The notes beneath the pieces are model-generated. The model had not been told where the DNA came from and searched no databases. It saw nothing but the letters and a program-made list of their open reading frames with translations. This document shows, piece by piece, positions 1-64,000 of a stretch of 64,000 bases of DNA. The first letter of the stretch is position 1, and each line of letters begins with the position of its first letter. A program made the position numbers and the translations under genes. Origin of the DNA: Albugo candida (taxonomy: Eukaryota; Oomycota; Peronosporomycetes; Albuginales; Albuginaceae); contig CAJNAR010000163.1 in assembly GCA_905220665.1 (NCBI GenBank), positions 310,001 through 374,000 of the forward strand, in the 5' to 3' direction.

Positions 1-1198
1 CGTGACATACTTTATGCTGCGCATGGTGATACTGTGGACGGCTGAGACCGCATCGACTCCGACTCCAACAGCTCCGGATGCAGACGAGGTGGCGCGTTTC
101 GCTGATTCTGATATCACATGCACGGCCTTGTTTTTCTTCTTTATAATGAAAAGTTCTCCTTTCAGAATTTTGGTGATCACCGCACTGATCATTTCGTCTA
201 CTTTATCATCCAGCCGTTCCAGTCGAGGAACAATGCTTTTCTCATCGATATCGTACAATGACTTCTTTGCCACCTTGAGGACAATTGTATTTGCAATCGA
301 TTCATTCACTCGTGCCATGTACGCAATCAACGGAAAGCTCGTCGTGTAGGCATAAATCCTCTTGGTGAAGTCGTAGTAATACGAGATTCGCGCAAAAAAT
401 GGTCGATGTGGGTAATGGAGCGCCATAGCGGTCTTGGGATCACCCATCAAGGCAGCAGCTGCTTCGCCTTGTATACGAGCAGCCGGTTCGCCTGCATACT
501 TTTGCGTCCTTGTTTTACTCGTCCATATCGCTTCGAATTGAATGGTAACGATTCCATCAAGGTCGGGGGTCTCTACCTCGAGTACTTTTGGTGAGAATTG
601 AATCAGCAATAGATCATTGATTTTGATTTTGTACGATCCCAGAACCTCCTCATTTGCATTGATCACGTTGAATGTAGCGATATGATTCATATCCGTGACA
701 TCACTATGCGTGATAAAAACCTTGTAAGAAGAAGAAGAGAAGCCCGGAAACTTACAAATTGAGTATATCCGAGCTCGGAAGAGAATCCGACATTCTACCA
801 GTAAGTAATCGATCGTCAATGCCAACTTGGACGGCCAATGGCTGCTTTTTGGTCCCACTACTTGTCAGCCCAAGCACTTTATACAAGTGAGCTTATGCTT
901 GCATCCTGCCAATATAAACACGACGATACCTTTAATCCCGAGATTCCCAGTCGACATGATCAATTTGACTCAAATAGCGATTCGAATTGTGGCAACTGAG
1001 TCGAAAGAAAGAATATAAATGAGAAAGGTGGTTTACGATATTGACAGTTAATTCATAGATGATACCGTTGAAGCGCATTAGCATTCCGAACAAACTCTGC
1101 AATCGCTTCCTTTGACTTGCTGCAGACCTCATGAGCCCACCCATAAGCCACATAATTTGATACTGCATCGTCTCCACCCATGAACAGCGTTCATTCAT
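1..1198 (-). CDS. C2-domain-like protein, 3' end cut by window edge
   Basis: The minus strand has a long open frame from about 703 down to base 1 and an upstream exon (about 756-890) joined by a 52-bp intron at 704-755 (GT..AG). The joined exons read like a C2 beta-sandwich: a core strand ending in Asn-Phe-Asp, then Ala-Thr-Phe-Asn-Val and Leu-Gly-Ser-Tyr-Lys-Ile. After it come a Tyr-rich segment (Phe-Ala-Arg-Ile-Ser-Tyr-Tyr-Tyr) and a Lys-rich helical region. A first exon at 1046-1198 (51 codons from ATG at 1198) lies 95 bp from the divergent CPOX start, but its link to the next exon is unresolved because stops occur in all simple splices I tried. C2 domains usually bind phospholipid, sometimes with calcium. 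The exact family is not recognised, and the C-terminus lies outside the window. Confidence 0.5.
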
Positions 1199-1293
1199 TA
1201 GTAGCTCCTTTGAACGCCAAACACGTCGGTGATCGAGTTTGAGCTCATCTTTGTTACGCACCAATCAAATATCATTCCATTTCTGAGACAAAT

Positions 1294-2575
1294 ATGCGCT
1301 TCCAAGCCCTTTTACGAGCAAATTGGAAGGCAACTGGACTGCTTCCCGTAGGATATGCTTCCATTTACGATTCTCGCGACGCAATATTGACCGAGTCTCA
1401 TAAACGTGCTTCGATATCAGCAGAGGATTTTCTGTATAAAAACCTATCGAGCGATGATACTCCACGAAATAGCGTGGAATTTGATAAAAATGCTCCCATG
1501 CGAAATCGGATGGAAGCGTTAATTTCACGAGTCCAGCAAGAAATATGTAAAGGAATTGAGGAGATTGACGGTGATGTATTTCGCATGGATGAATGGGCAC
1601 GAGAGGGTCACGGTGGAGGTGGGAAGACTTGCATTCTGCAAGATGGAAATGTCTTTGAAAAAGCAGGAGTTGGAATCTCCATTGTTCATGGAATTCTTCC
1701 TCCAGCTGCGATGCAGCAGATGAAACAGCGTGGAAAAATTCTGGAAGAGACGAAATCGCTTCCATTTTACGCGTGTGGTATCAGCCTGGTGATTCATCCT
1801 CACAATCCGATGGCACCGACAATTCATTCAAATTATCGATACTTTGAAGTCGAGACCGGACAAGTCGATGAGCTTGGAAAGCCAAAAATTCTCTCATGGT
1901 TTGGTGGAGGAACAGATTTGACACCGAGTTATATCTTTGATCAAGATGCTCGACATTTCCATGCTGTGTACAAGGTGAAGCTGGATCAGATCGATACAAA
2001 ACTCTATCCAAAAATGAAAAAAGATTGCGATACTTATTTTTTTATTCCGCATCGCCAAGAAGGAAGAGGAATTGGTGGTATTTTTTTTGATGATTTCGAG
2101 GAGAATAAGGAGCAAACGTTCCAAATGGTGCGAGCATGCGCGAATTCAGTGTTGGATTCCTACGTTCCTATTTTACAGCGGAGAATCACAATGCCATTTT
2201 CAAAAAAGCAGAAAGAATGGCAACAGCTCCGTCGTGGGCGGTATGTGGAGTTTAATATCATGTACGATCGTGGAACAAAGTTTGGCCTCTGCACACCAGG
2301 AGCCCGTACAGAATCGATTCTGATGTCGCTACCGCTAACGGCTCGATGGGAATACATGAACCAGGTACTCCATTCCATTCCCACATCATTCATTCAATTA
2401 ACCTCGTGATTCTACGTAGCCACATCCGGGATCCTGGGAAGCTGAAACACTTGAGATTTTGAAGAAACCAGTCGACTGGATGGAAGTAACTTTGATGGAT
2501 TTGGATAAGCTCTCCAACGGTCAATTACTCGCAGAAATCGCGAGGCGTTCAAAAGAAGAGCTTCATGGGAAATAG
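1294..2575 (+). CDS. CPOX: Coproporphyrinogen III oxidase (oxygen-dependent)
   Basis: Two exons, 1294-2364 and 2420-2575, joined by a 55-bp intron, give 408 residues. The enzyme uses O2 to decarboxylate coproporphyrinogen III to protoporphyrinogen IX in heme synthesis. The family blocks are clear: a His-Pro-His-Asn-Pro...His-x-Asn-Tyr-Arg-Tyr-Phe-Glu stretch near residues 168-185, Trp-Phe-Gly-Gly-Gly-Thr-Asp-Leu-Thr-Pro at 202-211, Arg-Gly-Ile-Gly-Gly-Ile-Phe-Phe-Asp-Asp around 260, and Arg-Gly-Arg-Tyr-Val-Glu-Phe-Asn near 310-320. The second exon supplies the expected C-terminal Pro-Gly-Ser...Leu-Lys-Lys-Pro...Trp ending; without the splice the frame stops early. The N-terminal ~60 residues are not conserved and are rich in Arg/Lys/Ser, so a mitochondrial presequence is possible. 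The gene is divergent from the C2-like gene and convergent with PRMT5. Confidence 0.95.
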
Positions 2576-2839
2576 TTGGAGTCGGTGTAGTGTGCATCAA
2601 CCAAATAAATGAGCAAAGCAGCTCAGCAAATGTCACATTTTGAATGTCCTGTAAGTCACTTCCTGCAGTGACAACCTGCTTACGATTCTCTGGCAAATAT
2701 GCATAATATGGACAGAAGCATGCGTGACGCGTATGGACCATATCGGCTCTGCAATTTGAAAAAGAGTGCTCACTTTAACACATAGAAGCGGATGCATTAC
2801 ATAGAGATGCTTCTAGCTTCTACCAACAAGATGATCGTG

Positions 2840-4919
2840 TCAGAGCCCAATCCAATACGACCTTCCGTTCGGATTATGGATGGGTGAGGTCACCTGCGAT
2901 GTCTTCACGGTCCACTCATACCACACCTTTTGATGCTGCGTCATCCTCCATATCGAGACTTTGATCGTGTCTCCTTGCTCCACCTGAATTGGTTGTCGGA
3001 TCGGAAAATATATCGGGAACCAGCTAAACATTCCGTCGGAATGAGTCGTTGGATTGATACTTAGCATCACATCCTCCAATAACACTGTATCAAAGTACCC
3101 AGCCAGCCCATGAATCACTGATGATTGATCAGCGATAAAATTAAGTTCGATGAATCTCCGATTATCTGGCAATTGAGGCTTATTTGTATCAGATGATCGA
3201 GAAAAGCTTTTGCTCGGGTGTGTGAACGTAAAGCAAGCTTGAGATTCCGCGATCGAGTAGATATTATGCAGTCGAACAACATACGGCGTCTCAAAGTGCT
3301 TCAGCGACTCGAACGATTTCACATCGTTCCAAAGCTTGGATGACATGATCGGTGCAACGTACGATGTGTATTTGCACGGGATGCTGATACCATTTGCTAC
3401 AAAAAGCATTGTAAATGCGGCAGAGTAGAGGTTGATTGTTGCGAGAACGTACGATGTAGGAACGCTTGAGCCCCATCTAAACACTCTGGAGACAGTTCAT
3501 TATCGCTAAAGGACCCCAATAACTCACTGACCATGATATCTGCCTACAAATCACCATTGAGCATGTAGATAAAAACGAACTCAATTCCATATTCTTACTT
3601 TCTCAGTCGCATTCCAAAATCGCATATCGGACGCAATAATTGTGACATTATCCCATTTTTCGGATTCCTTCAAATTACGAAGCGTTATGATCGCATTTGG
3701 ATTCTTCTCAATAGCGTAGACTCGAATATCACGACATGCTGCTGTAGCCGCCCGCAAGCAACAACGAACAATCGGTCCTCTTCCTGCCCCCACAACCATA
3801 ACAACTGGGACTTGTGAGCCTGTGAATCGAAGAAGTGCTTTTTTCACCGCGACTTCATATTGATCATATTTGAAATTATCTTGTTCGAATGTCTCGTACG
3901 TTTGTGACTCCAAATTATCCATCAATGGTTGCAGAGGAGCCTGGAGATAATCCAAGTATGGGGCTTCAAATTTTGCTTTACCATTCAAAGGACTCTTCTT
4001 CTCATGCAGATAATGTATATACTGAACGTACGGAAGGTACGAGCCACGATGAAATGGCTTCCCTTTGAAAAAAAAATGTATCCGAAAATTGAATAATCTG
4101 TCGAGACAAAAGCGTTGATGACATTGCGAAAGCGTTGGGTATCCTTTACGATTCGTCAAAAAGATATCAGTTGGTAGTATGACTGCCTATACAAAATCAC
4201 ATGAGTACACATTTGCTCGGAATCGCATGTTCACGCTTACCCGAACAGGTTCACCCATCCAACGACGCAATTCAGCATCCGACGGTATGTCAGCGCCGAT
4301 TTCTAGGACAATACAAATTTTGGGATTAAAGTCACACAAAGTACGCAAACTGTTCCAAATCTGTCAATACAAAAATTATCATTGGCAACTGACACTTGAC
4401 AACTTTTAACCTTCCAAGAATTTTCCGAGCTGGCCATTGTCGTAGGCGTTTGGATCCAAAACTGTAAGTATTGTGCTTGGATCGCCAGTTGGTTTAATAT
4501 TCGAGCATAATTGGAGCAATCAGTGGTTTTTGGGAACGGAAGCACGACCGCTTGAATTGAAAGATGCGTCGCCCATGCAACCTCTTGTTTTAGTACTTTT
4601 TCAGCGACATTTCGGGTTTGTAGGCAAGTGGAATCGGGGTGTATCCATCGTGATACAACTCCGTAGATCGAAGTGGTCCAAACAGTGGAAGGTACCACGA
4701 GATCCGATCCTAAGGAATTGCATGGATCAGCGCTACTGTATGCATGATGCCGATAAGTAGACGAGCACACTTGCTTGTTGCGGGTCCAAGACGGGCGTCT
4801 GCAATACCAATGTCATCTCTTTTGAATCTGTGAAGGAAGCAGTAGAACGAGTGGAGGAGGCAGCTGAAATGTAGTTATTATAACCGTGGATGAAATAGAG
4901 GTGTCATTAATAGCGACAT
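2840..4919 (-). CDS. PRMT5: Protein arginine methyltransferase 5
   Basis: Seven exons, 4885-4919, 4763-4827, 4411-4709, 4241-4360, 3599-4186, 3453-3543 and 2840-3396, splice in consistent phase through six 50-57 bp introns to 584 residues. PRMT5 makes symmetric dimethylarginine on histones and Sm proteins. Visible landmarks are the N-terminal TIM-barrel part with Leu-Glu-Ile-Gly-Ala-Asp, the junction Asp-Tyr-Leu-Gln-x-[10 protein letters not shown], the SAM loop Val-Gly-Ala-Gly-Arg-Gly-Pro, the double-Glu loop [15 protein letters not shown], and the beta-barrel end Asn-Pro-x-Gly-Arg-Ser-Tyr. The chosen start (ATG at 4919, followed by only 11 codons before a splice) omits about 60 residues of the animal N-terminus, so an extra upstream exon cannot be excluded. 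Confidence 0.95.
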
Positions 4920-6265
4920 TTTCTCTTCTTGTAACTATACAAATAGTGAGATTATGTTATATAAAGCGTTAAAGGATAGTGGCAATGTAATGGATGCACA
5001 CCTTTCCTATTGTGTTCGGTAGGTCGTAGCAAAACGGCGTCACGAGCCCATAACGAAGTCGATCATTGGTCATGTTTGAGTCGAATGCGCTATAATGCGG
5101 GAGTATACTGTACTATATTATACTTCCTTGATTTTGTAGTAGTCAGTCACACTTTGGTTGTAGTGTGTGGGTATTTTATAAGGCCTTGGAACTTGCTTAT
5201 CGATACTTAAGGGATCGAGAGGAAACGTCCTTCCGTCTAGCATGGTACACTTACTCAGTGGACAATAGCGAAGCCAGAATGACGTTCGAATTGGACACTG
5301 CGCCTTTTCATTGCGAAAGATCGTATTGTGTATCGAGGTAACCAGATTTACTCAATATACTGTGATTCAATCAGGTGCAATGTACGCTGGTTACCCTGAT
5401 TGTTTCGTACCATCATGGTCATATCATAATGTGCCATATTTACGACAGGTCACATCGCACCTCACAGTCACGAGTGGTTTCTATTGATGTATACCTGGTG
5501 GTACCAATACCAATTCCATTTACCATCCACTTGCCGCTGTGCCAATTTATAAATGATCGTGGAATCACGTTAGTGGCGAAGACGGAACGGATCTCCGCTT
5601 TAGAGTACACTTTTTGTATCGTGCTCCAGTGGAGTATACAAAGAAATGATTGTAGTTACTTTCTACCTCGGCCGCATCTAGTCGCACTGTACAAATGAAT
5701 CACCGCGTTCCCTATAAGCGTCAAATAAATTGATTCCATGGTGTCAACCTTGATCATGTGCTGTGACACAAAAGGCCTCCCAGAAGTCACCTTCACAGGT
5801 GGCAGAATTTCTTGCTAGATCGTCGATATGATTTGCATTTTAAAGCGCACTATTTAGCGACAGCGTTGAGACTCGATGCTGAAATGCTTAAGTTATAGTT
5901 TTGGGTTCTCACATTCGCTTTCTTTGCACCATTTTGGTACAGTTAACTATACCGAGGTCGAAATCCTAGTAGAGAATTAAGATGGCGTTCATTGTAAAAA
6001 ACGTCCACTACAGAAGGGAATAATATGAGGACAAAAGTGGATTACGCAATGTAACCAACTACCTCATTTCGTTTCAATCCTCATGAATGACTATCGTGTC
6101 GAGTATTTTACGCAACGAAAGAAGAGACGAGTTTTCCACAAGTATACAGACCTTCCACAGCCGTTACAAAGCTAGAATGAGACAGCAACACGCGACAGTA
6201 CAGTACAAGCTACTTGTTTAAATATTACGATCGAAATGGATGAGAATACTGCTTACAAAAAAGGT
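4920..6265. other. Intergenic, no gene recognised
   Basis: Between the PRMT5 start and the end of the Orai gene the open frames are short, overlap one another and show no family motif. The first bases upstream of 4919 would carry the PRMT5 promoter, but I see no defined element. Confidence 0.5.
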
Positions 6266-7133
6266 CTAAATGCTGGTAAAGATCGAATATGTATCTGTCG
6301 GCAAAGGAGAATCAGGAGCAAACTCAGATGACGATTGGACTAGATATCGCCATTTGCTTGTGATTCGTAGTTTCCAGTACAGCAACCCCAGCCCACAAAT
6401 ACATGTAACTGCGATGCAAGTACCCATAGCATGTTGAAACTGTACCCACGCTAGTAGTGGAATCAATATTAAAAACGAAGAGATTCCTATCAAATTTATG
6501 TGAGTACTTTCGATCGCTGAGATCTGAAATCACGTACCTGCACAAAAAAAGCGGTACGCCATAACCCACTCATTCTCACATCGCCGTAACCACCATATAC
6601 AAAAGGGAGACACTATTTCTAGCTGGTAAACTGGTAAGCCTCGCACTTCAATTTCAAGAGTATGCGTAACATAACGTGTGATTGCCAAAAGCAAAAGTGT
6701 GCAAATCAGCATGCTCATCCACATAAAGAGAAACTACATGTATACCGTTGATACGATGAACCTCGCGTACTCAAATGACTCGTACCACAATAACTCCGGC
6801 TCCAGCGTATATAACCAGCAAGAACTGATTCAAGTCAGGCGGTAAGCTAACTTCGACCATTGTGATCATCGTAAACGCGGACAAAAGAGCCCCTAGTTGT
6901 GCGATCGAAGTTAATTGACTGTGTCGTGCATCAATAATCCTCTTTTCATTTTCCAATTTGAATATGCGATATTCGCGCTCCAAGTCATCGTTTCTCCATG
7001 CGATTTCACGCTGAATTGCATCTTCTCGCCATTGCTTTTCCTGTTCACGATGTTTCAAATCTTCATCTCGCCATTGTTTTGCATTTTTGATATCGTACGA
7101 CCCAAAAACGGCATCGACAACTGCCGAAGCCAT
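6266..7133 (-). CDS. Orai-type calcium release-activated channel
   Basis: Three exons, 6786-7133, 6538-6733 and 6266-6486, with introns of 52 and 51 bp, give 254 residues. Orai proteins are four-pass plasma-membrane calcium channels opened after store depletion. Residues 15-70 form a charged Trp/Arg/Glu-rich coiled coil. The first membrane helix carries Ala-Leu-Leu-Ser-Ala-Phe-Thr-Met-Ile-Thr-Met-Val-Glu-Val, where Glu94 matches the pore glutamate of the family. A second helix follows the first splice (Val-Phe-Leu-Phe-Met-Trp). A third begins at Glu-Trp-Val-Met-Ala-Tyr-Arg-Phe-Phe, and a fourth lies near Gly-Leu-Gly-Leu-Leu-Tyr-Trp. The start at 7133 is the first ATG after an in-frame stop. 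Whether a STIM partner exists cannot be told from this window. Confidence 0.85.
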
Positions 7134-7682
7134 TCGCGTGAATATTCCGTCGGAATCGGATCAATGAATCATAGAGACGAGTTGTATCGGTTTTCTAGAC
7201 ATAATTTGATTGGTAGTAATCAAACTAAAAAAGTCCTTTTCAGCAACAAAATTGAAGCGACATCGACCCGAACACATCTTACACGCAAAGTAATAAAACG
7301 TTTGAAGCACAAGCAATGCACTTAAAAAAGCAACCTCCAACGTGGAATTTTTCAACGGCTCAAACTTTTGAAAATCCTTGCGTCGTAAAACGATCAAGGA
7401 AACTCACAAGCAAAGTACACCTTCTCATGTAACCGATACAATTGCCACTTGCGATCTCGAAACGTATACAAAAAATAGCACTTATCCATGTAACCGGCCA
7501 TTACCTTTGGAAATCTCAATAAATCTAAAAAAATCACTTCATCGTAATGAAACGCCACTGCTTATTTCCGTGTATTCTGCTAGGAATCGCATTGGTTCCA
7601 CCTCATTTCAAAACTTTCTATCTCCAACTCAGTTTGTGATCATTTATTTTATCAACTTTCACGTCTTTGTACAGTTGAGTCA
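7134..7682. other. Intergenic between Orai and proline-rich gene
   Basis: This is the shared upstream region of two divergently transcribed genes. A minus-strand open frame at 7161-7397 has no recognisable domain and I do not call it. No clear promoter motif was identified. Confidence 0.4.
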
Positions 7683-10145
7683 ATGCGTTCTATCACGATC
7701 GTCAGTCTGCTCTATAGCTCCACTGCTTATAAAACGTGCACTATAAACCCATCGATCCCTACCACTTGCAATGGTTACCAAGGGTGGCAACCAGTCAAAG
7801 TGCAGAACGTTGGGACGTTTTGTGCACTAGGAGACATCTGTGGTGGCTCTAAAAACAAGAGCTGTCCAGAACCGCAGCAAGGTCTTCCCTTTGGCTCGCG
7901 ATGTATGCTGGAAAGCGGCAACTATGAATGTGTAGCTAAAAAAAGCTGTGATGACGATGTGCCCGTCAAAGTACGTCCTCAATGCAAAGTGTCTGTGAGT
8001 CCACCTCCAATTGCAACCACTCCAAATACAGCAATTCCAACAGCTCCAGTAAACCCTGGTCTCTCTCAAGAAAACTCACCACCAAAAAAGATGGAAAATG
8101 TACCGGCTCCACCTCCCAAAACCACTGAGGGTTCGTACTCTCCACCATTTACTCCGTCACCTCCCGGAGCTAATGTCCCAATGACACCAAAGACCGAGAC
8201 GTCGAAAGTACCAGAAGCGTGGCAACCAACTCCACCAACAAAGACCCCGGAAGTACCAAAGACCCCGGAAGCTCCAAAGGTTCCTGAAACCATCAAAACT
8301 CCGACCCCAAAATCTCCAATAACTCCGGATACACCAAAATCGCCGACCCCAGAAGCTCCAAAAAATCCTGATGCACCGAAAGCTCCCTTTACCCCCAGTA
8401 CTCCGGATGCTCCAAAAGTCCCGGACGCATCTAAAATCCCATCTCCAGAAACCCCAAAGGTCCCAGAAAGTGTCAAAACTCCGGATGTACCGAAACCTTC
8501 AACATCAGATGTTCCAAAAACACCTCAGACCCCAAGTGTACCAAAAACTCCGGAAACATCAAACGTCCCACCCACTCCTCCAAGTAGTACCGTACCACCA
8601 CCTCCTCAAAACAAAGAAACTATTCCAGCTCCACCAACTTCCAAGGTACCAGTAAGCTATCCATCGCCTCCTTCAACACCTTCACAAGTGACCCCACCAT
8701 TCAACTTTACAGTTACGAATCCTCCAAAAAATGAAAGCTCGGTACCTTTTGTGCCGTCAAACTCGAATGTACCAACACCTTCTCCGACCCCTTGTTTACC
8801 ATTGCCTCCAATAAAGGCCGAGGATACTCCTATTGTACCATCAGGGAATACAACAAACTCTTCTGTTCCGATCCCGTCGTCAGCACAAAACCCTCCAAAA
8901 AATGAAAGTGGTCTTGCACCTCCTACGGTTCCGTCACCGGCTCCTTCTCCATCTCAACCCACTCCGAAAAATGAAGTGCCGAATGCTCCAAAAAACGAAA
9001 CAAAAGTTGGCGTCCCCGTTTCAGCAAAAAATGATAGCGCCCCAACCCCTCCTGTCGTACCAAAAGTGGAAGTACCTCCTGCTTCAAACAATGAAACAAA
9101 AGTGAGCGTTCCCGTCCCTTCCAAGAATGAAAGTGGGCCTGCTCCTCTTGTCGTTCCATTCCCGACACCAGTTCCATCCCAAAGTCCTCCAAAAGTGGAT
9201 ATTCCCCCTCTTCCAAAAAATGAAACGAATGTCAATGTTCCTGTTCCTGCAAAGAATGAAAGTGCTCCGACACCCCCTGTCGTTCCGATTCCACCTTCTT
9301 CGTATCAAGTACCCAATACCACAAAAAATGAAACGAAAGTAACCGTCCCCGTTTCAGCAAAGAATGAAAGCGGGCCTGCTCCTCCGGTCGTTCCTTTCCC
9401 AACCCCAGCTCCATCACAAAGTCCCCCAAAAGTGGAAATACCTCCTTCAAAAAACGAAACGAAAGTAAACGTCCCCGTTCCTTCGAAGAACGAAAGTGGG
9501 CCTGCTCCTCCTGTCGTTCCATTCCCGACACCTACTCCGTCCCAAAATCCTCCAAAAGTGGATATCCCCCTTCTTCCAAAAAATGAATCAAAAGTAAATG
9601 ATCCTGTTCTTGCAAAGAACGAGAGTGCCTCAATGTCTCCTGTCGTTCCAAAGGTGGAAGTACCCAACCCACCAAAAACCGACAATCCCATCACACCTCC
9701 GGACAGTCCTCTTCCATCGTCTGCTTATGGCCCTCCTCCTGCCCCTCCCCTCTTTCAAAAACCTGAGTCCAACGCGGCCCCACCAGTTCCTGTTCCCAAC
9801 GCCCCGAAACAACTTTCCACTACACCATCCGTCACTACTCCAGTCACTACCCCAGTCACACCTGCGGTAAAGACCGAAACCTCCGCCACCCCTCCGATTG
9901 TTCCGTCTCCATCTTCAGCGTATGGGACTCCATCAGTGCCTCGAACAGTTCCCGTGGCTGCACCCCCAGCATCGCCAATATCATCTCAGAAAATTGAAAA
10001 TGCTCCCACAAATTCTCTTCCTCCAAACAATCAAATTCCTCCCTCCAGAAGTACCCCTGCAACTCCAATCACTGTCCCTACACCAATCTCAGTCCCACCT
10101 ACCAAATCGACACCTAATGGCGCATACGGCCCTTCTGCGTATTAA
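7683..10145 (+). CDS. Secreted Cys-rich/Pro-Lys-rich repeat protein
   Basis: A single 820-residue frame. Residues 1-16 (Arg-Ser-Ile-Thr-Ile-Val-Ser-Leu-Leu...) could be a short signal peptide. Residues 18-100 form a domain with about ten cysteines and no family I recognise. The rest is low complexity. Residues ~120-320 are built on Val-Pro-x-Ala-Pro-Lys-Thr-Pro-Glu type units. Residues ~340-680 use longer Lys-Asn-Glu-(Ser/Thr)-x-Val-x-Val-Pro-Val units containing many Asn-x-Ser/Thr glycosylation sites. The C-terminus repeats Pro-Ser...Ala-Tyr-Gly. Such Pro/Thr/Ser-rich chains in oomycetes are typically wall-associated or extracellular, so a wall or adhesion role is inferred. The N-terminus could change if an upstream exon exists. 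Confidence 0.7.
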   Translation: MRSITIVSLLYSSTAYKTCTINPSIPTTCNGYQGWQPVKVQNVGTFCALGDICGGSKNKSCPEPQQGLPFGSRCMLESGNYECVAKKSCDDDVPVKVRPQCKVSVSPPPIATTPNTAIPTAPVNPGLSQENSPPKKMENVPAPPPKTTEGSYSPPFTPSPPGANVPMTPKTETSKVPEAWQPTPPTKTPEVPKTPEAPKVPETIKTPTPKSPITPDTPKSPTPEAPKNPDAPKAPFTPSTPDAPKVPDASKIPSPETPKVPESVKTPDVPKPSTSDVPKTPQTPSVPKTPETSNVPPTPPSSTVPPPPQNKETIPAPPTSKVPVSYPSPPSTPSQVTPPFNFTVTNPPKNESSVPFVPSNSNVPTPSPTPCLPLPPIKAEDTPIVPSGNTTNSSVPIPSSAQNPPKNESGLAPPTVPSPAPSPSQPTPKNEVPNAPKNETKVGVPVSAKNDSAPTPPVVPKVEVPPASNNETKVSVPVPSKNESGPAPLVVPFPTPVPSQSPPKVDIPPLPKNETNVNVPVPAKNESAPTPPVVPIPPSSYQVPNTTKNETKVTVPVSAKNESGPAPPVVPFPTPAPSQSPPKVEIPPSKNETKVNVPVPSKNESGPAPPVVPFPTPTPSQNPPKVDIPLLPKNESKVNDPVLAKNESASMSPVVPKVEVPNPPKTDNPITPPDSPLPSSAYGPPPAPPLFQKPESNAAPPVPVPNAPKQLSTTPSVTTPVTTPVTPAVKTETSATPPIVPSPSSAYGTPSVPRTVPVAAPPASPISSQKIENAPTNSLPPNNQIPPSRSTPATPITVPTPISVPPTKSTPNGAYGPSAY
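8880..9700 (+). repeat. In-gene repeats (Lys-Asn-Glu units)
   Basis: Within the proline-rich gene, DNA for a unit running from Pro-Lys-Asn-Glu through Val-Pro-Val-Pro-x-Lys-Asn-Glu-Ser to a Pro-Ser-Gln-x-Pro-Pro-Lys-Val spacer recurs several times with small differences (for example near 9100, 9230, 9340, 9460 and 9590). The pattern indicates internal duplication; length variation between strains is likely. Confidence 0.7.
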
Positions 10146-10276
10146 CGTATCCGATCCAAAACACAAGCAAAGATGAAAGCTGAAAATGATCCTGTCCATT
10201 TGTAGTACATGTGAGCCGTAAGGAATATATAATAATTCATACATTTAAACGTTTCTTAATTTGCCAACTCAATTTT

Positions 10277-12612
10277 TCAACACAATTGTGCTCCATCGTC
10301 GCTATCTTCCAAGTCATCAAATGCGCTGATATGTGCTGCGTGAGACAATTTGTCAAGACCTGTCAATTCTTCCAGATATGTCGCTGAATTGGACGCATTT
10401 TGCAAAAACTCAAAAGCGTTCGAGTGAAAAGCTTCCAACACTTTATCGCTGCATGCAATGCATTTGTCAAAAGCGACTCCCACGACCGGAACGACGCTGA
10501 AGCTGTTTATATAACCACGAAGCTGATGTGGTATGTAGCCTAAAGCCTCTGACGTGTGTTCCACAACGTCTCCTCTTTGGTCGGGTGAATGTAATACTGC
10601 GACTAAAAGTTCCACAGCGTTAGCTGAAGCTATCGGTGCGACGCCAGGACGTGTCACTGTACACATTTGATCGAGTGTGCGATCTCGAAGAGAATTGCGA
10701 GGACCGACGATATCGTTGCAAAAATAGCACCCTAAACGGACACTGGAGGTCCCATCAGAATGAATCGTTCGGATTCCATGACGCATGACCAAATAACTGT
10801 CGAAACCCAATGCTGTATTGATGACAATCTTTTGCTTTGATGCTCCAAGCACAGTTGGGAGCCATCGACTTTCCCGTGAGTCTGTGCCAAGAAATATCAC
10901 ATCATGCGTATCGATGAGACTTTCGAGTTGCGCTAAGCCTTCTTTTGCTTCGCGTATTAGCTCTGTATTGCTGAGGGAATGGCCGGCCATGGGAATGCTG
11001 AGAATTTTTCCTTGAGCATTTACTAATGGAAATATACGCTTCAGTGCAGCTGCGGCGCATTCTGCTTTGGGTTTACCACAATCCTGGAATTCATACAAAG
11101 GCTGCCGAACGGGATTGGAGTAACTAACCGTGGAATTATCGACTAAAGTGATGTGTCGAAATCCCCATGAAAGTAAGCTTCTAGCTGTGAAGCATCCAAG
11201 AGTCCCGGCACCCAAAAGGAGGCATTTCGTGGATGCAATTAAATCGAGTTGAAGCGTGGGTAATTGTCGCCATCGCATCAATTTGAGATTTAAATCAACA
11301 GAAGTCTCTGCGAGACGTAAAGGGTCCATCTGATTGCTCAGATCCATCACCCGGGGTCCAAACTTTCCTCGTTGATTGCATTCCCATCCTACCACATCAA
11401 TATCTTCCAAGTCGGGCTTCATTCGCTCGGGTATAAGTACTCGAAAAATCAACGAATTTGAGAAGTTGTCAAGATTTGTATCGTGACCACAGCCTTGCAT
11501 TCCATGTTCTCGAAAGGAAAAGATCTTCAGTGGTTTTGAGATATCAAGAATCTCGTCGGGTAAGGTGCTGAGGAGGGCTAAATAATTTCGCAGCGGCCAG
11601 CCTGGATGAGAAGGCAAGGCGCACGGATCGACGAATCCGTAGTATACATCGACTTTTGCTTCGTCAAGACCGTGTCGTTTCTGTCGTGTTTGTTGGCTTT
11701 TCCACGTACAAAAGTCATAGACCTTTGGATTCGTGCCTTCTAATTCCGATCCTGAACCTCGAAAGCATTGTATCACAAAATAGGGAACGATTTGCTGCTT
11801 TGTTTGATTCTCGCTATTTGTATATTGCAGATGCATCAGATTCTTAATGACAATCCTTTGCTCCTTCTGCGTGAATTCCGTACTTGCAGGTGTCGGTGGT
11901 TCTGAGATTTGATACGGAGAGGCTGGACACAGCGCAGGGAAGGCGAACCAGTACAGAAATGTGTGCTTTTTGAGTTCCGCAAATGTGCACAGAATAAATC
12001 CGTTCAGTTGCAACGAAAGCGTTTCGATACTGCACGCCGGGTCGGTTATAATCTTCAATATCTACAGATCGGATGAGCGAAATGATAGTAAAGCATCATA
12101 AGAATTTGTGTATACTTTATCTTTGGCCAATTCTAAAAGTTTGCCCTTATCCAATGCTTTGAATTGCTACAAATGTGCGCCAATTAGACCCTTTTTTCAT
12201 ATCATTTGACAAAAGCTTCCCACTTCCAATGTATTGGAGTTATACAAAGTTCCAGCTACTTTCCAATGATATCGCTCCATGTCATTCTCGCTATGTAGCA
12301 AGCAATAAGACGAAGACGAATGATTCGGTGGATTGACACTCACTTATCAAAAGAAAACGAATGAGCATTGACTTTGATCCGAGCCGGAACGTTCGGTGAT
12401 CGGCCAGGACCATAGAATCCAGTAATGGGCTGTACGTTCAAAGTATTGGATTGAGATTCACACTTTAATCGCTGACCGTTTAGACTTACTTGAGGCTCAT
12501 CGTTCAATTGAAACTGATCTACCTTCAATGAAGCAAGCTTATGCCAGAAAGTCGGATCGGCCACACTGCTCCAAGGCTGAAATTGGAGCAAACTCTCCTT
12601 TTTCGATTCCAT
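10277..12612 (-). CDS. ATG7: Autophagy E1-like enzyme ATG7
   Basis: Four exons, 12344-12612, 12224-12290, 12116-12166 and 10277-12061, with introns of 53, 57 and 54 bp, give 723 residues. ATG7 adenylates ATG8 and ATG12 and transfers them to ATG3 and ATG10. The N-terminus has the family opening Leu-Gln-Phe-x-Pro-Trp-Ser-Ser...Pro-Thr-Phe-Trp. Exon 2 encodes Gly-Thr-Leu-Tyr-Asn-Ser-Asn-Thr-Leu-Glu. The E1 domain has Leu-Leu-Gly-Ala-Gly-Thr-Leu-Gly, Asp-Asn-Ser-Thr-Val-Ser-Tyr-Ser-Asn-Pro-Val-Arg-Gln, and the catalytic motif Cys-Thr-Val-Thr-Arg-Pro-Gly with Cys at about residue 596. The C-terminal acidic tail (Asp-Asp-Leu-Glu-Asp-Ser-Asp-Asp) is typical. The gene is convergent with the proline-rich gene, 131 bp away. 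Confidence 0.95.
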
Positions 12613-13252
12613 TATTTATAAAGCTTTTGATTACAATTCATCCAATCAGTTTTTTCCCCCGAAAAAGCGTCGATTTTTCTCTGAATATCGGAATCAAGTC
12701 GCGACGTAGACGGAAGCGGGTAGCGTCGATTACTGAGCAGTCAGATCAGTGAAGACAGACGGACGAATGATTCTCGAAAATAGTACGATGATGGCAATAG
12801 AACAATTTTTATGTCGCGAGTCTGTCAAGTCGTTCGAATCGCTCGCAGACTCGGAAGATATTTTTTATTTAATTAGGCGCTAATACGATAATTGACAGGA
12901 TCATGGTTCCATTATGATGAGATAAGGAACTCACTAAAGCTCCATAATTTCTATTTAACTACTTTTCTAAGTTTTGCGCAAGCAGTAGAATTTGATTCGC
13001 AAGTCGGTATCGATTCTTATAATTTGAGGAATCACTGCATAATGTTCTCGGATTTCACACAGCAATGTAGAACAATATCTCTTTGAACGAGTTATATTGT
13101 TTCTGTAGGTATAAATTCAGACGAATTCATTCTCGGACTTTACATGAGACCATTTATTTAACGGACAATACATTTGATACAAACGCCGTCGATCAGATAT
13201 TCGCTCCCATTCTGTCCGATTCAACAATTTTAAACCACGAAGCAAAGAATCG
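12613..13252. other. Intergenic, divergent promoter region
   Basis: AT-rich sequence between the ATG7 start and the glycosyltransferase-like start. It has only short open frames and no recognised element. Confidence 0.4.
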
Positions 13253-15212
13253 ATGGGAACATATTTCGACTGGATGCACATTCACAAAAAACTAGCTATA
13301 GCTTTCATCCGGGTATACCTTACATGTTTATACGCAGCGGCTACTATGAGCGTGACGGAAGCACAGTCAGACGTCAGAGATCTGTATGTGAGTAATACAG
13401 CCTCACGCCTGTCAAAAGGACACATTATCTTTGTGTGCCTTCCTAAATACGACAACTTGGTTCCGCTCAAGCATCTTGCAAGAAATTTGTATGACCGTGG
13501 ATATTCTGTTGCAATTTCCCTTCCCGAGGTACGGCTGATTCGATACCCGATCGAGTCGATGCAACAATTCTCACTAATTGCAGTCGCTTTTATAGTATGC
13601 TCGACACTGGATGAGCGATCTTCCCAATGTGGACTTGATAGCCTTAAGAAACGTTCCCAAGTACGAAACGCCAAATGTTACAGAGCTGGACACGAGCTTC
13701 AATGTGTACCAGAGCTATAAAGATGAATTGCAGTACTATGCATCCGTTCACCGCTTGATGTTACCCACACTTCTCGAGGTAGTGAAGGAAAAGAAGCCCG
13801 ATTTAATTGTCGCCGACAGATACGCCTTTGCTGGTGTTGATGTCGGTATCGCAATGTCTATCCCCTATGTGGTAAATAGTGCTTCGATTTTGATGGATAT
13901 CGATAATCCACCCGATATAATTCCGGCACCATTCTCCAACATTTCAGTCCACGTAAGTTTAGGCTTCCTGTCTACGAATATGCTCAACTTGTATGTAGAC
14001 GTCAAAAGTAATTGATCGGTGTATGAATGTGTATTACCGTTTGCTATTCCGCTTCACGTGGCTACAGATATATCAGCAACTCGATCAAAGTCGACAATTG
14101 ATTGGGCTCAGTCGTGATATGAGCAGTCAAAATCATTTGACGCTGGTCAATTCTGTATTTGGAGTAGACGTACCCAGGGCGATGTCGCCTCAATACCAGA
14201 TGGTCAGCCTTCTGAACTGTGTACATATACAATCGAAAATGGACTCATGCATTCCACACAGTCAGCGACTACCTGCTCAGCTATATTCTTGGATGACATC
14301 AGTAATGAGTATCAGACCCCTTCTTCTCATTAACTATCCTTTCTCTTCAGTTGATGGCTCAATACCTCAATTAATGAATCAAATAGTCAAAGAAATTGGC
14401 TACCGGGCTATATGGAGAGTATCTGCAAATCTCAATGTGACTGAAAACATCACTTCATCGATCTATTTTTTAAAAAATGATACGATCGAGGACATCTCGA
14501 TCATCCAGCAGATTTCTTCCTTTTCAGCTGTGATTACCTCGGGTGACGCCCAGCTTATGTTGTACGCTTTGGCGTCCGGTCTACCGATACTAGGAGTACC
14601 GCACACGGCTGAGCAGGTAAGAAAACCATGCTGCCTCACTTTATGCAGAGAAATATTTTGGTTCTTTAGCTGGAACATCTTAACGCAATTGCCCGGGCTG
14701 GAGCTGGCATGGTCGCATTACCCTCATCTTTGTCAAAAGAACGAATCGCTCAACTCGTTAGAAGGCTTCGAAATGATGCCAGGTAGATTGCGCTTCTATT
14801 ATTAGTTCAGATTCCTGACATCAAATCTAGTCTACGTGAAGCTGCAGTCCATCTGGGTAAGATTCTTAAATCAACCGGAGGTACGGAGCGAGCGGTAGAC
14901 TCGATCGTATCGGTTTTGGAATTTGGAATATCGCATCTCACCCCCCAGCGATGCGTCCAATCATGGGTACGATCGTTTTTTGTTGATGTCTATGCGCTTT
15001 ATGGCATATTGTTGGGTGTCGTGGTGATAAGTCTCTGTGCATTCTCCTCCGTCCTCTATTCCATCCTACAAAGCGCATTCGCGAAATACAGAAATATGAC
15101 AGACCCCAAAGCTCAGTCAATAGTCAAAGATAATAACGTCAGGCAGAACCCCAAAAAAAAGCGACCCACCGCCAAGTATCGTTATATAAACAGTTCCGGA
15201 CCAAAATCATAA
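13253..15212 (+). CDS. UDP-glycosyltransferase-like membrane protein
   Basis: Five exons, 13253-13528, 13596-13952, 13999-14616, 14670-14756 and 14811-15212, all in phase 0, give 579 residues. Residues 10-35 look like a signal peptide. The mature N-terminus has the UGT-like opening His-Ile-Ile-Phe-Val-Cys-Leu-Pro...Pro-Leu-Lys-His-Leu-Ala. The donor-site half reads Ala-Val-Ile-Thr-Ser-Gly-Asp-Ala-Gln...Gly-Leu-Pro-Ile-Leu-Gly-Val-Pro...Glu-Gln-Leu-Glu-His-Leu-Asn-Ala. It is laid out as in eukaryotic UGTs, but Thr-Ser-Gly-Asp stands where the family normally has His-Gly-Gly. A hydrophobic helix near residues 515-535 and a Lys/Arg-rich tail give type I ER-membrane topology. The changed motif makes activity uncertain. 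The fourth intron (54 bp, 14757-14810) was chosen for size and phase. Confidence 0.75.
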
Positions 15213-16149
15213 AGGCGAGTCGTTTTGAAGCTCTTTTTTTATCGTCGAAATAAGACAACTTGTTGCAGAACGAGCTTATACTTTATTAGCTCCCTTGTTG
15301 TGCTAGCGAGGTAAATGTACAAACTTCTTGAGCGACAATTACTCCATCAGATCGTGTGAATCGACTTGGTAGCTGTTCAAAACTTCAGTAACAAGACATA
15401 CTGATTCTATCGAAGGCCTCTACCATGGAAGTCTGGCATGTTTGCTTGCGGTCGAGAGACGAAAAGGAATGCAGAATCTGTCGAGACTAAGCTATTTGAT
15501 GCAAAATTGCGCAGCGATAAATCGCGTTCGCTAACCGAGCGATGAGGTATTTGCATTATCAATGAATGATTCTCTACATTTCTACGACTCATGAGCTTTA
15601 TTCTTCGGACATTTGACTTTGTTCACTGAAACGTATCTGCGTTCGTGTCGGCACAATAAGCGCTGAGATTAAGCTGTTGTTTCACTAAAAAGAAGGCATG
15701 AATCGTCTGAAAACGTATGATTCAACGCGCCGCATTGATCAAATGAGTTCTTGGCGCATGAACAGCATCACGGATACTAGGTGTCGAGCCTTTTATACCA
15801 CAAAGCATATGACTCTATCCATTAGACCGTGCACTTATGATCCAATACGCAAGCATGACGTAGAGAAGCCAAATCGCACCGTTCTGGCAGCAGCTGGCAC
15901 TTGACAATACCCGTGAGTTCACGAGCACGTTTTCATCTTTGCTGCAAGGAATGTTACTCTCCATATATATGAGCCCAAAATGACAAGAGGATATTTGGTT
16001 GACAAATTTATCGGTCGCAGGCATCTCCAAGACCATATGTCATGCTAGAATAGCAAATACATCTTGTAACGCAATACAGATCTTGTAGCAAATTGAGGTC
16101 CATTACGATTACGGTGAAAATACCCGTCATGTATTAAGACCAAGTGATT
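15213..16149. other. Intergenic, nothing recognised
   Basis: Between the convergent UGT-like and ORC1-like genes, only short unrelated open frames occur, with no domain, repeat or RNA gene I can support. Confidence 0.4.
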
Positions 16150-17355
16150 CTATGCAACAAACTGAAAACCGATTGGATGCAGTAAAAATGTTTCTCTCAG
16201 CTCCTGGCAGTTGGGAATAAGTTCTAGTTTTGGGTAGATAGACATATTCGTTGAATGCGATCGCACAATTCCTGACCGCACTAATCGATCACATATACGC
16301 GAGAACGTTCGAGTAATTGGCACTGGTGTTATCGCTCGTGTTTGACATAAGAGTCTAACACGGTGAAGGACGTCTTCAAACCTCACTAAATGTTCAGAAC
16401 GGCATCGTAATTCCATCTCCAAAGCTAATAGAAACACACACTCAAATTTGCTCGTATCACGTAATCGAATGCTCATACAAGATTTTGAAATTTGATTCCG
16501 AGCTTGTTGTACATCGTCCAAGCTTACACAAAGTTCTTTGGGCGCAATAATTGACTCGACACTTTGTTCAAAACGTTCGATACATATTTGTATTGCCAGT
16601 TTACACACCGACAGCACACGTCGGACATCTCCTGATGATTGTGCTAGCGACTTTGCGCAGTACTGAATTGCGGATAAATCGAAAACATTTAATTGTTGGA
16701 GTCGGTGGTAAATGATTTGACTTAGTTGATCACTTGAATACGACCGGAACGAGATACGATGGGATCCTAGCCGACTTTTTATTTTCGGTGCTAAACGTTC
16801 AGGAAGATCCATCGTGTTTGCGATACCAACAATGATGAGTTTTGAAGTTTCGTAGGTTTGCCATTCCAGTAGATTGTATAATACCATGCTTTTTCCAATT
16901 GCCATGAAATCCATTTCGTCCAGAATCAATACAACGATAGGTCGTTTTGCATTCCGAGTTGAAAACTCTTTTTGCAAAAAAGCGCAGGCGTCGGATGTCT
17001 TCTTAGTCATACTCTTTGTGTACTCTGAAAGATTTTGACGAAGAATATCATAAGTTAAGCTTACACGAGTCAGTTGTAATCCATTGAGTTCTAATGCGAT
17101 GAATTCCGGTAAATCATTAGTCTCTGTTTCTTTTTTCAGCGTATGGATGATCTCACGAACAAGAGAGGTTTTGCCCATGCCAGGAAGACCACTGATGTAT
17201 ATAGGAGCTCCTTGACCATTTGCAGAAATGGCATTTCGAATGGACTGAAAAATTTCGAATCGTTCCTCCTCTCGTCCTACCATCATGCAGGGTGCAGAGT
17301 AAGGTTGCAGCTCTTCGCAAGCCTTTTGCAGCTTTAGACACAATTCATCATGCAT
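16150..17355 (-). CDS. ORC1/CDC6-family replication initiation ATPase
   Basis: A single-exon frame of 401 residues. ORC1 and CDC6 are AAA+ ATPases that load MCM helicase at replication origins. Walker A is Gly-Leu-Pro-Gly-Met-Gly-Lys-Thr-Ser at 56-64. Walker B is Leu-Ile-Leu-Asp-Glu-Met-Asp at 143-149. Sensor 1 is Ile-Ala-Asn-Thr-Met-Asp-Leu-Pro-Glu-Arg at 178-187, followed by Ser-Arg-Leu-Gly. Sensor 2 is Ser-Gly-Asp-Val-Arg-Arg, and a winged-helix-like C-terminus follows. The Asn-Thr-Met-Asp-Leu-Pro-Glu-Arg block favours ORC1 over CDC6. No BAH domain precedes the ATPase module: a stop lies just upstream of the start, so the protein is either a short ORC1 or a CDC6-like paralogue. Confidence 0.85.
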   Translation of the reverse strand: MHDELCLKLQKACEELQPYSAPCMMVGREEERFEIFQSIRNAISANGQGAPIYISGLPGMGKTSLVREIIHTLKKETETNDLPEFIALELNGLQLTRVSLTYDILRQNLSEYTKSMTKKTSDACAFLQKEFSTRNAKRPIVVLILDEMDFMAIGKSMVLYNLLEWQTYETSKLIIVGIANTMDLPERLAPKIKSRLGSHRISFRSYSSDQLSQIIYHRLQQLNVFDLSAIQYCAKSLAQSSGDVRRVLSVCKLAIQICIERFEQSVESIIAPKELCVSLDDVQQARNQISKSCMSIRLRDTSKFECVFLLALEMELRCRSEHLVRFEDVLHRVRLLCQTRAITPVPITRTFSRICDRLVRSGIVRSHSTNMSIYPKLELIPNCQELRETFLLHPIGFQFVA

Positions 17356-19262
17356 TTAGATTATTGCTCGACACGCAGAGATGGTCGAATGTGTACCATT
17401 AGATTGTATTAGAAAGGTACTGTACTGTCGTTGTGGTATCGGTCCATCTTATGCACAGTAAGACAGTAGGAATGGAGAGGATCTATAGGAATGGATACTC
17501 GCAAATCCGTGGCTAAATGTCTTTGGCGAACAGAAGTACGCATAGTTACATCTTACTCGCACTGATCTACAGATAAGGTTTCATTATTTCACAGCTGAGA
17601 TGAAACACATGGGGCGGGGTTGAATATCAGGCGATGTTTAAAAAAGAGGCTCCTACGGAAAGAATTGCTTTGTTAATAGTTGAGGAATTGCGCCTGGCGT
17701 CCTGACTCCTTATTCCAGGGACTCATGGAAATCTTCTTTCATTATTAGTTTACTTTAGTGGGAAAAGACGCTTTCGTAAGCGTCTACGCTGTGTGCATCA
17801 AATTCGCTGTATTTGAGACTCCCACGGCTATGCTCAGTCTGCCGCTATTCAGTTTCATCTATTTCCCACATATTAGCACCAATGCATCTCTTGATGCATT
17901 CATCCAAATGGCATGTACCGTCAATCGCGAATTAGAATTTCAGTCTTGTGCTCCTATATTTGCAGAGGAAAGCACGGATGCCAATGTGTTATCGCAATAC
18001 TACAAAGCATAACAGACCTTGAAGCGAACGGATGGTAACTGCTCCATAAAGAAGCAACTATATTAGTGTAGAAATTGCGAAGTACCTCCAGTATGTTTAG
18101 TCCGACAAAACGTTCACGGCTTGCATACTCCCAGTCGTGTTCTAAGCTGTTACACAAATAATGCACGTGTAAAGCGAAGATCATCTGTAAATCATTCAAT
18201 TGGTTGACTCCTCAAATCTAGAGCAAAAGAGATGCTTCATTTTTCCTGCTATAGCCACTGCGGCTCTATGAATCGAACTTTTTCACTTTTCTAACAAAAC
18301 GAGTGAATCAACGAAGCAGAGAAAGTCAATCTTGTCGTTGAAATTAAAGAGGGGCTGGTCTTGAGCGGAATAGTACTTCATTGACCGTGCCCTTTACGAT
18401 AGCTTTGCTGAAGTGTCTATCTCTACTGGAGATTATGTTAAATGTTTTTATGCAATCCAAGAATGTCTCGCGCTGCTAAGAGAACTTCACAGCATTGATA
18501 CCACCAATATTGTTTTTTCTAAGTTTATCATTCAGAATCCATTCAGGTGCCCGGGTCATGGGAAATTATTAGTATTATTATTCACCTGAGAAGTTTCTCT
18601 CTGATGTACTGGCATGCAGCAGCTGCACTTCGCTCTAAAATAAAGGCTTTCACTTGGTACGGTCTTGAGCTAGGTGTGCAGAAAACAGAAATCTGAGTAG
18701 GTCTTGAGCTGGGCTTTTCCGATGGACGTTCTTGGCGAGGACTTTCTGAAGCCCTCGGAACGTCGAGATCCGGGTGGCGGGTTGTAATAGTAACCATCAT
18801 AGCTTGTACTGGGATATTCGTTTCAAGCGGCGCAAAATGTGCCTAAAGAGGCGTCACTTGGTCTGTCGCGTTGTCGTGCCGAAGAGGTATAGCCTGACAT
18901 GTTGCATATAGTGCCCAGTTGCCGACATGTTAGGATAATGGATACGGAGATCGTGGTGGAGATGAAAGTATTCGGGCTGGCTACAGACTCATTCCGTCCC
19001 TGCCCATGTACCCTAGTTATTGAGTAGGATCGGAATGATGTGCACGTTCTAAAAACGCTCAATTTTCCTGTTCTTTCCGATGTGCATTTTCCGCATTGTC
19101 GCCAAGTAGCGTGCCTGACTTCCGAATATGACGCGACTGAATCCGTAGATCTGCATTAATGTGAAATGACGAATCTTGTTTGAGCAGCGACAAGAATTAG
19201 TCTAAGGATGTGTTCCTGAGAATGAACTAATCGGCTTGGTCGGTATAGATAACTTGCTGGCT
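17356..19262. other. Gene-free stretch
   Basis: Only short open frames without recognisable domains. The part next to 19263 may be decayed 3' sequence of the adjacent reverse transcriptase relic, but I cannot show this. Confidence 0.4.
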
Positions 19263-20146
19263 TTAGCTACTGCATTGTGGGTTAAGCGATGTGCATAGGT
19301 GACGGGATGCTTCGTTATTGATGTTGAAAAGAAGAGGAAATAGTGATTCATCTTGTGGGTTGCCGTGATTATTAGGAAAAGCTGAATACATCCAGGTTTT
19401 GCGGTGGAACTGGAGATTGGTGTCAGCGAGTATGTAGTTTGATAAGATGGACATCTTCTGGAGAAAGGAATGATTTGGGCGCTTCTATGAGATTGTATCT
19501 GTCGATGGCGTCAATTGTCCTGCTCAGACCGATACCAGTATGTGCACACTGCGTTAATATCTGCAAATGAACCCCACACTCAGTTTATGGGCCCATGCTG
19601 AGTCTGCCACAGTCTTTTCACTCTAATTGGGTGATAGCCAAGCGTCAACTCTACCGTGTAAACTGTGTAGTATAATGAGCAATATCATTCTCCGGTCGTG
19701 TTTAAGTATGTGATCGGGCGCAGACGGGAATCATTTCCGTGCGGCTTATTCGGTTTAGGCAGGGCAAGTACGACGCCATGGTTGAGGCTTCGTAAAACGA
19801 GTCTCGTTGCGGTCGCGGCGAAGTGATTGATGAAGGTGGCTAGTTTAAAAGCAACCGTTGGAGGGCTAGGATCCAGAAGCTCCATCGGTATGCTATCCAG
19901 CCCTAGAGGGCGATTGTTTCTTCGGACAGGAAAACTTTTTAAACCTTCTTCAGTGGTGGTGGGTTTGCGAAGGCGGTCGGGTACAAGATATATAGGTGTG
20001 TGTGCGCAATCGTATAACTTTGACCTGAATAAAATGGTGATGTTAGAGGTCTCTTCGCTGTCGTTATCGATGTTGTGAACGTTACGATATTGTATAAGAA
20101 GTGGGGGATGCCGACGCGGGAATAGACAACTCCTACTGTGGAACAT
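19263..20146 (-). pseudogene. Degenerate non-LTR reverse transcriptase fragment
   Basis: Two minus-strand pieces keep reverse transcriptase motifs in the right order. At 19685-20146 there is Leu-Gly-Leu-Asp-Ser-Ile-Pro followed by Ala-Leu-Pro-Lys-Pro-Asn-Lys-Pro-His-Gly and Leu-Arg-Pro-Ile-Thr-Tyr-Leu-Asn-Thr. At 19263-19454, His-Gly-Asn-Pro-Gln-Asp...Pro-Leu-Leu-Phe-Asn matches the later Pro-Gln-Gly...Leu-Leu-Phe-Asn block. Stops and frame changes separate them, and the catalytic Asp-Asp was not found. It looks like a different family from the LINE copies elsewhere in the window. Confidence 0.6.
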
Positions 20147-21100
20147 TTTCTCGGAGAATCTGCTGCCTTGAAGCTATTCGAGTTGAAAGTATGTTCAGAC
20201 TCTCTGAGTCGTACGCGCTGAACTCGAATTTCTCGGATCGCTAGTAGACTGCATGAACGGAGCAATGGGAGTTCGACAGGGTCATCGTATGCCGTGATAG
20301 CTAGTTGAAGTTATTTTTAAGCATCTGAGAGGCGACCTTTATCCGCATCATATATGGCTCGAGGCTTGAGGATTTAGGTAGCTGATGCGACCATCTGATC
20401 ATGTACGGTGGGACATTCTATGTTGTTGGAAAGCTTAGAAAGCTTTGCAGTGGTGAGAGCTTGAATGAGGCGAGGTCAAACTTCAGCATTGTCGAGTTGC
20501 GGGAATACATTCTCGCGAGAATCTTTTAGACGCTGGGAATCCGAAGGGAAGCTTATACTAGTCTATGTTATAAGGATTTCATTACAGTGTTGACAGAAGT
20601 GATCGACAAATCAGTCCAACCATTACATCAGATGAAACCGACGGTATTCTGGTATTTAGAACAGACGATTTGGTGTAAGATTCCTAAACAAGATATTCGA
20701 GTGTGCAACCGATATCGTTCAGATCATGACATTGCAGACAAGTTCAAACATCATGGATAGTAAGCTGTATTCCAATCTATGAATGACACAGTACCGTCAA
20801 AGCAGATGACAAAGAATGACGAAACAATCGATTAAAGCCAAATCGCGATCAGATGAGTCTGGAAGTGGACGTGACAGAGGTGGAGGTGACAATAGTGATC
20901 AATTCTTTCACGTCCCTCCAAACTCATCTGATTGGATTCGGCTTTGATCGATATTTTGTTCGTAATTCCATATACTTCATCTGGTTCTTTGACCACCTTC
21001 CTTATCCTGTCATGAGCCCCCTGACCGTGTGAATTTCACACAAGTCTGGCTCCAAACCTAGGGAGACAGATATTTCCTAGTTTTTTGCTTGTTGGGCTCA
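20147..21100. other. Gene-free stretch
   Basis: Probably transposon debris; no motif supports a call. The short segment near 20820-20950 contains the imperfect inverted pair AATCAGATGAGT-like / ACTCATCTGATT, which could be a small hairpin or a transposon end. Confidence 0.3.
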
Positions 21101-23414
21101 GTTGAAGGTGTCTATATTACTAGAATCAGACTAACGGACTTCTCTAGTTGTCTAGGCTATTTTAAATAACATATATACATATAAAAAACATTTCGTGAAA
21201 TACCTGTGAGAGATGATAATATGTCGTCTCGTTGATAATCCCGTATCGTGGTAGCCTCAGCACCCTTAATACGAGACTGTGTCCAGCTTGTAAATGCTGT
21301 AAAGCTGTAAAGCTGTAAGATTGGTCCAAAAGTACCGTGGTTTGCGAATTGGTGTGCGCCACACTATGGTGAGCATAACCAGCCAACTAGGACTAGGATC
21401 TGAGTTGCACTTGTCTTTTGACTTGTCTGTGCCGTACCCGCAGTAATGATCTTCGGCTTCTGAATATTCCACCAAATGATCCTTGCGTTGCGAGTTGTTC
21501 CAAAACTTTAGCAAGCCGAATGCGTTCCGCTTGGTCGTAACACTGTCTTCGAAAGTACCGAACGTGAGCACGAGTTGCTGATCGCCGATCGAACAAACAA
21601 CGATTTCGATCTGTCCTTACGAAGTGCAGTGTCACCGCTTGCAATGCAAGCCATAAATCTGAGATAATGTCTAAATAGTCTTTCCATTCCGACCGTAGTG
21701 TTTGTACGATTGCACATGCAATATGCGTCCAACGCGGTCGAGAGGGGAAAAACTGATCCCAACTAGGGAGTAACTCCCTCCATAATTGTGCCGTGTGATC
21801 GCACTCTAAAACGAGATGTTGATCGGATTCCACTGCCCCACACGAAGGCTGCGTGCACAATATGATGTCGGGCTGAATATCCTTCAGGAACCAGAAACGA
21901 GATCGAACTGGCAACATCCGAAAGGCTAGAAGAAACTGTAGATCTTCGTAAATAGGTAATACACGTTTTCGAAGATGCCGTGATGTAGCCATAAAAGTTC
22001 GAACTCGTTCGGAATCCAGTGCGTCCGATCTCTCCCGTGTTGACCAATGTGTCGACATCGGATGACTCCTGGTTGGTTCGGGAGGTTTCCAAACGATTCG
22101 TGAGAGTTGTGAATGTGGAATAGATGGAAAATAATGTTTCCTTTCCTTGGTTTTTACTCCCACATAAAATGATCTGCCACTTGTGGTTGGTGTAATTCAA
22201 GTGATGAGACCAATCGTCGAGTGGATACGCTGGAGAATCTGAGTGACTTCATCGTAAAGTCGACTCAGCAACTTTGCTTCAGACATATTCGATGTGTTCA
22301 GCTCTTCATCGATGTAATACATGTCGACAGAATCTTCCTTCGTTGGCCATGTGTCGCTTTCACGAAAAAAGTCTTGCAAACTTCGAACGTCGAAAAGTGT
22401 AGCAAATGTTTTTCGAAATGTTCGATGTGGTTCATCGACCATGCCAAGATTGTACCAAACGTTTTGCGTACTCGGATTGCGAGTAGCAGCTTTGTAATGT
22501 AACTTTTGGTCGCAGTGAAACCACATCGGTTGTTCCATGTAGAACTGACGGCGTTGTGAAACATCTAAATCTGAACTTGTAATACTCCAATCCATCTGAT
22601 GCCACATTCTAAGTGCTTGTTTACGCCTTGACGATATACTCCCCCATTAAACCATTTTCCCATGTCGATTTGGTGCAATGGTGAATATATTCATCGGCTT
22701 GTGTGGTCCAAAGGAAGGTTGAATAAGTTGTAATAATTCCGTCGAAGCAGGTATCCAATTCGCAGGAATACTTGTTGGCGCATCGGATGCGAACTGCTGA
22801 AGGAATTGAATATGTTGTAACTTTAGTCGTCCCACCAAAAAAGGAACTTGTAGTCCACCATCTTGTCGGCGAAGATATAAAAATTCCTTGCCGATCAGGT
22901 GAACATGTTTTGAATCTTTCTTGGCTGGATCAACCGCTTCCCACACTGCCAGGGACCCGTTTCCCAGTCGACTGAGCTGGAGCAGACCCACCAGCCGATA
23001 CTAGTCTATGTTCGCTCTCAATTTATGAGGTAGCGTGCGATTGGTCACCCATGTGCCAGAGTTCATACTAGAACGGGCAGACAATGTAGTCGATCCGATT
23101 GAATATAGGGTGGGTGTTCAGAGTGCCTTACTTCCGATTTTTGCGCTAGAGTCGCCAAGAATGAAGCATAATTTGTGTCGAAATTGCTGTTTGGTGCGTT
23201 GTTAAGTTTCGTAAAGTTAAAGCTGCGAGTCTTTCTGAATGGGGGCATACACGTTATGAACGTACTCTGGAGGCAGTGTTGAATCTAGAGCGGAGAAGAA
23301 TCCCAACATTGACGGCCCGACAGCGGTAAACATGAGGCATAATTCTGCACGAGATGGTGAATCCAAGACCATAATGCCGATTCGAACCCGGGATAAATCT
23401 TGATCTAGTGTCAT
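21101..23414 (-). mobile_element. LINE copy A, internally deleted
   Basis: From 22922 down to 21101 this matches the last ~1.8 kb of the large LINE at 49889-51735 on the same strand. The shared 3' end is the complement of GTTGAAGGTGTCTAT, with no poly-A. The reading frame at 21393-22163 carries the C-terminal zinc-binding segment Cys-x4-Cys...His...Cys...Ala-Gln-Leu-Trp. Upstream, 23063-23414 keeps a scrap of the endonuclease (Tyr-Val-His-Asn-Val-Tyr-Ala-Pro). Most of the endonuclease and all of the reverse transcriptase core are missing, so the copy cannot move by itself. Confidence 0.75.
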
Positions 23415-24444
23415 CAGTCATATGTATTTGTCCATCCGGCGTTGACTTCGTCTTCTATAGTGCACATAAGCCGAGTTTATATCTTACTTAATCGTACTCA
23501 AGTGCTGCTACTTGAGTTGTGATGTTAGGCCGTGTACGCTAAAAAAGTGCCGATCCTTATGTTTCGTAAAACGGCGGACGTGAAGGAAACACTCATTGGG
23601 CGGACGTTATCCCTTCGCCCAAAAAGCCATTATATTTGTTCGGTTGGATCAGCTGCATCCTATCCAAAACGAGTCATCCTTGCCGGATTCAGAATCAGTT
23701 CATTGGATAACAGGCAAACCAATGAAGGAAATGAAACAGCATTATCAGCGCTGAAACAGCTAAGGGCCTTGATAGAAGCTTGTAATACGTGTTAGTGGAG
23801 CGGATATTTACACGTCATAGCTTCTTGTGTGGCCGATCAGGTAGGATGGTACAAAAATTATGGAATTCAAGTATGATTAGGAGCCAACAATTGAATTTGA
23901 GTATAAAGAGAATTGATACGGGACTGGGTACATTTCGTTACTACGACAGAGAACAAGCGGAAAGTCTGATTTGATTTTTGCCGTACGATGTCACGATAAA
24001 ACCGAAGAGAGAAACGGTAGTCATAATGTTCATCGACTTCTAACTTGTGAAGATAGATAGATGCAAAAAAAAGAAATAGTCGTCCTTTAGGAATACTTCT
24101 TGTGAAAAGCGCATCTTTCGTAGCTAAGCGTGCCTAACAACTGTGGCAACAAAGAGAAAACCTAAAGTTTGTCACGATAGAAACAACTTCCACTGGAAAA
24201 ATATGATTGATAAAGATAGCATTATTTCTCAACGCTTGATGCAAAACACCGACAGTCTGTTTTGGAAATTAAAGACAGCGGCTGAGGGGAGCGCAAATTG
24301 GTCGTATTTACGAGAGAGCTTAGCGCCTCCACCACACATTATCAACAGATCACATGGACTTAACTTGCAAGCGGTTCTATCAGGAAATCGTGTTATCTGA
24401 TACAACGAATCAGGAGTAAAATAGTATTTTAGTTGCAAGATAAA
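23415..24444. other. Gene-free stretch left of MULE 1
   Basis: No domain-bearing frame. It may contain further decayed LINE copy A sequence, but no endonuclease motif was identified here. Confidence 0.35.
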
Positions 24445-26947
24445 GGGATCCGCTAACGACCCATCACTTTTCGCTAACGACCCATCACCCCCATATTTCC
24501 AGCCAATCATAGACCTCCAGCGGCTTTCCAGGAGAGTCGCGATACAGTACTTTTTAATACAGAAATAATTCATCTTTTAAAATTGGTGTTATTGTTCACG
24601 TTGCAAAGCAACGTGGATTGATGAAATCTAAGCTTATTCTAGATATATATATAGTAGATTTCCGAAAGAGATATAATTCTATGGACTAAGATGTGATCCC
24701 AGGCATCTGTGGGCCAGCCTGGGTACTTCCACTCGTCAGCAGCGCCAAGCGCTGCAAGATTGCCAGCTGCTGGTAGTGCTGCTGCTCTTAGTGCTGCCGA
24801 TGCAGGTGCTACTATTGGATTCAGGCAACTCCTTTGATTGTGGCCAATCTGGCGACAGTTTTCGCATCTTCTTTGTCGCTGTGAAGATGCTTCAACATGC
24901 TCAAACTGTGAGGGGTCCCTCTGCGTGGCTGATGTAGGGATCCTCCTGCTTAGCGAACCAGCAGGTCGGCCACGAGCTCGGATTACAACAGAGTTGTGTA
25001 CTGTGGCATTAGGTAGTGTTGCAAGGTGGTCACGAATCATCCGGCGGGGAAATTGTGATGCTTCATTGAATTCATTACGAATTCTCTGCAGATCTGCGTC
25101 AATGGATTCATTGTTGTTTGCTTCCAGTAGTGTAATCGCACAAGCTGGCTTTACCAACCACCAATGCTGGTGGAAATACTCGCAAGCCAGCGGAGATGAA
25201 GTGCGGAGGAGATGCTTGCAGGGATGCCATGGGTTGATTGAAAGTTACCTGAGCATTCGCCTGCTACTTGTCGCTGTTGGTATTGTTTAAAAGCCAGCTT
25301 CAATGCGGTCACAGAAATCTTGCCCATGACAGCAGCAAAAGTTGCCCCAAATTGTAAATAAGCGGTAGCCCGATCCAATGCTGTTTGCTGACGAATTGAT
25401 GCCAGCTGACCCTCACAGGCAAGCTTGCATGCTGTATCCACTGTCAGAAGATCGCCATTGGATGCCCGAATTCACTTTCTCAATGTTGCATGTGCACTCT
25501 CTACTCGTGAAGTTGTGGTATTTCCAAAATGCAGCTTGCCACGCAAGAGGTAATCCACAAATCGGTCTTTGTAGATGAGCCATGTCTCTTCATGATATGT
25601 CATGACATAACGGGGGCATTCGGTGCGCATTGATGCCATCTGGGTCTCGTAGTTCTCTGCAGTTTTTGACGAGACAAGTAGATTCCATGCTTGGTTAAGC
25701 TTCTGGAAAGCTTCTATTGATGCAAAGGTTTTCGCTGCTTGCTCAGAGTATTCTTGCTGATGTGCCAGCGACACAGCAAAAAATTTGCATTTGGGAATAC
25801 TCTCTCTAGTGCATTCATCAGCACCAGCTCGCGATCAGTGACAAACGTAGTATATGTTGGCAGAGAGAACCTGTTGAAAACCTCACGGATGAGGCGCACG
25901 GCCCAAAGGTAATTGTCCTCGTCTTCTGCTGACATGAAGCAGTATGCAAATGTGAAGCTTTGGCCAGTAGCGGTAACTCCAACAACATGTGCAATCGGTA
26001 GACCAAAGCGATTGGTCTTGTACGTTGAGTCAATGAGCCAGATCTTGTTGGCGCTGTATTTGATACAGATTTCTTTTGCAGATGCAGAAACAATAAGCAG
26101 GTGAGTGAGCTTGCGCTCATCATCAAACTGGGTGAAGTATGGAGTGGAGGCATTCGCATCCAGGCTGTCAAGTAGGGCAGCAAGTGATGAGCGTCCACCC
26201 AAAACACGCCGTCGCTTGGCTTGCTTGATGTTGTAAATGTCACGGGGTGTGACAAAGACATTTTTCCTCCACATGCTTTCCACAATGCGGATAGGTGGGA
26301 GACCATCAAGGATTATACCAAGAACCAGAGCGCGCTGTTCATTTGTAAGTGCGCGACCTTGTGGATGAACCTTGGGGTCCACAAAAGCTTCATGATTGTG
26401 GTCATGCCTGCCAAGCTCTACCATCCATTCAAGTTCTGCACGCCGACGACTCAACAAGCTAAACTTGCAAGCGGTAGCGCGACTTCCTTGTATGCGTTGA
26501 CGCTGTTGTTGCTTTAAAGAAGTGGTCCGTAGTCTTCCACTGCACGAGCATGCTAGGTCAAGTCCTTTGACTTCTCCAGAGGGTTTGTTCCCAACGTGTC
26601 TGGTGCGCAAGATGGTCATTATATACCCTTCATCTTGGAACAACTTGTTAACCGCATCACGGGCTTCCTTCAAAGTACCAAATACATGGTCAGGAAGAGA
26701 TTCAAGGTTAAGGGGGTTCATCGTTGATATGATAAGGCTGACAAAGACTGATATGAGTGGAGATCGGAAGTTGGAAAGAAGATGGCAAGAAGATGGCAAC
26801 TATGAACTTGGCAAAGGTGAGCTATTTTGTATTCTGGAAAAATACTGTATCGCGACTCCCCTGGAAAGCCACTGGAGGTCTGTGACTGGCTGGAATTATG
26901 GAGGTGATGGGTCGTTAGCGAAAAGTGATGGGTCGTTAGCGGGTCCC
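24445..26947 (-). mobile_element. MULE DNA transposon 1 with terminal inverted repeats
   Basis: A 2.5-kb element bounded by inverted repeats about 115-125 bp long (24445 to ~24565 and ~26825 to 26947), starting GGGATCCGCTAACG on the left and the complement of CGTTAGCGGGTCCC on the right. Each end contains the 17-mer CGCTAACGACCCATCAC twice, separated by TTTT. The 9 bases outside the ends, CAAGATAAA and AAAAATAAA, agree at 7 of 9 positions, as expected for an aged 9-bp target duplication of Mutator-like elements. The interior holds the broken transposase. Confidence 0.85.
24639..26721 (-). pseudogene. MULE transposase, frameshifted
   Basis: Starting at ATG 26721, the protein has a FAR1/FLYWCH-like N-terminal half (Ala-Cys-Ser-Cys-Ser, later His-Asp-His-Asn-His). 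The DDE core follows: Trp-Leu-Ile-Asp-Ser-Thr-Tyr-Lys-Thr-Asn, Phe-Val-Thr-Asp-Arg-Glu-Leu and Leu-Leu-Cys-Arg-Trp-His-Ile. The frame shifts near 25750, meets an in-frame TGA near 25475 (after Ala-Thr-Leu-Arg-Lys, where the family usually has Trp), and shifts again near 25200-25240. The C-terminus ends in a CCHC zinc knuckle (Cys-Glu-Asn-Cys-Arg-x3-His-x4-Cys). Three lesions make it non-functional as read. Confidence 0.85.
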
Positions 26948-28486
26948 AAAAATAAATTGTAGAGTAAGATTTTTGACACCTGAGCGGCTCGCGCAACGGG
27001 TCACAAGTTTCCAAAAGAGAAAGACTAAGCGCTATCAAAATTAGAGTGCTTACATTTGGTCACGTATAACACGTAAGGAATGCTACCTACCATATGCTGC
27101 TTGGCATTTGTCCTCTTATGGTAGACTGGATCTCAATATTTCATCGTCTACATCGCAAAAATGGTTTGGAATCAGTGTTCACCTTCATTGATGTATGGAA
27201 CGATGCGCGAATAAGTATGCTGACAAGCAATCTGGACGCGAGCGCTATATCAAGATATCACATTGCCATTTTTTGCGAGATGGCTTGGATGCACTATAGT
27301 CAGCATGAAAGATAGCAGCACATGAGAAAGCATCAGTCAATCACAAGACTAAGGCAGCGGATCAAATACATGAAGAGCACCGGTCTCTTGAGATTCATCA
27401 TCGTCCCAATTATATGTAGCAGCTTTGCAGACATCCTTTGAATGAGAAAAACGTGAACTATACTCGCTGCTTCCTACGATGATTGAAAACTTGATCGATA
27501 TGACTCTTTTCTACATCATCAAAGTTATCTTGCGAAGCATTTTGAGATGGGTGTTTGCTGACGGGATTAAGTTTCTCATGTGCAGTGCTGTATATATAAG
27601 TAATAGACCGAATAGAATCGAACCGAATCGATCGAGAAGCAACAGGTTTGCAATACGGATTGAGTGTTGCTACGAGAAGCAAACTATCTATCGCACGACA
27701 ATTGTATGCTCGGATGTAATCTTCTCACGTTCCCACTACTTTGGCGATGATCAACTCAGTCTAGTTCGATGAGCCTTTACTGCTCTCCTCGTCCCAAGCT
27801 ACTGCAAGGTAAGAAGAAATTCTTTTATATTTGACTAGGTGCTCCGTTTTACGAGTTCATGTATCTAGTAGAGTCCTATAAGAGGGCACCTCTCACCAAA
27901 GTCGATAGAATGCGTCGCGCTCAGGAAAATCAATGGTTGTGGAAGCAAGCCCATTACGTTAGCTACGTGTGGTGGTCTCCGGATTAGACTACTCGAGGCC
28001 CTTGATCGGAGGGTTAGAATAATTTAGAAACACTACGCAGCAGTTCAGAGCAAAAGTATGTATATTACTTTTCTAAGGTCCATAGTTCACTGTACTCGTA
28101 GCCTAAGCCTTAAGAAACGTTCCGCCCACAGCCATTGGTTTATTGTCCAATAGACATGAACAAGACTGATGTGTGCAACACATCTACTTGTACTGTAATA
28201 TCAATAATACAATGATGTACAGATACGTTACATATCCGATTGGTTTCCATTTACCCGCCATTATCCACCACACTATGCAATGATCTCAATATGAGTATGT
28301 GAATTGCTCACGTTCTTTACGTAAGTCCACTTGTATAGAGTTGTAACAACGTATTCTGCCACTGATGATGACACGACGTAAGAACTACTGTCTGCAGCGA
28401 TGCAAGAGGTCAAGCTTCCAACTGCGTCTCATTCATTATTTTATCCCATTTTGTACTGGAAAAACCAGATCAAGCCGTTAGATGAC
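26948..28486. other. Gene-free stretch
   Basis: AT-rich, with short open frames only. Nothing recognised. Confidence 0.4.
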
Positions 28487-29645
28487 CTAGCACTGAGCAC
28501 CTCGGCGGCTTTTTGCGAAAAACCATTTATTTCGTTTTCTCTCATTCCAGGATGTAGAAAGTAATGCTTTGAAGAAGCAAAATGAGTTTTTTTCTGGATG
28601 TTCTAACGTAGAAGTACGACTAACCCAGCCATGCGCGTCCTTACGACGTCGAGACTGTCGAGTTTTCGAACACGCTTCTCCGAAGTCTCTCACTGGTGTT
28701 CTTCCTATCCCAATCATTGCTGACGCATAATGCACGATGTTGTCGAGCACCTGTTGATTCGCTACACCGCAGGCGTCGCTCACGGCAACCAAGTAGAGAT
28801 AGTGTTCTGGCCAGCTTCGCTTAGGGTCCTTACGCGCCGTAAAGACCTGTATCGACTGGGATGCCGTGAACATGGTCTAGAAAGTCTGCAGTAGCCTTTT
28901 CATGACGTTGCCTAGTGTCGGTATTTGTGTCCACCACACATCCAACTGCTTGTTGTAATACCGTTCTGCGGTGCCGCTCAAATAGTGTCCAAGCAAGTCA
29001 GCTTTGACTTCTTCCGACCAGGCAAAACCGCACGCGTGCTTTGCCGTTGTGACCCGTCTCAGGAACGTTTGCCCCCAGTCAAGGAATCCGGAGCCGAGCC
29101 CATGGTAGAGCTCGCTCCCGTCAAACTTCCTGATTGCCAGCTTTCGCTGACGTGCGTCTGGAACTTGACGCACAGGTCCCGCTGCCTGGTGCTGATGCCT
29201 CTGCTGCGCGGGGAAGCGCTGACCCGGCTTCGCTGCCACGTACTGCGGCCCGAGTAGCTCAGCGTGCACTTCTTGCGCCGGCGACGCTTCTTGTCGCCTC
29301 GGCGGCGAGTTCCCAAGCGCGTTTAGATTCATTGGACCCGCGTTTCCCATGTTTCACCCGATCAAAGAGCTAAAAAGACCGCTCTCGATCGTGCCTCGCA
29401 GTCGCTCGTTCTCATTGATCTGCTTCTGAGACGCTTCCATGCTCTCCATGCGACCTTCGAGCCCCATGAGCATCTTGAGGATCCTTTCGTTTACGTCCGC
29501 GCTCCTTTCGTGGGCTGGCGGGTCGACGACAATGGCAGATGCCAGCATGGCCCTTTCGTGGCCGGTAATTGGCGGCGGTTGGACCGTGTTTCTGGTGTCG
29601 TCGTAGTTTGTACCTGGGCTCATAACCTGTTCGATATAGAATCAC
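28487..29645 (-). pseudogene. Retrotransposon gag relic, GC-rich
   Basis: Three consecutive minus-strand pieces (29354-29645, 28877-29350, 28487-28873) together read like a gag polyprotein. They comprise a helical N-terminal part with Glu-Gly-Arg-Met-Glu-Ser-Met-Glu, then [22 protein letters not shown], and a tail with Arg-Ser-Trp-Pro-Glu-His-Tyr-Leu-Tyr-Leu. They lie in different frames, so at least two frame breaks exist. No zinc knuckle, protease, reverse transcriptase or LTR was found. The DNA around 29040-29350 is clearly richer in G+C than its flanks. Confidence 0.55.
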
Positions 29646-30192
29646 TGTGATAAAAGAATTATGTAAATAGGTTATCCCTGCCTACAGGTCACACACTTTC
29701 TTGCTGGTAAGAGTTCTTCACCAACCAATCGGTTGGTTGTAGCCCTAACGCCTTGTCTATCCTCTGCAAATACCAATGAGCAAAAAAGGTTCTGCCGTCA
29801 GTCGCATTCCGAACCGTTTCGTGTGCTGGTTCTCATTCCTTTCAACAACATATGTGCTACATGATCACGGCCTCTTCTCCGTCTTCACGTCTTACTGTTG
29901 GAATATGGTAAATTTGTGGTCCACGCGACATTGAAATAGTTCAGCCATGGGCGACTTTCCGTCGCTACGACGTCATTGACCGACCGTGCTGTTTGAAATA
30001 GTGCGCGATATTGTGCTTTGTATGCGGACAGGATACATAGGAGTTGAATATGATAGCAGTTAATAAAAGTACATACATTTGTTTGCACCAAAACAAAGAG
30101 GAAGGGGGAATTCATACTTCCATCTCTGCTAACAAAGGCACATTAAAGCTCTCAAACTGCCACTCTCTCGTCACGCCATCCAACCTTTGCTA
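29646..30192. other. Gene-free stretch upstream of MULE 2
   Basis: Probably includes the left end of the second MULE, but no inverted repeat partner was found for it. Confidence 0.3.
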
Positions 30193-32600
30193 ATGGAAGA
30201 CCCGCCCTCTGCATGTTACCCTTCTCTAAAAAAAGCAGAGGACGCGTTCAAAGCCTTTGCCATGCAGAACTGGTTCGCCGTCAACCCTGCTCAGTTAAAG
30301 ACTGGCACGAAAATACGGAAGGTCTGGTTGAAGTGTGCACATGCCCGAGTACACAAAGTTGAAGATAGCGGCCTTCGTCGGACGTCAACAATAAAAACAA
30401 ATTGCAAGTGGCAAGCTGTCATCCAGAGAACAATAAGCGACGATGAATTCGTTCACCTATGTCTGGAATTTCGAAGTCCTCCCTGGTGGGCATAGCGGGC
30501 AAAATCACGCAGAAGGCCCTGCCGCATATGCAATAAACCTAGTAATACAACCCGAAAAAGAACTGCAAGTGATGAAAATGACAAAGACTGGGGCAACGTC
30601 TCGCGTAATCCTTGCGACACTTCGTCATAACGACCCGTGTTGCTTACTGGTTGGATAAGATGTGTACAATACCAAGGAAAGGGTATGGCGATCACAATTT
30701 GCCTCCTAATGTTTACTTTGACGAAGGTTCTAAAGAGCCTTTTTTAGGTAAGGAACTCTGCGTTAAACGGCCGACGACCAGTCGAGGCTCTTTTAGACCG
30801 TTTTAAGAAGGAAAAGATCTACCACAAGCTCCGGCAGAGCGATAGTCGAGAGCTGACTTGTTTATTCTTTGCTCCAACAACGGCTGTATCACTTGCAGCG
30901 GAATTCGCGGCATGCAGTGCGTAGCACAATCTTCAATGTTACAACAATTATGCTTGCTTTTCCACTGATCAGCCCCATTGTCTCTTTGTGCATACAGGTT
31001 TTTATAATGGAATCAACGTACAAGACAAACTGGTAAAGCTTGATGGTTTTGCTAAGCGTTACCAGCGTCAGGCGTAAGTAACTGCCGATATTACAGATAT
31101 AAACCGCCGTTGTTGCATATCGTTGGGATTACGCCAACAAACCAGACATTATCGCTGTCTTACGCCTTCCTTTCCGAAGAAAGCGAAAGAGACTACGTAT
31201 GGGCTCTATGTCAATTTCGGGACTGCTTTGGGCATTTGCTTAGTTCCGGCAAAATAACTGTGGTTGTGGATCGTGTACTGGCGCTAATTGCAGGCATAAA
31301 AATGGCATCCCCAAGTGCTACTCTGCTGATCTGCTGTTGGCATATAAACCAGAATGTGCAAGCAAGAGCGAAGCGACACTTTAGCAAGACAGAGGAGTAC
31401 GACAAATTCTGAATCCAGTGGATGGCTTTCTGCGACGCACCTACAGAAGCGGTTTACCACAAGCAATGGTAATTCCTTCTGCCAAGCTTGCCGCTGCAAT
31501 TGGCAAAATACTTGGACGACACTTGGCTTGACAAGCACAAGGAGAAATTTTTTACTGCCTGGACCATGGATGCCCTTCATTTTGGGCATGCTGTCACGTC
31601 GCGTGTAGAGGGGAGCCATGCATTTCTAAAACAGGGGATTGCTGTTTCAACACTTGACTTCGATGAAGTGTACAGCATAATTGTCCTCTCTGAAGATGCC
31701 CAACGCCGCGAAATCAGCCGAAAGATCGGTCTTGAACGCATGCAGCCTCCAATAAAAGTTAAAGCCCAACTCTGGGGCAACGGCGTTCGCAAAATTTCAG
31801 CCCATGCAATGGGCAAGGTATGTGAACAATGCATGCAGGGGGCTTAACACGTCCTCCGAAGTCAGATGTTGTCAAACTATAGATCTTTGGAGGTTTCAGA
31901 CTTCCATATGCATTGGTGGCTCCACCAGCCATCACCGCCTCCAGATGCACAGCAAGAGCAAAATTCCACCATATTGTGGAGTCGCTTGTAACACGGTACA
32001 AGGAGATGAGCGAATACCCGCAGGCCATGCTTCGAACCACACTTGAAGCATTAGATTCCTCGCACGCATCTGACATGAACAATCCGGTAGTAGCGAAAAC
32101 AAGTGAGCGGCCATTGGGTTCGCAAAACCGTTCGTCAACAAGGCGCGATCCTTCGCTTTTTGAGCATGTGCGCCGCAAGAAGCGAAAATGCGGGCATTGC
32201 AAGGATGAAGGACACTACAGGTCCACTTTTTTTCATTGCTTAGTTGCTTGCGGCGGAAAATATGCCGGTATCAGAACAATCAGCCAAATTGTGAGCAAGC
32301 GCAATGTAAGTCAACAGCTTTCATGCATGCGGGTTTGTCACAAGATCCCTTTGATACTCTCTAACTCACATCTGCCGTTTTTTCAAACTATCCCATCACA
32401 GTGACAGTTAAGTTGCCAATAGCGAAAAAATTGCAAAAGTGCAAGAAAAGGGCGTCGAGGTAAGCCACAATTATTCGTGTATAATTTCTTCTTACCGGAT
32501 TTTTTTCAAGCTTTTGAAATTAATAGCGATTCCGCCGACGATATCCCGCTTGCCCAAGAATTCCGTGCGGAAATGTTGGCCCAGCTGGGAGTCTTAAAAT
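30193..32600 (+). pseudogene. MULE transposase 2, multiply broken
   Basis: Plus-strand pieces follow the order of a MULE transposase. The N-terminal DNA-binding half starts at 30193 (Cys-Tyr-Pro-Ser-Leu-Lys-Lys-Ala-Glu-Asp-Ala-Phe). The DDE region at 31110-31412 has Val-Val-Asp-Arg-Val-Leu-Ala-Leu and Ile-Cys-Cys-Trp-His-Ile. Then come Thr-Ser-Arg-Val-Glu-Gly-Ser-His-Ala at 31590-31625, a zinc knuckle-like Cys-Gly-His-Cys-Lys-x3-His near 32195-32220, and a final piece ending at about 32600. Several stops and frame changes separate them, and the first Asp of the triad lies in a damaged part. It is clearly different in sequence from MULE 1. Confidence 0.7.
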
Positions 32601-34864
32601 GAAATTGAGTAGATAGGTATGAGTAGATGGGAATTAGGAGTGTACAGGCTATGCAGAATTTTAAACGTCGCTCTTATTTTTATGATAACCTTTCCCATTT
32701 ATTACACACCCTTCAAACCAATCGGTAAATCAGCAATATATACAGGAGTCATAGCATTTCATTACTAAAAGTATACGCCAATCGGAATTGTTGTCAACGC
32801 ATCTATCTCCCTTTACTAAAACTGAAAAGCCGAACTCAACACATAAACAAACGAAAAGATCACAAGGTATTTACTCATATTTGATTATGGGGACGGGGTG
32901 TTTATTAAAATATATAAATATATGCGAGGAGAGGGGGGGGTCCGCTTAGCAAAGGGGGGGGGTCCGGTTGGCAGCTCCCTAAATTTTTTCGGATATTAGG
33001 TCAGAGCAGATCCCGAGCAATAGTGGAGGGCGAGCTGCTAGTAGGAAGCATAAAAGGTATAGCTTGCCGTTTTTGCTGTCCTCGTCTGATATAATCGACG
33101 GACGCCCACTACGATTCTACAACTATTTTATACAACATGCGGCAATTTCATGCTATTATTGCAAGTGTGCATGCTCTTTCTGACGAATTATGCTGAAGCG
33201 CACTCCATCTAAGCACTATCATTTCACTATCTGTAGTCTAACAAGTAACGTGTCTCTTTAGCTAGAGCTTTCTCAGCCGAATACTACGAAAGTCACATTT
33301 CCTTTATCGTGCTTAAGAATGACGCCCAGGGTGCTTCCCAGCGCTCTTCCAGTACTCTGTTACATGCAATACATGACGAGATATTGCGTACCATTGAAGC
33401 AGAAGCGTGGTCAGGTACATGCTCGTACAGAATTGGATTATTCGGGCATCTTTAAGCTATTTCTAGCAGTATAATGTGCAACTACTTGGAAGAAGGTTTC
33501 CGCGTAGCGTTTGAGTCAACGCACCCGTTCAGATGATCATGCTCAACAAGCCCATTGCTCCGAATCAAAGTGAAGAAGATCAATGGAAGGTAGCCGGGAG
33601 TTCAGAGATATCGTTCCGCAGTGTTTATGACCTCTTTTGTCGCGGATGCCACACGATCCCCTTCGTTTCTAGTAGTGCAAAGACTCTGTAATGTTGTAGA
33701 CAAGAGTCAATTATATCGATTGTTTGCAAGGAAAGTGAGATACGACCACTCATTGTGGGCCTAAATGTGCTTGTGTTCGAGCAGATTGCATTTAATTGGA
33801 GGTTACCAAGTTTCTTAATGCTGGAGAATAATGTCATTCATAATAATGATGCACTACATACCGCTCGATGACGATTCCTGGCTACTTCGCATCGGGATAA
33901 AGAATCTACAGGATGACATTCGGTTGTACGAGATCATGGAGGAATATCATTGCATGACATTGAGTTTTTCGTTCAAGCAGTAATCAGATCGCTTTTCGTG
34001 CTTCCGATATAGTTGCAGCTGCGATTGTAGAGTGCCGATACTAGAATCGACATTATGACGCCGGCGAATGATATTATTCGTCAGCTGTGATTTCCAGCAC
34101 TATATATACTTGTATAGAAACTATAAAAAACAAAATACAGACGTGCCCGTGAGCGTGTTGATAAAGAGCGCTTCCCCATTGTTCAGAAACGAGTCTTTGT
34201 TCGCATGTTCTTCGAAGCTAAAGACTTCATGTCGAAAGGATACCTTCACCTGCAAGTTTTGGAGTTGGAGTCCATCACTATATAGTCTTCCAATCACATT
34301 ATTTGTCTCATTACCGCTCTTTTGAGAGACTGTACGGTTGCGTTCTTCGATGATCTGGATAAGCAAAAAGATGTGATTCTAGTCTAGAATTAGCGACCAA
34401 CATTCGGAGTCCCAAGCAAATGTTTTTGAAAGGTGTTGCTCCAAAACATTCGGCATTTTGTTCAATACTGATACTGAACTAGCTTTTGATATAGATGAGT
34501 GGAGATAATCACTACGAAAGTTTCGCTTGTCGCGTGAGGTGTCTTTTCTGACATATCAAACACATTAATTGTCATGTCAGGCACCAGCCTCTTGTTTCTT
34601 TATCTACAATAGTCAATATACGAATAATAATCACTTTGAGTGAAACAAAGTCCATTTTAAGTCTTATTTTTGTGGACACATATGTAAACTTTTGCTCAGA
34701 TTCATGCTACTGGGTGGACGGGAATGCCATGCACAAAACTCGTGAGAACACTACAGGCTTTAAAACAGTCTAGCGAGTGCTGTTCTACATACGACTGGCC
34801 ATAAACGATTATAATGATGTACAATAGTTTCCAGACGAAACTAGAAGACTAATCGAGGTGCAAT
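32601..34864. other. Gene-free stretch with G-run repeat
   Basis: No domain-bearing frame. At 32929-32985 two G-runs of eight or nine bases, each followed by GTCCG, lie about 25 bp apart; this could be the right end of MULE 2 or another element. The remainder is AT-rich with only short frames. Confidence 0.4.
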
Positions 34865-35431
34865 TCAAAATGTTTGAGTATTTTTTATTGAGCTGGGAAA
34901 GCACTCATCAATATACACGAACTCGAAATGAGGCACAGGTTAGTACCAGCAAAATATAAACAAAAAGAAAGCGAATAGAGTTAGAAAGTGTCGATGGAAT
35001 ACCTCATCTCCGTAAAGTAGTGATAAGTCCTTGAACTTCGAATGCAGTTCTGTATCCATACGCTCGTAAACAAGCTTTGCAAACTGTTTTTCTGATCCCC
35101 AAGGCTTTTTCAGGACAAAAATAGGCCTTGCTACCAGGTCAATTATTTTGTACGTCACATCTGCAGGATTTACAAAAATAAAAGTATTTGAGACAATAGC
35201 ATGAAGAGCCGCCAGGAAGTCTGGTTCACAATTTGCGTACATATACGACGAACGGCTACAGATTTTGTTATAAGTAACCATTTCTGTTGGCATGTTTGGG
35301 CATACAAGCATCATATCGAAAATGTTGGGTTTGTTTTGGTCAGTGTTTTGCAAAAGAGAGCGGATTGAGCTCGTTGCCTTAATAGCGCTGATGACAAGGA
35401 GTGTGGTGAGGAAGAATCGGACAACGACCAT
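34865..35431 (-). CDS. Small secreted protein, unknown
   Basis: Starting at the internal ATG 35431, the product opens with a clear signal peptide (Val-Val-Val-Arg-Phe-Phe-Leu-Thr-Thr-Leu-Leu-Val). The more upstream ATG at 35500 would bury it. The mature part has three cysteines in Cys-Pro-Asn...Ile-Cys-Ser...Cys-Glu-Pro spacing and no known domain. I propose an 81-bp intron at 34922-35002: donor GAG|GTATTC, perfect branch sequence TACTAAC, acceptor TTCGAG. It would end the protein with 20 further residues including one Cys. Without it the frame ends in a hydrophobic tail at 34940. A small secreted protein next to transposons in an oomycete is a candidate effector, but no RxLR or CHxC motif is seen. 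Confidence 0.55.
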
Positions 35432-35500
35432 AGTTTGTTGCGATAGCCGAATAAACGAAAGTGAGTAGGTACTGAGCTTGTGAAGCATTATCTGGAACAT

Positions 35501-36120
35501 CGCTCCCAGAATACATATGGCAAACCGATCTCTCTGTCATTTTCCTTTCTTGTTCTGCTTGCCGTCTCTACATCCGTCTGTAGCTCTTACTTTACGGAAG
35601 AAGATTGAATGTGCACGTACGTTATCTATATATATCCATCTGGGGCCCTTACTATAACGGAAGAAGACCGAAATCGGAAGTACGTCATACTCAGCAACTA
35701 ACTTCGCTCATTACTTAAGCCTAGGCTTTACACAGCATCCGCATCTTATCTGAACATCCATTATATTGCTTACGTCCAACGAGTATCATACCAGGAAAGA
35801 GTAACAATACACTTTTTTGAGTAGAATTGTAACATAGATCCCCGAGTACTAGGAGTGGTAAAACAGGCGGAGAGAAAGGCGACAAGAAGAGAAAATAAAG
35901 TACTTCTCAATTTGCCGGCTACTACGTGCCTTGCAAACGAATACAGCAACACCGTCTTTCCGGAAAAAGATGAACCTTTTAGCCCTTCCTGTCGAAGACA
36001 ATGGTGTCTATCGACATTTCCAGCTTACCTACCGTTACATTACCAAATGTTGATAACAGGTCCTCGCAACTTGTCCGCTACATAGTGACACGTTGTCTGT
36101 AGAGGGTGCGCTCTCATTCT
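35501..36120. other. Upstream/5' region of LINE copy C
   Basis: It contains two copies of ACGGAAGAAGA about 75 bp apart (near 35594 and 35660). A 24-base segment at 35901-35924 is nearly identical, in inverse orientation, to 63387-63410. Both segments lie a few hundred bases upstream of a LINE ORF1, so this is probably LINE 5' untranslated sequence. Confidence 0.4.
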
Positions 36121-39100
36121 CACCTATACCGTCAGACCTTCCCCGTCTGAAGTAGTGATTGGCCAATCAGAGGCCGATATGGAGATTCTGATACCTCTCT
36201 CTCCCATTCCAATTCCTGCCGATCAGCCGGGAGCAATGAAGGTAGATGACGAGAACGCGTCATCACCTTCGTAACCGGTTGAGCAAGCAAAGTACACCGG
36301 TAATCGACCAAGTCTCGCCGATATCTTGAAGGGGCACGAAGAGCTCCTCAAGGATAAAGCTCGAACAAGGCGCAATTAAGGTCTGAGTGCCGAAGCCGTT
36401 GGCAGCGGATCTTCGTGTTATCGATCAACTCTTTGAGGGAGGGCGGTCGAGTTGGGAGGTTCTCTCTGCTAGCTTGGAAGCAGCAAAACCGTTGTTAATA
36501 CCCGTCTATCTCGAAGTATGCAATCGTCCTTAAAACGGGTCAAGACCTGGTTCGGACATTACCACACCGGGCAACCAGTATTCATTCCGAGAATACGATA
36601 TTACCGGATCCCATTATTTCCTGGACATCTTCGGCATTGGACCGGGAATCTGTCCATCGAGCATCGTATCAGCATTGTATTCGTTATAATACGACATTCT
36701 CTATGCTCATTATCGTGAAGCAGTGGCTTCACAGAGAATAGCGATGTCCACTTGGAGAGTGTATATCACTCTACTTCCTTCCCAGTAGCGCTGGTCTTGT
36801 CAGGAAAAATCTGGGAGCAGATCAGAATCGAGGGCAGATATATCTTTGCTCGTGGTAATGGAGCTCCACTATCTGCTTAGCGATTACGGATGGGACAGCA
36901 CAGTCCGTACTGCTTGCAGCTGTCTGGGAAAGGTCCGGCTTCGCCCAAACAGAAACAATCCAAACCGGTCCAACGGCGAGTAAACAGCCACCGCAACCAA
37001 CACCTGAAACCCCCCCAGCAGAAATAGCTCTGAAAAGTTCTGAGAAGCCGTGATAGAAGACAACGACAATTCTTCTCCGTCGGAACCTATTTCTGTTGAC
37101 AACAGGCCTTCTACTATTTCTCCGCCGATTAAATCCCTCCCTGTTAATGAAACAAAACAAGTGGACGTTCCTGCAATACCGGAACAAAGTACGCCAAAAT
37201 CGGTGTCACAACCCACTCGGAGCATGGGAGACGATATCAAATCGTCTCATCTACTGTTGAGGCAAGCAAAGAAGTCGCCAAGTCAAAGGAGGCTACTCCC
37301 TTTTCCAGGAAGAAATACACAAGAATCGAAGAGGACGATCGTCCCACCCGATTTGAGGGTGCTGGCCTTCTTCACCTAAGATGTGTCGACGTCAATGTCT
37401 TCCATCAATTCTGAGAGAAGATTTTGACGTTTCCAAAATGGAAAACACCTGAATTTTACCTCTAATGGTGATGATATTCTTAAATTTGCTTCCAGACACC
37501 CGATTGCGCTGCACGGAGTACTCAATCTGAGTATGAGGGCTAATGATCCCAAGTTGGCCGAATCAATAGTGTTCTTGCAGCTTCGGATCCATGTTCGGAC
37601 ACAAAATTTATCAACAAATGGTTCGAGAAAATTAGTGGGATATTTCCAACAAAACGAGTACCTATGTTCGAGTCAGTCGCCCGCTGGTGGAAAGATTCCG
37701 CCAACATTGACGACGGGCTTCGATCGACGCAATCTCTCGGTTTCCTTGAGCCAATGCTCCTGTGCACAGCTCCACTGATGTACAATAACGACCACTAGAT
37801 TTAATAGAGTACTGGTAGGCCGGTCATTTGGATTTCTGCGCATCACTGCAGATTGCTTCACACAAACAACTTGCTTCGATTCTTGCGCTCTCCATTGAGA
37901 ACGCTCTGCCTCAGCGAATGGTTTGACGCACAATGGGACAGCCCACTCTTTTGCGACTTGGAAGTTATCTAACTATCGAAGCTCTACCTTCTCGAGGACG
38001 CATCCATTTTGCAACCGAGAGAGGTGGAATGAGAACAACAGCTAGTCGCTAGAGCTCTTTCTGTGCAGTAGTAAGGGAAGCTCTTTGGAGACCATCTTGA
38101 GAACAACAAGAACCTTCTTTCCATTAATACAAACGGCAACAAAAATAATGGTCACCTTTTTGTACAGCACATACTATCGAAATACGCCATTTCTTGCGTA
38201 CAAGAGACTCATTTTTGCGACATTCACCACCTGGAGACTTTTCAGTTTCACTTGGCGTCCGCATTCCGACATTATCTTTTTTTGAGCGATTCGAATAGTC
38301 TTCACTCTCATCCCGTTTGGGAAAGGGTAAAAAAAAAACGGGGTTATGACTATTATTCGTCACGATTTTCCCGGATCTGAATCTGCACAAGCTCTCCCAC
38401 TGTTTCCGCTCCGGACCAATATTTGGTTGTACGTTTGGTGGTACTTGGAGGTCCAGTATATGTACATAATGTTTATGCTCCGGTGAAACTAGCGGAACGG
38501 CGACTACTTTTTGATCAACTTCCAACTGGATCCTTTGAACAACACGCAAAGCACATCGTTTGTGGCGATCTGAACACAACCTTGTGTCCCAGTTTGGATT
38601 GCTCCAGTGGTGTATATATGCACGAGACCATTCGACTCTCATGTTTAGAATGGCTTCCCAACTTTGTTGTTCTGGATGCTTGGCGTCAACATCATTCTGA
38701 TGCACGTATTTTTACTGGCCCCCAACCAAGAAGTATCTCTGCTCGTCGTCGCTTTCTGAGAATGTTGCCCGAACGAGCGCATTTTTTTTGATGCGATTCG
38801 CTCAGCGTTTCGAATACGGTCCTTACGTGAAGTGAAGCTGGGAAGCCGTCTGACCAGTCTCAATACTACTTCTTACGCCGTTTGTACGTCGAAGCCACGA
38901 AAATGCTGCGACGAGCTCAACCTGTTGGCGTCCCGAAAGGGAACTGGTACATACATATCCGGTACAATTTGGCATTCAACTCTCGGACAAGAAAGTTTTC
39001 TTTTCGATAATACCTCGGAATCAACTTTATCAAGTCGTTGGGAAGGCATTGCCACCCGATAAACCCCACCAATGTTGCTTTTCGTATCAGAGCGTGATCG

Positions 39101-39420
39101 AAGGGGGGCGTCAGCATGTGGGGAAGCTTTTTACCAGTCATTTAAACGTCTTCGCTACCAATCTACCGGATATCCAGTTCCGACTATCCGTCTATATCTT
39201 ACCAGTTCGAGCACGGTTTTGGTATTTACAACACTCACATCCAGAAATCATTCTGTGCACTCAGAAGTATTGTGGTGAGGTAGTTGGAAACTCCCACATA
39301 GGATCAGAGAGGCTTGATACCCACATAGATGCATCCCAATATTTGAATTCGGATTTATGCGCTTGCATAGATGCATTGAACATGACAAGACTACTCGCGT
39401 GTGAAGTCGGCTGAACTTTC
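36120..39420 (+). mobile_element. LINE copy C, decayed, lacks reverse transcriptase
   Basis: Plus-strand fragments follow LINE order. An ORF1 stretch near 36290-36400 reads Ser-Leu-Ala-Asp-Ile-Leu-Lys-Gly like the ORF1 of the minus-strand LINE at 62542-63162. The endonuclease at 38090-38790 has Asn-Gly-His-Leu-Phe-Val-Gln-His, Cys-Val-Gln-Glu-Thr-His and Val-His-Asn-Val-Tyr-Ala-Pro. The C-terminal region at about 39160-39280 has Leu-Pro-Val-Arg-Ala-Arg-Phe-Trp-Tyr-Leu and Ile-Ile-Leu-Cys-Thr-Gln. Stops are frequent. The reverse transcriptase core between endonuclease and tail is absent, a deletion pattern similar to copy A. Confidence 0.65.
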
Positions 39421-39833
39421 AACAGACAACTGAAGCACTTTGAGAATATATGCGGCAGAAGTGATTCGGACCTGCTGGTTGAGTAATTGTAGAAGTTACA
39501 GTATCAATCCTCATGGAGTACATGCAATGATATGGCACAGTCCATCTCTTTTTTTCGAATACTTCTCTCGGCCTGGTTGTTTAAAGCGAGCTGGCTCTCA
39601 TCTTTTTCGCACACGACGATACTATGTCAGAGAGGATCAAAGTCCATCGACGTGGGTACATCTGAGGCAGTAAGAGGGCGCCATACAAGTTGGATGTACT
39701 GGATCATCCGAAAAGAAGCAATCTGAAAGGAGCTCACAACATGAATGCATAGACGCATAGAGCAGCCTGAGCACTACAACGGCTCAATTGTTAAGCCTCA
39801 CTTTGCCCAAAATTGTGTTCTAGCCGCTGCCCT
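39421..39833. other. Short gap, LINE 3' remnant or intergenic
   Basis: A frame at 39440-39673 resembles decayed LINE tail only weakly. I see no independent gene. Confidence 0.3.
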
Positions 39834-42800
39834 TCAATTTGTACTATTATCGACAAAACCTGCTAATTTAAAATCGTAGTTGCAGTTCATTTGCGAATTC
39901 CTGGTGATCAATACGGCATCTCCCGTAATGCTGATCATGTTGTAGACTTGATTCCGATACAAATGACTGGACTCAATGGGAACCAAACGGAATGAGAGCA
40001 TTGCGTTCCCACCCAGCGCACGAACGTGAGCCCGCACAATTGCAATTGCTTCATTGAGGAAGAGGTGATAGAAAGCCCCCAAGCCCCCACTTTCACGCAC
40101 ACTCCAGCTTTCTTTTATAAAATGGAGCGTCACACGACCCAAGTACTGCACAACTCGAGCGTTAGCGATGTGGGACAACGGCGTGAGCTCAATCCATTCA
40201 GTTCCATCCATCTCAACCATTCTTGGCTCAGCAGAAAGCGTCAGATGTTTGGCGACTGCCATTCCAACTAACGTGATCTCAATCTATAGAGCAGCATTCA
40301 ATATTATATTTTAAGCATCAAATAATTGTACCATGGTTTCGGATGCTACAGACACCCGCGTTTTGAGCCCACAAATAGCACAGGGAGCGTAGGACCGCAA
40401 TTTGAATACGAGACTAAGCCATCGTGAGTACAGGCGTCTGAGGATTGTGATTCTGCGAGTACCTGGAGAAAAGATCTTTGAACACTCGCGATAGCAATTC
40501 GTTGAGCCGTGTGTCACGCATTCGATCCTCTTCCCATTCGACGCGTTTCATGGCCACAATCAACTGGATATTTTCAGCCGCGAGAAAGTCGCCTTCCAGA
40601 CGATCTGTGCTGCAGAGAGAGACTCCCTACACAGCTTTCAGCATAATATTTACAGTGATGGACGCATGATCACCTCGGGAAGTGATTGTTCCAATAGTAC
40701 AGACATGAGATCCTCATCGGTCTCATCGTCAATTTCCAATACGAATGTCTCCTTGTCATCGTGGATGCCTTCTCCGAAGATCTCCTCTTCGTCTGAAGTT
40801 GAGTCGGACACAGAATTTTGACCAGGTAGCTGGGTACAATGAGTCAAGCTACATGACACACTGTTTCTGTGGACAAGCCGAGTGTCTGGTGATTCATCAA
40901 CTAGGCGAGTACGACTCTGATTAAGCTACAGATCGGGCTGTTATGATGAGAACACCCACACTAAACCTTCCAACCTTTTCTTTGTTGCTTGTACTCAACG
41001 CTTCAATCTCATTTTGGAGACTCACTAGCCGTCGATCTTCCTCGTCTTTGATCTAAAGGCGTAGTGAGCGGTCATAATTGTGACGGGTTCTCAAGTACCT
41101 CGATATTCCGTTCAATTCGAAGTGTTGGTGGAGATGGCAATGCAGGTAGATGAAAGCCCGTTCCAGTAATCACGCCAACGATTAAAGCTCCTCCAATCTA
41201 CGTGCATCCGTTAAGACCTATAACATTCGCCATGGGTCACTATACCTGGATCTGTGAGTCGAAGCCAAACATTGCATTCATACCCAGAACTTTCATTTTT
41301 ACCGAGAGCTGTCAGCGAGGAAAAAGACTTTCAATGACTGCGTCTGACATGATTAGGCATACCTGTCGATATAGCTCATATTCTACAAAAGGAAGCGCAT
41401 CGGAGATGATGGTCGCATTAGCGTCGCCTGTGCTTTTGCGTCGCTGACGGCAAACTCGAGCTTGAACGAAGCAACCCGACCCGACAACTGCTAATCCAGA
41501 TGGAGGTTCGATAGAAGCGAGTAACATCTCTGGAACCCATTTGTTCCTGCAAATTCCGCAGCGAACCATCCGCATGCTGCAAAGAAGCGTTAGCTGACAT
41601 CAACGTTAATTGATCAAGAATACTTTGAGAATGGAGCAACAGATCGAGAGTACGGAATATGGCATGAGAGACACGGTGTTGTCGCTGGAGGGAACGGAGG
41701 CAGGTTTGGAACGTCACTCCCGTTGGTGTTGGTGTCTGGCAACTGGGTCATCCAAGTAGATGATTTTTTGGGGCTTTTGAGTGTGGCTGCGGTGCCCCTA
41801 CACGAGCAGCGCGTTATAGTGCGAGATCGATAGTTATGACGCTCGTACGTGGCTGAAATGACGCAAACATCGTCGTGGATAGTGCAGGATTCCGCATACC
41901 CAACAACGAAAGGGCATTGCAATAAAGTTGCATGTGATCGGATCTACGATAGACTATAAGCTTTAATGAAAGTAAACTCGTAATGTACCTCGTCTCGTAA
42001 TTCCAGCCACCAGGAATCTCGTGTCTCCTGATCAGCGAGCTTGGTAGCAAGTTTACCCAAATACTTGACCGATCGAGCGCTTGTAATTCCACCAAGTTGG
42101 ATGCGAGTCGATGCGTCAAAGCTTTTTAATGTAATTAATTGAACATCGTCTTGCATGGAAATGTGAATCGGCTCCGCAGCCGAAGCCTTGGGCGTTCTAA
42201 GATGCCGTTTTTTTGCTTGAGGTGACCTCATCTCGAATCTCTCGCTGGGCAAGTTGTCTGTCGTTCCAAGCATCGATGTATCCTCTGCGTCTATGCCTTC
42301 TTCCTCGGAAGAAACCGATTTCACCGGAATAATGAAACAAGCAGTCCCACAGGCTCGTGCTACAAGCCCACTGTCCCCTTCAACGTCAAAAAACTGCTTG
42401 TACGCCAGCACAGCATTTCCGCCAAGCTCTAGTGCTTTTTTTCCAACCTTAAGCATATCGTATGAAAGAATTTGCAAGAAATGGTATTTCGCATACCATT
42501 GTGACGACTTGTGAGGAGAGTTTATAAAGGAGAAGCTGGCGGTATTCATTGCTTTTTCTCGATGTACGGAAGCTATCACTCCAAGAGTACTCAGGATCCG
42601 CATGAACGACAAGTTCCTCGACGAAACCGAGTATTTTCTCAACACGGTACAGATTGTCTTGTAATGTAGAAACACCAAAGAATTGAACGCCCGCAGAGGA
42701 TTCCTGAAAAAAAGGATTCACATCGCCAAAGTAATTGAGACGCATCACGAGACTCAATTCTCCGCGAACGCCCAGTAGAGTGTCGTAGAGTGGGAACCAG

Positions 42801-43178
42801 CCATGGAGGACATGTTCTTCTCGCATCAGCAAGCAATTCAAATCGACGTAAACGACGCCAATGGTCTAGAAAAATCGTTTTTTATGTGAGAAAAGCAGTC
42901 GAATGCGTGGAAAGAAGAGAGCGTACGGGATCGGAGGTGTACGCATCGTGATCCATCAGCTTAAATTCTATCGGTTGGCTCTGAAGGACTGAATCATCCG
43001 CAACATCGAAGCGAAATTCTTCATCCCACATTGGACGCAACGATTTGCGGGAGACGGAAGATTTGGCTTCAAAAGAAGCAAAGTTTATATGAACGTACGT
43101 ATCTGCGAGCTTGTTGGAGCGATCTAAAGCGGGCAAACCGCGTGCTTCGACGACGCGAATTTTGATCGTACATGGCAT
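39834..43178 (-). CDS. C2CD5: C2CD5-like C2-domain protein
   Basis: Thirteen exons splice in phase to 913 residues: 42927-43178, 42497-42865, 41989-42447, 41849-41943, 41624-41797, 41363-41576, 41246-41308, 41099-41197, 40975-41052, 40674-40916, 40463-40626, 40332-40413 and 39834-40283; introns are 45-61 bp. The animal homologue (CDP138) acts in insulin-stimulated GLUT4 vesicle fusion; its role here is unknown. Residues 1-110 form the C2 domain with acidic loop residues (Asp-His-Asp-Ala-Tyr). Then come the family block Gly-Phe-Val-Glu-Glu-Leu-Val-Val...Asp-Pro-Glu-Tyr-x-Trp, Leu-Gly-Gly-Asn-Ala-Val-Leu-Ala-Tyr, Glu-Asp/Asp-Val-Cys-Val-Ile-Ser-Ala-Thr-Gly-Thr-Ala-Ala, two Cys-x2-Cys pairs, Phe-Val-Leu-Glu-Ile-Asp-Asp, a further Pro-Cys-Ala-Ile-Cys, and the C-terminal His-Val-Arg-Ala-Leu-Gly-Gly-Asn-Ala block. 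The domain order matches the whole animal protein. Confidence 0.93.
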
Positions 43179-43939
43179 TAGTGTTGCTTGAAGGTAGACA
43201 GTCTAAGTTGCCCTCCTATCAAGTTCCCATCGCATCGAGAAAATTCGACCACTTCATTGGATGTAGGCTGTATATTCGGCAAGAGAATGCAGAGCATTCG
43301 TTCAGCTGAAATTATTGTGCGGGACACCCTCAATGCCCACAGAAGCGCACGTCCTCCTAAGGAATCTATGCAAGTTCAGGAACATTTTACGTGCAATCAT
43401 ATAGGAAAAAAGACTTGCTCGTTCTTGTTTTTATTCGGAATTCCTTTGAGTTCGCAGGCCTAAGAAAACGCCGACCTTGTCGATTATTACTGTATCCTTT
43501 GGAGAATTTTGTATGTCCAAAGAGCTAAATGCCAAGCTTGCCATGAATAATTCTTCGTTGCATATTTATGACCTTGCAACGGCAGAGATAAAACATAAGC
43601 TTTCCAATATAGCTTGTTTCTGACACGATCAGCCGTTGTTAAAGCAAACTTTGCACCTGCATGATTGGTATCTATCTGAATCTATCAACTTACTCTAAAT
43701 CGAGTCATCTGATTTGTGCAGAAACTCAATGACAGAATTATCATGTGTCGTTTCGGCCGATTCAGCTTGTATTTTGCATCAGAATTTTTTGAAATCATCC
43801 GTTTAAGCACAAGTGCCGTCAACCAGGTGACGGCTAGAGCCCCTGTCCAAAATCTAGATTTGTTCATCACAGCCCAGTACGTCCGGAATAGCCAAAGTGA
43901 GATCTGCTTCATCCTTTTCACGTAGGTATGCTTTGGGAA
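43179..43939. other. Intergenic, nothing recognised
   Basis: Upstream of the C2CD5-like gene. Only short frames; the part near 43690-43930 may be the 3' end of the adjacent gag relic. Confidence 0.4.
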
Positions 43940-45184
43940 ATTTAGCCCTCAAATGACCCATTTCTCCGCATACATGACATCGTCTTGTACCTTGAACCGA
44001 CGGTCTTCAATTGCGCTGACAACTTCTCTTCCAGTTCTATTATTTTCTGCGTCTGACTCTCACGCTTGGGCAAATTGTGTCAGCTCTTCCGCTTGTTGAA
44101 GGTAATCTGTTCTGCGATCATCCACCTTCGCCGTTAGAACGATTTGCATCTCTTGAACAGTATATTGAGCGATATTGTTCAAAACGAGGTAGTCCGACCC
44201 ACCACCTGATGCCTTACCCACTGCGTTCAAGTAAGTACATTAGGTAATCTTTCACAACCTAGGACGATTAAACAAGTCCATTGCTAGCGACGGCGTAAAG
44301 TTTTTTAAACGCTTGTAGCATCCGTTCCATTGCATATTGAAGTGTCGGTACTTAGCTACGCCAGGCTTTAATCTGTTTCTTGGAACATCTTTCGCCTATA
44401 CCTTCAAGGTGATGGCCAAATCAATCAACTTCGACATTCTCAGGCCACGAAAACCCACACGTCTATTGATTCATAGCCTTCCCCATGCTAAGAAGCCGAT
44501 CCCAGACCTAGAAAGAATTCCTTTCCGTCGAATGGTTTAATCTTTAACTCTTTTTGTCGTGCGTCAGGGTCTCTGAACTCATCTTGTATACCGTAAACCA
44601 CAGGCCTCGCATATTCATGCCTGCACACCATTTCCTTGGTTCCCCGGATTTCCTTCAATCCACCAACACCATTGACATGAAATGTTCGGCGATCGTTGTC
44701 CCGAAAACCAACTCGTACAACAGCCTCATCCAGCTCGGGTACATATCGATATTTGGTGTCAAGCTGTTGGCAGATCGCCCGTGAGGCTTCACCCATCATG
44801 AAGGTGCACTCATTTTTCAGCGCGTCAATCAAATCCAATGACTGAGCAGAATCAATCAAGTGATACCTTACAAGTGTATACCGTCTTGAGAGAAGAATCG
44901 CACACCATATTCAGTCTGATGCTCGTCAATAAACTGGGGAGATACATATCAATAAACTCTTTTCTCCACGTTCTTTCGGGAATGTCTGTCAGAGGATACA
45001 GGTGCATCCATGGACCACGCCTCACTGCCAATTCAAACAAATTTGGATTCCTTTCCAGGCCCATGGATTTTCCGTCTGAGATTTTCCTTGGCATCCCATC
45101 CTTTGCCCATTTACCCTCGGATCTCAGCTTTGACTCTTCCAGACGATTCAAGCGACCAACCAGCCCACGCATCAGCTGCAGCAA
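43940..45184 (-). pseudogene. Retrotransposon gag relic with zinc knuckle
   Basis: On the minus strand, 44852-45184 and 44488-44859 read as gag-like sequence, the latter ending in Lys-Ile-Lys-Pro-Phe-Asp-Gly-Lys-Glu-Phe-Phe-Leu-Gly-Leu-Gly. This is the same block as in the relic at 28487-29645. About 0.5 kb downstream, near 43950-43990, the strand encodes Cys-His-Val-Cys-Gly-Glu-Met-Gly-His-Leu-Arg-Ala-Lys-Phe, a CCHC knuckle whose last Cys is replaced by Phe. Frame breaks lie between the pieces. No protease or polymerase follows. Confidence 0.6.
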
Positions 45185-47515
45185 TTAGCATTTGTCGCCT
45201 TTGTCATCACTCTTTCTCTCCAGAGATGCTTGCTTGTGTACGTCAAAACTCACCGCCATGGTTCTCTCTTCTAATTCCTCTTCTACCGCGGATATCTCAC
45301 GGCCAGGAGTAGTCGCATGTGACGAGGCATTATTCTCGTCAGCCTCGTTACCATGAAGAAGTCTACCATTAGTCTCATATCCTGTTAGTTCCTGATGCTG
45401 TCACGACATACTTGACACAGGGAAAGAAAACTAGCATATCTACTTATTCATTCTACAACTAAATAAGAAACGCTTTACTCCACACAGCAATGTTGTGTAG
45501 TTCACGCATTCATATGACTGCGTCATCACATCTTCAACATTTTCCACTTTAGGGCTTCATGGTAGTGAAGACATCCTAATCGTATTTCTTGCAAATTGCA
45601 AGATTAGCTTCACCATAGTGAGCGATTAGCTGCTTAATAAAGGATTTCGAATCACAGAATCAGCATTTTTGAAAACCTTCCGCGCACTCTGGTCAATTCA
45701 CCTTACCAGCTTGAAGACTATCGCAGGAAGGCTGCCGTCTTCGCTTACTATAGCTATACATGGTGCCCGATAAATCCTTTACTTTCTCCTAGTTCAACAT
45801 TGCTGCTCACCATAGAACTATGATAATGGTGCGCTACGACCTGGAATCCGTCATTTTAGATGTAGCTAGCTCGGAGGCTGTCACGTCTTACCCGTGAAAC
45901 GCGTTATAGCTAACGTGCAGCTCCTGTCGATGGTCATGCATCCACCACGTCTCAAATGCTCGGATAGATTAAAGCTGTTGATAGGTTGTGGTAAGAACTG
46001 TTACACAAAATTCCATATGTCAATACACTTGCCATTATGTATCAGCAATCCAACAATTGATCGCTGTAAGACTACATTCGGGAATTTCTTCTTCAAACAA
46101 AATCTCACTACGGTGCATCTATTCTGCATAAATCGAAAACTTAGGGAAAAACTACATTGGGTGCAGACGGATTATTTGTTCGCACCATTCGTGCTCCCAT
46201 TTCAGTGTGTTTGTGAAGGAAGCTTCAGATCTGATCCCTACATCAAAATCATCTATATCGCATCAGCGCACACTTGACCGTAAAACAGCAGCCTCTAAAG
46301 GTGTGATATCCTACTTCAACTCGTGCTTCCGAAATAAGCTTGTAGCTCACGCGCCATCGCCGTTTTCAATGCTGCACGACTCTGACTAAGTAGAAGCAGC
46401 TGATGATATTATTGAAGCCTAGACGAGTAATCACGTTGGTGTTTTTGCTTAATTGGTTCCATTCAGATTTTATGGGTTTTATTGAGATGGATTGCAAATG
46501 AAGGTTTCGCAGATCTGGTGGAGGATCAAATACTTGGATTCGGATGAAGTGTGATCGGTGCTGTTTCGTACTACCTGATGCATGGTAGCGTCATAATAAG
46601 CATAAGATCTCAGATTTGAACCTTTATTTCAGATATGAGCAGTGAGGTACTTGATGATGATTCTAATCAAGTTGACAGCGTCGTCAGTATCATAATGAAA
46701 CAGAAAGATCGATTTGAACAAGGCTACCGCTCCTATTAATTTGAATTAGCGGACTGACTGATCAGTTGACTCTCATTTCGGGTAATGATAAGGTAATTTG
46801 ACACTGGTCATGATGATAATAGGCTATATAAAGGATCATCAAGCAAATGATTGCCAAGGAAAATTGGTGCAGTGCTAGCCCCAGAGGTCTCCAGTCAAAG
46901 ATGATTGATTGAGAACTATTGATAGTGCAGTCAAGTAGCCGAGGGATAATAGAAAGCAGAAATCTATTTTTTGCGAGACGGATCGCCACCTTTCATAAAT
47001 CAATTTCCAATCGCTAGCAGCTGGCAGCCTATTTTGAACTAGAGACGATTACTCATTTGGAATGGAATTGTGTACCGAAGGCTTTTTGTGCGATTGTAGT
47101 ACGCACACTTTCTTTTGCCGGCGATGTTACAGCTGATTAAAAATATTTCATCACATTATTGCCCTGTGATTGCATACCAGCTTGCACTGCCTCTTTCCGA
47201 AAATACAGTTACGGCAAGCTCTTGTTATATCTCTTGCATGATCGAGGTAATATGCAACAAAGTGACTGAATTCATATCTTTCAGGAGCTTGCGGCAGTTT
47301 GATAAACAGAGATGGCAGCCCATCTACAGCCGCTTGAGCACATGAGGGATTCTTTGCTGTGAAAGCTGTCAAGTAGTCGACATTTTGTACTTGACATTTT
47401 CGACACTGGCCTGAAAATTTCGATTCAAAATTTCTCAATAAAATTGACTGGTTCTTGTAAACTCTGAAATTATAAACCACATTTGAGGAAACTAAAACAA
47501 ACACATCGATCTACC
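45185..47515. other. Gene-free stretch
   Basis: AT-rich with short frames only. No domain, RNA gene or transposon end recognised. Confidence 0.4.
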
Positions 47516-49845
47516 ATGAAAATGCCCATCGCTCTCTCAGCTGTCGTGAGTCTTAACCAGGGACTCCATATTGACGCGTACAAAATCCACACACCAGTAG
47601 GACATAATTACCGACAGCTTTCTCGCTCTCACAAATGTCTCCAACGTTTTGCCCTGTACGCCAACCTTACGTATGTTTTGACGGAGCCCAATGCGAGAGG
47701 AAGAAAGACGCATGATGATAGGCTAAAGATGGTTGCAGAAATCGATAATCATATTCCGTTTTGGAGCGTCCAGGATAGCTGCTTAAGCACAATTTGCGCT
47801 ACTCACACAATTATTCTCAAAGATGAAAGAAAACGATTTCACAAAACTAATCCCTCATCGAGTTTGGATCTCCATTCTGGCGCTCATTTGGTCGTGGATG
47901 AAGAGAAACGCAACGATAAAGTTAACGACGAATCAAACGAGGTATCTATTTCTGGGACTGATCTGATTGGAAGAGGCAGCAATGATAGAAGGGATAGTGT
48001 CACGGAAGAATTTCGATCTCCTGATAATTGGAGGAAAAAAAGAAATGATAATGAATGGAAGGTTGCTCACAAGAAATTCCGACTATTTGGTGCTACCTTT
48101 GATGTAATGAGTTACGATGCGTCGAATATAGCAAAGAATATGAGCGCTAATCCGGATGGAAAAAATAGCTTTCATCAAGGCTACGATTCATTAAAGCAGG
48201 CTTCAACTGCTAAAAATGTTCTGGTCAGTACTAATAACCGAAACGATGCTCTTAAAACACTCCAAATCATTGGGGCTACTGTACATAAACAGAACGACAT
48301 TCCCACATTCACGTCATATTGTTTGCTACTGCAAAAAATTTGCCCGAATTATTCATTCAAGCTTGCCTTCGATGTTTGGATTTTAGTGACATTGATGTGA
48401 GATACTCGATCACAGTATCAACTCCAAAAATTTTCCAATTGGCGCTGCAGTACGCTACAGATAAAATTCCTTCTATGATCATGCTAAAATGCGGCAACAC
48501 GTGTGGTTCGATCAAATGGGGATCCCAGAATGATTGTTTGCTAATATCTTTGCATCAGGAAATAAAAGATAGCTCCTCCGTAGACTTGCAGCTGTGGACC
48601 GGGTACCCCTACCAGCGAAATAATGTTATTTCCGAGGTGCAGGCAAATGAATGGACGGGGTTTCACTATTCAAACATGTCAGTCAAACACCTAAAAGTGA
48701 ATGCGCAAAATTGTCGAACATGTATCCAGCACACTGTTGAACCGCTGATAGGGTGCATAGACGCAAATGAAGAGATCTTTTCATGCATGACCAAACAACA
48801 CACACATGCCAATATAATTGACTTCAGAAATAAGTGTTCGTCAACCGAGGGTCCGTGCGAAAAAATTACGTCCGAAAGACAAGTAAGCGAAAGATTGTTT
48901 ACCGTTCCCTTGGTCTCGTTGCCTTCAAGTGGCCAGCCCGAAGGAGATATTACAGAAAACACATGGACAACCCGATATCAGTGCATGTATTTCATGCCAA
49001 TCATCAGAAAGAAGCCTGAACGCGATGATTACTCAACCGGCAAATCAAAGATACGCTCGGCATGCTTGTCTTGTCTGTTAGGAATCCTTGGGGGGTCTGT
49101 GAAGGTTGATGAAGCTCTGATGAAGATAGTAAAAAAGGTTCAGCCAACTTCATACAAGAGTAATCTCATCTTTTTCAATACGCATGTAGATGTGCAAGAA
49201 TCCGCAATCAAATGTTGGGATTTTTGTACGTGGGTGTCAGGTCTCTCCGATCCTATGTGTAATTTTTTGGAATCTATGATTGCGAAAGAAAGAACGCCAG
49301 TGAGAGAGGTCCAAGAAATCCGGTCGGAAAGATCGGAGAATGCGAACGAAAGGACGCGTATGCCTGGATCAAGTCATGGGCTTACAGCAGAAATCCCGGT
49401 AGGACATTTCTCCACATCAAGCCATTTCTTTGCACATCCTGGAGTGGAACCAGATAGAATAAAAGGTTCTTTGCAAAACGCCGTCGATGATCTCAGTGCT
49501 AGGTCATCAAATGACTTGATCTGGTTTTTGCAGTTCGAAACGAGAGCTGCTGATAAAGAAGCATTCAGGAACTCGGCATTTTGCATCGCAGCAGTCAGCA
49601 ATTCCTACGTTGTGTCATCAGTATCATTGTACATTCTGACGACTCCTTTCAAGTTGACACATGTACTGAACTTGTGTAATTTACATACTCATTTCGGGAT
49701 CGTTCATTACGAAGCTATAGAAATAGGCTTGCTTCCACAGCCTTTGAATTTTCTAAGCGCATTGCAATCTATTGGGATTAGTGAGTATAATCCTCCACCT
49801 AGATCTCTACTAGAGAAGCGAAGTAATAAAATGGACCTTTTTTGA
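47516..49845 (+). CDS. Large putatively secreted protein, frame-broken or spliced
   Basis: Frame one runs from ATG 47516 to 48400. A second frame, shifted by one base, covers 48319-49845 without a strong start of its own. Together they would make roughly 770-780 residues. The N-terminus (Lys-Met-Pro-Ile-Ala-Leu-Ser-Ala-Val-Val-Ser-Leu) is a plausible but weak signal peptide. The body is hydrophilic, with scattered cysteines (including Cys-Leu-Ser-Cys-Leu and Cys-Gly-Asn-Thr-Cys), a charged Asp/Arg/Asn region at residues 120-200, and no recognised domain. The switch at about 48280-48400 could be an intron (a GTACATAAAC donor lies near 48281) or a real frameshift. Lineage-specific proteins of this sort are common in oomycete pathogens. 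Confidence 0.5.
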
Positions 49846-50388
49846 AGTAGGAAGTGCTTTAATAATGTAAAAGTGCATTATTATACCTGTTGAAGGTGTC
49901 TATACTACTAGAAATTAACTAACTGACTTCTCTAGTCGCCTAGGTTATCTTAAAAACATACATACATATGAAAAATACGTTTCGTGAATATATAGATGAG
50001 ACATGATAATATGTCTGCTCGTTGATAGTCCTGTAGTGCATAGCCTCAATCACCACGATACGAGATATGTCCAGCATGTAAATGATAGAAAGCTGTGAAT
50101 ATTGTCCAAAAGTACAAAGTTTTGCAAAGGGGTGTGCGCCACAATACGCTGAACGTAGCCATCCAACTAAGACTAGGATACGAGTTGCACTTGCATGGTG
50201 ACTTGTCTATTTCGTACCCGCAGCAACGATTTTCGACCCCTGAAAAAACTGCCGAATGATCCTTACATTGCGAGTTGATCTAGTGCCTTGAGAAGCCGAA
50301 TGCGTTCGTCTTGATCGTAATTACCGAACGTGCGCACCAACCGTGGTCTTGATCACGGAAAGCGGTGAAATTGTCGGAGTTGCTGACC

Positions 50389-50416
50389 GCTGACCGCTGA
50401 CCGCTGAACGAACAAA
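50389..50416. repeat. Short tandem repeat in LINE tail
   Basis: The 7-mer GCTGACC occurs three times in a row with a degenerate fourth copy. The homologous position of copy A (near 21580) lacks the expansion, so it arose after the copies separated. Confidence 0.6.
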
Positions 50417-51573
50417 ACGACGATTCCGATCTGTCCAGACGAAGTGCAGCGTCACCGCTTGCAATGCAAGCCATAAATCTGATATAATATGCTGATATTC
50501 TTTCCATGCCGGCCGTATTGCTGGCACAATTGCACATACATTATGCGTCCAACGTGGTCGAGAGGAGAGAAATTGATCCCATCTAGGGAGTAACTCCCTC
50601 CATAACTGTGCCGTGTGATCGCATTCTAGAAAGAGATGTTGATAGGATTCCATTGCCCCACACGAAGGCTGCTTGCACAATATAATGTCGGGCTGAATAT
50701 CCTATAAGAACCAGAAACAAGATCGAACTGGCAGTATGCAGAAAGCCAGACGAAACTGCAAATCTTCGAAAATTGGCAATACACGTTTTTGAAATGCCGT
50801 GATGTAGCCATGAACGTGAGAACTCGTTAGGAATCCAGTGCATCCGATCTCTCCCGTGATGACCAATGTGTTGACATCGGATGACTCTGGACTGGTTCGG
50901 GAGGTTTCCAGACGATTCGTGAGAGTTGTGAGCGTGAAATAGATGGAAAATAATGTTTCCTTTCCTTGCTTTTTACTCCCACATAAAATGATCTGCCACT
51001 TGTGGTTGGTGTAATCCAAATGATGAGACCAATCGTCGAGTGGATACGCTGTAGTATCTGAGTGAATTCATTGTAAAGTCGACTCAGCAACTTTTCTTCA
51101 GACATATCTGACGTGTTTAGCTCTTCGTCGTTGTAATAGTTGGCGACGAAATCTTCCTTCGTTGGCCATGTGTCATTTTCTCGAAAAAAGTCTTGCAGAC
51201 TGCGAATCTCGAAAAGCGTAGCAAACGTGTTTCGAAATGTGCGATTTGGTTCGTCCGCCATACCAAGATTGTACCAAACGTTCAGCGTACTTGGATGGCG
51301 CGTAGCAGCTTCGTAATGTAATTTTTGGTCGCAGTGAAACCACAGCGGTTGTTCCATGCAATACTGACGGCGTTGTGAAACATTCAAATCTGATAATGAA
51401 ATGCTCCAATCCATCTGATGCCACATTTTAAATGCGTGTTTCCACCATGACGATATGGTCTCCCATTGAACCATTTTTCCATGTCGATTTGGTGCGATGA
51501 TGAATATGTTCATCGGCTGGTGTGGTCCAAAGAAAGGTTGAATAAGTTGACATGCTTCCATGGAAGCAATTGC

Positions 51574-53772
51574 TCAATTCGCAGGAATACTTGTTGACGC
51601 ATCGGATGCGAAATGCTGAAGGAATTGAATACGTTGTAGCTTTAGTCGTCCCACCAAAAAAGGAACTTGTAGTCCACCATCTTGTCGGCGAAGATATAAA
51701 AGCTCTTTGCTGAGTAGGTGAACATGTGTTGAATCTTTTTTGTGTTTCCGACCAAGCACAAATCGATTTAACATCGATTGCCACTGTCGAATGGTCACTG
51801 CTGGTATATCAACGTGCATCGTGTAATGCCAAAATCGTGATAAAATCATCGTCTGCGCAATCAGTAGTCGACCACGGACAGTTCGTGCTCGTCGAAACCA
51901 TACACCAAACCCATAGTAAAAACACTTGTCAAGAGTTGAAATAACCATCGAATGAGTTGGTTTCTGGCCGAACGGAATACCAAAATACTTGACCGAATCC
52001 TCCGGACCCATTATGGTCAAATTGGGAATACGTGGACACGGCTTGGTCCGATTCAACGAGAGCAAAGATGATTTACTCAAGTTGAGTTTCGCACCCGATC
52101 CATCGCAATAGACTTGGACGAGTTCGAGTTGCGTCAAAACACCATTTGGTGTCTCTGAAAGCAATGTCGAATCGTCCACAAAAAATAATCCAGTTGCGAC
52201 AGTTGTGCCACTAATCCGGAATGCCATGTTCTTCATGTTGACGAAGTAAATTTCCTAAAGGTTCGATCGTCATCAGAAAAAGTAATGCTTAGAGAGGATC
52301 ACCTTGTTTCACTCCACGTTGTGGTGTAATGGACGGTGTGATATTTCCATTAATCATCAACTGCGCCTTTGTGTTATTGTACAAAAGTCGAACCCAGTCG
52401 ATAAAACTTTTTCCAACGCCCATTTTTTCCAAAACGCGAAACATGTACGTCCAATTGACTCGATCATAAGCTTTCTCAAAGTCGAGAAAAGTCGCATAAG
52501 CTTCCTCCCCACGATGAGTGACCAAGTCTTGGATGTCGGTGAGATGTCGAATATGATGATGCATTGACCTTCCGCGCACAAATGCTTTTTGATCTTGATG
52601 GATCAATTTTGGCAAAAACGTTGCAATCGATACGCCAACACTTTTGAAAGTACTTTCACATCGACGCAAAGTAGTGCGATCGGTCGATAGTTGCCAGGAT
52701 CACCTCGTGATCCTTTCTTATATAAAAGTGTGATTGCTGAGTGACGTTGTGATCGAAGTGAAATTCCTCTTTCCAGCTGATATTCGAACACGATCTTCAG
52801 ACATTCGCCAAACGTTTCCGGATCAAGCTGATAAAATGCAGCTGGTAGTCCATCCATACCTGGAGAAGAACTACTCCGCATGTGCTTGATCGCTTCTGCC
52901 ATCGAATCGAGCAATTTTTTTTGCTTTCTTGCACATGGAGCATTTGAGTCGGTCTCTGAGCTATAAAGAGAGCCCATGACACCACCCCAATGATCTCTGA
53001 ATTCGTCAATAATCTCCCTCGGGTTCGATGTCACGGTACCACATTTTTTGATGACATTTTCGATCGGCACGCGACGACAAGAACTATCCGGAGGGCGAAA
53101 AAAATGCTTGGAAGAGGTCTCCATATGCTTCACGTGATGGTAGAAACTTTCATCTTGGTTGTATTTCGCATTGTTTTCGACTGAAATTCGAAATTGTTGG
53201 AGACTCGATTCGTAAAAATACCGTGACTCATTGGTGTCTGGAATGCGATATCGAGCTGCTGCGACTTCCAAAACACGCTGGCTAGACTCAACATCACGTC
53301 GGCTATCTTTTGCAACCTTTTTTTCAATGATTTGAAGCTGTTTCTTCATTTTCGTCTTCCAACATTCCCACATTTTACCGGGGTTCGAAGTTGTCCGTAA
53401 TTGTTCGAGCACCAAATTCGCTTCCCATTTGATTGCTTCGACAACTTTCGGATATTCAAATAACATTTGCAATATCCTCATCCCGGAGATTGAGTTGGAT
53501 TTGTAAAAGTTATTTTTTCTGCCAGATGATCTCCCGCATGTCGTGGACGAAAATACTCAGAGGTTTTGTATACCATATTGAATAGCTCTTCCGACATGCA
53601 GATATAATCAAGTCGATTCTTGCGCGGTAATGGTCCTGTAAATACTTTTTCAGTCGGATGTTGAATTCGCCAAGCGTCTACCACACCCAACTGTGAAAGC
53701 CATTCCAAACACGCTAATCGACTTGGTTCGTGTCGAATTGTTCCACTCGAAGCATCGATAGCTGGATCGCCT
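51574..53772 (-). pseudogene. LINE ORF2 (AP endonuclease-reverse transcriptase), 3' part
   Basis: Motifs in order: Ser-Pro-Gly-Met-Asp-Gly-Leu-Pro (near 52860), Asn-Tyr-Arg-Pro-Ile-Ala-Leu-Leu (near 52690), Phe-Val-Arg-Gly-Arg-Ser-Met (near 52575), Phe-Leu-Asp-Phe-Glu-Lys-Ala-Tyr-Asp-Arg-Val (near 52470), Arg-Gly-Val-Lys-Gln-Gly-Asp-Pro-Leu (near 52310) and the catalytic Phe-Val-Asp-Asp (near 52180). Frame changes near 53480, 52640 and 52250 break it. The family is APE-type, L1/Tx1-like. The endonuclease start is on the far side of the insert, at 60340-60840. Confidence 0.8.
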
Positions 53773-53777
53773 GTGGT
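53773..53777. repeat. Target-site duplication, left (GTGGT)
   Basis: GTGGT here and at 60331-60335 flank the GC-rich insert exactly at the points where LINE sequence stops and restarts. Joining the LINE flanks with one copy agrees with the sequence expected from LINE relatives apart from one extra base. Confidence 0.7.
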
Positions 53778-53822
53778 TATGCCCTCCGCTACCTGCTTCA
53801 ACGTCTACCCAGCTGCCCGCTT

Positions 53823-54212
53823 TTCGCTGCTTGACAGCTGTACTTGCCGTCGCACCCACCGTAGCATTCGACCAGACGTCCGCATGAACCTCGCTACGAC
53901 GTACCCCGCCTACCTGCAAGACGCGAGGCACCTGCCGAGCCCGCACTTCGTTCACCCCGCCTGCCTCTACCCGCTCACTGCAACCCGCGAGGCGCAGGCC
54001 GAGCTCCCGAGTTTTTGAACACGCATGTCTCTGCCTGCTCACTGCAACCCGCGAGGCGCAGGCCGAGCTCCCCTCTTCTTCACCCTCGACCCTTGCTTCA
54101 CCGAACCCGCGAGGCGGCAGCCGAGCTCACCCCGACTTCACCCACGACCCTCGCTCACGCCTCACCACTTGCTCTCGAACCCAGCTAACCCGCCTAACCC
54201 CCTTCTCGCCTG
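53823..54212. repeat. Direct repeat L of insert
   Basis: 390 bp, starting TTCGCTGCTTGACAGC and ending CCCCCTTCTCGCCTG. It is nearly identical to 59387-59772; the one clear difference is 4 extra bases here near 53960. It ends about 100 bp before the capping enzyme start. Confidence 0.95.
53969..54145. repeat. Three-unit internal repeat in direct repeat L
   Basis: A block AACCCGCGAGGCGCAGGCC followed by GAGCTCCC occurs twice, and a shortened form AACCCGCGAGGCGGCAGCC followed by GAGCTCAC once. The same three units recur in the right repeat. Each contains the palindrome GAGCTC. Confidence 0.8.
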
Positions 54213-54313
54213 TGTAGCCTTCGGACAACTACACATTCTTCAGCCACCACAAATCCGCAGTTCTCCTCTGCGGGTCGTTGCAACGGTACAGACTGTGCTT
54301 CGAGGAGCGACGC

Positions 54314-55930
54314 ATGAAGCTAGGCAAGTGGATCTGTAAGGCGCGGCACTACAAACCGGACAACCGTTACGCCGTTGAGTTCGAGTACGCGTCGACATGT
54401 CCGATTACTGACTCCGACAAGATGGAGATCCTTGTAGCGATACACGCGCGCCTCTGTCACGTTGAGAAGTATGCGAAGGTGCTAGGCAAGCAGACGTTGG
54501 TGAGGTTACGCGCTGTCGCTCTACCGGTCAAAGACGTACGCGTGGTCCCGCAGCACGACGTGTCCTATCGCGTGAAGGTAGACGGTGAGCATGCTTGGCT
54601 GTTCGAGGCCGGCTCCATGTGGTACATCTGCCGCAGCGATCCCCACCTGACTGTCGTTGGGTTCCGCGTGAAGTCTGTCCTCGACCTGCTGTCACCGCTG
54701 TCGATGGTACTGCGAGTAGAGCAGCTCCCGGATGGGTCACTCGTGCTCATCGACATGCTCGCGATGGGTGGAGTAGTCGAGCAGACGTCTAGGCCGTACG
54801 ATGCGTATCGGAAGTTGCTGCTCCATCGCTACGTGCCGGACGACCTGGTGATTCGGGAGGAATTCGACTCGCTTGAGCAGGCGCAGGAGTCAAGGCGAAC
54901 AGTGTCGTATGGGTCAGACGGCATCATCGTGGTCGACAAGACATGCTCGCTGACGTACAGGTTGAAGAATCCAACGTTGGACATGCTAAGCGAGCAAGGC
55001 GGCTTGTACGTCTCCGTCAGGGGCAAGCCTTCGAGGCGTGTAGGCGTCGCGTCGAGCAGAATGCAAAGCGGCGTTGTCTACGAGTGCACGATCGAGTCCC
55101 CCTCCAACGGCTTTGCTGCTATCTCGTCCTACGTGTCCAGGACTGACAAGCTTGGCCCTAGCCCCTCGCGCGTATTCGACAACGTGATGTCCATCTTGCA
55201 GTCGACGGATGACTCGGACCTGTCCCTCATTGATCGAGTGTCAGCTTACTCCTTCGCAGTCCGTGCAGCCATGTACGAGTGGACGTCTAATCGCGGATAC
55301 CTTCGAGGGCTTGTCGTCGACGTGGGGACAGGCAGGCTTCAGGCACAGGACGTCATGTTCTCCTGCTCGCAGTGTTCGTACCTGTTCTGCGACCCGCGAC
55401 TCGACCTGACGCACATTAGGACGCAGGTCACGGTGCTCGACGTCACACACGTCGACGCTGCAGCCATGGTGGAGCTCATCCAAGGCCTCTCTAGATCGCG
55501 GCGGTCGTACGCTGGCTACCGAGGCAGGGTTGAACGGCTAATCGCCATGCCCGGTGTGATGCAAGCCCTCAAGCGTAACTACGTCTCGATGATGTACTCC
55601 TTCTCGCTGTCCTACGTAGCGCGTACCTTCAGCCAGCTTGCTAGGTACGGCGTCAAGCAGATCGGCTGCTGCTACGTCTACGACGCTGTCGATGATGAAG
55701 GTGTGCTCGTCAACGTCGGTGGCATACACCTGCGCGTCCATGACAAGGAAGGGAACCGTGCCACTGCGACGTTTGGTGGGAAGGCATCCTTCACGGAGCC
55801 AGCTGTTACGAGGGAATCCTTCTGCGATGGGACGGTTACATCCGCTCTCTCGCTAGCAGGTCTCCAGGGAGATGCAGACCCGAGAATGGCCAGCGTGGTG
55901 CAGCACATCGTGGTGGCGACGAGTTTTTAA
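54314..55930 (+). CDS. mRNA capping enzyme (guanylyltransferase-methyltransferase)
   Basis: Intact 538-residue frame from ATG 54314 (36 bases inside a longer open frame that begins with TTG). Residues 20-70 have Val-Glu-Phe-Glu-Tyr and Arg-rich strands that may be a reduced triphosphatase tunnel domain. Guanylyltransferase motifs are clear: motif I Lys88-Val-Asp-Gly-Glu with the lysine nucleophile, motif III around 138-150 (Leu-Ile-Asp-Met-Leu-Ala), motif IV Ser-Asp-Gly-Ile-Ile-Val at 201-206, motif V Tyr-Arg-Leu-Lys-Asn at 215-219, and an OB-fold start Val-Tyr-Glu-Cys-Thr-Ile near 255. Residues 330-538 resemble a cap N7-methyltransferase: Val-Val-Asp-Val-Gly-Thr-Gly at 334-340, Cys-Asp-Pro-Arg-Leu-Asp near 359, then Tyr-Ser-Phe-Ser-Leu-Ser-Tyr. 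It would cap transcripts made by the neighbouring polymerase. The triphosphatase part is uncertain. Confidence 0.82.
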   Translation: MKLGKWICKARHYKPDNRYAVEFEYASTCPITDSDKMEILVAIHARLCHVEKYAKVLGKQTLVRLRAVALPVKDVRVVPQHDVSYRVKVDGEHAWLFEAGSMWYICRSDPHLTVVGFRVKSVLDLLSPLSMVLRVEQLPDGSLVLIDMLAMGGVVEQTSRPYDAYRKLLLHRYVPDDLVIREEFDSLEQAQESRRTVSYGSDGIIVVDKTCSLTYRLKNPTLDMLSEQGGLYVSVRGKPSRRVGVASSRMQSGVVYECTIESPSNGFAAISSYVSRTDKLGPSPSRVFDNVMSILQSTDDSDLSLIDRVSAYSFAVRAAMYEWTSNRGYLRGLVVDVGTGRLQAQDVMFSCSQCSYLFCDPRLDLTHIRTQVTVLDVTHVDAAAMVELIQGLSRSRRSYAGYRGRVERLIAMPGVMQALKRNYVSMMYSFSLSYVARTFSQLARYGVKQIGCCYVYDAVDDEGVLVNVGGIHLRVHDKEGNRATATFGGKASFTEPAVTRESFCDGTVTSALSLAGLQGDADPRMASVVQHIVVATSF

Positions 55931-56130
55931 AACATGCTAGCGGCGCTTAGGTAGCGCGATGACGTAGGAACGCTTGCCTGAGGGTGGGTTAGCTGGCCCT
56001 GCTGGTTGAGGCTCTGAGGTCTCGACGCTTTGCAGGGAAGTCTTAGCCGAGAACTCGGAGGGAGCGACGTCCTCGGGGTCCTGGTCTGGCTCCTAGTGTT
56101 CGACCGACTCCTTCTCCTCGACGTTGACGT

Positions 56131-57660
56131 ATGCAGGCGACCTCGATCACAGCGAGACGCCTGCATACGTATGAGCTGAGTGAAGTCGACAAGCTGACTC
56201 TGCAACTGGCGAGGAGCAACACGTCGATGTCTCAGTATGCGGTGAGTCTGCGCAACTGCATTTCGGGGAAGCGTGGGTGGCTCAAGTACGGCTGCATGGG
56301 ATTTACATCGCTGGGCACCGCGAGAGGTGTCGCTACGTGCGTCTGGACCGATCCCTACTTCGAGGTCTGGCTACCTTCTCGCTGGGCGGAGAGGATGATG
56401 GTGCCCATGCGCTTGGAGGAAGGCGAGTACACGTCTCCATACTACAGCTGGCGGAAGGTAAGGGAGGGAGACTACGCAATCTTGTCGCGGTGCCCTGTCC
56501 TCTCGCATGAGTCTGTCAGATGTGTACGTCTACGGTTCTGGAACGAACCAGCGATTGGAGTGCATCCGGAGTACTGTGCACCGCTGAACCTGGACTTCGA
56601 CGGTGACGAGGTGCATGTGTCCATCGTGACGGGCAAGCGCTGTAAAGATGAGGCTGAGGCGAACATTCGTCTCAACAGGCTGTCGAAGTTTAGTCGCGAG
56701 AAGGTGGCAAGCGCACTAGATGCATCAGGCTTTGACCGGTCTTCCCTGGACACTGGGTGCATCGACTTCATGACTCTGTCCACGCTCAGTGCCGCTCAAG
56801 ATGTAGACCTCGTGCAGATGACGCCGATCCACGACCTGTCCCGTTGCAAGCGTGCTCAGTGGATTGGATTGTCGTCGCACCTTCGTAGCAGGAGGGCGAG
56901 GATGCAGACATTCGTGCAGAGGTGCACTGACAGCGTTCACGACTTGACCGAGAGTCATATACGCGTCTCTGAAGGGTTCACGGTGGGTCGGCAGCTCAAG
57001 CACGTCTTGTTCCAGACGGAGACGTCTCAGCAGGGGACGGTAACGCAGTGGGTCGCCCAGCCCGACAGACGTCGCCTCAGAGTGCAGGGCCCCTGGTGCT
57101 CGGTTGGGCAGTACGGCTTTCCCGGGACGAAGCTGTCCTCGCACGTCTCTGGAGCCATTCAGCAGGCACTCATGGACAAGGCTAAGCATGGAAAGGGCTC
57201 CGAGACGTCCGGTTTGCTGCTCTCGCTGCTCACGGGAAAGTGCTCATTCTTCGTCACCAGGGATGCCAGTGGCAGGCTAGACGTTGAATCGGGTGATCGG
57301 ACACGCGGCGTAGCAGTTGCTGCTCTTAACAGGTCCGACATCGCACAGCTTAGCAGTCCCGCTGACAGGTTCTCACGCTGCTTGCTCGCTGTGAAGCTGG
57401 GCTGCCACCTGTCGCACATCGAGGCGTCTGAGACAGAGGTAGCCGAGTTGACTCACGCTCTGTTCTGCGCAACATACGTCGACTCCGACGCTGCAATTGC
57501 TGACTCGCTGAACGTCAACTTCCTGTCGAAGACGTACTCTCCCGCCCTGCTAGCCGCTGCCTGCGACGACATCTACTCGCTTGACGGTCGCCTCTCCCGT
57601 CCCGCTTACTCAGCCTACCTCGACGAGTGCCAGGTCGCATGTCCAGTTGCGTCGATCTAG
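56131..57660 (+). CDS. RNA polymerase beta'/largest-subunit-like protein
   Basis: Intact 509-residue frame, 200 bp downstream of the capping gene. Residues 70-160 reproduce the largest-subunit core: Asp-Pro-Tyr-Phe-Glu-Val-Trp-Leu-Pro-Ser, Gly-Asp-Tyr-Ala-Ile-Leu-Ser-Arg-Cys-Pro-Val-Leu at 113-124 (the Asn-Arg-Gln-Pro-x-Leu equivalent), and the metal-binding Leu-Asn-Leu-Asp-Phe-Asp-Gly-Asp-Glu-Val with Asp155, Asp157 and Asp159 in place for catalytic magnesium. The clamp domain that normally occupies the first several hundred residues is missing, and the rest (160-509) is too diverged for me to place the bridge helix or trigger loop. The length and reduced layout recall split or minimal viral polymerases. 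It is likely to need the beta-like partner encoded on the opposite strand. Confidence 0.8.
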   Translation: MQATSITARRLHTYELSEVDKLTLQLARSNTSMSQYAVSLRNCISGKRGWLKYGCMGFTSLGTARGVATCVWTDPYFEVWLPSRWAERMMVPMRLEEGEYTSPYYSWRKVREGDYAILSRCPVLSHESVRCVRLRFWNEPAIGVHPEYCAPLNLDFDGDEVHVSIVTGKRCKDEAEANIRLNRLSKFSREKVASALDASGFDRSSLDTGCIDFMTLSTLSAAQDVDLVQMTPIHDLSRCKRAQWIGLSSHLRSRRARMQTFVQRCTDSVHDLTESHIRVSEGFTVGRQLKHVLFQTETSQQGTVTQWVAQPDRRRLRVQGPWCSVGQYGFPGTKLSSHVSGAIQQALMDKAKHGKGSETSGLLLSLLTGKCSFFVTRDASGRLDVESGDRTRGVAVAALNRSDIAQLSSPADRFSRCLLAVKLGCHLSHIEASETEVAELTHALFCATYVDSDAAIADSLNVNFLSKTYSPALLAAACDDIYSLDGRLSRPAYSAYLDECQVACPVASI

Positions 57661-58205
57661 GACGCGGCTAGACGTACCCGTCTCAGCAGGCGAGAACTCT
57701 ACAGCGCGGTTCAGCGGAGGCGATCCGATGTCGGTGACGTCGACAATCTGCATACACTTCAGACTGAACGCGATCGTCCGCTTGCCTGTGATGCTGAAGT
57801 CCGGCGTCCTCTTGAGCGTCACCTCGACGGCCAGCACTCCAATCACATTCTGCTTGAGGTTAGCGATCGCCGCTTGCAGGTTCATCTTCTCGTCGCTTAA
57901 CAGCCTCGCCTCACCCCTCTCGTTCCTGATCACAGCTGCTGGATGGAAGCCGCGTGTAATGTTCGCAGTGATCCACATGTAGTCGTTCGCCTCAGTGTCG
58001 CGCAAACCGGGACCTGCTTCCTACCCAATCTCCTTCAGGCGAGACACCATCCACTCGTACCGCTGCACAGGCACACCGATCGACGCGTACGTCACCATGT
58101 AGCACGGCTTCGTCCCTGTGACAGCGTTAATCCTTGCCGACTCCACGCCGATGTTGCGACGATACTCCACGATGCCCCCGTTCAGGCAAACCAAGCTAGT
58201 CATCT
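57610..58205 (-). CDS. Two minus-strand frames separated by TAG, unknown
   Basis: Between 58280 and 57610 one minus-strand frame is open except for TAG codons near 58204 and 58021, giving a 60-residue piece (58021-58203, starting ATG immediately after the first TAG) and a 131-residue piece (57610-58005, ending TGA). The residues look like real protein (for example Asn-Arg-Ala-Val-Glu-Phe-Ser-Pro-Ala-Glu), and the frame continues the sequence following the beta-like frame. They could be the beta subunit C-terminus interrupted by mutations or readthrough stops, or two small genes. The conserved His-Gly-x-Lys-Gly motif of beta subunits was not seen. The 3' end overlaps the beta'-like gene by 51 bp. 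Confidence 0.4.
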
Positions 58206-58288
58206 ACCCGGTGTCCCACGCTACGCCCACTTGCAGCATGTACGTCGGCTTCGTCACCCCCTGCAACCGATCTGCGATGTCCTTCTCG

Positions 58289-59158
58289 TCAGCCGCAACC
58301 ATGTACGGCACTCCACGTTCCTCGAGATAGCCTTTTCGATACCCTCTCTCGCAATACGGTGGCGTCACAGTGTGGGCGGAACCAGGTGTCCGACGCCGTA
58401 ATCTTCGAGCCTGGTCGCATCGTCGCTGTCCCCTCCGACACAGGGTGGTAGACGATCGATCGAGTCGGGAACAAGCCGTCCACGTTGACCCGCTTGCTGA
58501 CGACTATGCCATCCTCGTAGTTGTGACGCATGTTCGCGAAGACGACGAGAAGGGGAATGCCTGGGACGGAGAGCGGTCTGTCGGTTGGAAGTTGCTCGAT
58601 GACTTGCTGCATGAAGGGTGTTCGAACGACGGGAAGGTAGGTCGCAGTCGAGGCAATCGTCGACGTCAACTCGACACGTGGTTTGCAGATCGCTTGCGTG
58701 CATATGGACGATGCGAGGCCTGGTCTCGGTGGCTCATCGTCGGCGAAGAAGGGGAAGAGGTGGAAGAGCGTACGGCTGTTGTCGCGGATGTCTGCGCGAG
58801 AGGCTCTCGGGACGCCAGTGAGCAAGAGCAGCATCGCAGGTGTGTTGTAGCAGAGCGAGTCGACCCATGCGAACCCGCTGGGTGACAGGCAGGGCACACG
58901 CTTCAGCAAGCAGCCGGACATAGCGTGAAGCAGGACAACCTTTGCGGGCTCGAAGACGTCTAAGCTGGGAGCGTTACGCGAGTCAAACGTTCGCCAGGTG
59001 GACAGCAGAGACGTTACGCAAGCATCCGAGATTCGAACAGACTTCGACGAGAAGCAGAAAAGCCAGGTCTTCTGTTCCGCCACACGAGCGTCTTTGTGCA
59101 CCTCGCCGAGTAGCTGCCGTGTCTGCTCACACGTCTCAGCGGTGAAGCATCTGTACAT
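58289..59158 (-). CDS. RNA polymerase beta/second-largest-subunit-like fragment
   Basis: A 289-residue frame from ATG 59158 (a GTG at 59170 and an open stretch after TGA just upstream also exist). It carries the second-largest-subunit segment: Phe-Phe-Ala-Asp-Asp-Glu-Pro-Pro-Arg-Pro, Leu-Pro-Val-Val-Arg-Thr-Pro, and the strongly conserved Asn-Tyr-Glu-Asp-Gly-Ile-Val-Val-Ser-Lys-Arg followed by Asp-Gly-Leu-Phe about 210-230 residues in. Near 58330-58370 the sequence makes better sense in another frame (Glu-Arg-Gly-Val-Pro-Tyr-Met-Val), which suggests a frameshift. Both the lobe/protrusion half before it and the hybrid-binding His-Gly motif after it are missing or unrecognised, so this is either a split subunit or a decaying gene. 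Confidence 0.7.
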   Translation of the reverse strand: MYRCFTAETCEQTRQLLGEVHKDARVAEQKTWLFCFSSKSVRISDACVTSLLSTWRTFDSRNAPSLDVFEPAKVVLLHAMSGCLLKRVPCLSPSGFAWVDSLCYNTPAMLLLLTGVPRASRADIRDNSRTLFHLFPFFADDEPPRPGLASSICTQAICKPRVELTSTIASTATYLPVVRTPFMQQVIEQLPTDRPLSVPGIPLLVVFANMRHNYEDGIVVSKRVNVDGLFPTRSIVYHPVSEGTATMRPGSKITASDTWFRPHCDATVLRERVSKRLSRGTWSAVHGCG

Positions 59159-59170
59159 GCAGCCGTGCAC

Positions 59171-59386
59171 GACGGAGCGAATGCGTCCCGCTTCCAGTCA
59201 GTCGCGGGAGGAAGCAGTGCAGAGGGAGGGCGAGTAGCTGCAGGCCCAGCTGTGAGAGTCGACGCAGGCAGTGCTAGGCCTTGAACTACTCAGCAAGAAT
59301 AACCGTTGGGGCGTGTGTGATGCATAGCGCTTCGCACTTAATTTTTTTCAGCGACCAACGTCTCTCAGCCAGTACGTCTCGTGTGC
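59171..59386. other. Spacer between beta-like frame and repeat R
   Basis: Short GC-rich spacer that changes to an AT-richer stretch (TTAATTTTTTTCAG near 59339) just before the repeat. It could hold the beta-like promoter, but no motif is established. Confidence 0.3.
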
Positions 59387-59772
59387 TTCGCTGCTTGACA
59401 GCTGTACTTGCCGTCGCACCCACCGTAGCATTCGACCAGACGTCCGCATGAACCTCGCTACGACGTACCCCGCCTACCTGCAAGACGCGAGGCACCTGCC
59501 GAGCCCGCACTTCGTTCACGCTGCCTCTACCCGCTCACTGCAACCCGCGAGGCGCAGGCCGAGCTCCCGAGTTTTTGAACACGCATGTCTCTGCCTGCTC
59601 ACTGCAACCCGCGAGGCGCAGGCCGAGCTCCCCTCTTCTTCACCCTCGACCCTTGCTTCACCGAANCCGCGAGGCGGCAGCCGAGCTCACCCCGACTTCA
59701 CCCACGACCCTCGCTCACGCCTCACCACTTGCTCTCGAACCCAGCTAACCCGCCTAACCCCCTTCTCGCCTG
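59387..59772. repeat. Direct repeat R of insert
   Basis: 386 bp, near-identical to 53823-54212, with a 4-base deletion and one undetermined base (N at 59666). Its right end includes the last ~17 codons and the stop of the gene at 59722-60297, so the left repeat carries a copy of that gene's 3' end. Sequences outside the two repeats differ, which rules out a simple circular or tandem source unit. Confidence 0.95.
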
Positions 59773-60297
59773 GAAGATGTCAGACCTGGCCCGGTAGTCG
59801 CGCACAGTCTTCAACGTCTGACCATCAATCAGAGGCACCGATGACTTGCTTGTACGCTGAAACGCCTCCATCAGGTACGCGTCTTGCAGCACCTTCGGGA
59901 TGGGGATTGGCGGCTTCGAATTCGCAGCGAGGATAGAGAGAACCCTCGTAAGTGCGTTGAATCGATCAGACAAGCCCGACTGGTAGCTCCGGCACTCCCT
60001 GCTTTCGACTGCATCCCTTACGCAGGTGACCAGTCCGATGATCATCGCGGAGAAGAGTTGCATGTTCTGCGTGTACCTGAGTCCCCGCGTTGGGCCGTCC
60101 CCGCACACAGATGTCTCTGACCCCGCTGTTGAGACGAAGTCTGGTGCACACCTCCCAGGCGACACATCCACCAGCGCGTACTGGATGTCTCTCGTCCTCG
60201 TCTCCAGATCCGCTAGCCTGTCCATGATGCGCTCCTGTGTCAACGAGATCTTGCTCACCAGCGTCGATATCTTGCGAATCTCGTTCCTCGCCGACAT
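59722..60297 (-). CDS. Unknown coiled-coil protein of the insert
   Basis: 191 residues from ATG 60297 (33 bp inside the right boundary) to a TGA within direct repeat R. Residues 1-45 form heptad-like helix (Arg-Lys-Ile-Ser-Thr-Leu-Val-Ser-Lys-Ile-Ser). The remainder has Asp-Arg-Phe-Asn-Ala-Leu-Thr-Arg-Val-Leu and Pro-Ile-Pro-Ile-Pro but no domain I recognise. GC-rich like the rest of the insert. The open frame runs on into the LINE endonuclease upstream by chance of the junction. Real ancestral gene may have been longer and cut at the insertion boundary. Confidence 0.5.
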   Translation of the reverse strand: MSARNEIRKISTLVSKISLTQERIMDRLADLETRTRDIQYALVDVSPGRCAPDFVSTAGSETSVCGDGPTRGLRYTQNMQLFSAMIIGLVTCVRDAVESRECRSYQSGLSDRFNALTRVLSILAANSKPPIPIPKVLQDAYLMEAFQRTSKSSVPLIDGQTLKTVRDYRARSDIFQARRGLGGLAGFESKW

Positions 60298-60330
60298 GTG
60301 AGCAGATCGTCCCACACACATGCTGCAGGA

Positions 60331-60335
60331 GTGGT
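60331..60335. repeat. Target-site duplication, right (GTGGT)
   Basis: Second copy of the 5-bp flank. The bases outside the duplication, on the LINE side, continue the endonuclease frame up to its Phe-Gly-Asp-Phe motif. Confidence 0.7.
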
Positions 60336-60849
60336 GTGTGAAATCACCAAATACAATATGTGTTGCGGTCGATTTAAAAGTGTTGGAGAGCAATAACTCA
60401 TAAAAACCCACTCGTTCCTCGGCCGTGACCGGTGCATATACATTGTGAATATACACCGGTGCATCGTGAATGAGAAGACGCAAAACCAAATAACGATTTT
60501 GAATGCTTCGTTCGGTGAGTTCTTCAGCTGTTGAGTAACCGGGAAAGTCCGAACGAAGAATTGTCATGACGTCGCCACTGCGGTTTTGAGTCGGATGGAG
60601 AAAAGCACTGTTGTGATCATTGACAAACATTTTGTGCTGCTTTTTTGAGGATAATAAAAACTGAAATGAGTACAGTTGGTTGTGATCGTGAAACTTGGTT
60701 TCTTGAACACAACAAATGGAGTGTTGTGATAGGATGTGGTCGATAAAAAGATGACCATTTTTATGAATTCCATCAACATTCACCGTGAGTGCTGAGATAT
60801 TGTTCCACGTTGAAATAATCGAGGAGCCCTTAGCAGTCAAGCTGAAGTG

Positions 60850-63162
60850 GACCAGAAATCAACCTCGTTTCACCATCTTGTTTTGAGAGGTGAAGTGTTG
60901 TATGTTCCTCTGGAAAAAAGCTGAGGTTGACTGAAAGCTCAGCGATGTCACCATGGAGAAGTCCGCGCCATTTACCTCCAAACCATAAAGACCAACACTT
61001 TATGCCCACATCGGAGCGGAAGAAGGATATGATCACGTTAGTTGGAAGTAAACGAAAATGATGACCCGGAATCCAAATCACTGGTCCATCGGTGAGATAT
61101 TGGATCCAGTGATCGTTTGTGTAGAATGTCGGGGCAGTACACATAAATAAGAGTTCCAAAAACGCGAGAGCTTTGGTCGCTCGAGTCAAACCGAGAACTA
61201 TGTCCGGCACTGACGTCCACCACGACATGACTTTCTCATACAAGACAGATCGTTTTGATGGAACTTTTCCACCAACATGGCGACTCCATCGCATCGCAAA
61301 CATAACATCTTCACCAATATGCAGCTTGTACGCTGCATAAACCCGATTTATCATGAGCAGATGCGCCAATTCATGCAACGCTTTTTCATTCGACTCCATA
61401 CACGATAGTAGCACACCATTCATCGTGATCGGATGATCAAGTGCCGCTCGGATTATTTTGTCCGGATTTTTGCAGAACTGGACTAGCTTTCTAACGGGAT
61501 GGATGCAAGCATCGGCTTGAACTAGCTTGTCCGGTCAGAGTGAGTAAAGGGCATTTTTGGAATCGATTTCCATTATCTCCCCTATCTCACCAACTCGGGT
61601 TGGTCGTTCCGATTTCTCGATTGTTGTATGCCGTTTTTGATAAAAGTGTGCCGCCTCTTTTGAAGTGGCTACCTCCTTTGGCATCCGTGCTTTCATGGGG
61701 ATCATTTGGACGCGATTGCCATTCTCTGGATTGGCAACCGCTGTTACTTCTTCGATCTCCACCTCCATAGTTGCGAGCACGGAAAAATAGTTACTCGTCG
61801 CTAGTTTTGGAAGCGCAAGAGGTGGTGCTTTGGAGACCATTTGGTCGAACGGCTCCACCCGATTACGTTTTCCACTCGTCCAAGCCAACTTCATGGATAC
61901 ATCCCCATCCCGCTCCACCCGCGGTTGTGAGTATGACTGACTAGTCAGTTGGAGGATGGGAGGAGTGGGTTGCAACAAAGCTGGTGCTTTTGGTGGTGTG
62001 ATAGTGGGAGGAGTGTTGAGCTCCAACGAGATTTGATCGGAGGGCTTCCTTTCATGTGTCCTCGTCTCCAATTCTTGACTGGGAACTGGATTCACTACCG
62101 CTTGTGGTGTCACCACAAGTGCCGCTGGTTCGGTTGTTTGTTTTATCGCTTTTTTTGTTTTTGTTTGCTGTGAATCAGAGTTGCAAATTGATTCTGGTTT
62201 TGCTGTTTCTTTTGCTTGTTGGTTTGTTGTTGCCGTGCTCCCGTGGCTTCTGTAGCACCCAAATCCAAGCAGTGAGGACCACGTTGACCAAAACGTGGTC
62301 GTTCCGTTGGAATAGGAGCATTTTCCCCCCTTACTGGGTAAAGTTGTTTGTCGTAAGCGATTTGTTCAACCACTTTACCAACTCTAATCAATTGTTGGGG
62401 GCACGTCAAACAACCAAAGTAAACTCGCCAAGTCGACATCACCACTTCCTTAGTGGGAATCGTCTTGCGAAAGGTGCCATACACCACTTGACATCCGAGT
62501 TGGAAGAGCGCGGAATATGTGATTCCGCTCCTCCTCCACGCCTACGCCAAGACATCGAGGTAGTATGTTGTTTCAAGAGTATCAAACTCCCGAAAAAAGT
62601 ACTTTTCCCCAAGGATAGTCACCGGCTGACACTCCAACTGTTGGCAGGCATCCGCTGTGGTGACCATCACTCTGATGTTTCCCCCAGGTATTTTGGACAC
62701 CTGAGCGATGGACCGGCTCTCCAGTAAACTTTCAAAGACCGGATTGCCGTGGTCTCGTATCAGAGAGGATAAAATTTTCCCATTTGGAGTACGTGTCAAA
62801 GACTGACCTGTCTCCAACACCATGGGGAAGGTTGCTTTCCGGATTTGGAAAGGTCTTGCTGCTTCCAATTTCGCAGACGAAACAGACCAATCCGGATGCT
62901 CCCCATCAGCATATAGCTGCAGTATAGCCTCGATATCCGAGGCTTTCGGCTTTGGGAGCTCCACGCGAAATTTCGCCCGAGCTCTAGCCTGGTCCTTACG
63001 CAAGGACTCCTGCGACTTGATTATGTCAGCAAGAGTGGGACTTTTAGTGTCGTCCACACTTGCACTTGCAGTTTCCTTTGGGTCACCCTGTGACGAGGCA
63101 ACGACAGTACCACATGCACCACATCCTACACCGGTAGTACCGGTATTACCCTGTACCGTCAC
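60850..63162 (-). pseudogene. LINE ORF1, broken
   Basis: Pieces at 62542-63162, 62143-62487, 61535-62116 and 60850-61423 lie in order but different frames. The first has Pro-Thr-Leu-Ala-Asp-Ile-Ile-Lys-Ser-Gln-Glu-Ser-Leu and a globular part with Arg-Val-Met-Val-Thr-Thr-Ala. The second is Gln/Lys-rich, the third Pro-rich. The fourth ends in a short globular domain (Trp-Ile-Pro-Gly-His-His-Phe). This resembles long ORF1 proteins of Tx1/L1-type LINEs, which bind the element RNA. It also shares the Leu-Ala-Asp-Ile block with copy C. Confidence 0.65.
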
Positions 63163-63386
63163 ACTGGGGTGGGGGTAATTTTCACGTCATCATACAGGGG
63201 TGACGACTCATCAACAATCATGCAATCACCCAATACTGGGTGACTCACGAGGGTTGCCACGTCACTACAAGTGGACGTTACCACCCTGGGTTGTGTCGAT
63301 ATGTCGACATGAATCATTGTTTTCGAGAGGAAGGAGTTGAAAAAAGTTGTTTTTTCGAGTTGTTTTTACTAAATTGGCGGGTTATT

Positions 63387-63410
63387 TAGTAGCCGGCAAA
63401 TTAAGAAGTG
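63387..63410. repeat. 24-bp motif shared with LINE copy C 5' region
   Basis: TAGTAGCCGGCAAATT followed by (A/G)AGAAGT(G/A) here matches the reverse complement of 35901-35924 at 22 of 24 bases. In both cases it is antisense to, and some 220 bp or more upstream of, a LINE ORF1. Confidence 0.6.
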
Positions 63411-64000
63411 CCAATCACAGCTCAAAAAATTATATTGTTGCTAAATCGCCAGAACTGGCGAAGCAGCAAATAAAAATTATACCTTTCGCGCAGCCGACCC
63501 CACGTGGTGACATTTTTCAGCGTATCAACTGGAAGATCTCATATTACACCCTTCGGAGAGTATTTGAACAGGTTAGTTTATAATATTCCTTTGTTTTTTC
63601 CAATCACTACAGTTTCACAATGACAGCTAGAAAAAGCTCGATGTCCAATGGCAACCGGCGCGAACCCATGCTCCTCTACTTTTATTACTAGATATATCAA
63701 CAAATAATAAATAATTCTATAAAAAACGATTTTTATAGAATTATCAGTCACCTTTCCAACATCCTAATCTCTAGAGTGTCTACTATTAACCTACCATATA
63801 CAGATATCAGAAAAAAAACGTACCTACGCTAGAGCAATACAACAAAAACAGCGGAAGAAACAGAATGAGCTCGTGTACAAAAGTAGACAGGTGAGCTGAT
63901 TGGCTAGCGTACTTAGCAATAATTGAGCTGCGATTGGTTAGATCAATTGTCTGTGGCCGTAGTATTAATGTCTGTGGCCATAGCGGCTCCCTAATGCAAA
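63411..64000. other. Right end of window, no gene
   Basis: AT-rich sequence. A plus-strand open frame at 63347-63583 overlaps the LINE end and has no recognised domain. Near the very end, GTCTGTGGCC occurs twice (63949 and 63970 region) as a short direct repeat. Confidence 0.4.
63711..63744. repeat. Perfect 15-bp inverted repeat (hairpin)
   Basis: ATAATTCTATAAAAA at 63711-63725 and its exact reverse complement at 63730-63744 are separated by four bases (ACGA). It could fold as a stem-loop in RNA or be a cruciform or protein site; its function is unknown. Confidence 0.85.

Follow-up and report, generated by a model that had tools for sequence, protein, structure and literature searches.

A 6,560-bp block of foreign DNA lies within a LINE of the oomycete Albugo candida and carries cut genes whose products resemble the two large subunits of a multisubunit RNA polymerase and an mRNA-capping enzyme. 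An oomycete host is borne out by elicitin, which gave 20 matches over the cut-off (21 in total) and none in 14 control genomes. We consider it probable that the block was put together by end joining from pieces of a linear DNA element that transcribes itself and has yet to be described, similar to the virus-like elements (VLEs) of yeasts but with separate β and β′ subunits. A life style built on an RNA polymerase and mRNA capping of one's own is known mainly from giant viruses and yeast killer plasmids; the linear virus-like elements of yeasts and the poxviruses both transcribe and cap with their own enzymes. All positions refer to the window, the whole stretch of 64,000 nucleotides that was analysed.

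The insert occupies positions 53770-60329 and has a GC content of 59.3%, compared with approximately 44% in the adjoining DNA; one of its bases, 59666, is an N. The interrupted LINE reads on the minus strand. Its left flank (51574-53769), on the reverse-transcriptase side, matches RVT_1 with an E-value of 1.6e-12 and is 94–97% identical to four other copies over the 269–277 bases compared. The right flank (60330-60840), on the endonuclease side, has a weak match to Exo_endo_phos that falls under the cut-off of that model (E 0.0038), and is 91–96% identical to four other copies over 273–280 bases. In a genome search each of the two flanks matched 19 times and every match was paired, which gives 19 empty LINE copies whose flanks adjoin without an insert. 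Base-by-base reading of four fetched copies (L031-L034) revealed that the sequence up to window position 53769 runs directly into that from 60330, with a one-base G ambiguity. The insertion is blunt: base-level comparison with the same four copies showed no target-site duplication at the window site, and LINE-mediated copying is therefore disfavoured as the origin of the insert.

The largest RNA polymerase subunit is represented by a β′ piece cut at both ends, located at 56167-57660 on the plus strand (listed ORF 56131-57660). It is identical to residues 93-588 of the public relative P0001 at 477 of 496 residues; about 92 residues are missing at the N-terminus and 16 at the C-terminus. The piece matches the Pfam model RNA_pol_Rpb1_2 (E 2.8e-10), and the PDB and fold comparisons agree; the VIA comparison effectively tests residues 107-341 and hardly covers the sequence outside them. 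PHROGs and NCBIfam searches of the block proteins returned weak largest-subunit matches, to β′ only. The protein is of the Rpb1 type with a DFDGD motif, its family shares a CxxH..C.GHL stretch near the N-terminus, and the β′ model matches giant-virus subunits in BFVD. The case for β′ is strong, and those for the capping enzyme and β are moderate.

The putative mRNA-capping enzyme is encoded by a 5′-truncated gene at 54269-55930 on the plus strand (listed ORF 54278-55930, 550 aa). Its product is identical to residues 180-732 of P0012 at 524 of 553 residues, without a gap or stop, and about 180 N-terminal residues are missing. Assignment as a triphosphatase-guanylyltransferase-methyltransferase was made by motifs only, the triphosphatase part by an ExE motif alone. 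The motif chain is found in order in three of the four relatives and in none of 20,000 shuffles of P0012; motif VI has no match in P0014 or in the window copy, the latter departing from the strict chain at a single motif. No fitting match to the enzyme was found in Pfam or the PDB, even at E 10. Two PDB matches of the capping profile (E 0.47 and 1) were unrelated and were rejected, likewise the outcome of the single-sequence search, and a structure prediction from four sequences, with a pLDDT of 36, was set aside. When comparators were sought in nine records, one matched, below the cut-off. In a giant-virus-like ORF (L080) the capping motifs follow one another as they do in the element's enzyme, and the capping profile aligns weakly to this ORF (hhalign probability 6.8%, E 0.0053, 33 columns).

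A third gene piece, at 58289-59198 on the minus strand (listed ORF 58289-59170, 293 aa), probably derives from the second largest subunit, β. It has no match in Pfam. A profile of this piece and its decayed paralogues had three matches in the PDB at E ≤ 10, all of them to RNA polymerase β (E 0.024, 0.27 and 0.29). In the window it is on the strand opposite to β′, and in the C22 copy it lies apart from β′. An earlier note on this DNA had described a sharply bounded GC-rich block in a LINE at 53778-60330, encoding a capping enzyme, a β′-like protein and a β-like fragment. Its bounds proved right within 8 bp, with 19 empty LINE copies to confirm them, and all three genes were recovered: β′ by Pfam, PDB and fold, β by motifs and a weak profile, and the capping enzyme solely by the order of its motifs.

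The block is a mosaic in which every gene is cut and the pieces are arranged differently from those of other copies. The segment between the capping and β′ pieces (55931-56166) has no match in the loci compared. A GC-rich segment at 57658-58325 is associated with an ORF (57610-58005, minus strand, 131 aa) that has no family match and whose matches in its own genome are itself and two of 22 residues. The region designated Y (59773-60306, minus strand) is a piece of a further family-conserved region common to the C22, C166 and C172 copies. The "self-transcribing cassette" of the earlier note was not borne out: with its truncated genes, the mosaic is dead. What the note reported as a "compact, split layout" is not a genome layout and is partly a product of fragmentation, but the split itself survives to the extent that β′ is a separate protein, of 594–605 aa in seven of ten relatives and 509–547 aa in the other three.

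Pieces of the family occur at about 27 places in the host genome including the window. Because about 26 of these lie elsewhere in the assembly and the larger ones are decayed, capture has been recurrent. The capping and β′ genes were seen together on one contig in the window mosaic only. Short conserved segments are present in the unknown regions of the decayed copies. A Pfam scan of three pieces of these regions and two window pieces gave no match. No DNA polymerase, helicase, terminal protein or capsid gene was found for the element, the capsid search being unsystematic; a genome search for protein-primed DNA polymerase with PF03175 gave one distant match, on C4, a contig without any copy of the family.

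The block also contains two direct copies of a repeat, R1 (53823-54269), which is a fragment of it, and R2 (59198-59772), both on the plus strand. Over 390 bp the only differences between them are an indel of 4 bp, a single base next to it and one N. In eight of the nine genome copies the repeat stops no more than 13 bp from a common point, beyond which the DNA is unrelated; the ninth, R2, ends 57 bp before that point. Four of the eight clustered ends are in one locus (C154) and are possibly not independent. The query was the window itself and similarity cannot pass the window junction at 54269; the argument for a genome end therefore depends on the sequence differences among the copies beyond that point. 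Comparison of different decayed copies placed the repeat upstream of the capping gene in one (C8) and upstream of β′ in two. The repeat has the look of a terminal inverted repeat belonging to a linear genome, and we propose that the right end of R1 corresponds to the physical end of that genome. A circular genome is disfavoured because the repeat ends are clustered.

Stop-free relatives are present in public sequence, with a β′ of about 600 aa and a capping enzyme of about 730 aa, and the closest of them share 95–96% protein identity with the window proteins. For seven of the 14 family proteins the longest contigs, which may be fragments, measure 13–26 kb; a chytrid and two downy mildews are among the sources. 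The contigs behind P0002, P0013, P0007 and P0003 are 17.9, 17.6, 17.6 and 25.9 kb long, the last being from a Lobulomyces assembly. The element family occurs in oomycetes and in at least one chytrid. Three protein searches were carried out, each scoring its best ~8,000 candidates only; within that limit, the search with the capping profile added one relative, P0015, and did not recover P0014. No relative was returned by IMG/VR scans with the window β′, the β′ alignment or the capping alignment, or from prokaryote genome contigs. A further IMG/VR scan with alignment A3 yielded four loci that match over only 42–43 residues at the catalytic motif, and these were rejected as relatives; L038-L040 are phage contigs with bacterial-type subunits according to their ORF lists, and L041 was judged on the catalytic-core stretch alone.

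The relationships of β′ were examined in a tree of 26 largest-subunit sequences, built on 146 columns of the catalytic core; its branches are very long and its deep nodes weakly supported. It includes nine of 12 IMG/VR rows, labelled giant-virus-type from sequence alone (the three dropped are near-duplicates of L062), and three of the four phage loci. The β′ family forms one clade (UFBoot 100) on a stem of 1.96. The sequences nearest to it, weakly placed, are P0011 (support 69) and then the IMG/VR sequence L069 (support 22); the L069 record also contains an ORF resembling a capping enzyme. The family is not among the other eight IMG/VR sequences kept. In addition to the element family, the host genome has three ordinary largest-subunit genes (L054-L056). 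These share the double-psi β-barrel catalytic core with the element but are open frames of 1,440–1,851 aa, and in this tree, with its weak deep branches, the family groups neither with these host Pol I/II/III subunits nor within Pol I/II/III or bacterial polymerases generally. The results support the earlier proposal of a foreign transcription-gene element that was endogenised in a LINE and matches no known system exactly, as none of the families open to a full test accommodates it.

The functional set resembles that of the VLEs, pGKL2 and kin, which have their own RNA polymerase and capping enzyme on linear DNA with inverted terminal repeats (for the VLEs, in sections of PMC6211774; the linear DNA and its terminal repeats are our inference here). 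The block could then derive from an outlying yeast cytoplasmic linear plasmid in a new host group, in which the β/β′ fusion had not yet formed or had been lost, but we consider this unlikely. The same sections describe VLE β as fused to part of a reduced β′, a fusion that is required, with most of the clamp missing, whereas the β′ of the element is separate, reaches about 600 aa in most relatives and contains the CxxH..C.GHL stretch. VLEs, which we compared by description only, have genomes of about 74% AT and reside in budding yeasts (PMC6211774, same sections), in contrast to 59.3% GC in an oomycete host with kin in downy mildews and a chytrid. Cytoplasmic linear plasmids are confined to Saccharomycetales in the account given in part of PMC10328495. 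The terminal protein, protein-primed polymerase and helicase of VLEs were not seen in the element.

Origin as a giant-virus (Nucleocytoviricota) remnant, comparable to the asfarvirus-like insertions of Phytophthora, is quite unlikely. Giant-virus-type insertions with RNA polymerase genes have been published for Phytophthora and Pythium relatives (sections of PMC8204020), and the BFVD matches and the weakly supported position of P0011 and L069 nearest to the family in the tree would favour such an origin; the Rpb1-type β′ with DFDGD and the capping motif order of L080 are similarities. However, the family forms its own long-stemmed clade outside the remaining IMG/VR sequences, and the IMG/VR scans contain no relative of it. 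Its β′ is about half the length of the vaccinia chains (1,250–1,285 residues), the longest contigs of half the family proteins do not exceed 26 kb, though contigs can be fragments, and the insert is made of short fragments.

A misjoin of free-element sequence to the LINE during assembly is very unlikely. The blunt join, the 390-bp repeat in the block and the N at 59666 would fit such an artefact, and given the 95–96% identity of the closest relatives the library could have contained a free element. On the other side, the same family is found at the other assembly places, the larger of them decayed, and the internal junctions at 54269, 56167, 57657 and 59198 either coincide with an end of the 390-bp repeat or fall beyond it. 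Least probable of all is a Polinton-like virus of the Gossevirus group with acquired polymerase and capping genes: Gosseviruses integrate in oomycetes, and Polinton-like viruses are 14–40 kb long and can show terminal inverted repeats when integrated (sections of PMC7805220 and PMC12220804), but the PMC7805220 text mentions neither "RNA polymerase" nor "capping", PMC12220804 has "RNA polymerase" only in a reference and lacks "capping", and the blunt insertion in the window, the one site compared, has no target-site duplication.

We therefore return to a linear self-transcribing element as the source of the block. Its free form would be a linear double-stranded DNA with terminal inverted repeats of roughly 0.8–1 kb, with the capping gene directed inward from one end and the β′ gene inward from the other, and with a separate β gene and further genes between them. 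Such an element may transcribe its genes with its own β and β′ polymerase, apart from the nuclear transcription system and presumably outside the nucleus, and its triphosphatase-guanylyltransferase-methyltransferase would cap the resulting mRNAs. Fragments may sometimes enter the nucleus and become joined into broken chromosomes. The block would then be a fossil in the nucleus: a number of fragments linked end to end, which the LINE acquired through end joining. We lean, by a little over even odds, towards a new lineage of family level or higher, comprising linear self-transcribing DNA elements or viruses of about 18–26 kb in oomycetes and chytrid fungi, with separate β and β′, their own capping enzyme, inverted terminal repeats with inward genes at both ends, and repeated end-joined fragments in host chromosomes.

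Small DNA elements with a multisubunit RNA polymerase and a capping enzyme have been described from few lineages. If the new lineage is real, no small system of this kind would have been known before from hosts other than budding yeasts, and it would be either a sister to the virus-like-element life style or an independent origin of it. The source of the transcription genes of cytoplasmic linear plasmids is debated, with a poxvirus-like origin favoured in sections of PMC6211774 and capture independent of giant viruses in sections of PMC10328495, and an oomycete and chytrid family with separate β and β′ would supply a second data point. Its β′, much shorter than the cellular one, would offer biochemistry a very small β/β′ polymerase. 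The fossils show that this oomycete lineage met such elements repeatedly. Should downy mildews prove to carry a free form, important plant pathogens would have a DNA element that is unnamed in the literature we found.

The block (53770–60329) has a GC content of 59.3% and lies in a LINE of approximately 44% GC; one flank of this LINE carries pieces of a reverse transcriptase, and the other shows a weak match to an endonuclease. The host genome comprises 38.9 Mb in 196 contigs, the window being bases 310001–374000 of contig C161; the elicitin family gave 20 matches over the cut-off in this oomycete genome and 0 in 14 control genomes. A genome search revealed 19 LINE copies elsewhere in which the left flank, ending at 53769, directly adjoins the right flank, starting at 60330. 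Base-by-base comparison with the four of these copies that were fetched revealed neither a target-site duplication nor a deletion at the insertion, with one G ambiguous. The lack of both makes entry of the block into the LINE by end joining more likely than LINE-type copying or an insertion of the integrase type.

Elsewhere in the window there is a second, smaller GC-rich stretch (28501–30000, 54%) with an ORF that looks gag-like. An 820-aa ORF at 7683–10145, rich in proline, serine and threonine and with cysteines in its N-terminal part, encodes what looks like a secreted wall-type protein, and a 593-aa ORF on the minus strand at 10277–12058 resembles ATG7, the E1 enzyme of autophagy.

The block is a mosaic of family pieces. 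Comparison with relatives revealed that the capping-enzyme piece begins at the relative's residue 180 and continues to the natural end, and that the beta' piece covers residues 93–588 of 604. Homology breaks occur at approximately 54269, 56167, 57657, 58326, 59198 and 59772, where other genome copies begin, end or continue otherwise. The repeat R is present as two copies in direct orientation, R1 (53823–54269) and R2 (59198–59772), that are near-identical over 390 bp; a lone N at 59666 within R2 is the sole ambiguous base of the whole window. In the copies on C22 and C172, beta' is followed by approximately 2.6 kb of intervening sequence and then by 'Y', a further family-conserved region, in inverted orientation; in C22, beta comes next after a gap. 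The feature described in the earlier note is real and surprising, but it is a fossil mosaic of cut genes, not a working cassette.

Family sequence occurs at no fewer than approximately 27 separate genomic places, one of them the window. This is a manual count over several searches that give lower bounds; LINE-only matches and two 22-residue matches are omitted from it. Stretches of approximately 0.8 kb or longer are found outside the window at seven places (C8, C22, C142, C153, C166, C172 and C175); the remainder are mostly 45–500 bp fragments. Every beta' match in the genome has at least one stop, the window's own lying at its end. The beta' matches outside the window are 31–68% identical to the database protein P0001. 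As the window block is 95–96% identical to its nearest relatives, it is the youngest large piece. The decayed C166 copy (L036) contains a 581-bp inverted duplication (3396–3976 and 4246–4826, 97% identity), and at C154 548.6–550.3 kb (548598–550247, L022) nine short R pieces in both orientations, with 78–98% identity, cover about half of 1.65 kb.

Using the outer part of R as a query returned nine genome matches, R1 and R2 included. Eight of the nine lose similarity within 13 bp (54257–54269) and then run into eight different sequences; the ninth, R2, ends 57 bp earlier. Such clustering is expected of trimmed ends of a linear molecule; a longer or a circular molecule broken at random would not produce it. 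Four of the eight clustered ends sit in one locus, C154, and similarity to the window repeat cannot pass the window's own junction at 54269, so the weight rests on the differences among the copies past this point. In the decayed copy C8, R is located upstream of the capping gene, of which residue 15 is the first visible; in C142 and C175 it is located upstream of beta' (first residues 1 and 22, respectively). The same side of R faces the gene in all three; C8 and C142 have 635 bp in common at 71% in the R region. This arrangement is the pattern expected from inverted terminal repeats of approximately 0.8–1 kb, the capping side being represented by a single one of the decayed copies.

A search of 5.8 billion proteins with beta' yielded 11 matches among the approximately 8,000 best candidates scored, 10 of which were kept as family; the eleventh, P0011, reads like a more ordinary subunit. 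P0001 (604 aa, 14 member sequences) is 96% identical to the window piece, followed by P0002 (604 aa, 71%), P0003 from the chytrid Lobulomyces angularis (605 aa, 43%), P0004 from the downy mildew Bremia lactucae (547 aa, 42%) and six others at 27–36%. Capping-enzyme relatives are P0012 (732 aa, 95%), P0013 (733 aa, 63%), P0015 (756 aa, 31%) and P0014 from Peronospora belbahrii (484 aa). The longest contig is 2.6–7.2 kb for five of these 14 proteins (P0001, P0008, P0010, P0012 and P0015) and 13.1–25.9 kb for seven (P0002, P0003, P0005, P0006, P0007, P0009 and P0013), the latter range suggesting a free genome of perhaps 18–26 kb. The other two, P0004 and P0014, are on large contigs (5.3 Mb and 103 kb) and presumably represent copies integrated in host DNA.

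A tree built on 146 columns of the catalytic core from 26 sequences joins all 10 beta' proteins in a single clade (support 100), whose stem measures 1.96 substitutions per site. Grouping with ordinary polymerases, which the earlier note had named as evidence against its reading, was not seen: the clade lies apart from the three host polymerases and from the phages. Its neighbours are P0011 (support 69) and the IMG/VR sequence L069 (support 22), and deeper branches are weakly placed. A CxxH..C.GHL stretch conserved near the beta' N-terminus is, we assume, the clamp zinc site, after Rpb1. IMG/VR scans with the beta' and capping queries found no family relative. One viral record, 3300046454_001203 (17.2 kb; L069, L080), holds an Rpb1-type subunit and, as read from its sequence, a capping-enzyme-like ORF of approximately 600 aa adjoined by a helicase-like ORF.

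No description of such elements in oomycetes or chytrids was present among the open-licence matches listed (titles and abstract starts). Asfarvirus-like insertions in Phytophthora are described in PMC8204020, and according to the abstract of PMC10640383 fungi had no known double-stranded DNA virus at that time.

In the yeast cytoplasmic linear plasmids, or virus-like elements (VLEs), the polymerase, capping enzyme and helicase are associated with one another and with VLE DNA, according to PMC6211774. By analogy with this association, the free oomycete element would carry out both transcription and capping of its mRNAs itself, outside the nucleus, and in working mode the family may be likened to VLEs. 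On fusion, composition and host it falls outside them. One difference is sharp: VLE beta is fused with part of beta', and a yeast element in which this gene was divided failed to replace the normal one (PMC6211774); the fusion is needed there, whereas in the present family beta' is a separate protein. The fossil indicates that small self-transcribing DNA elements of this family, probably linear, still exist.
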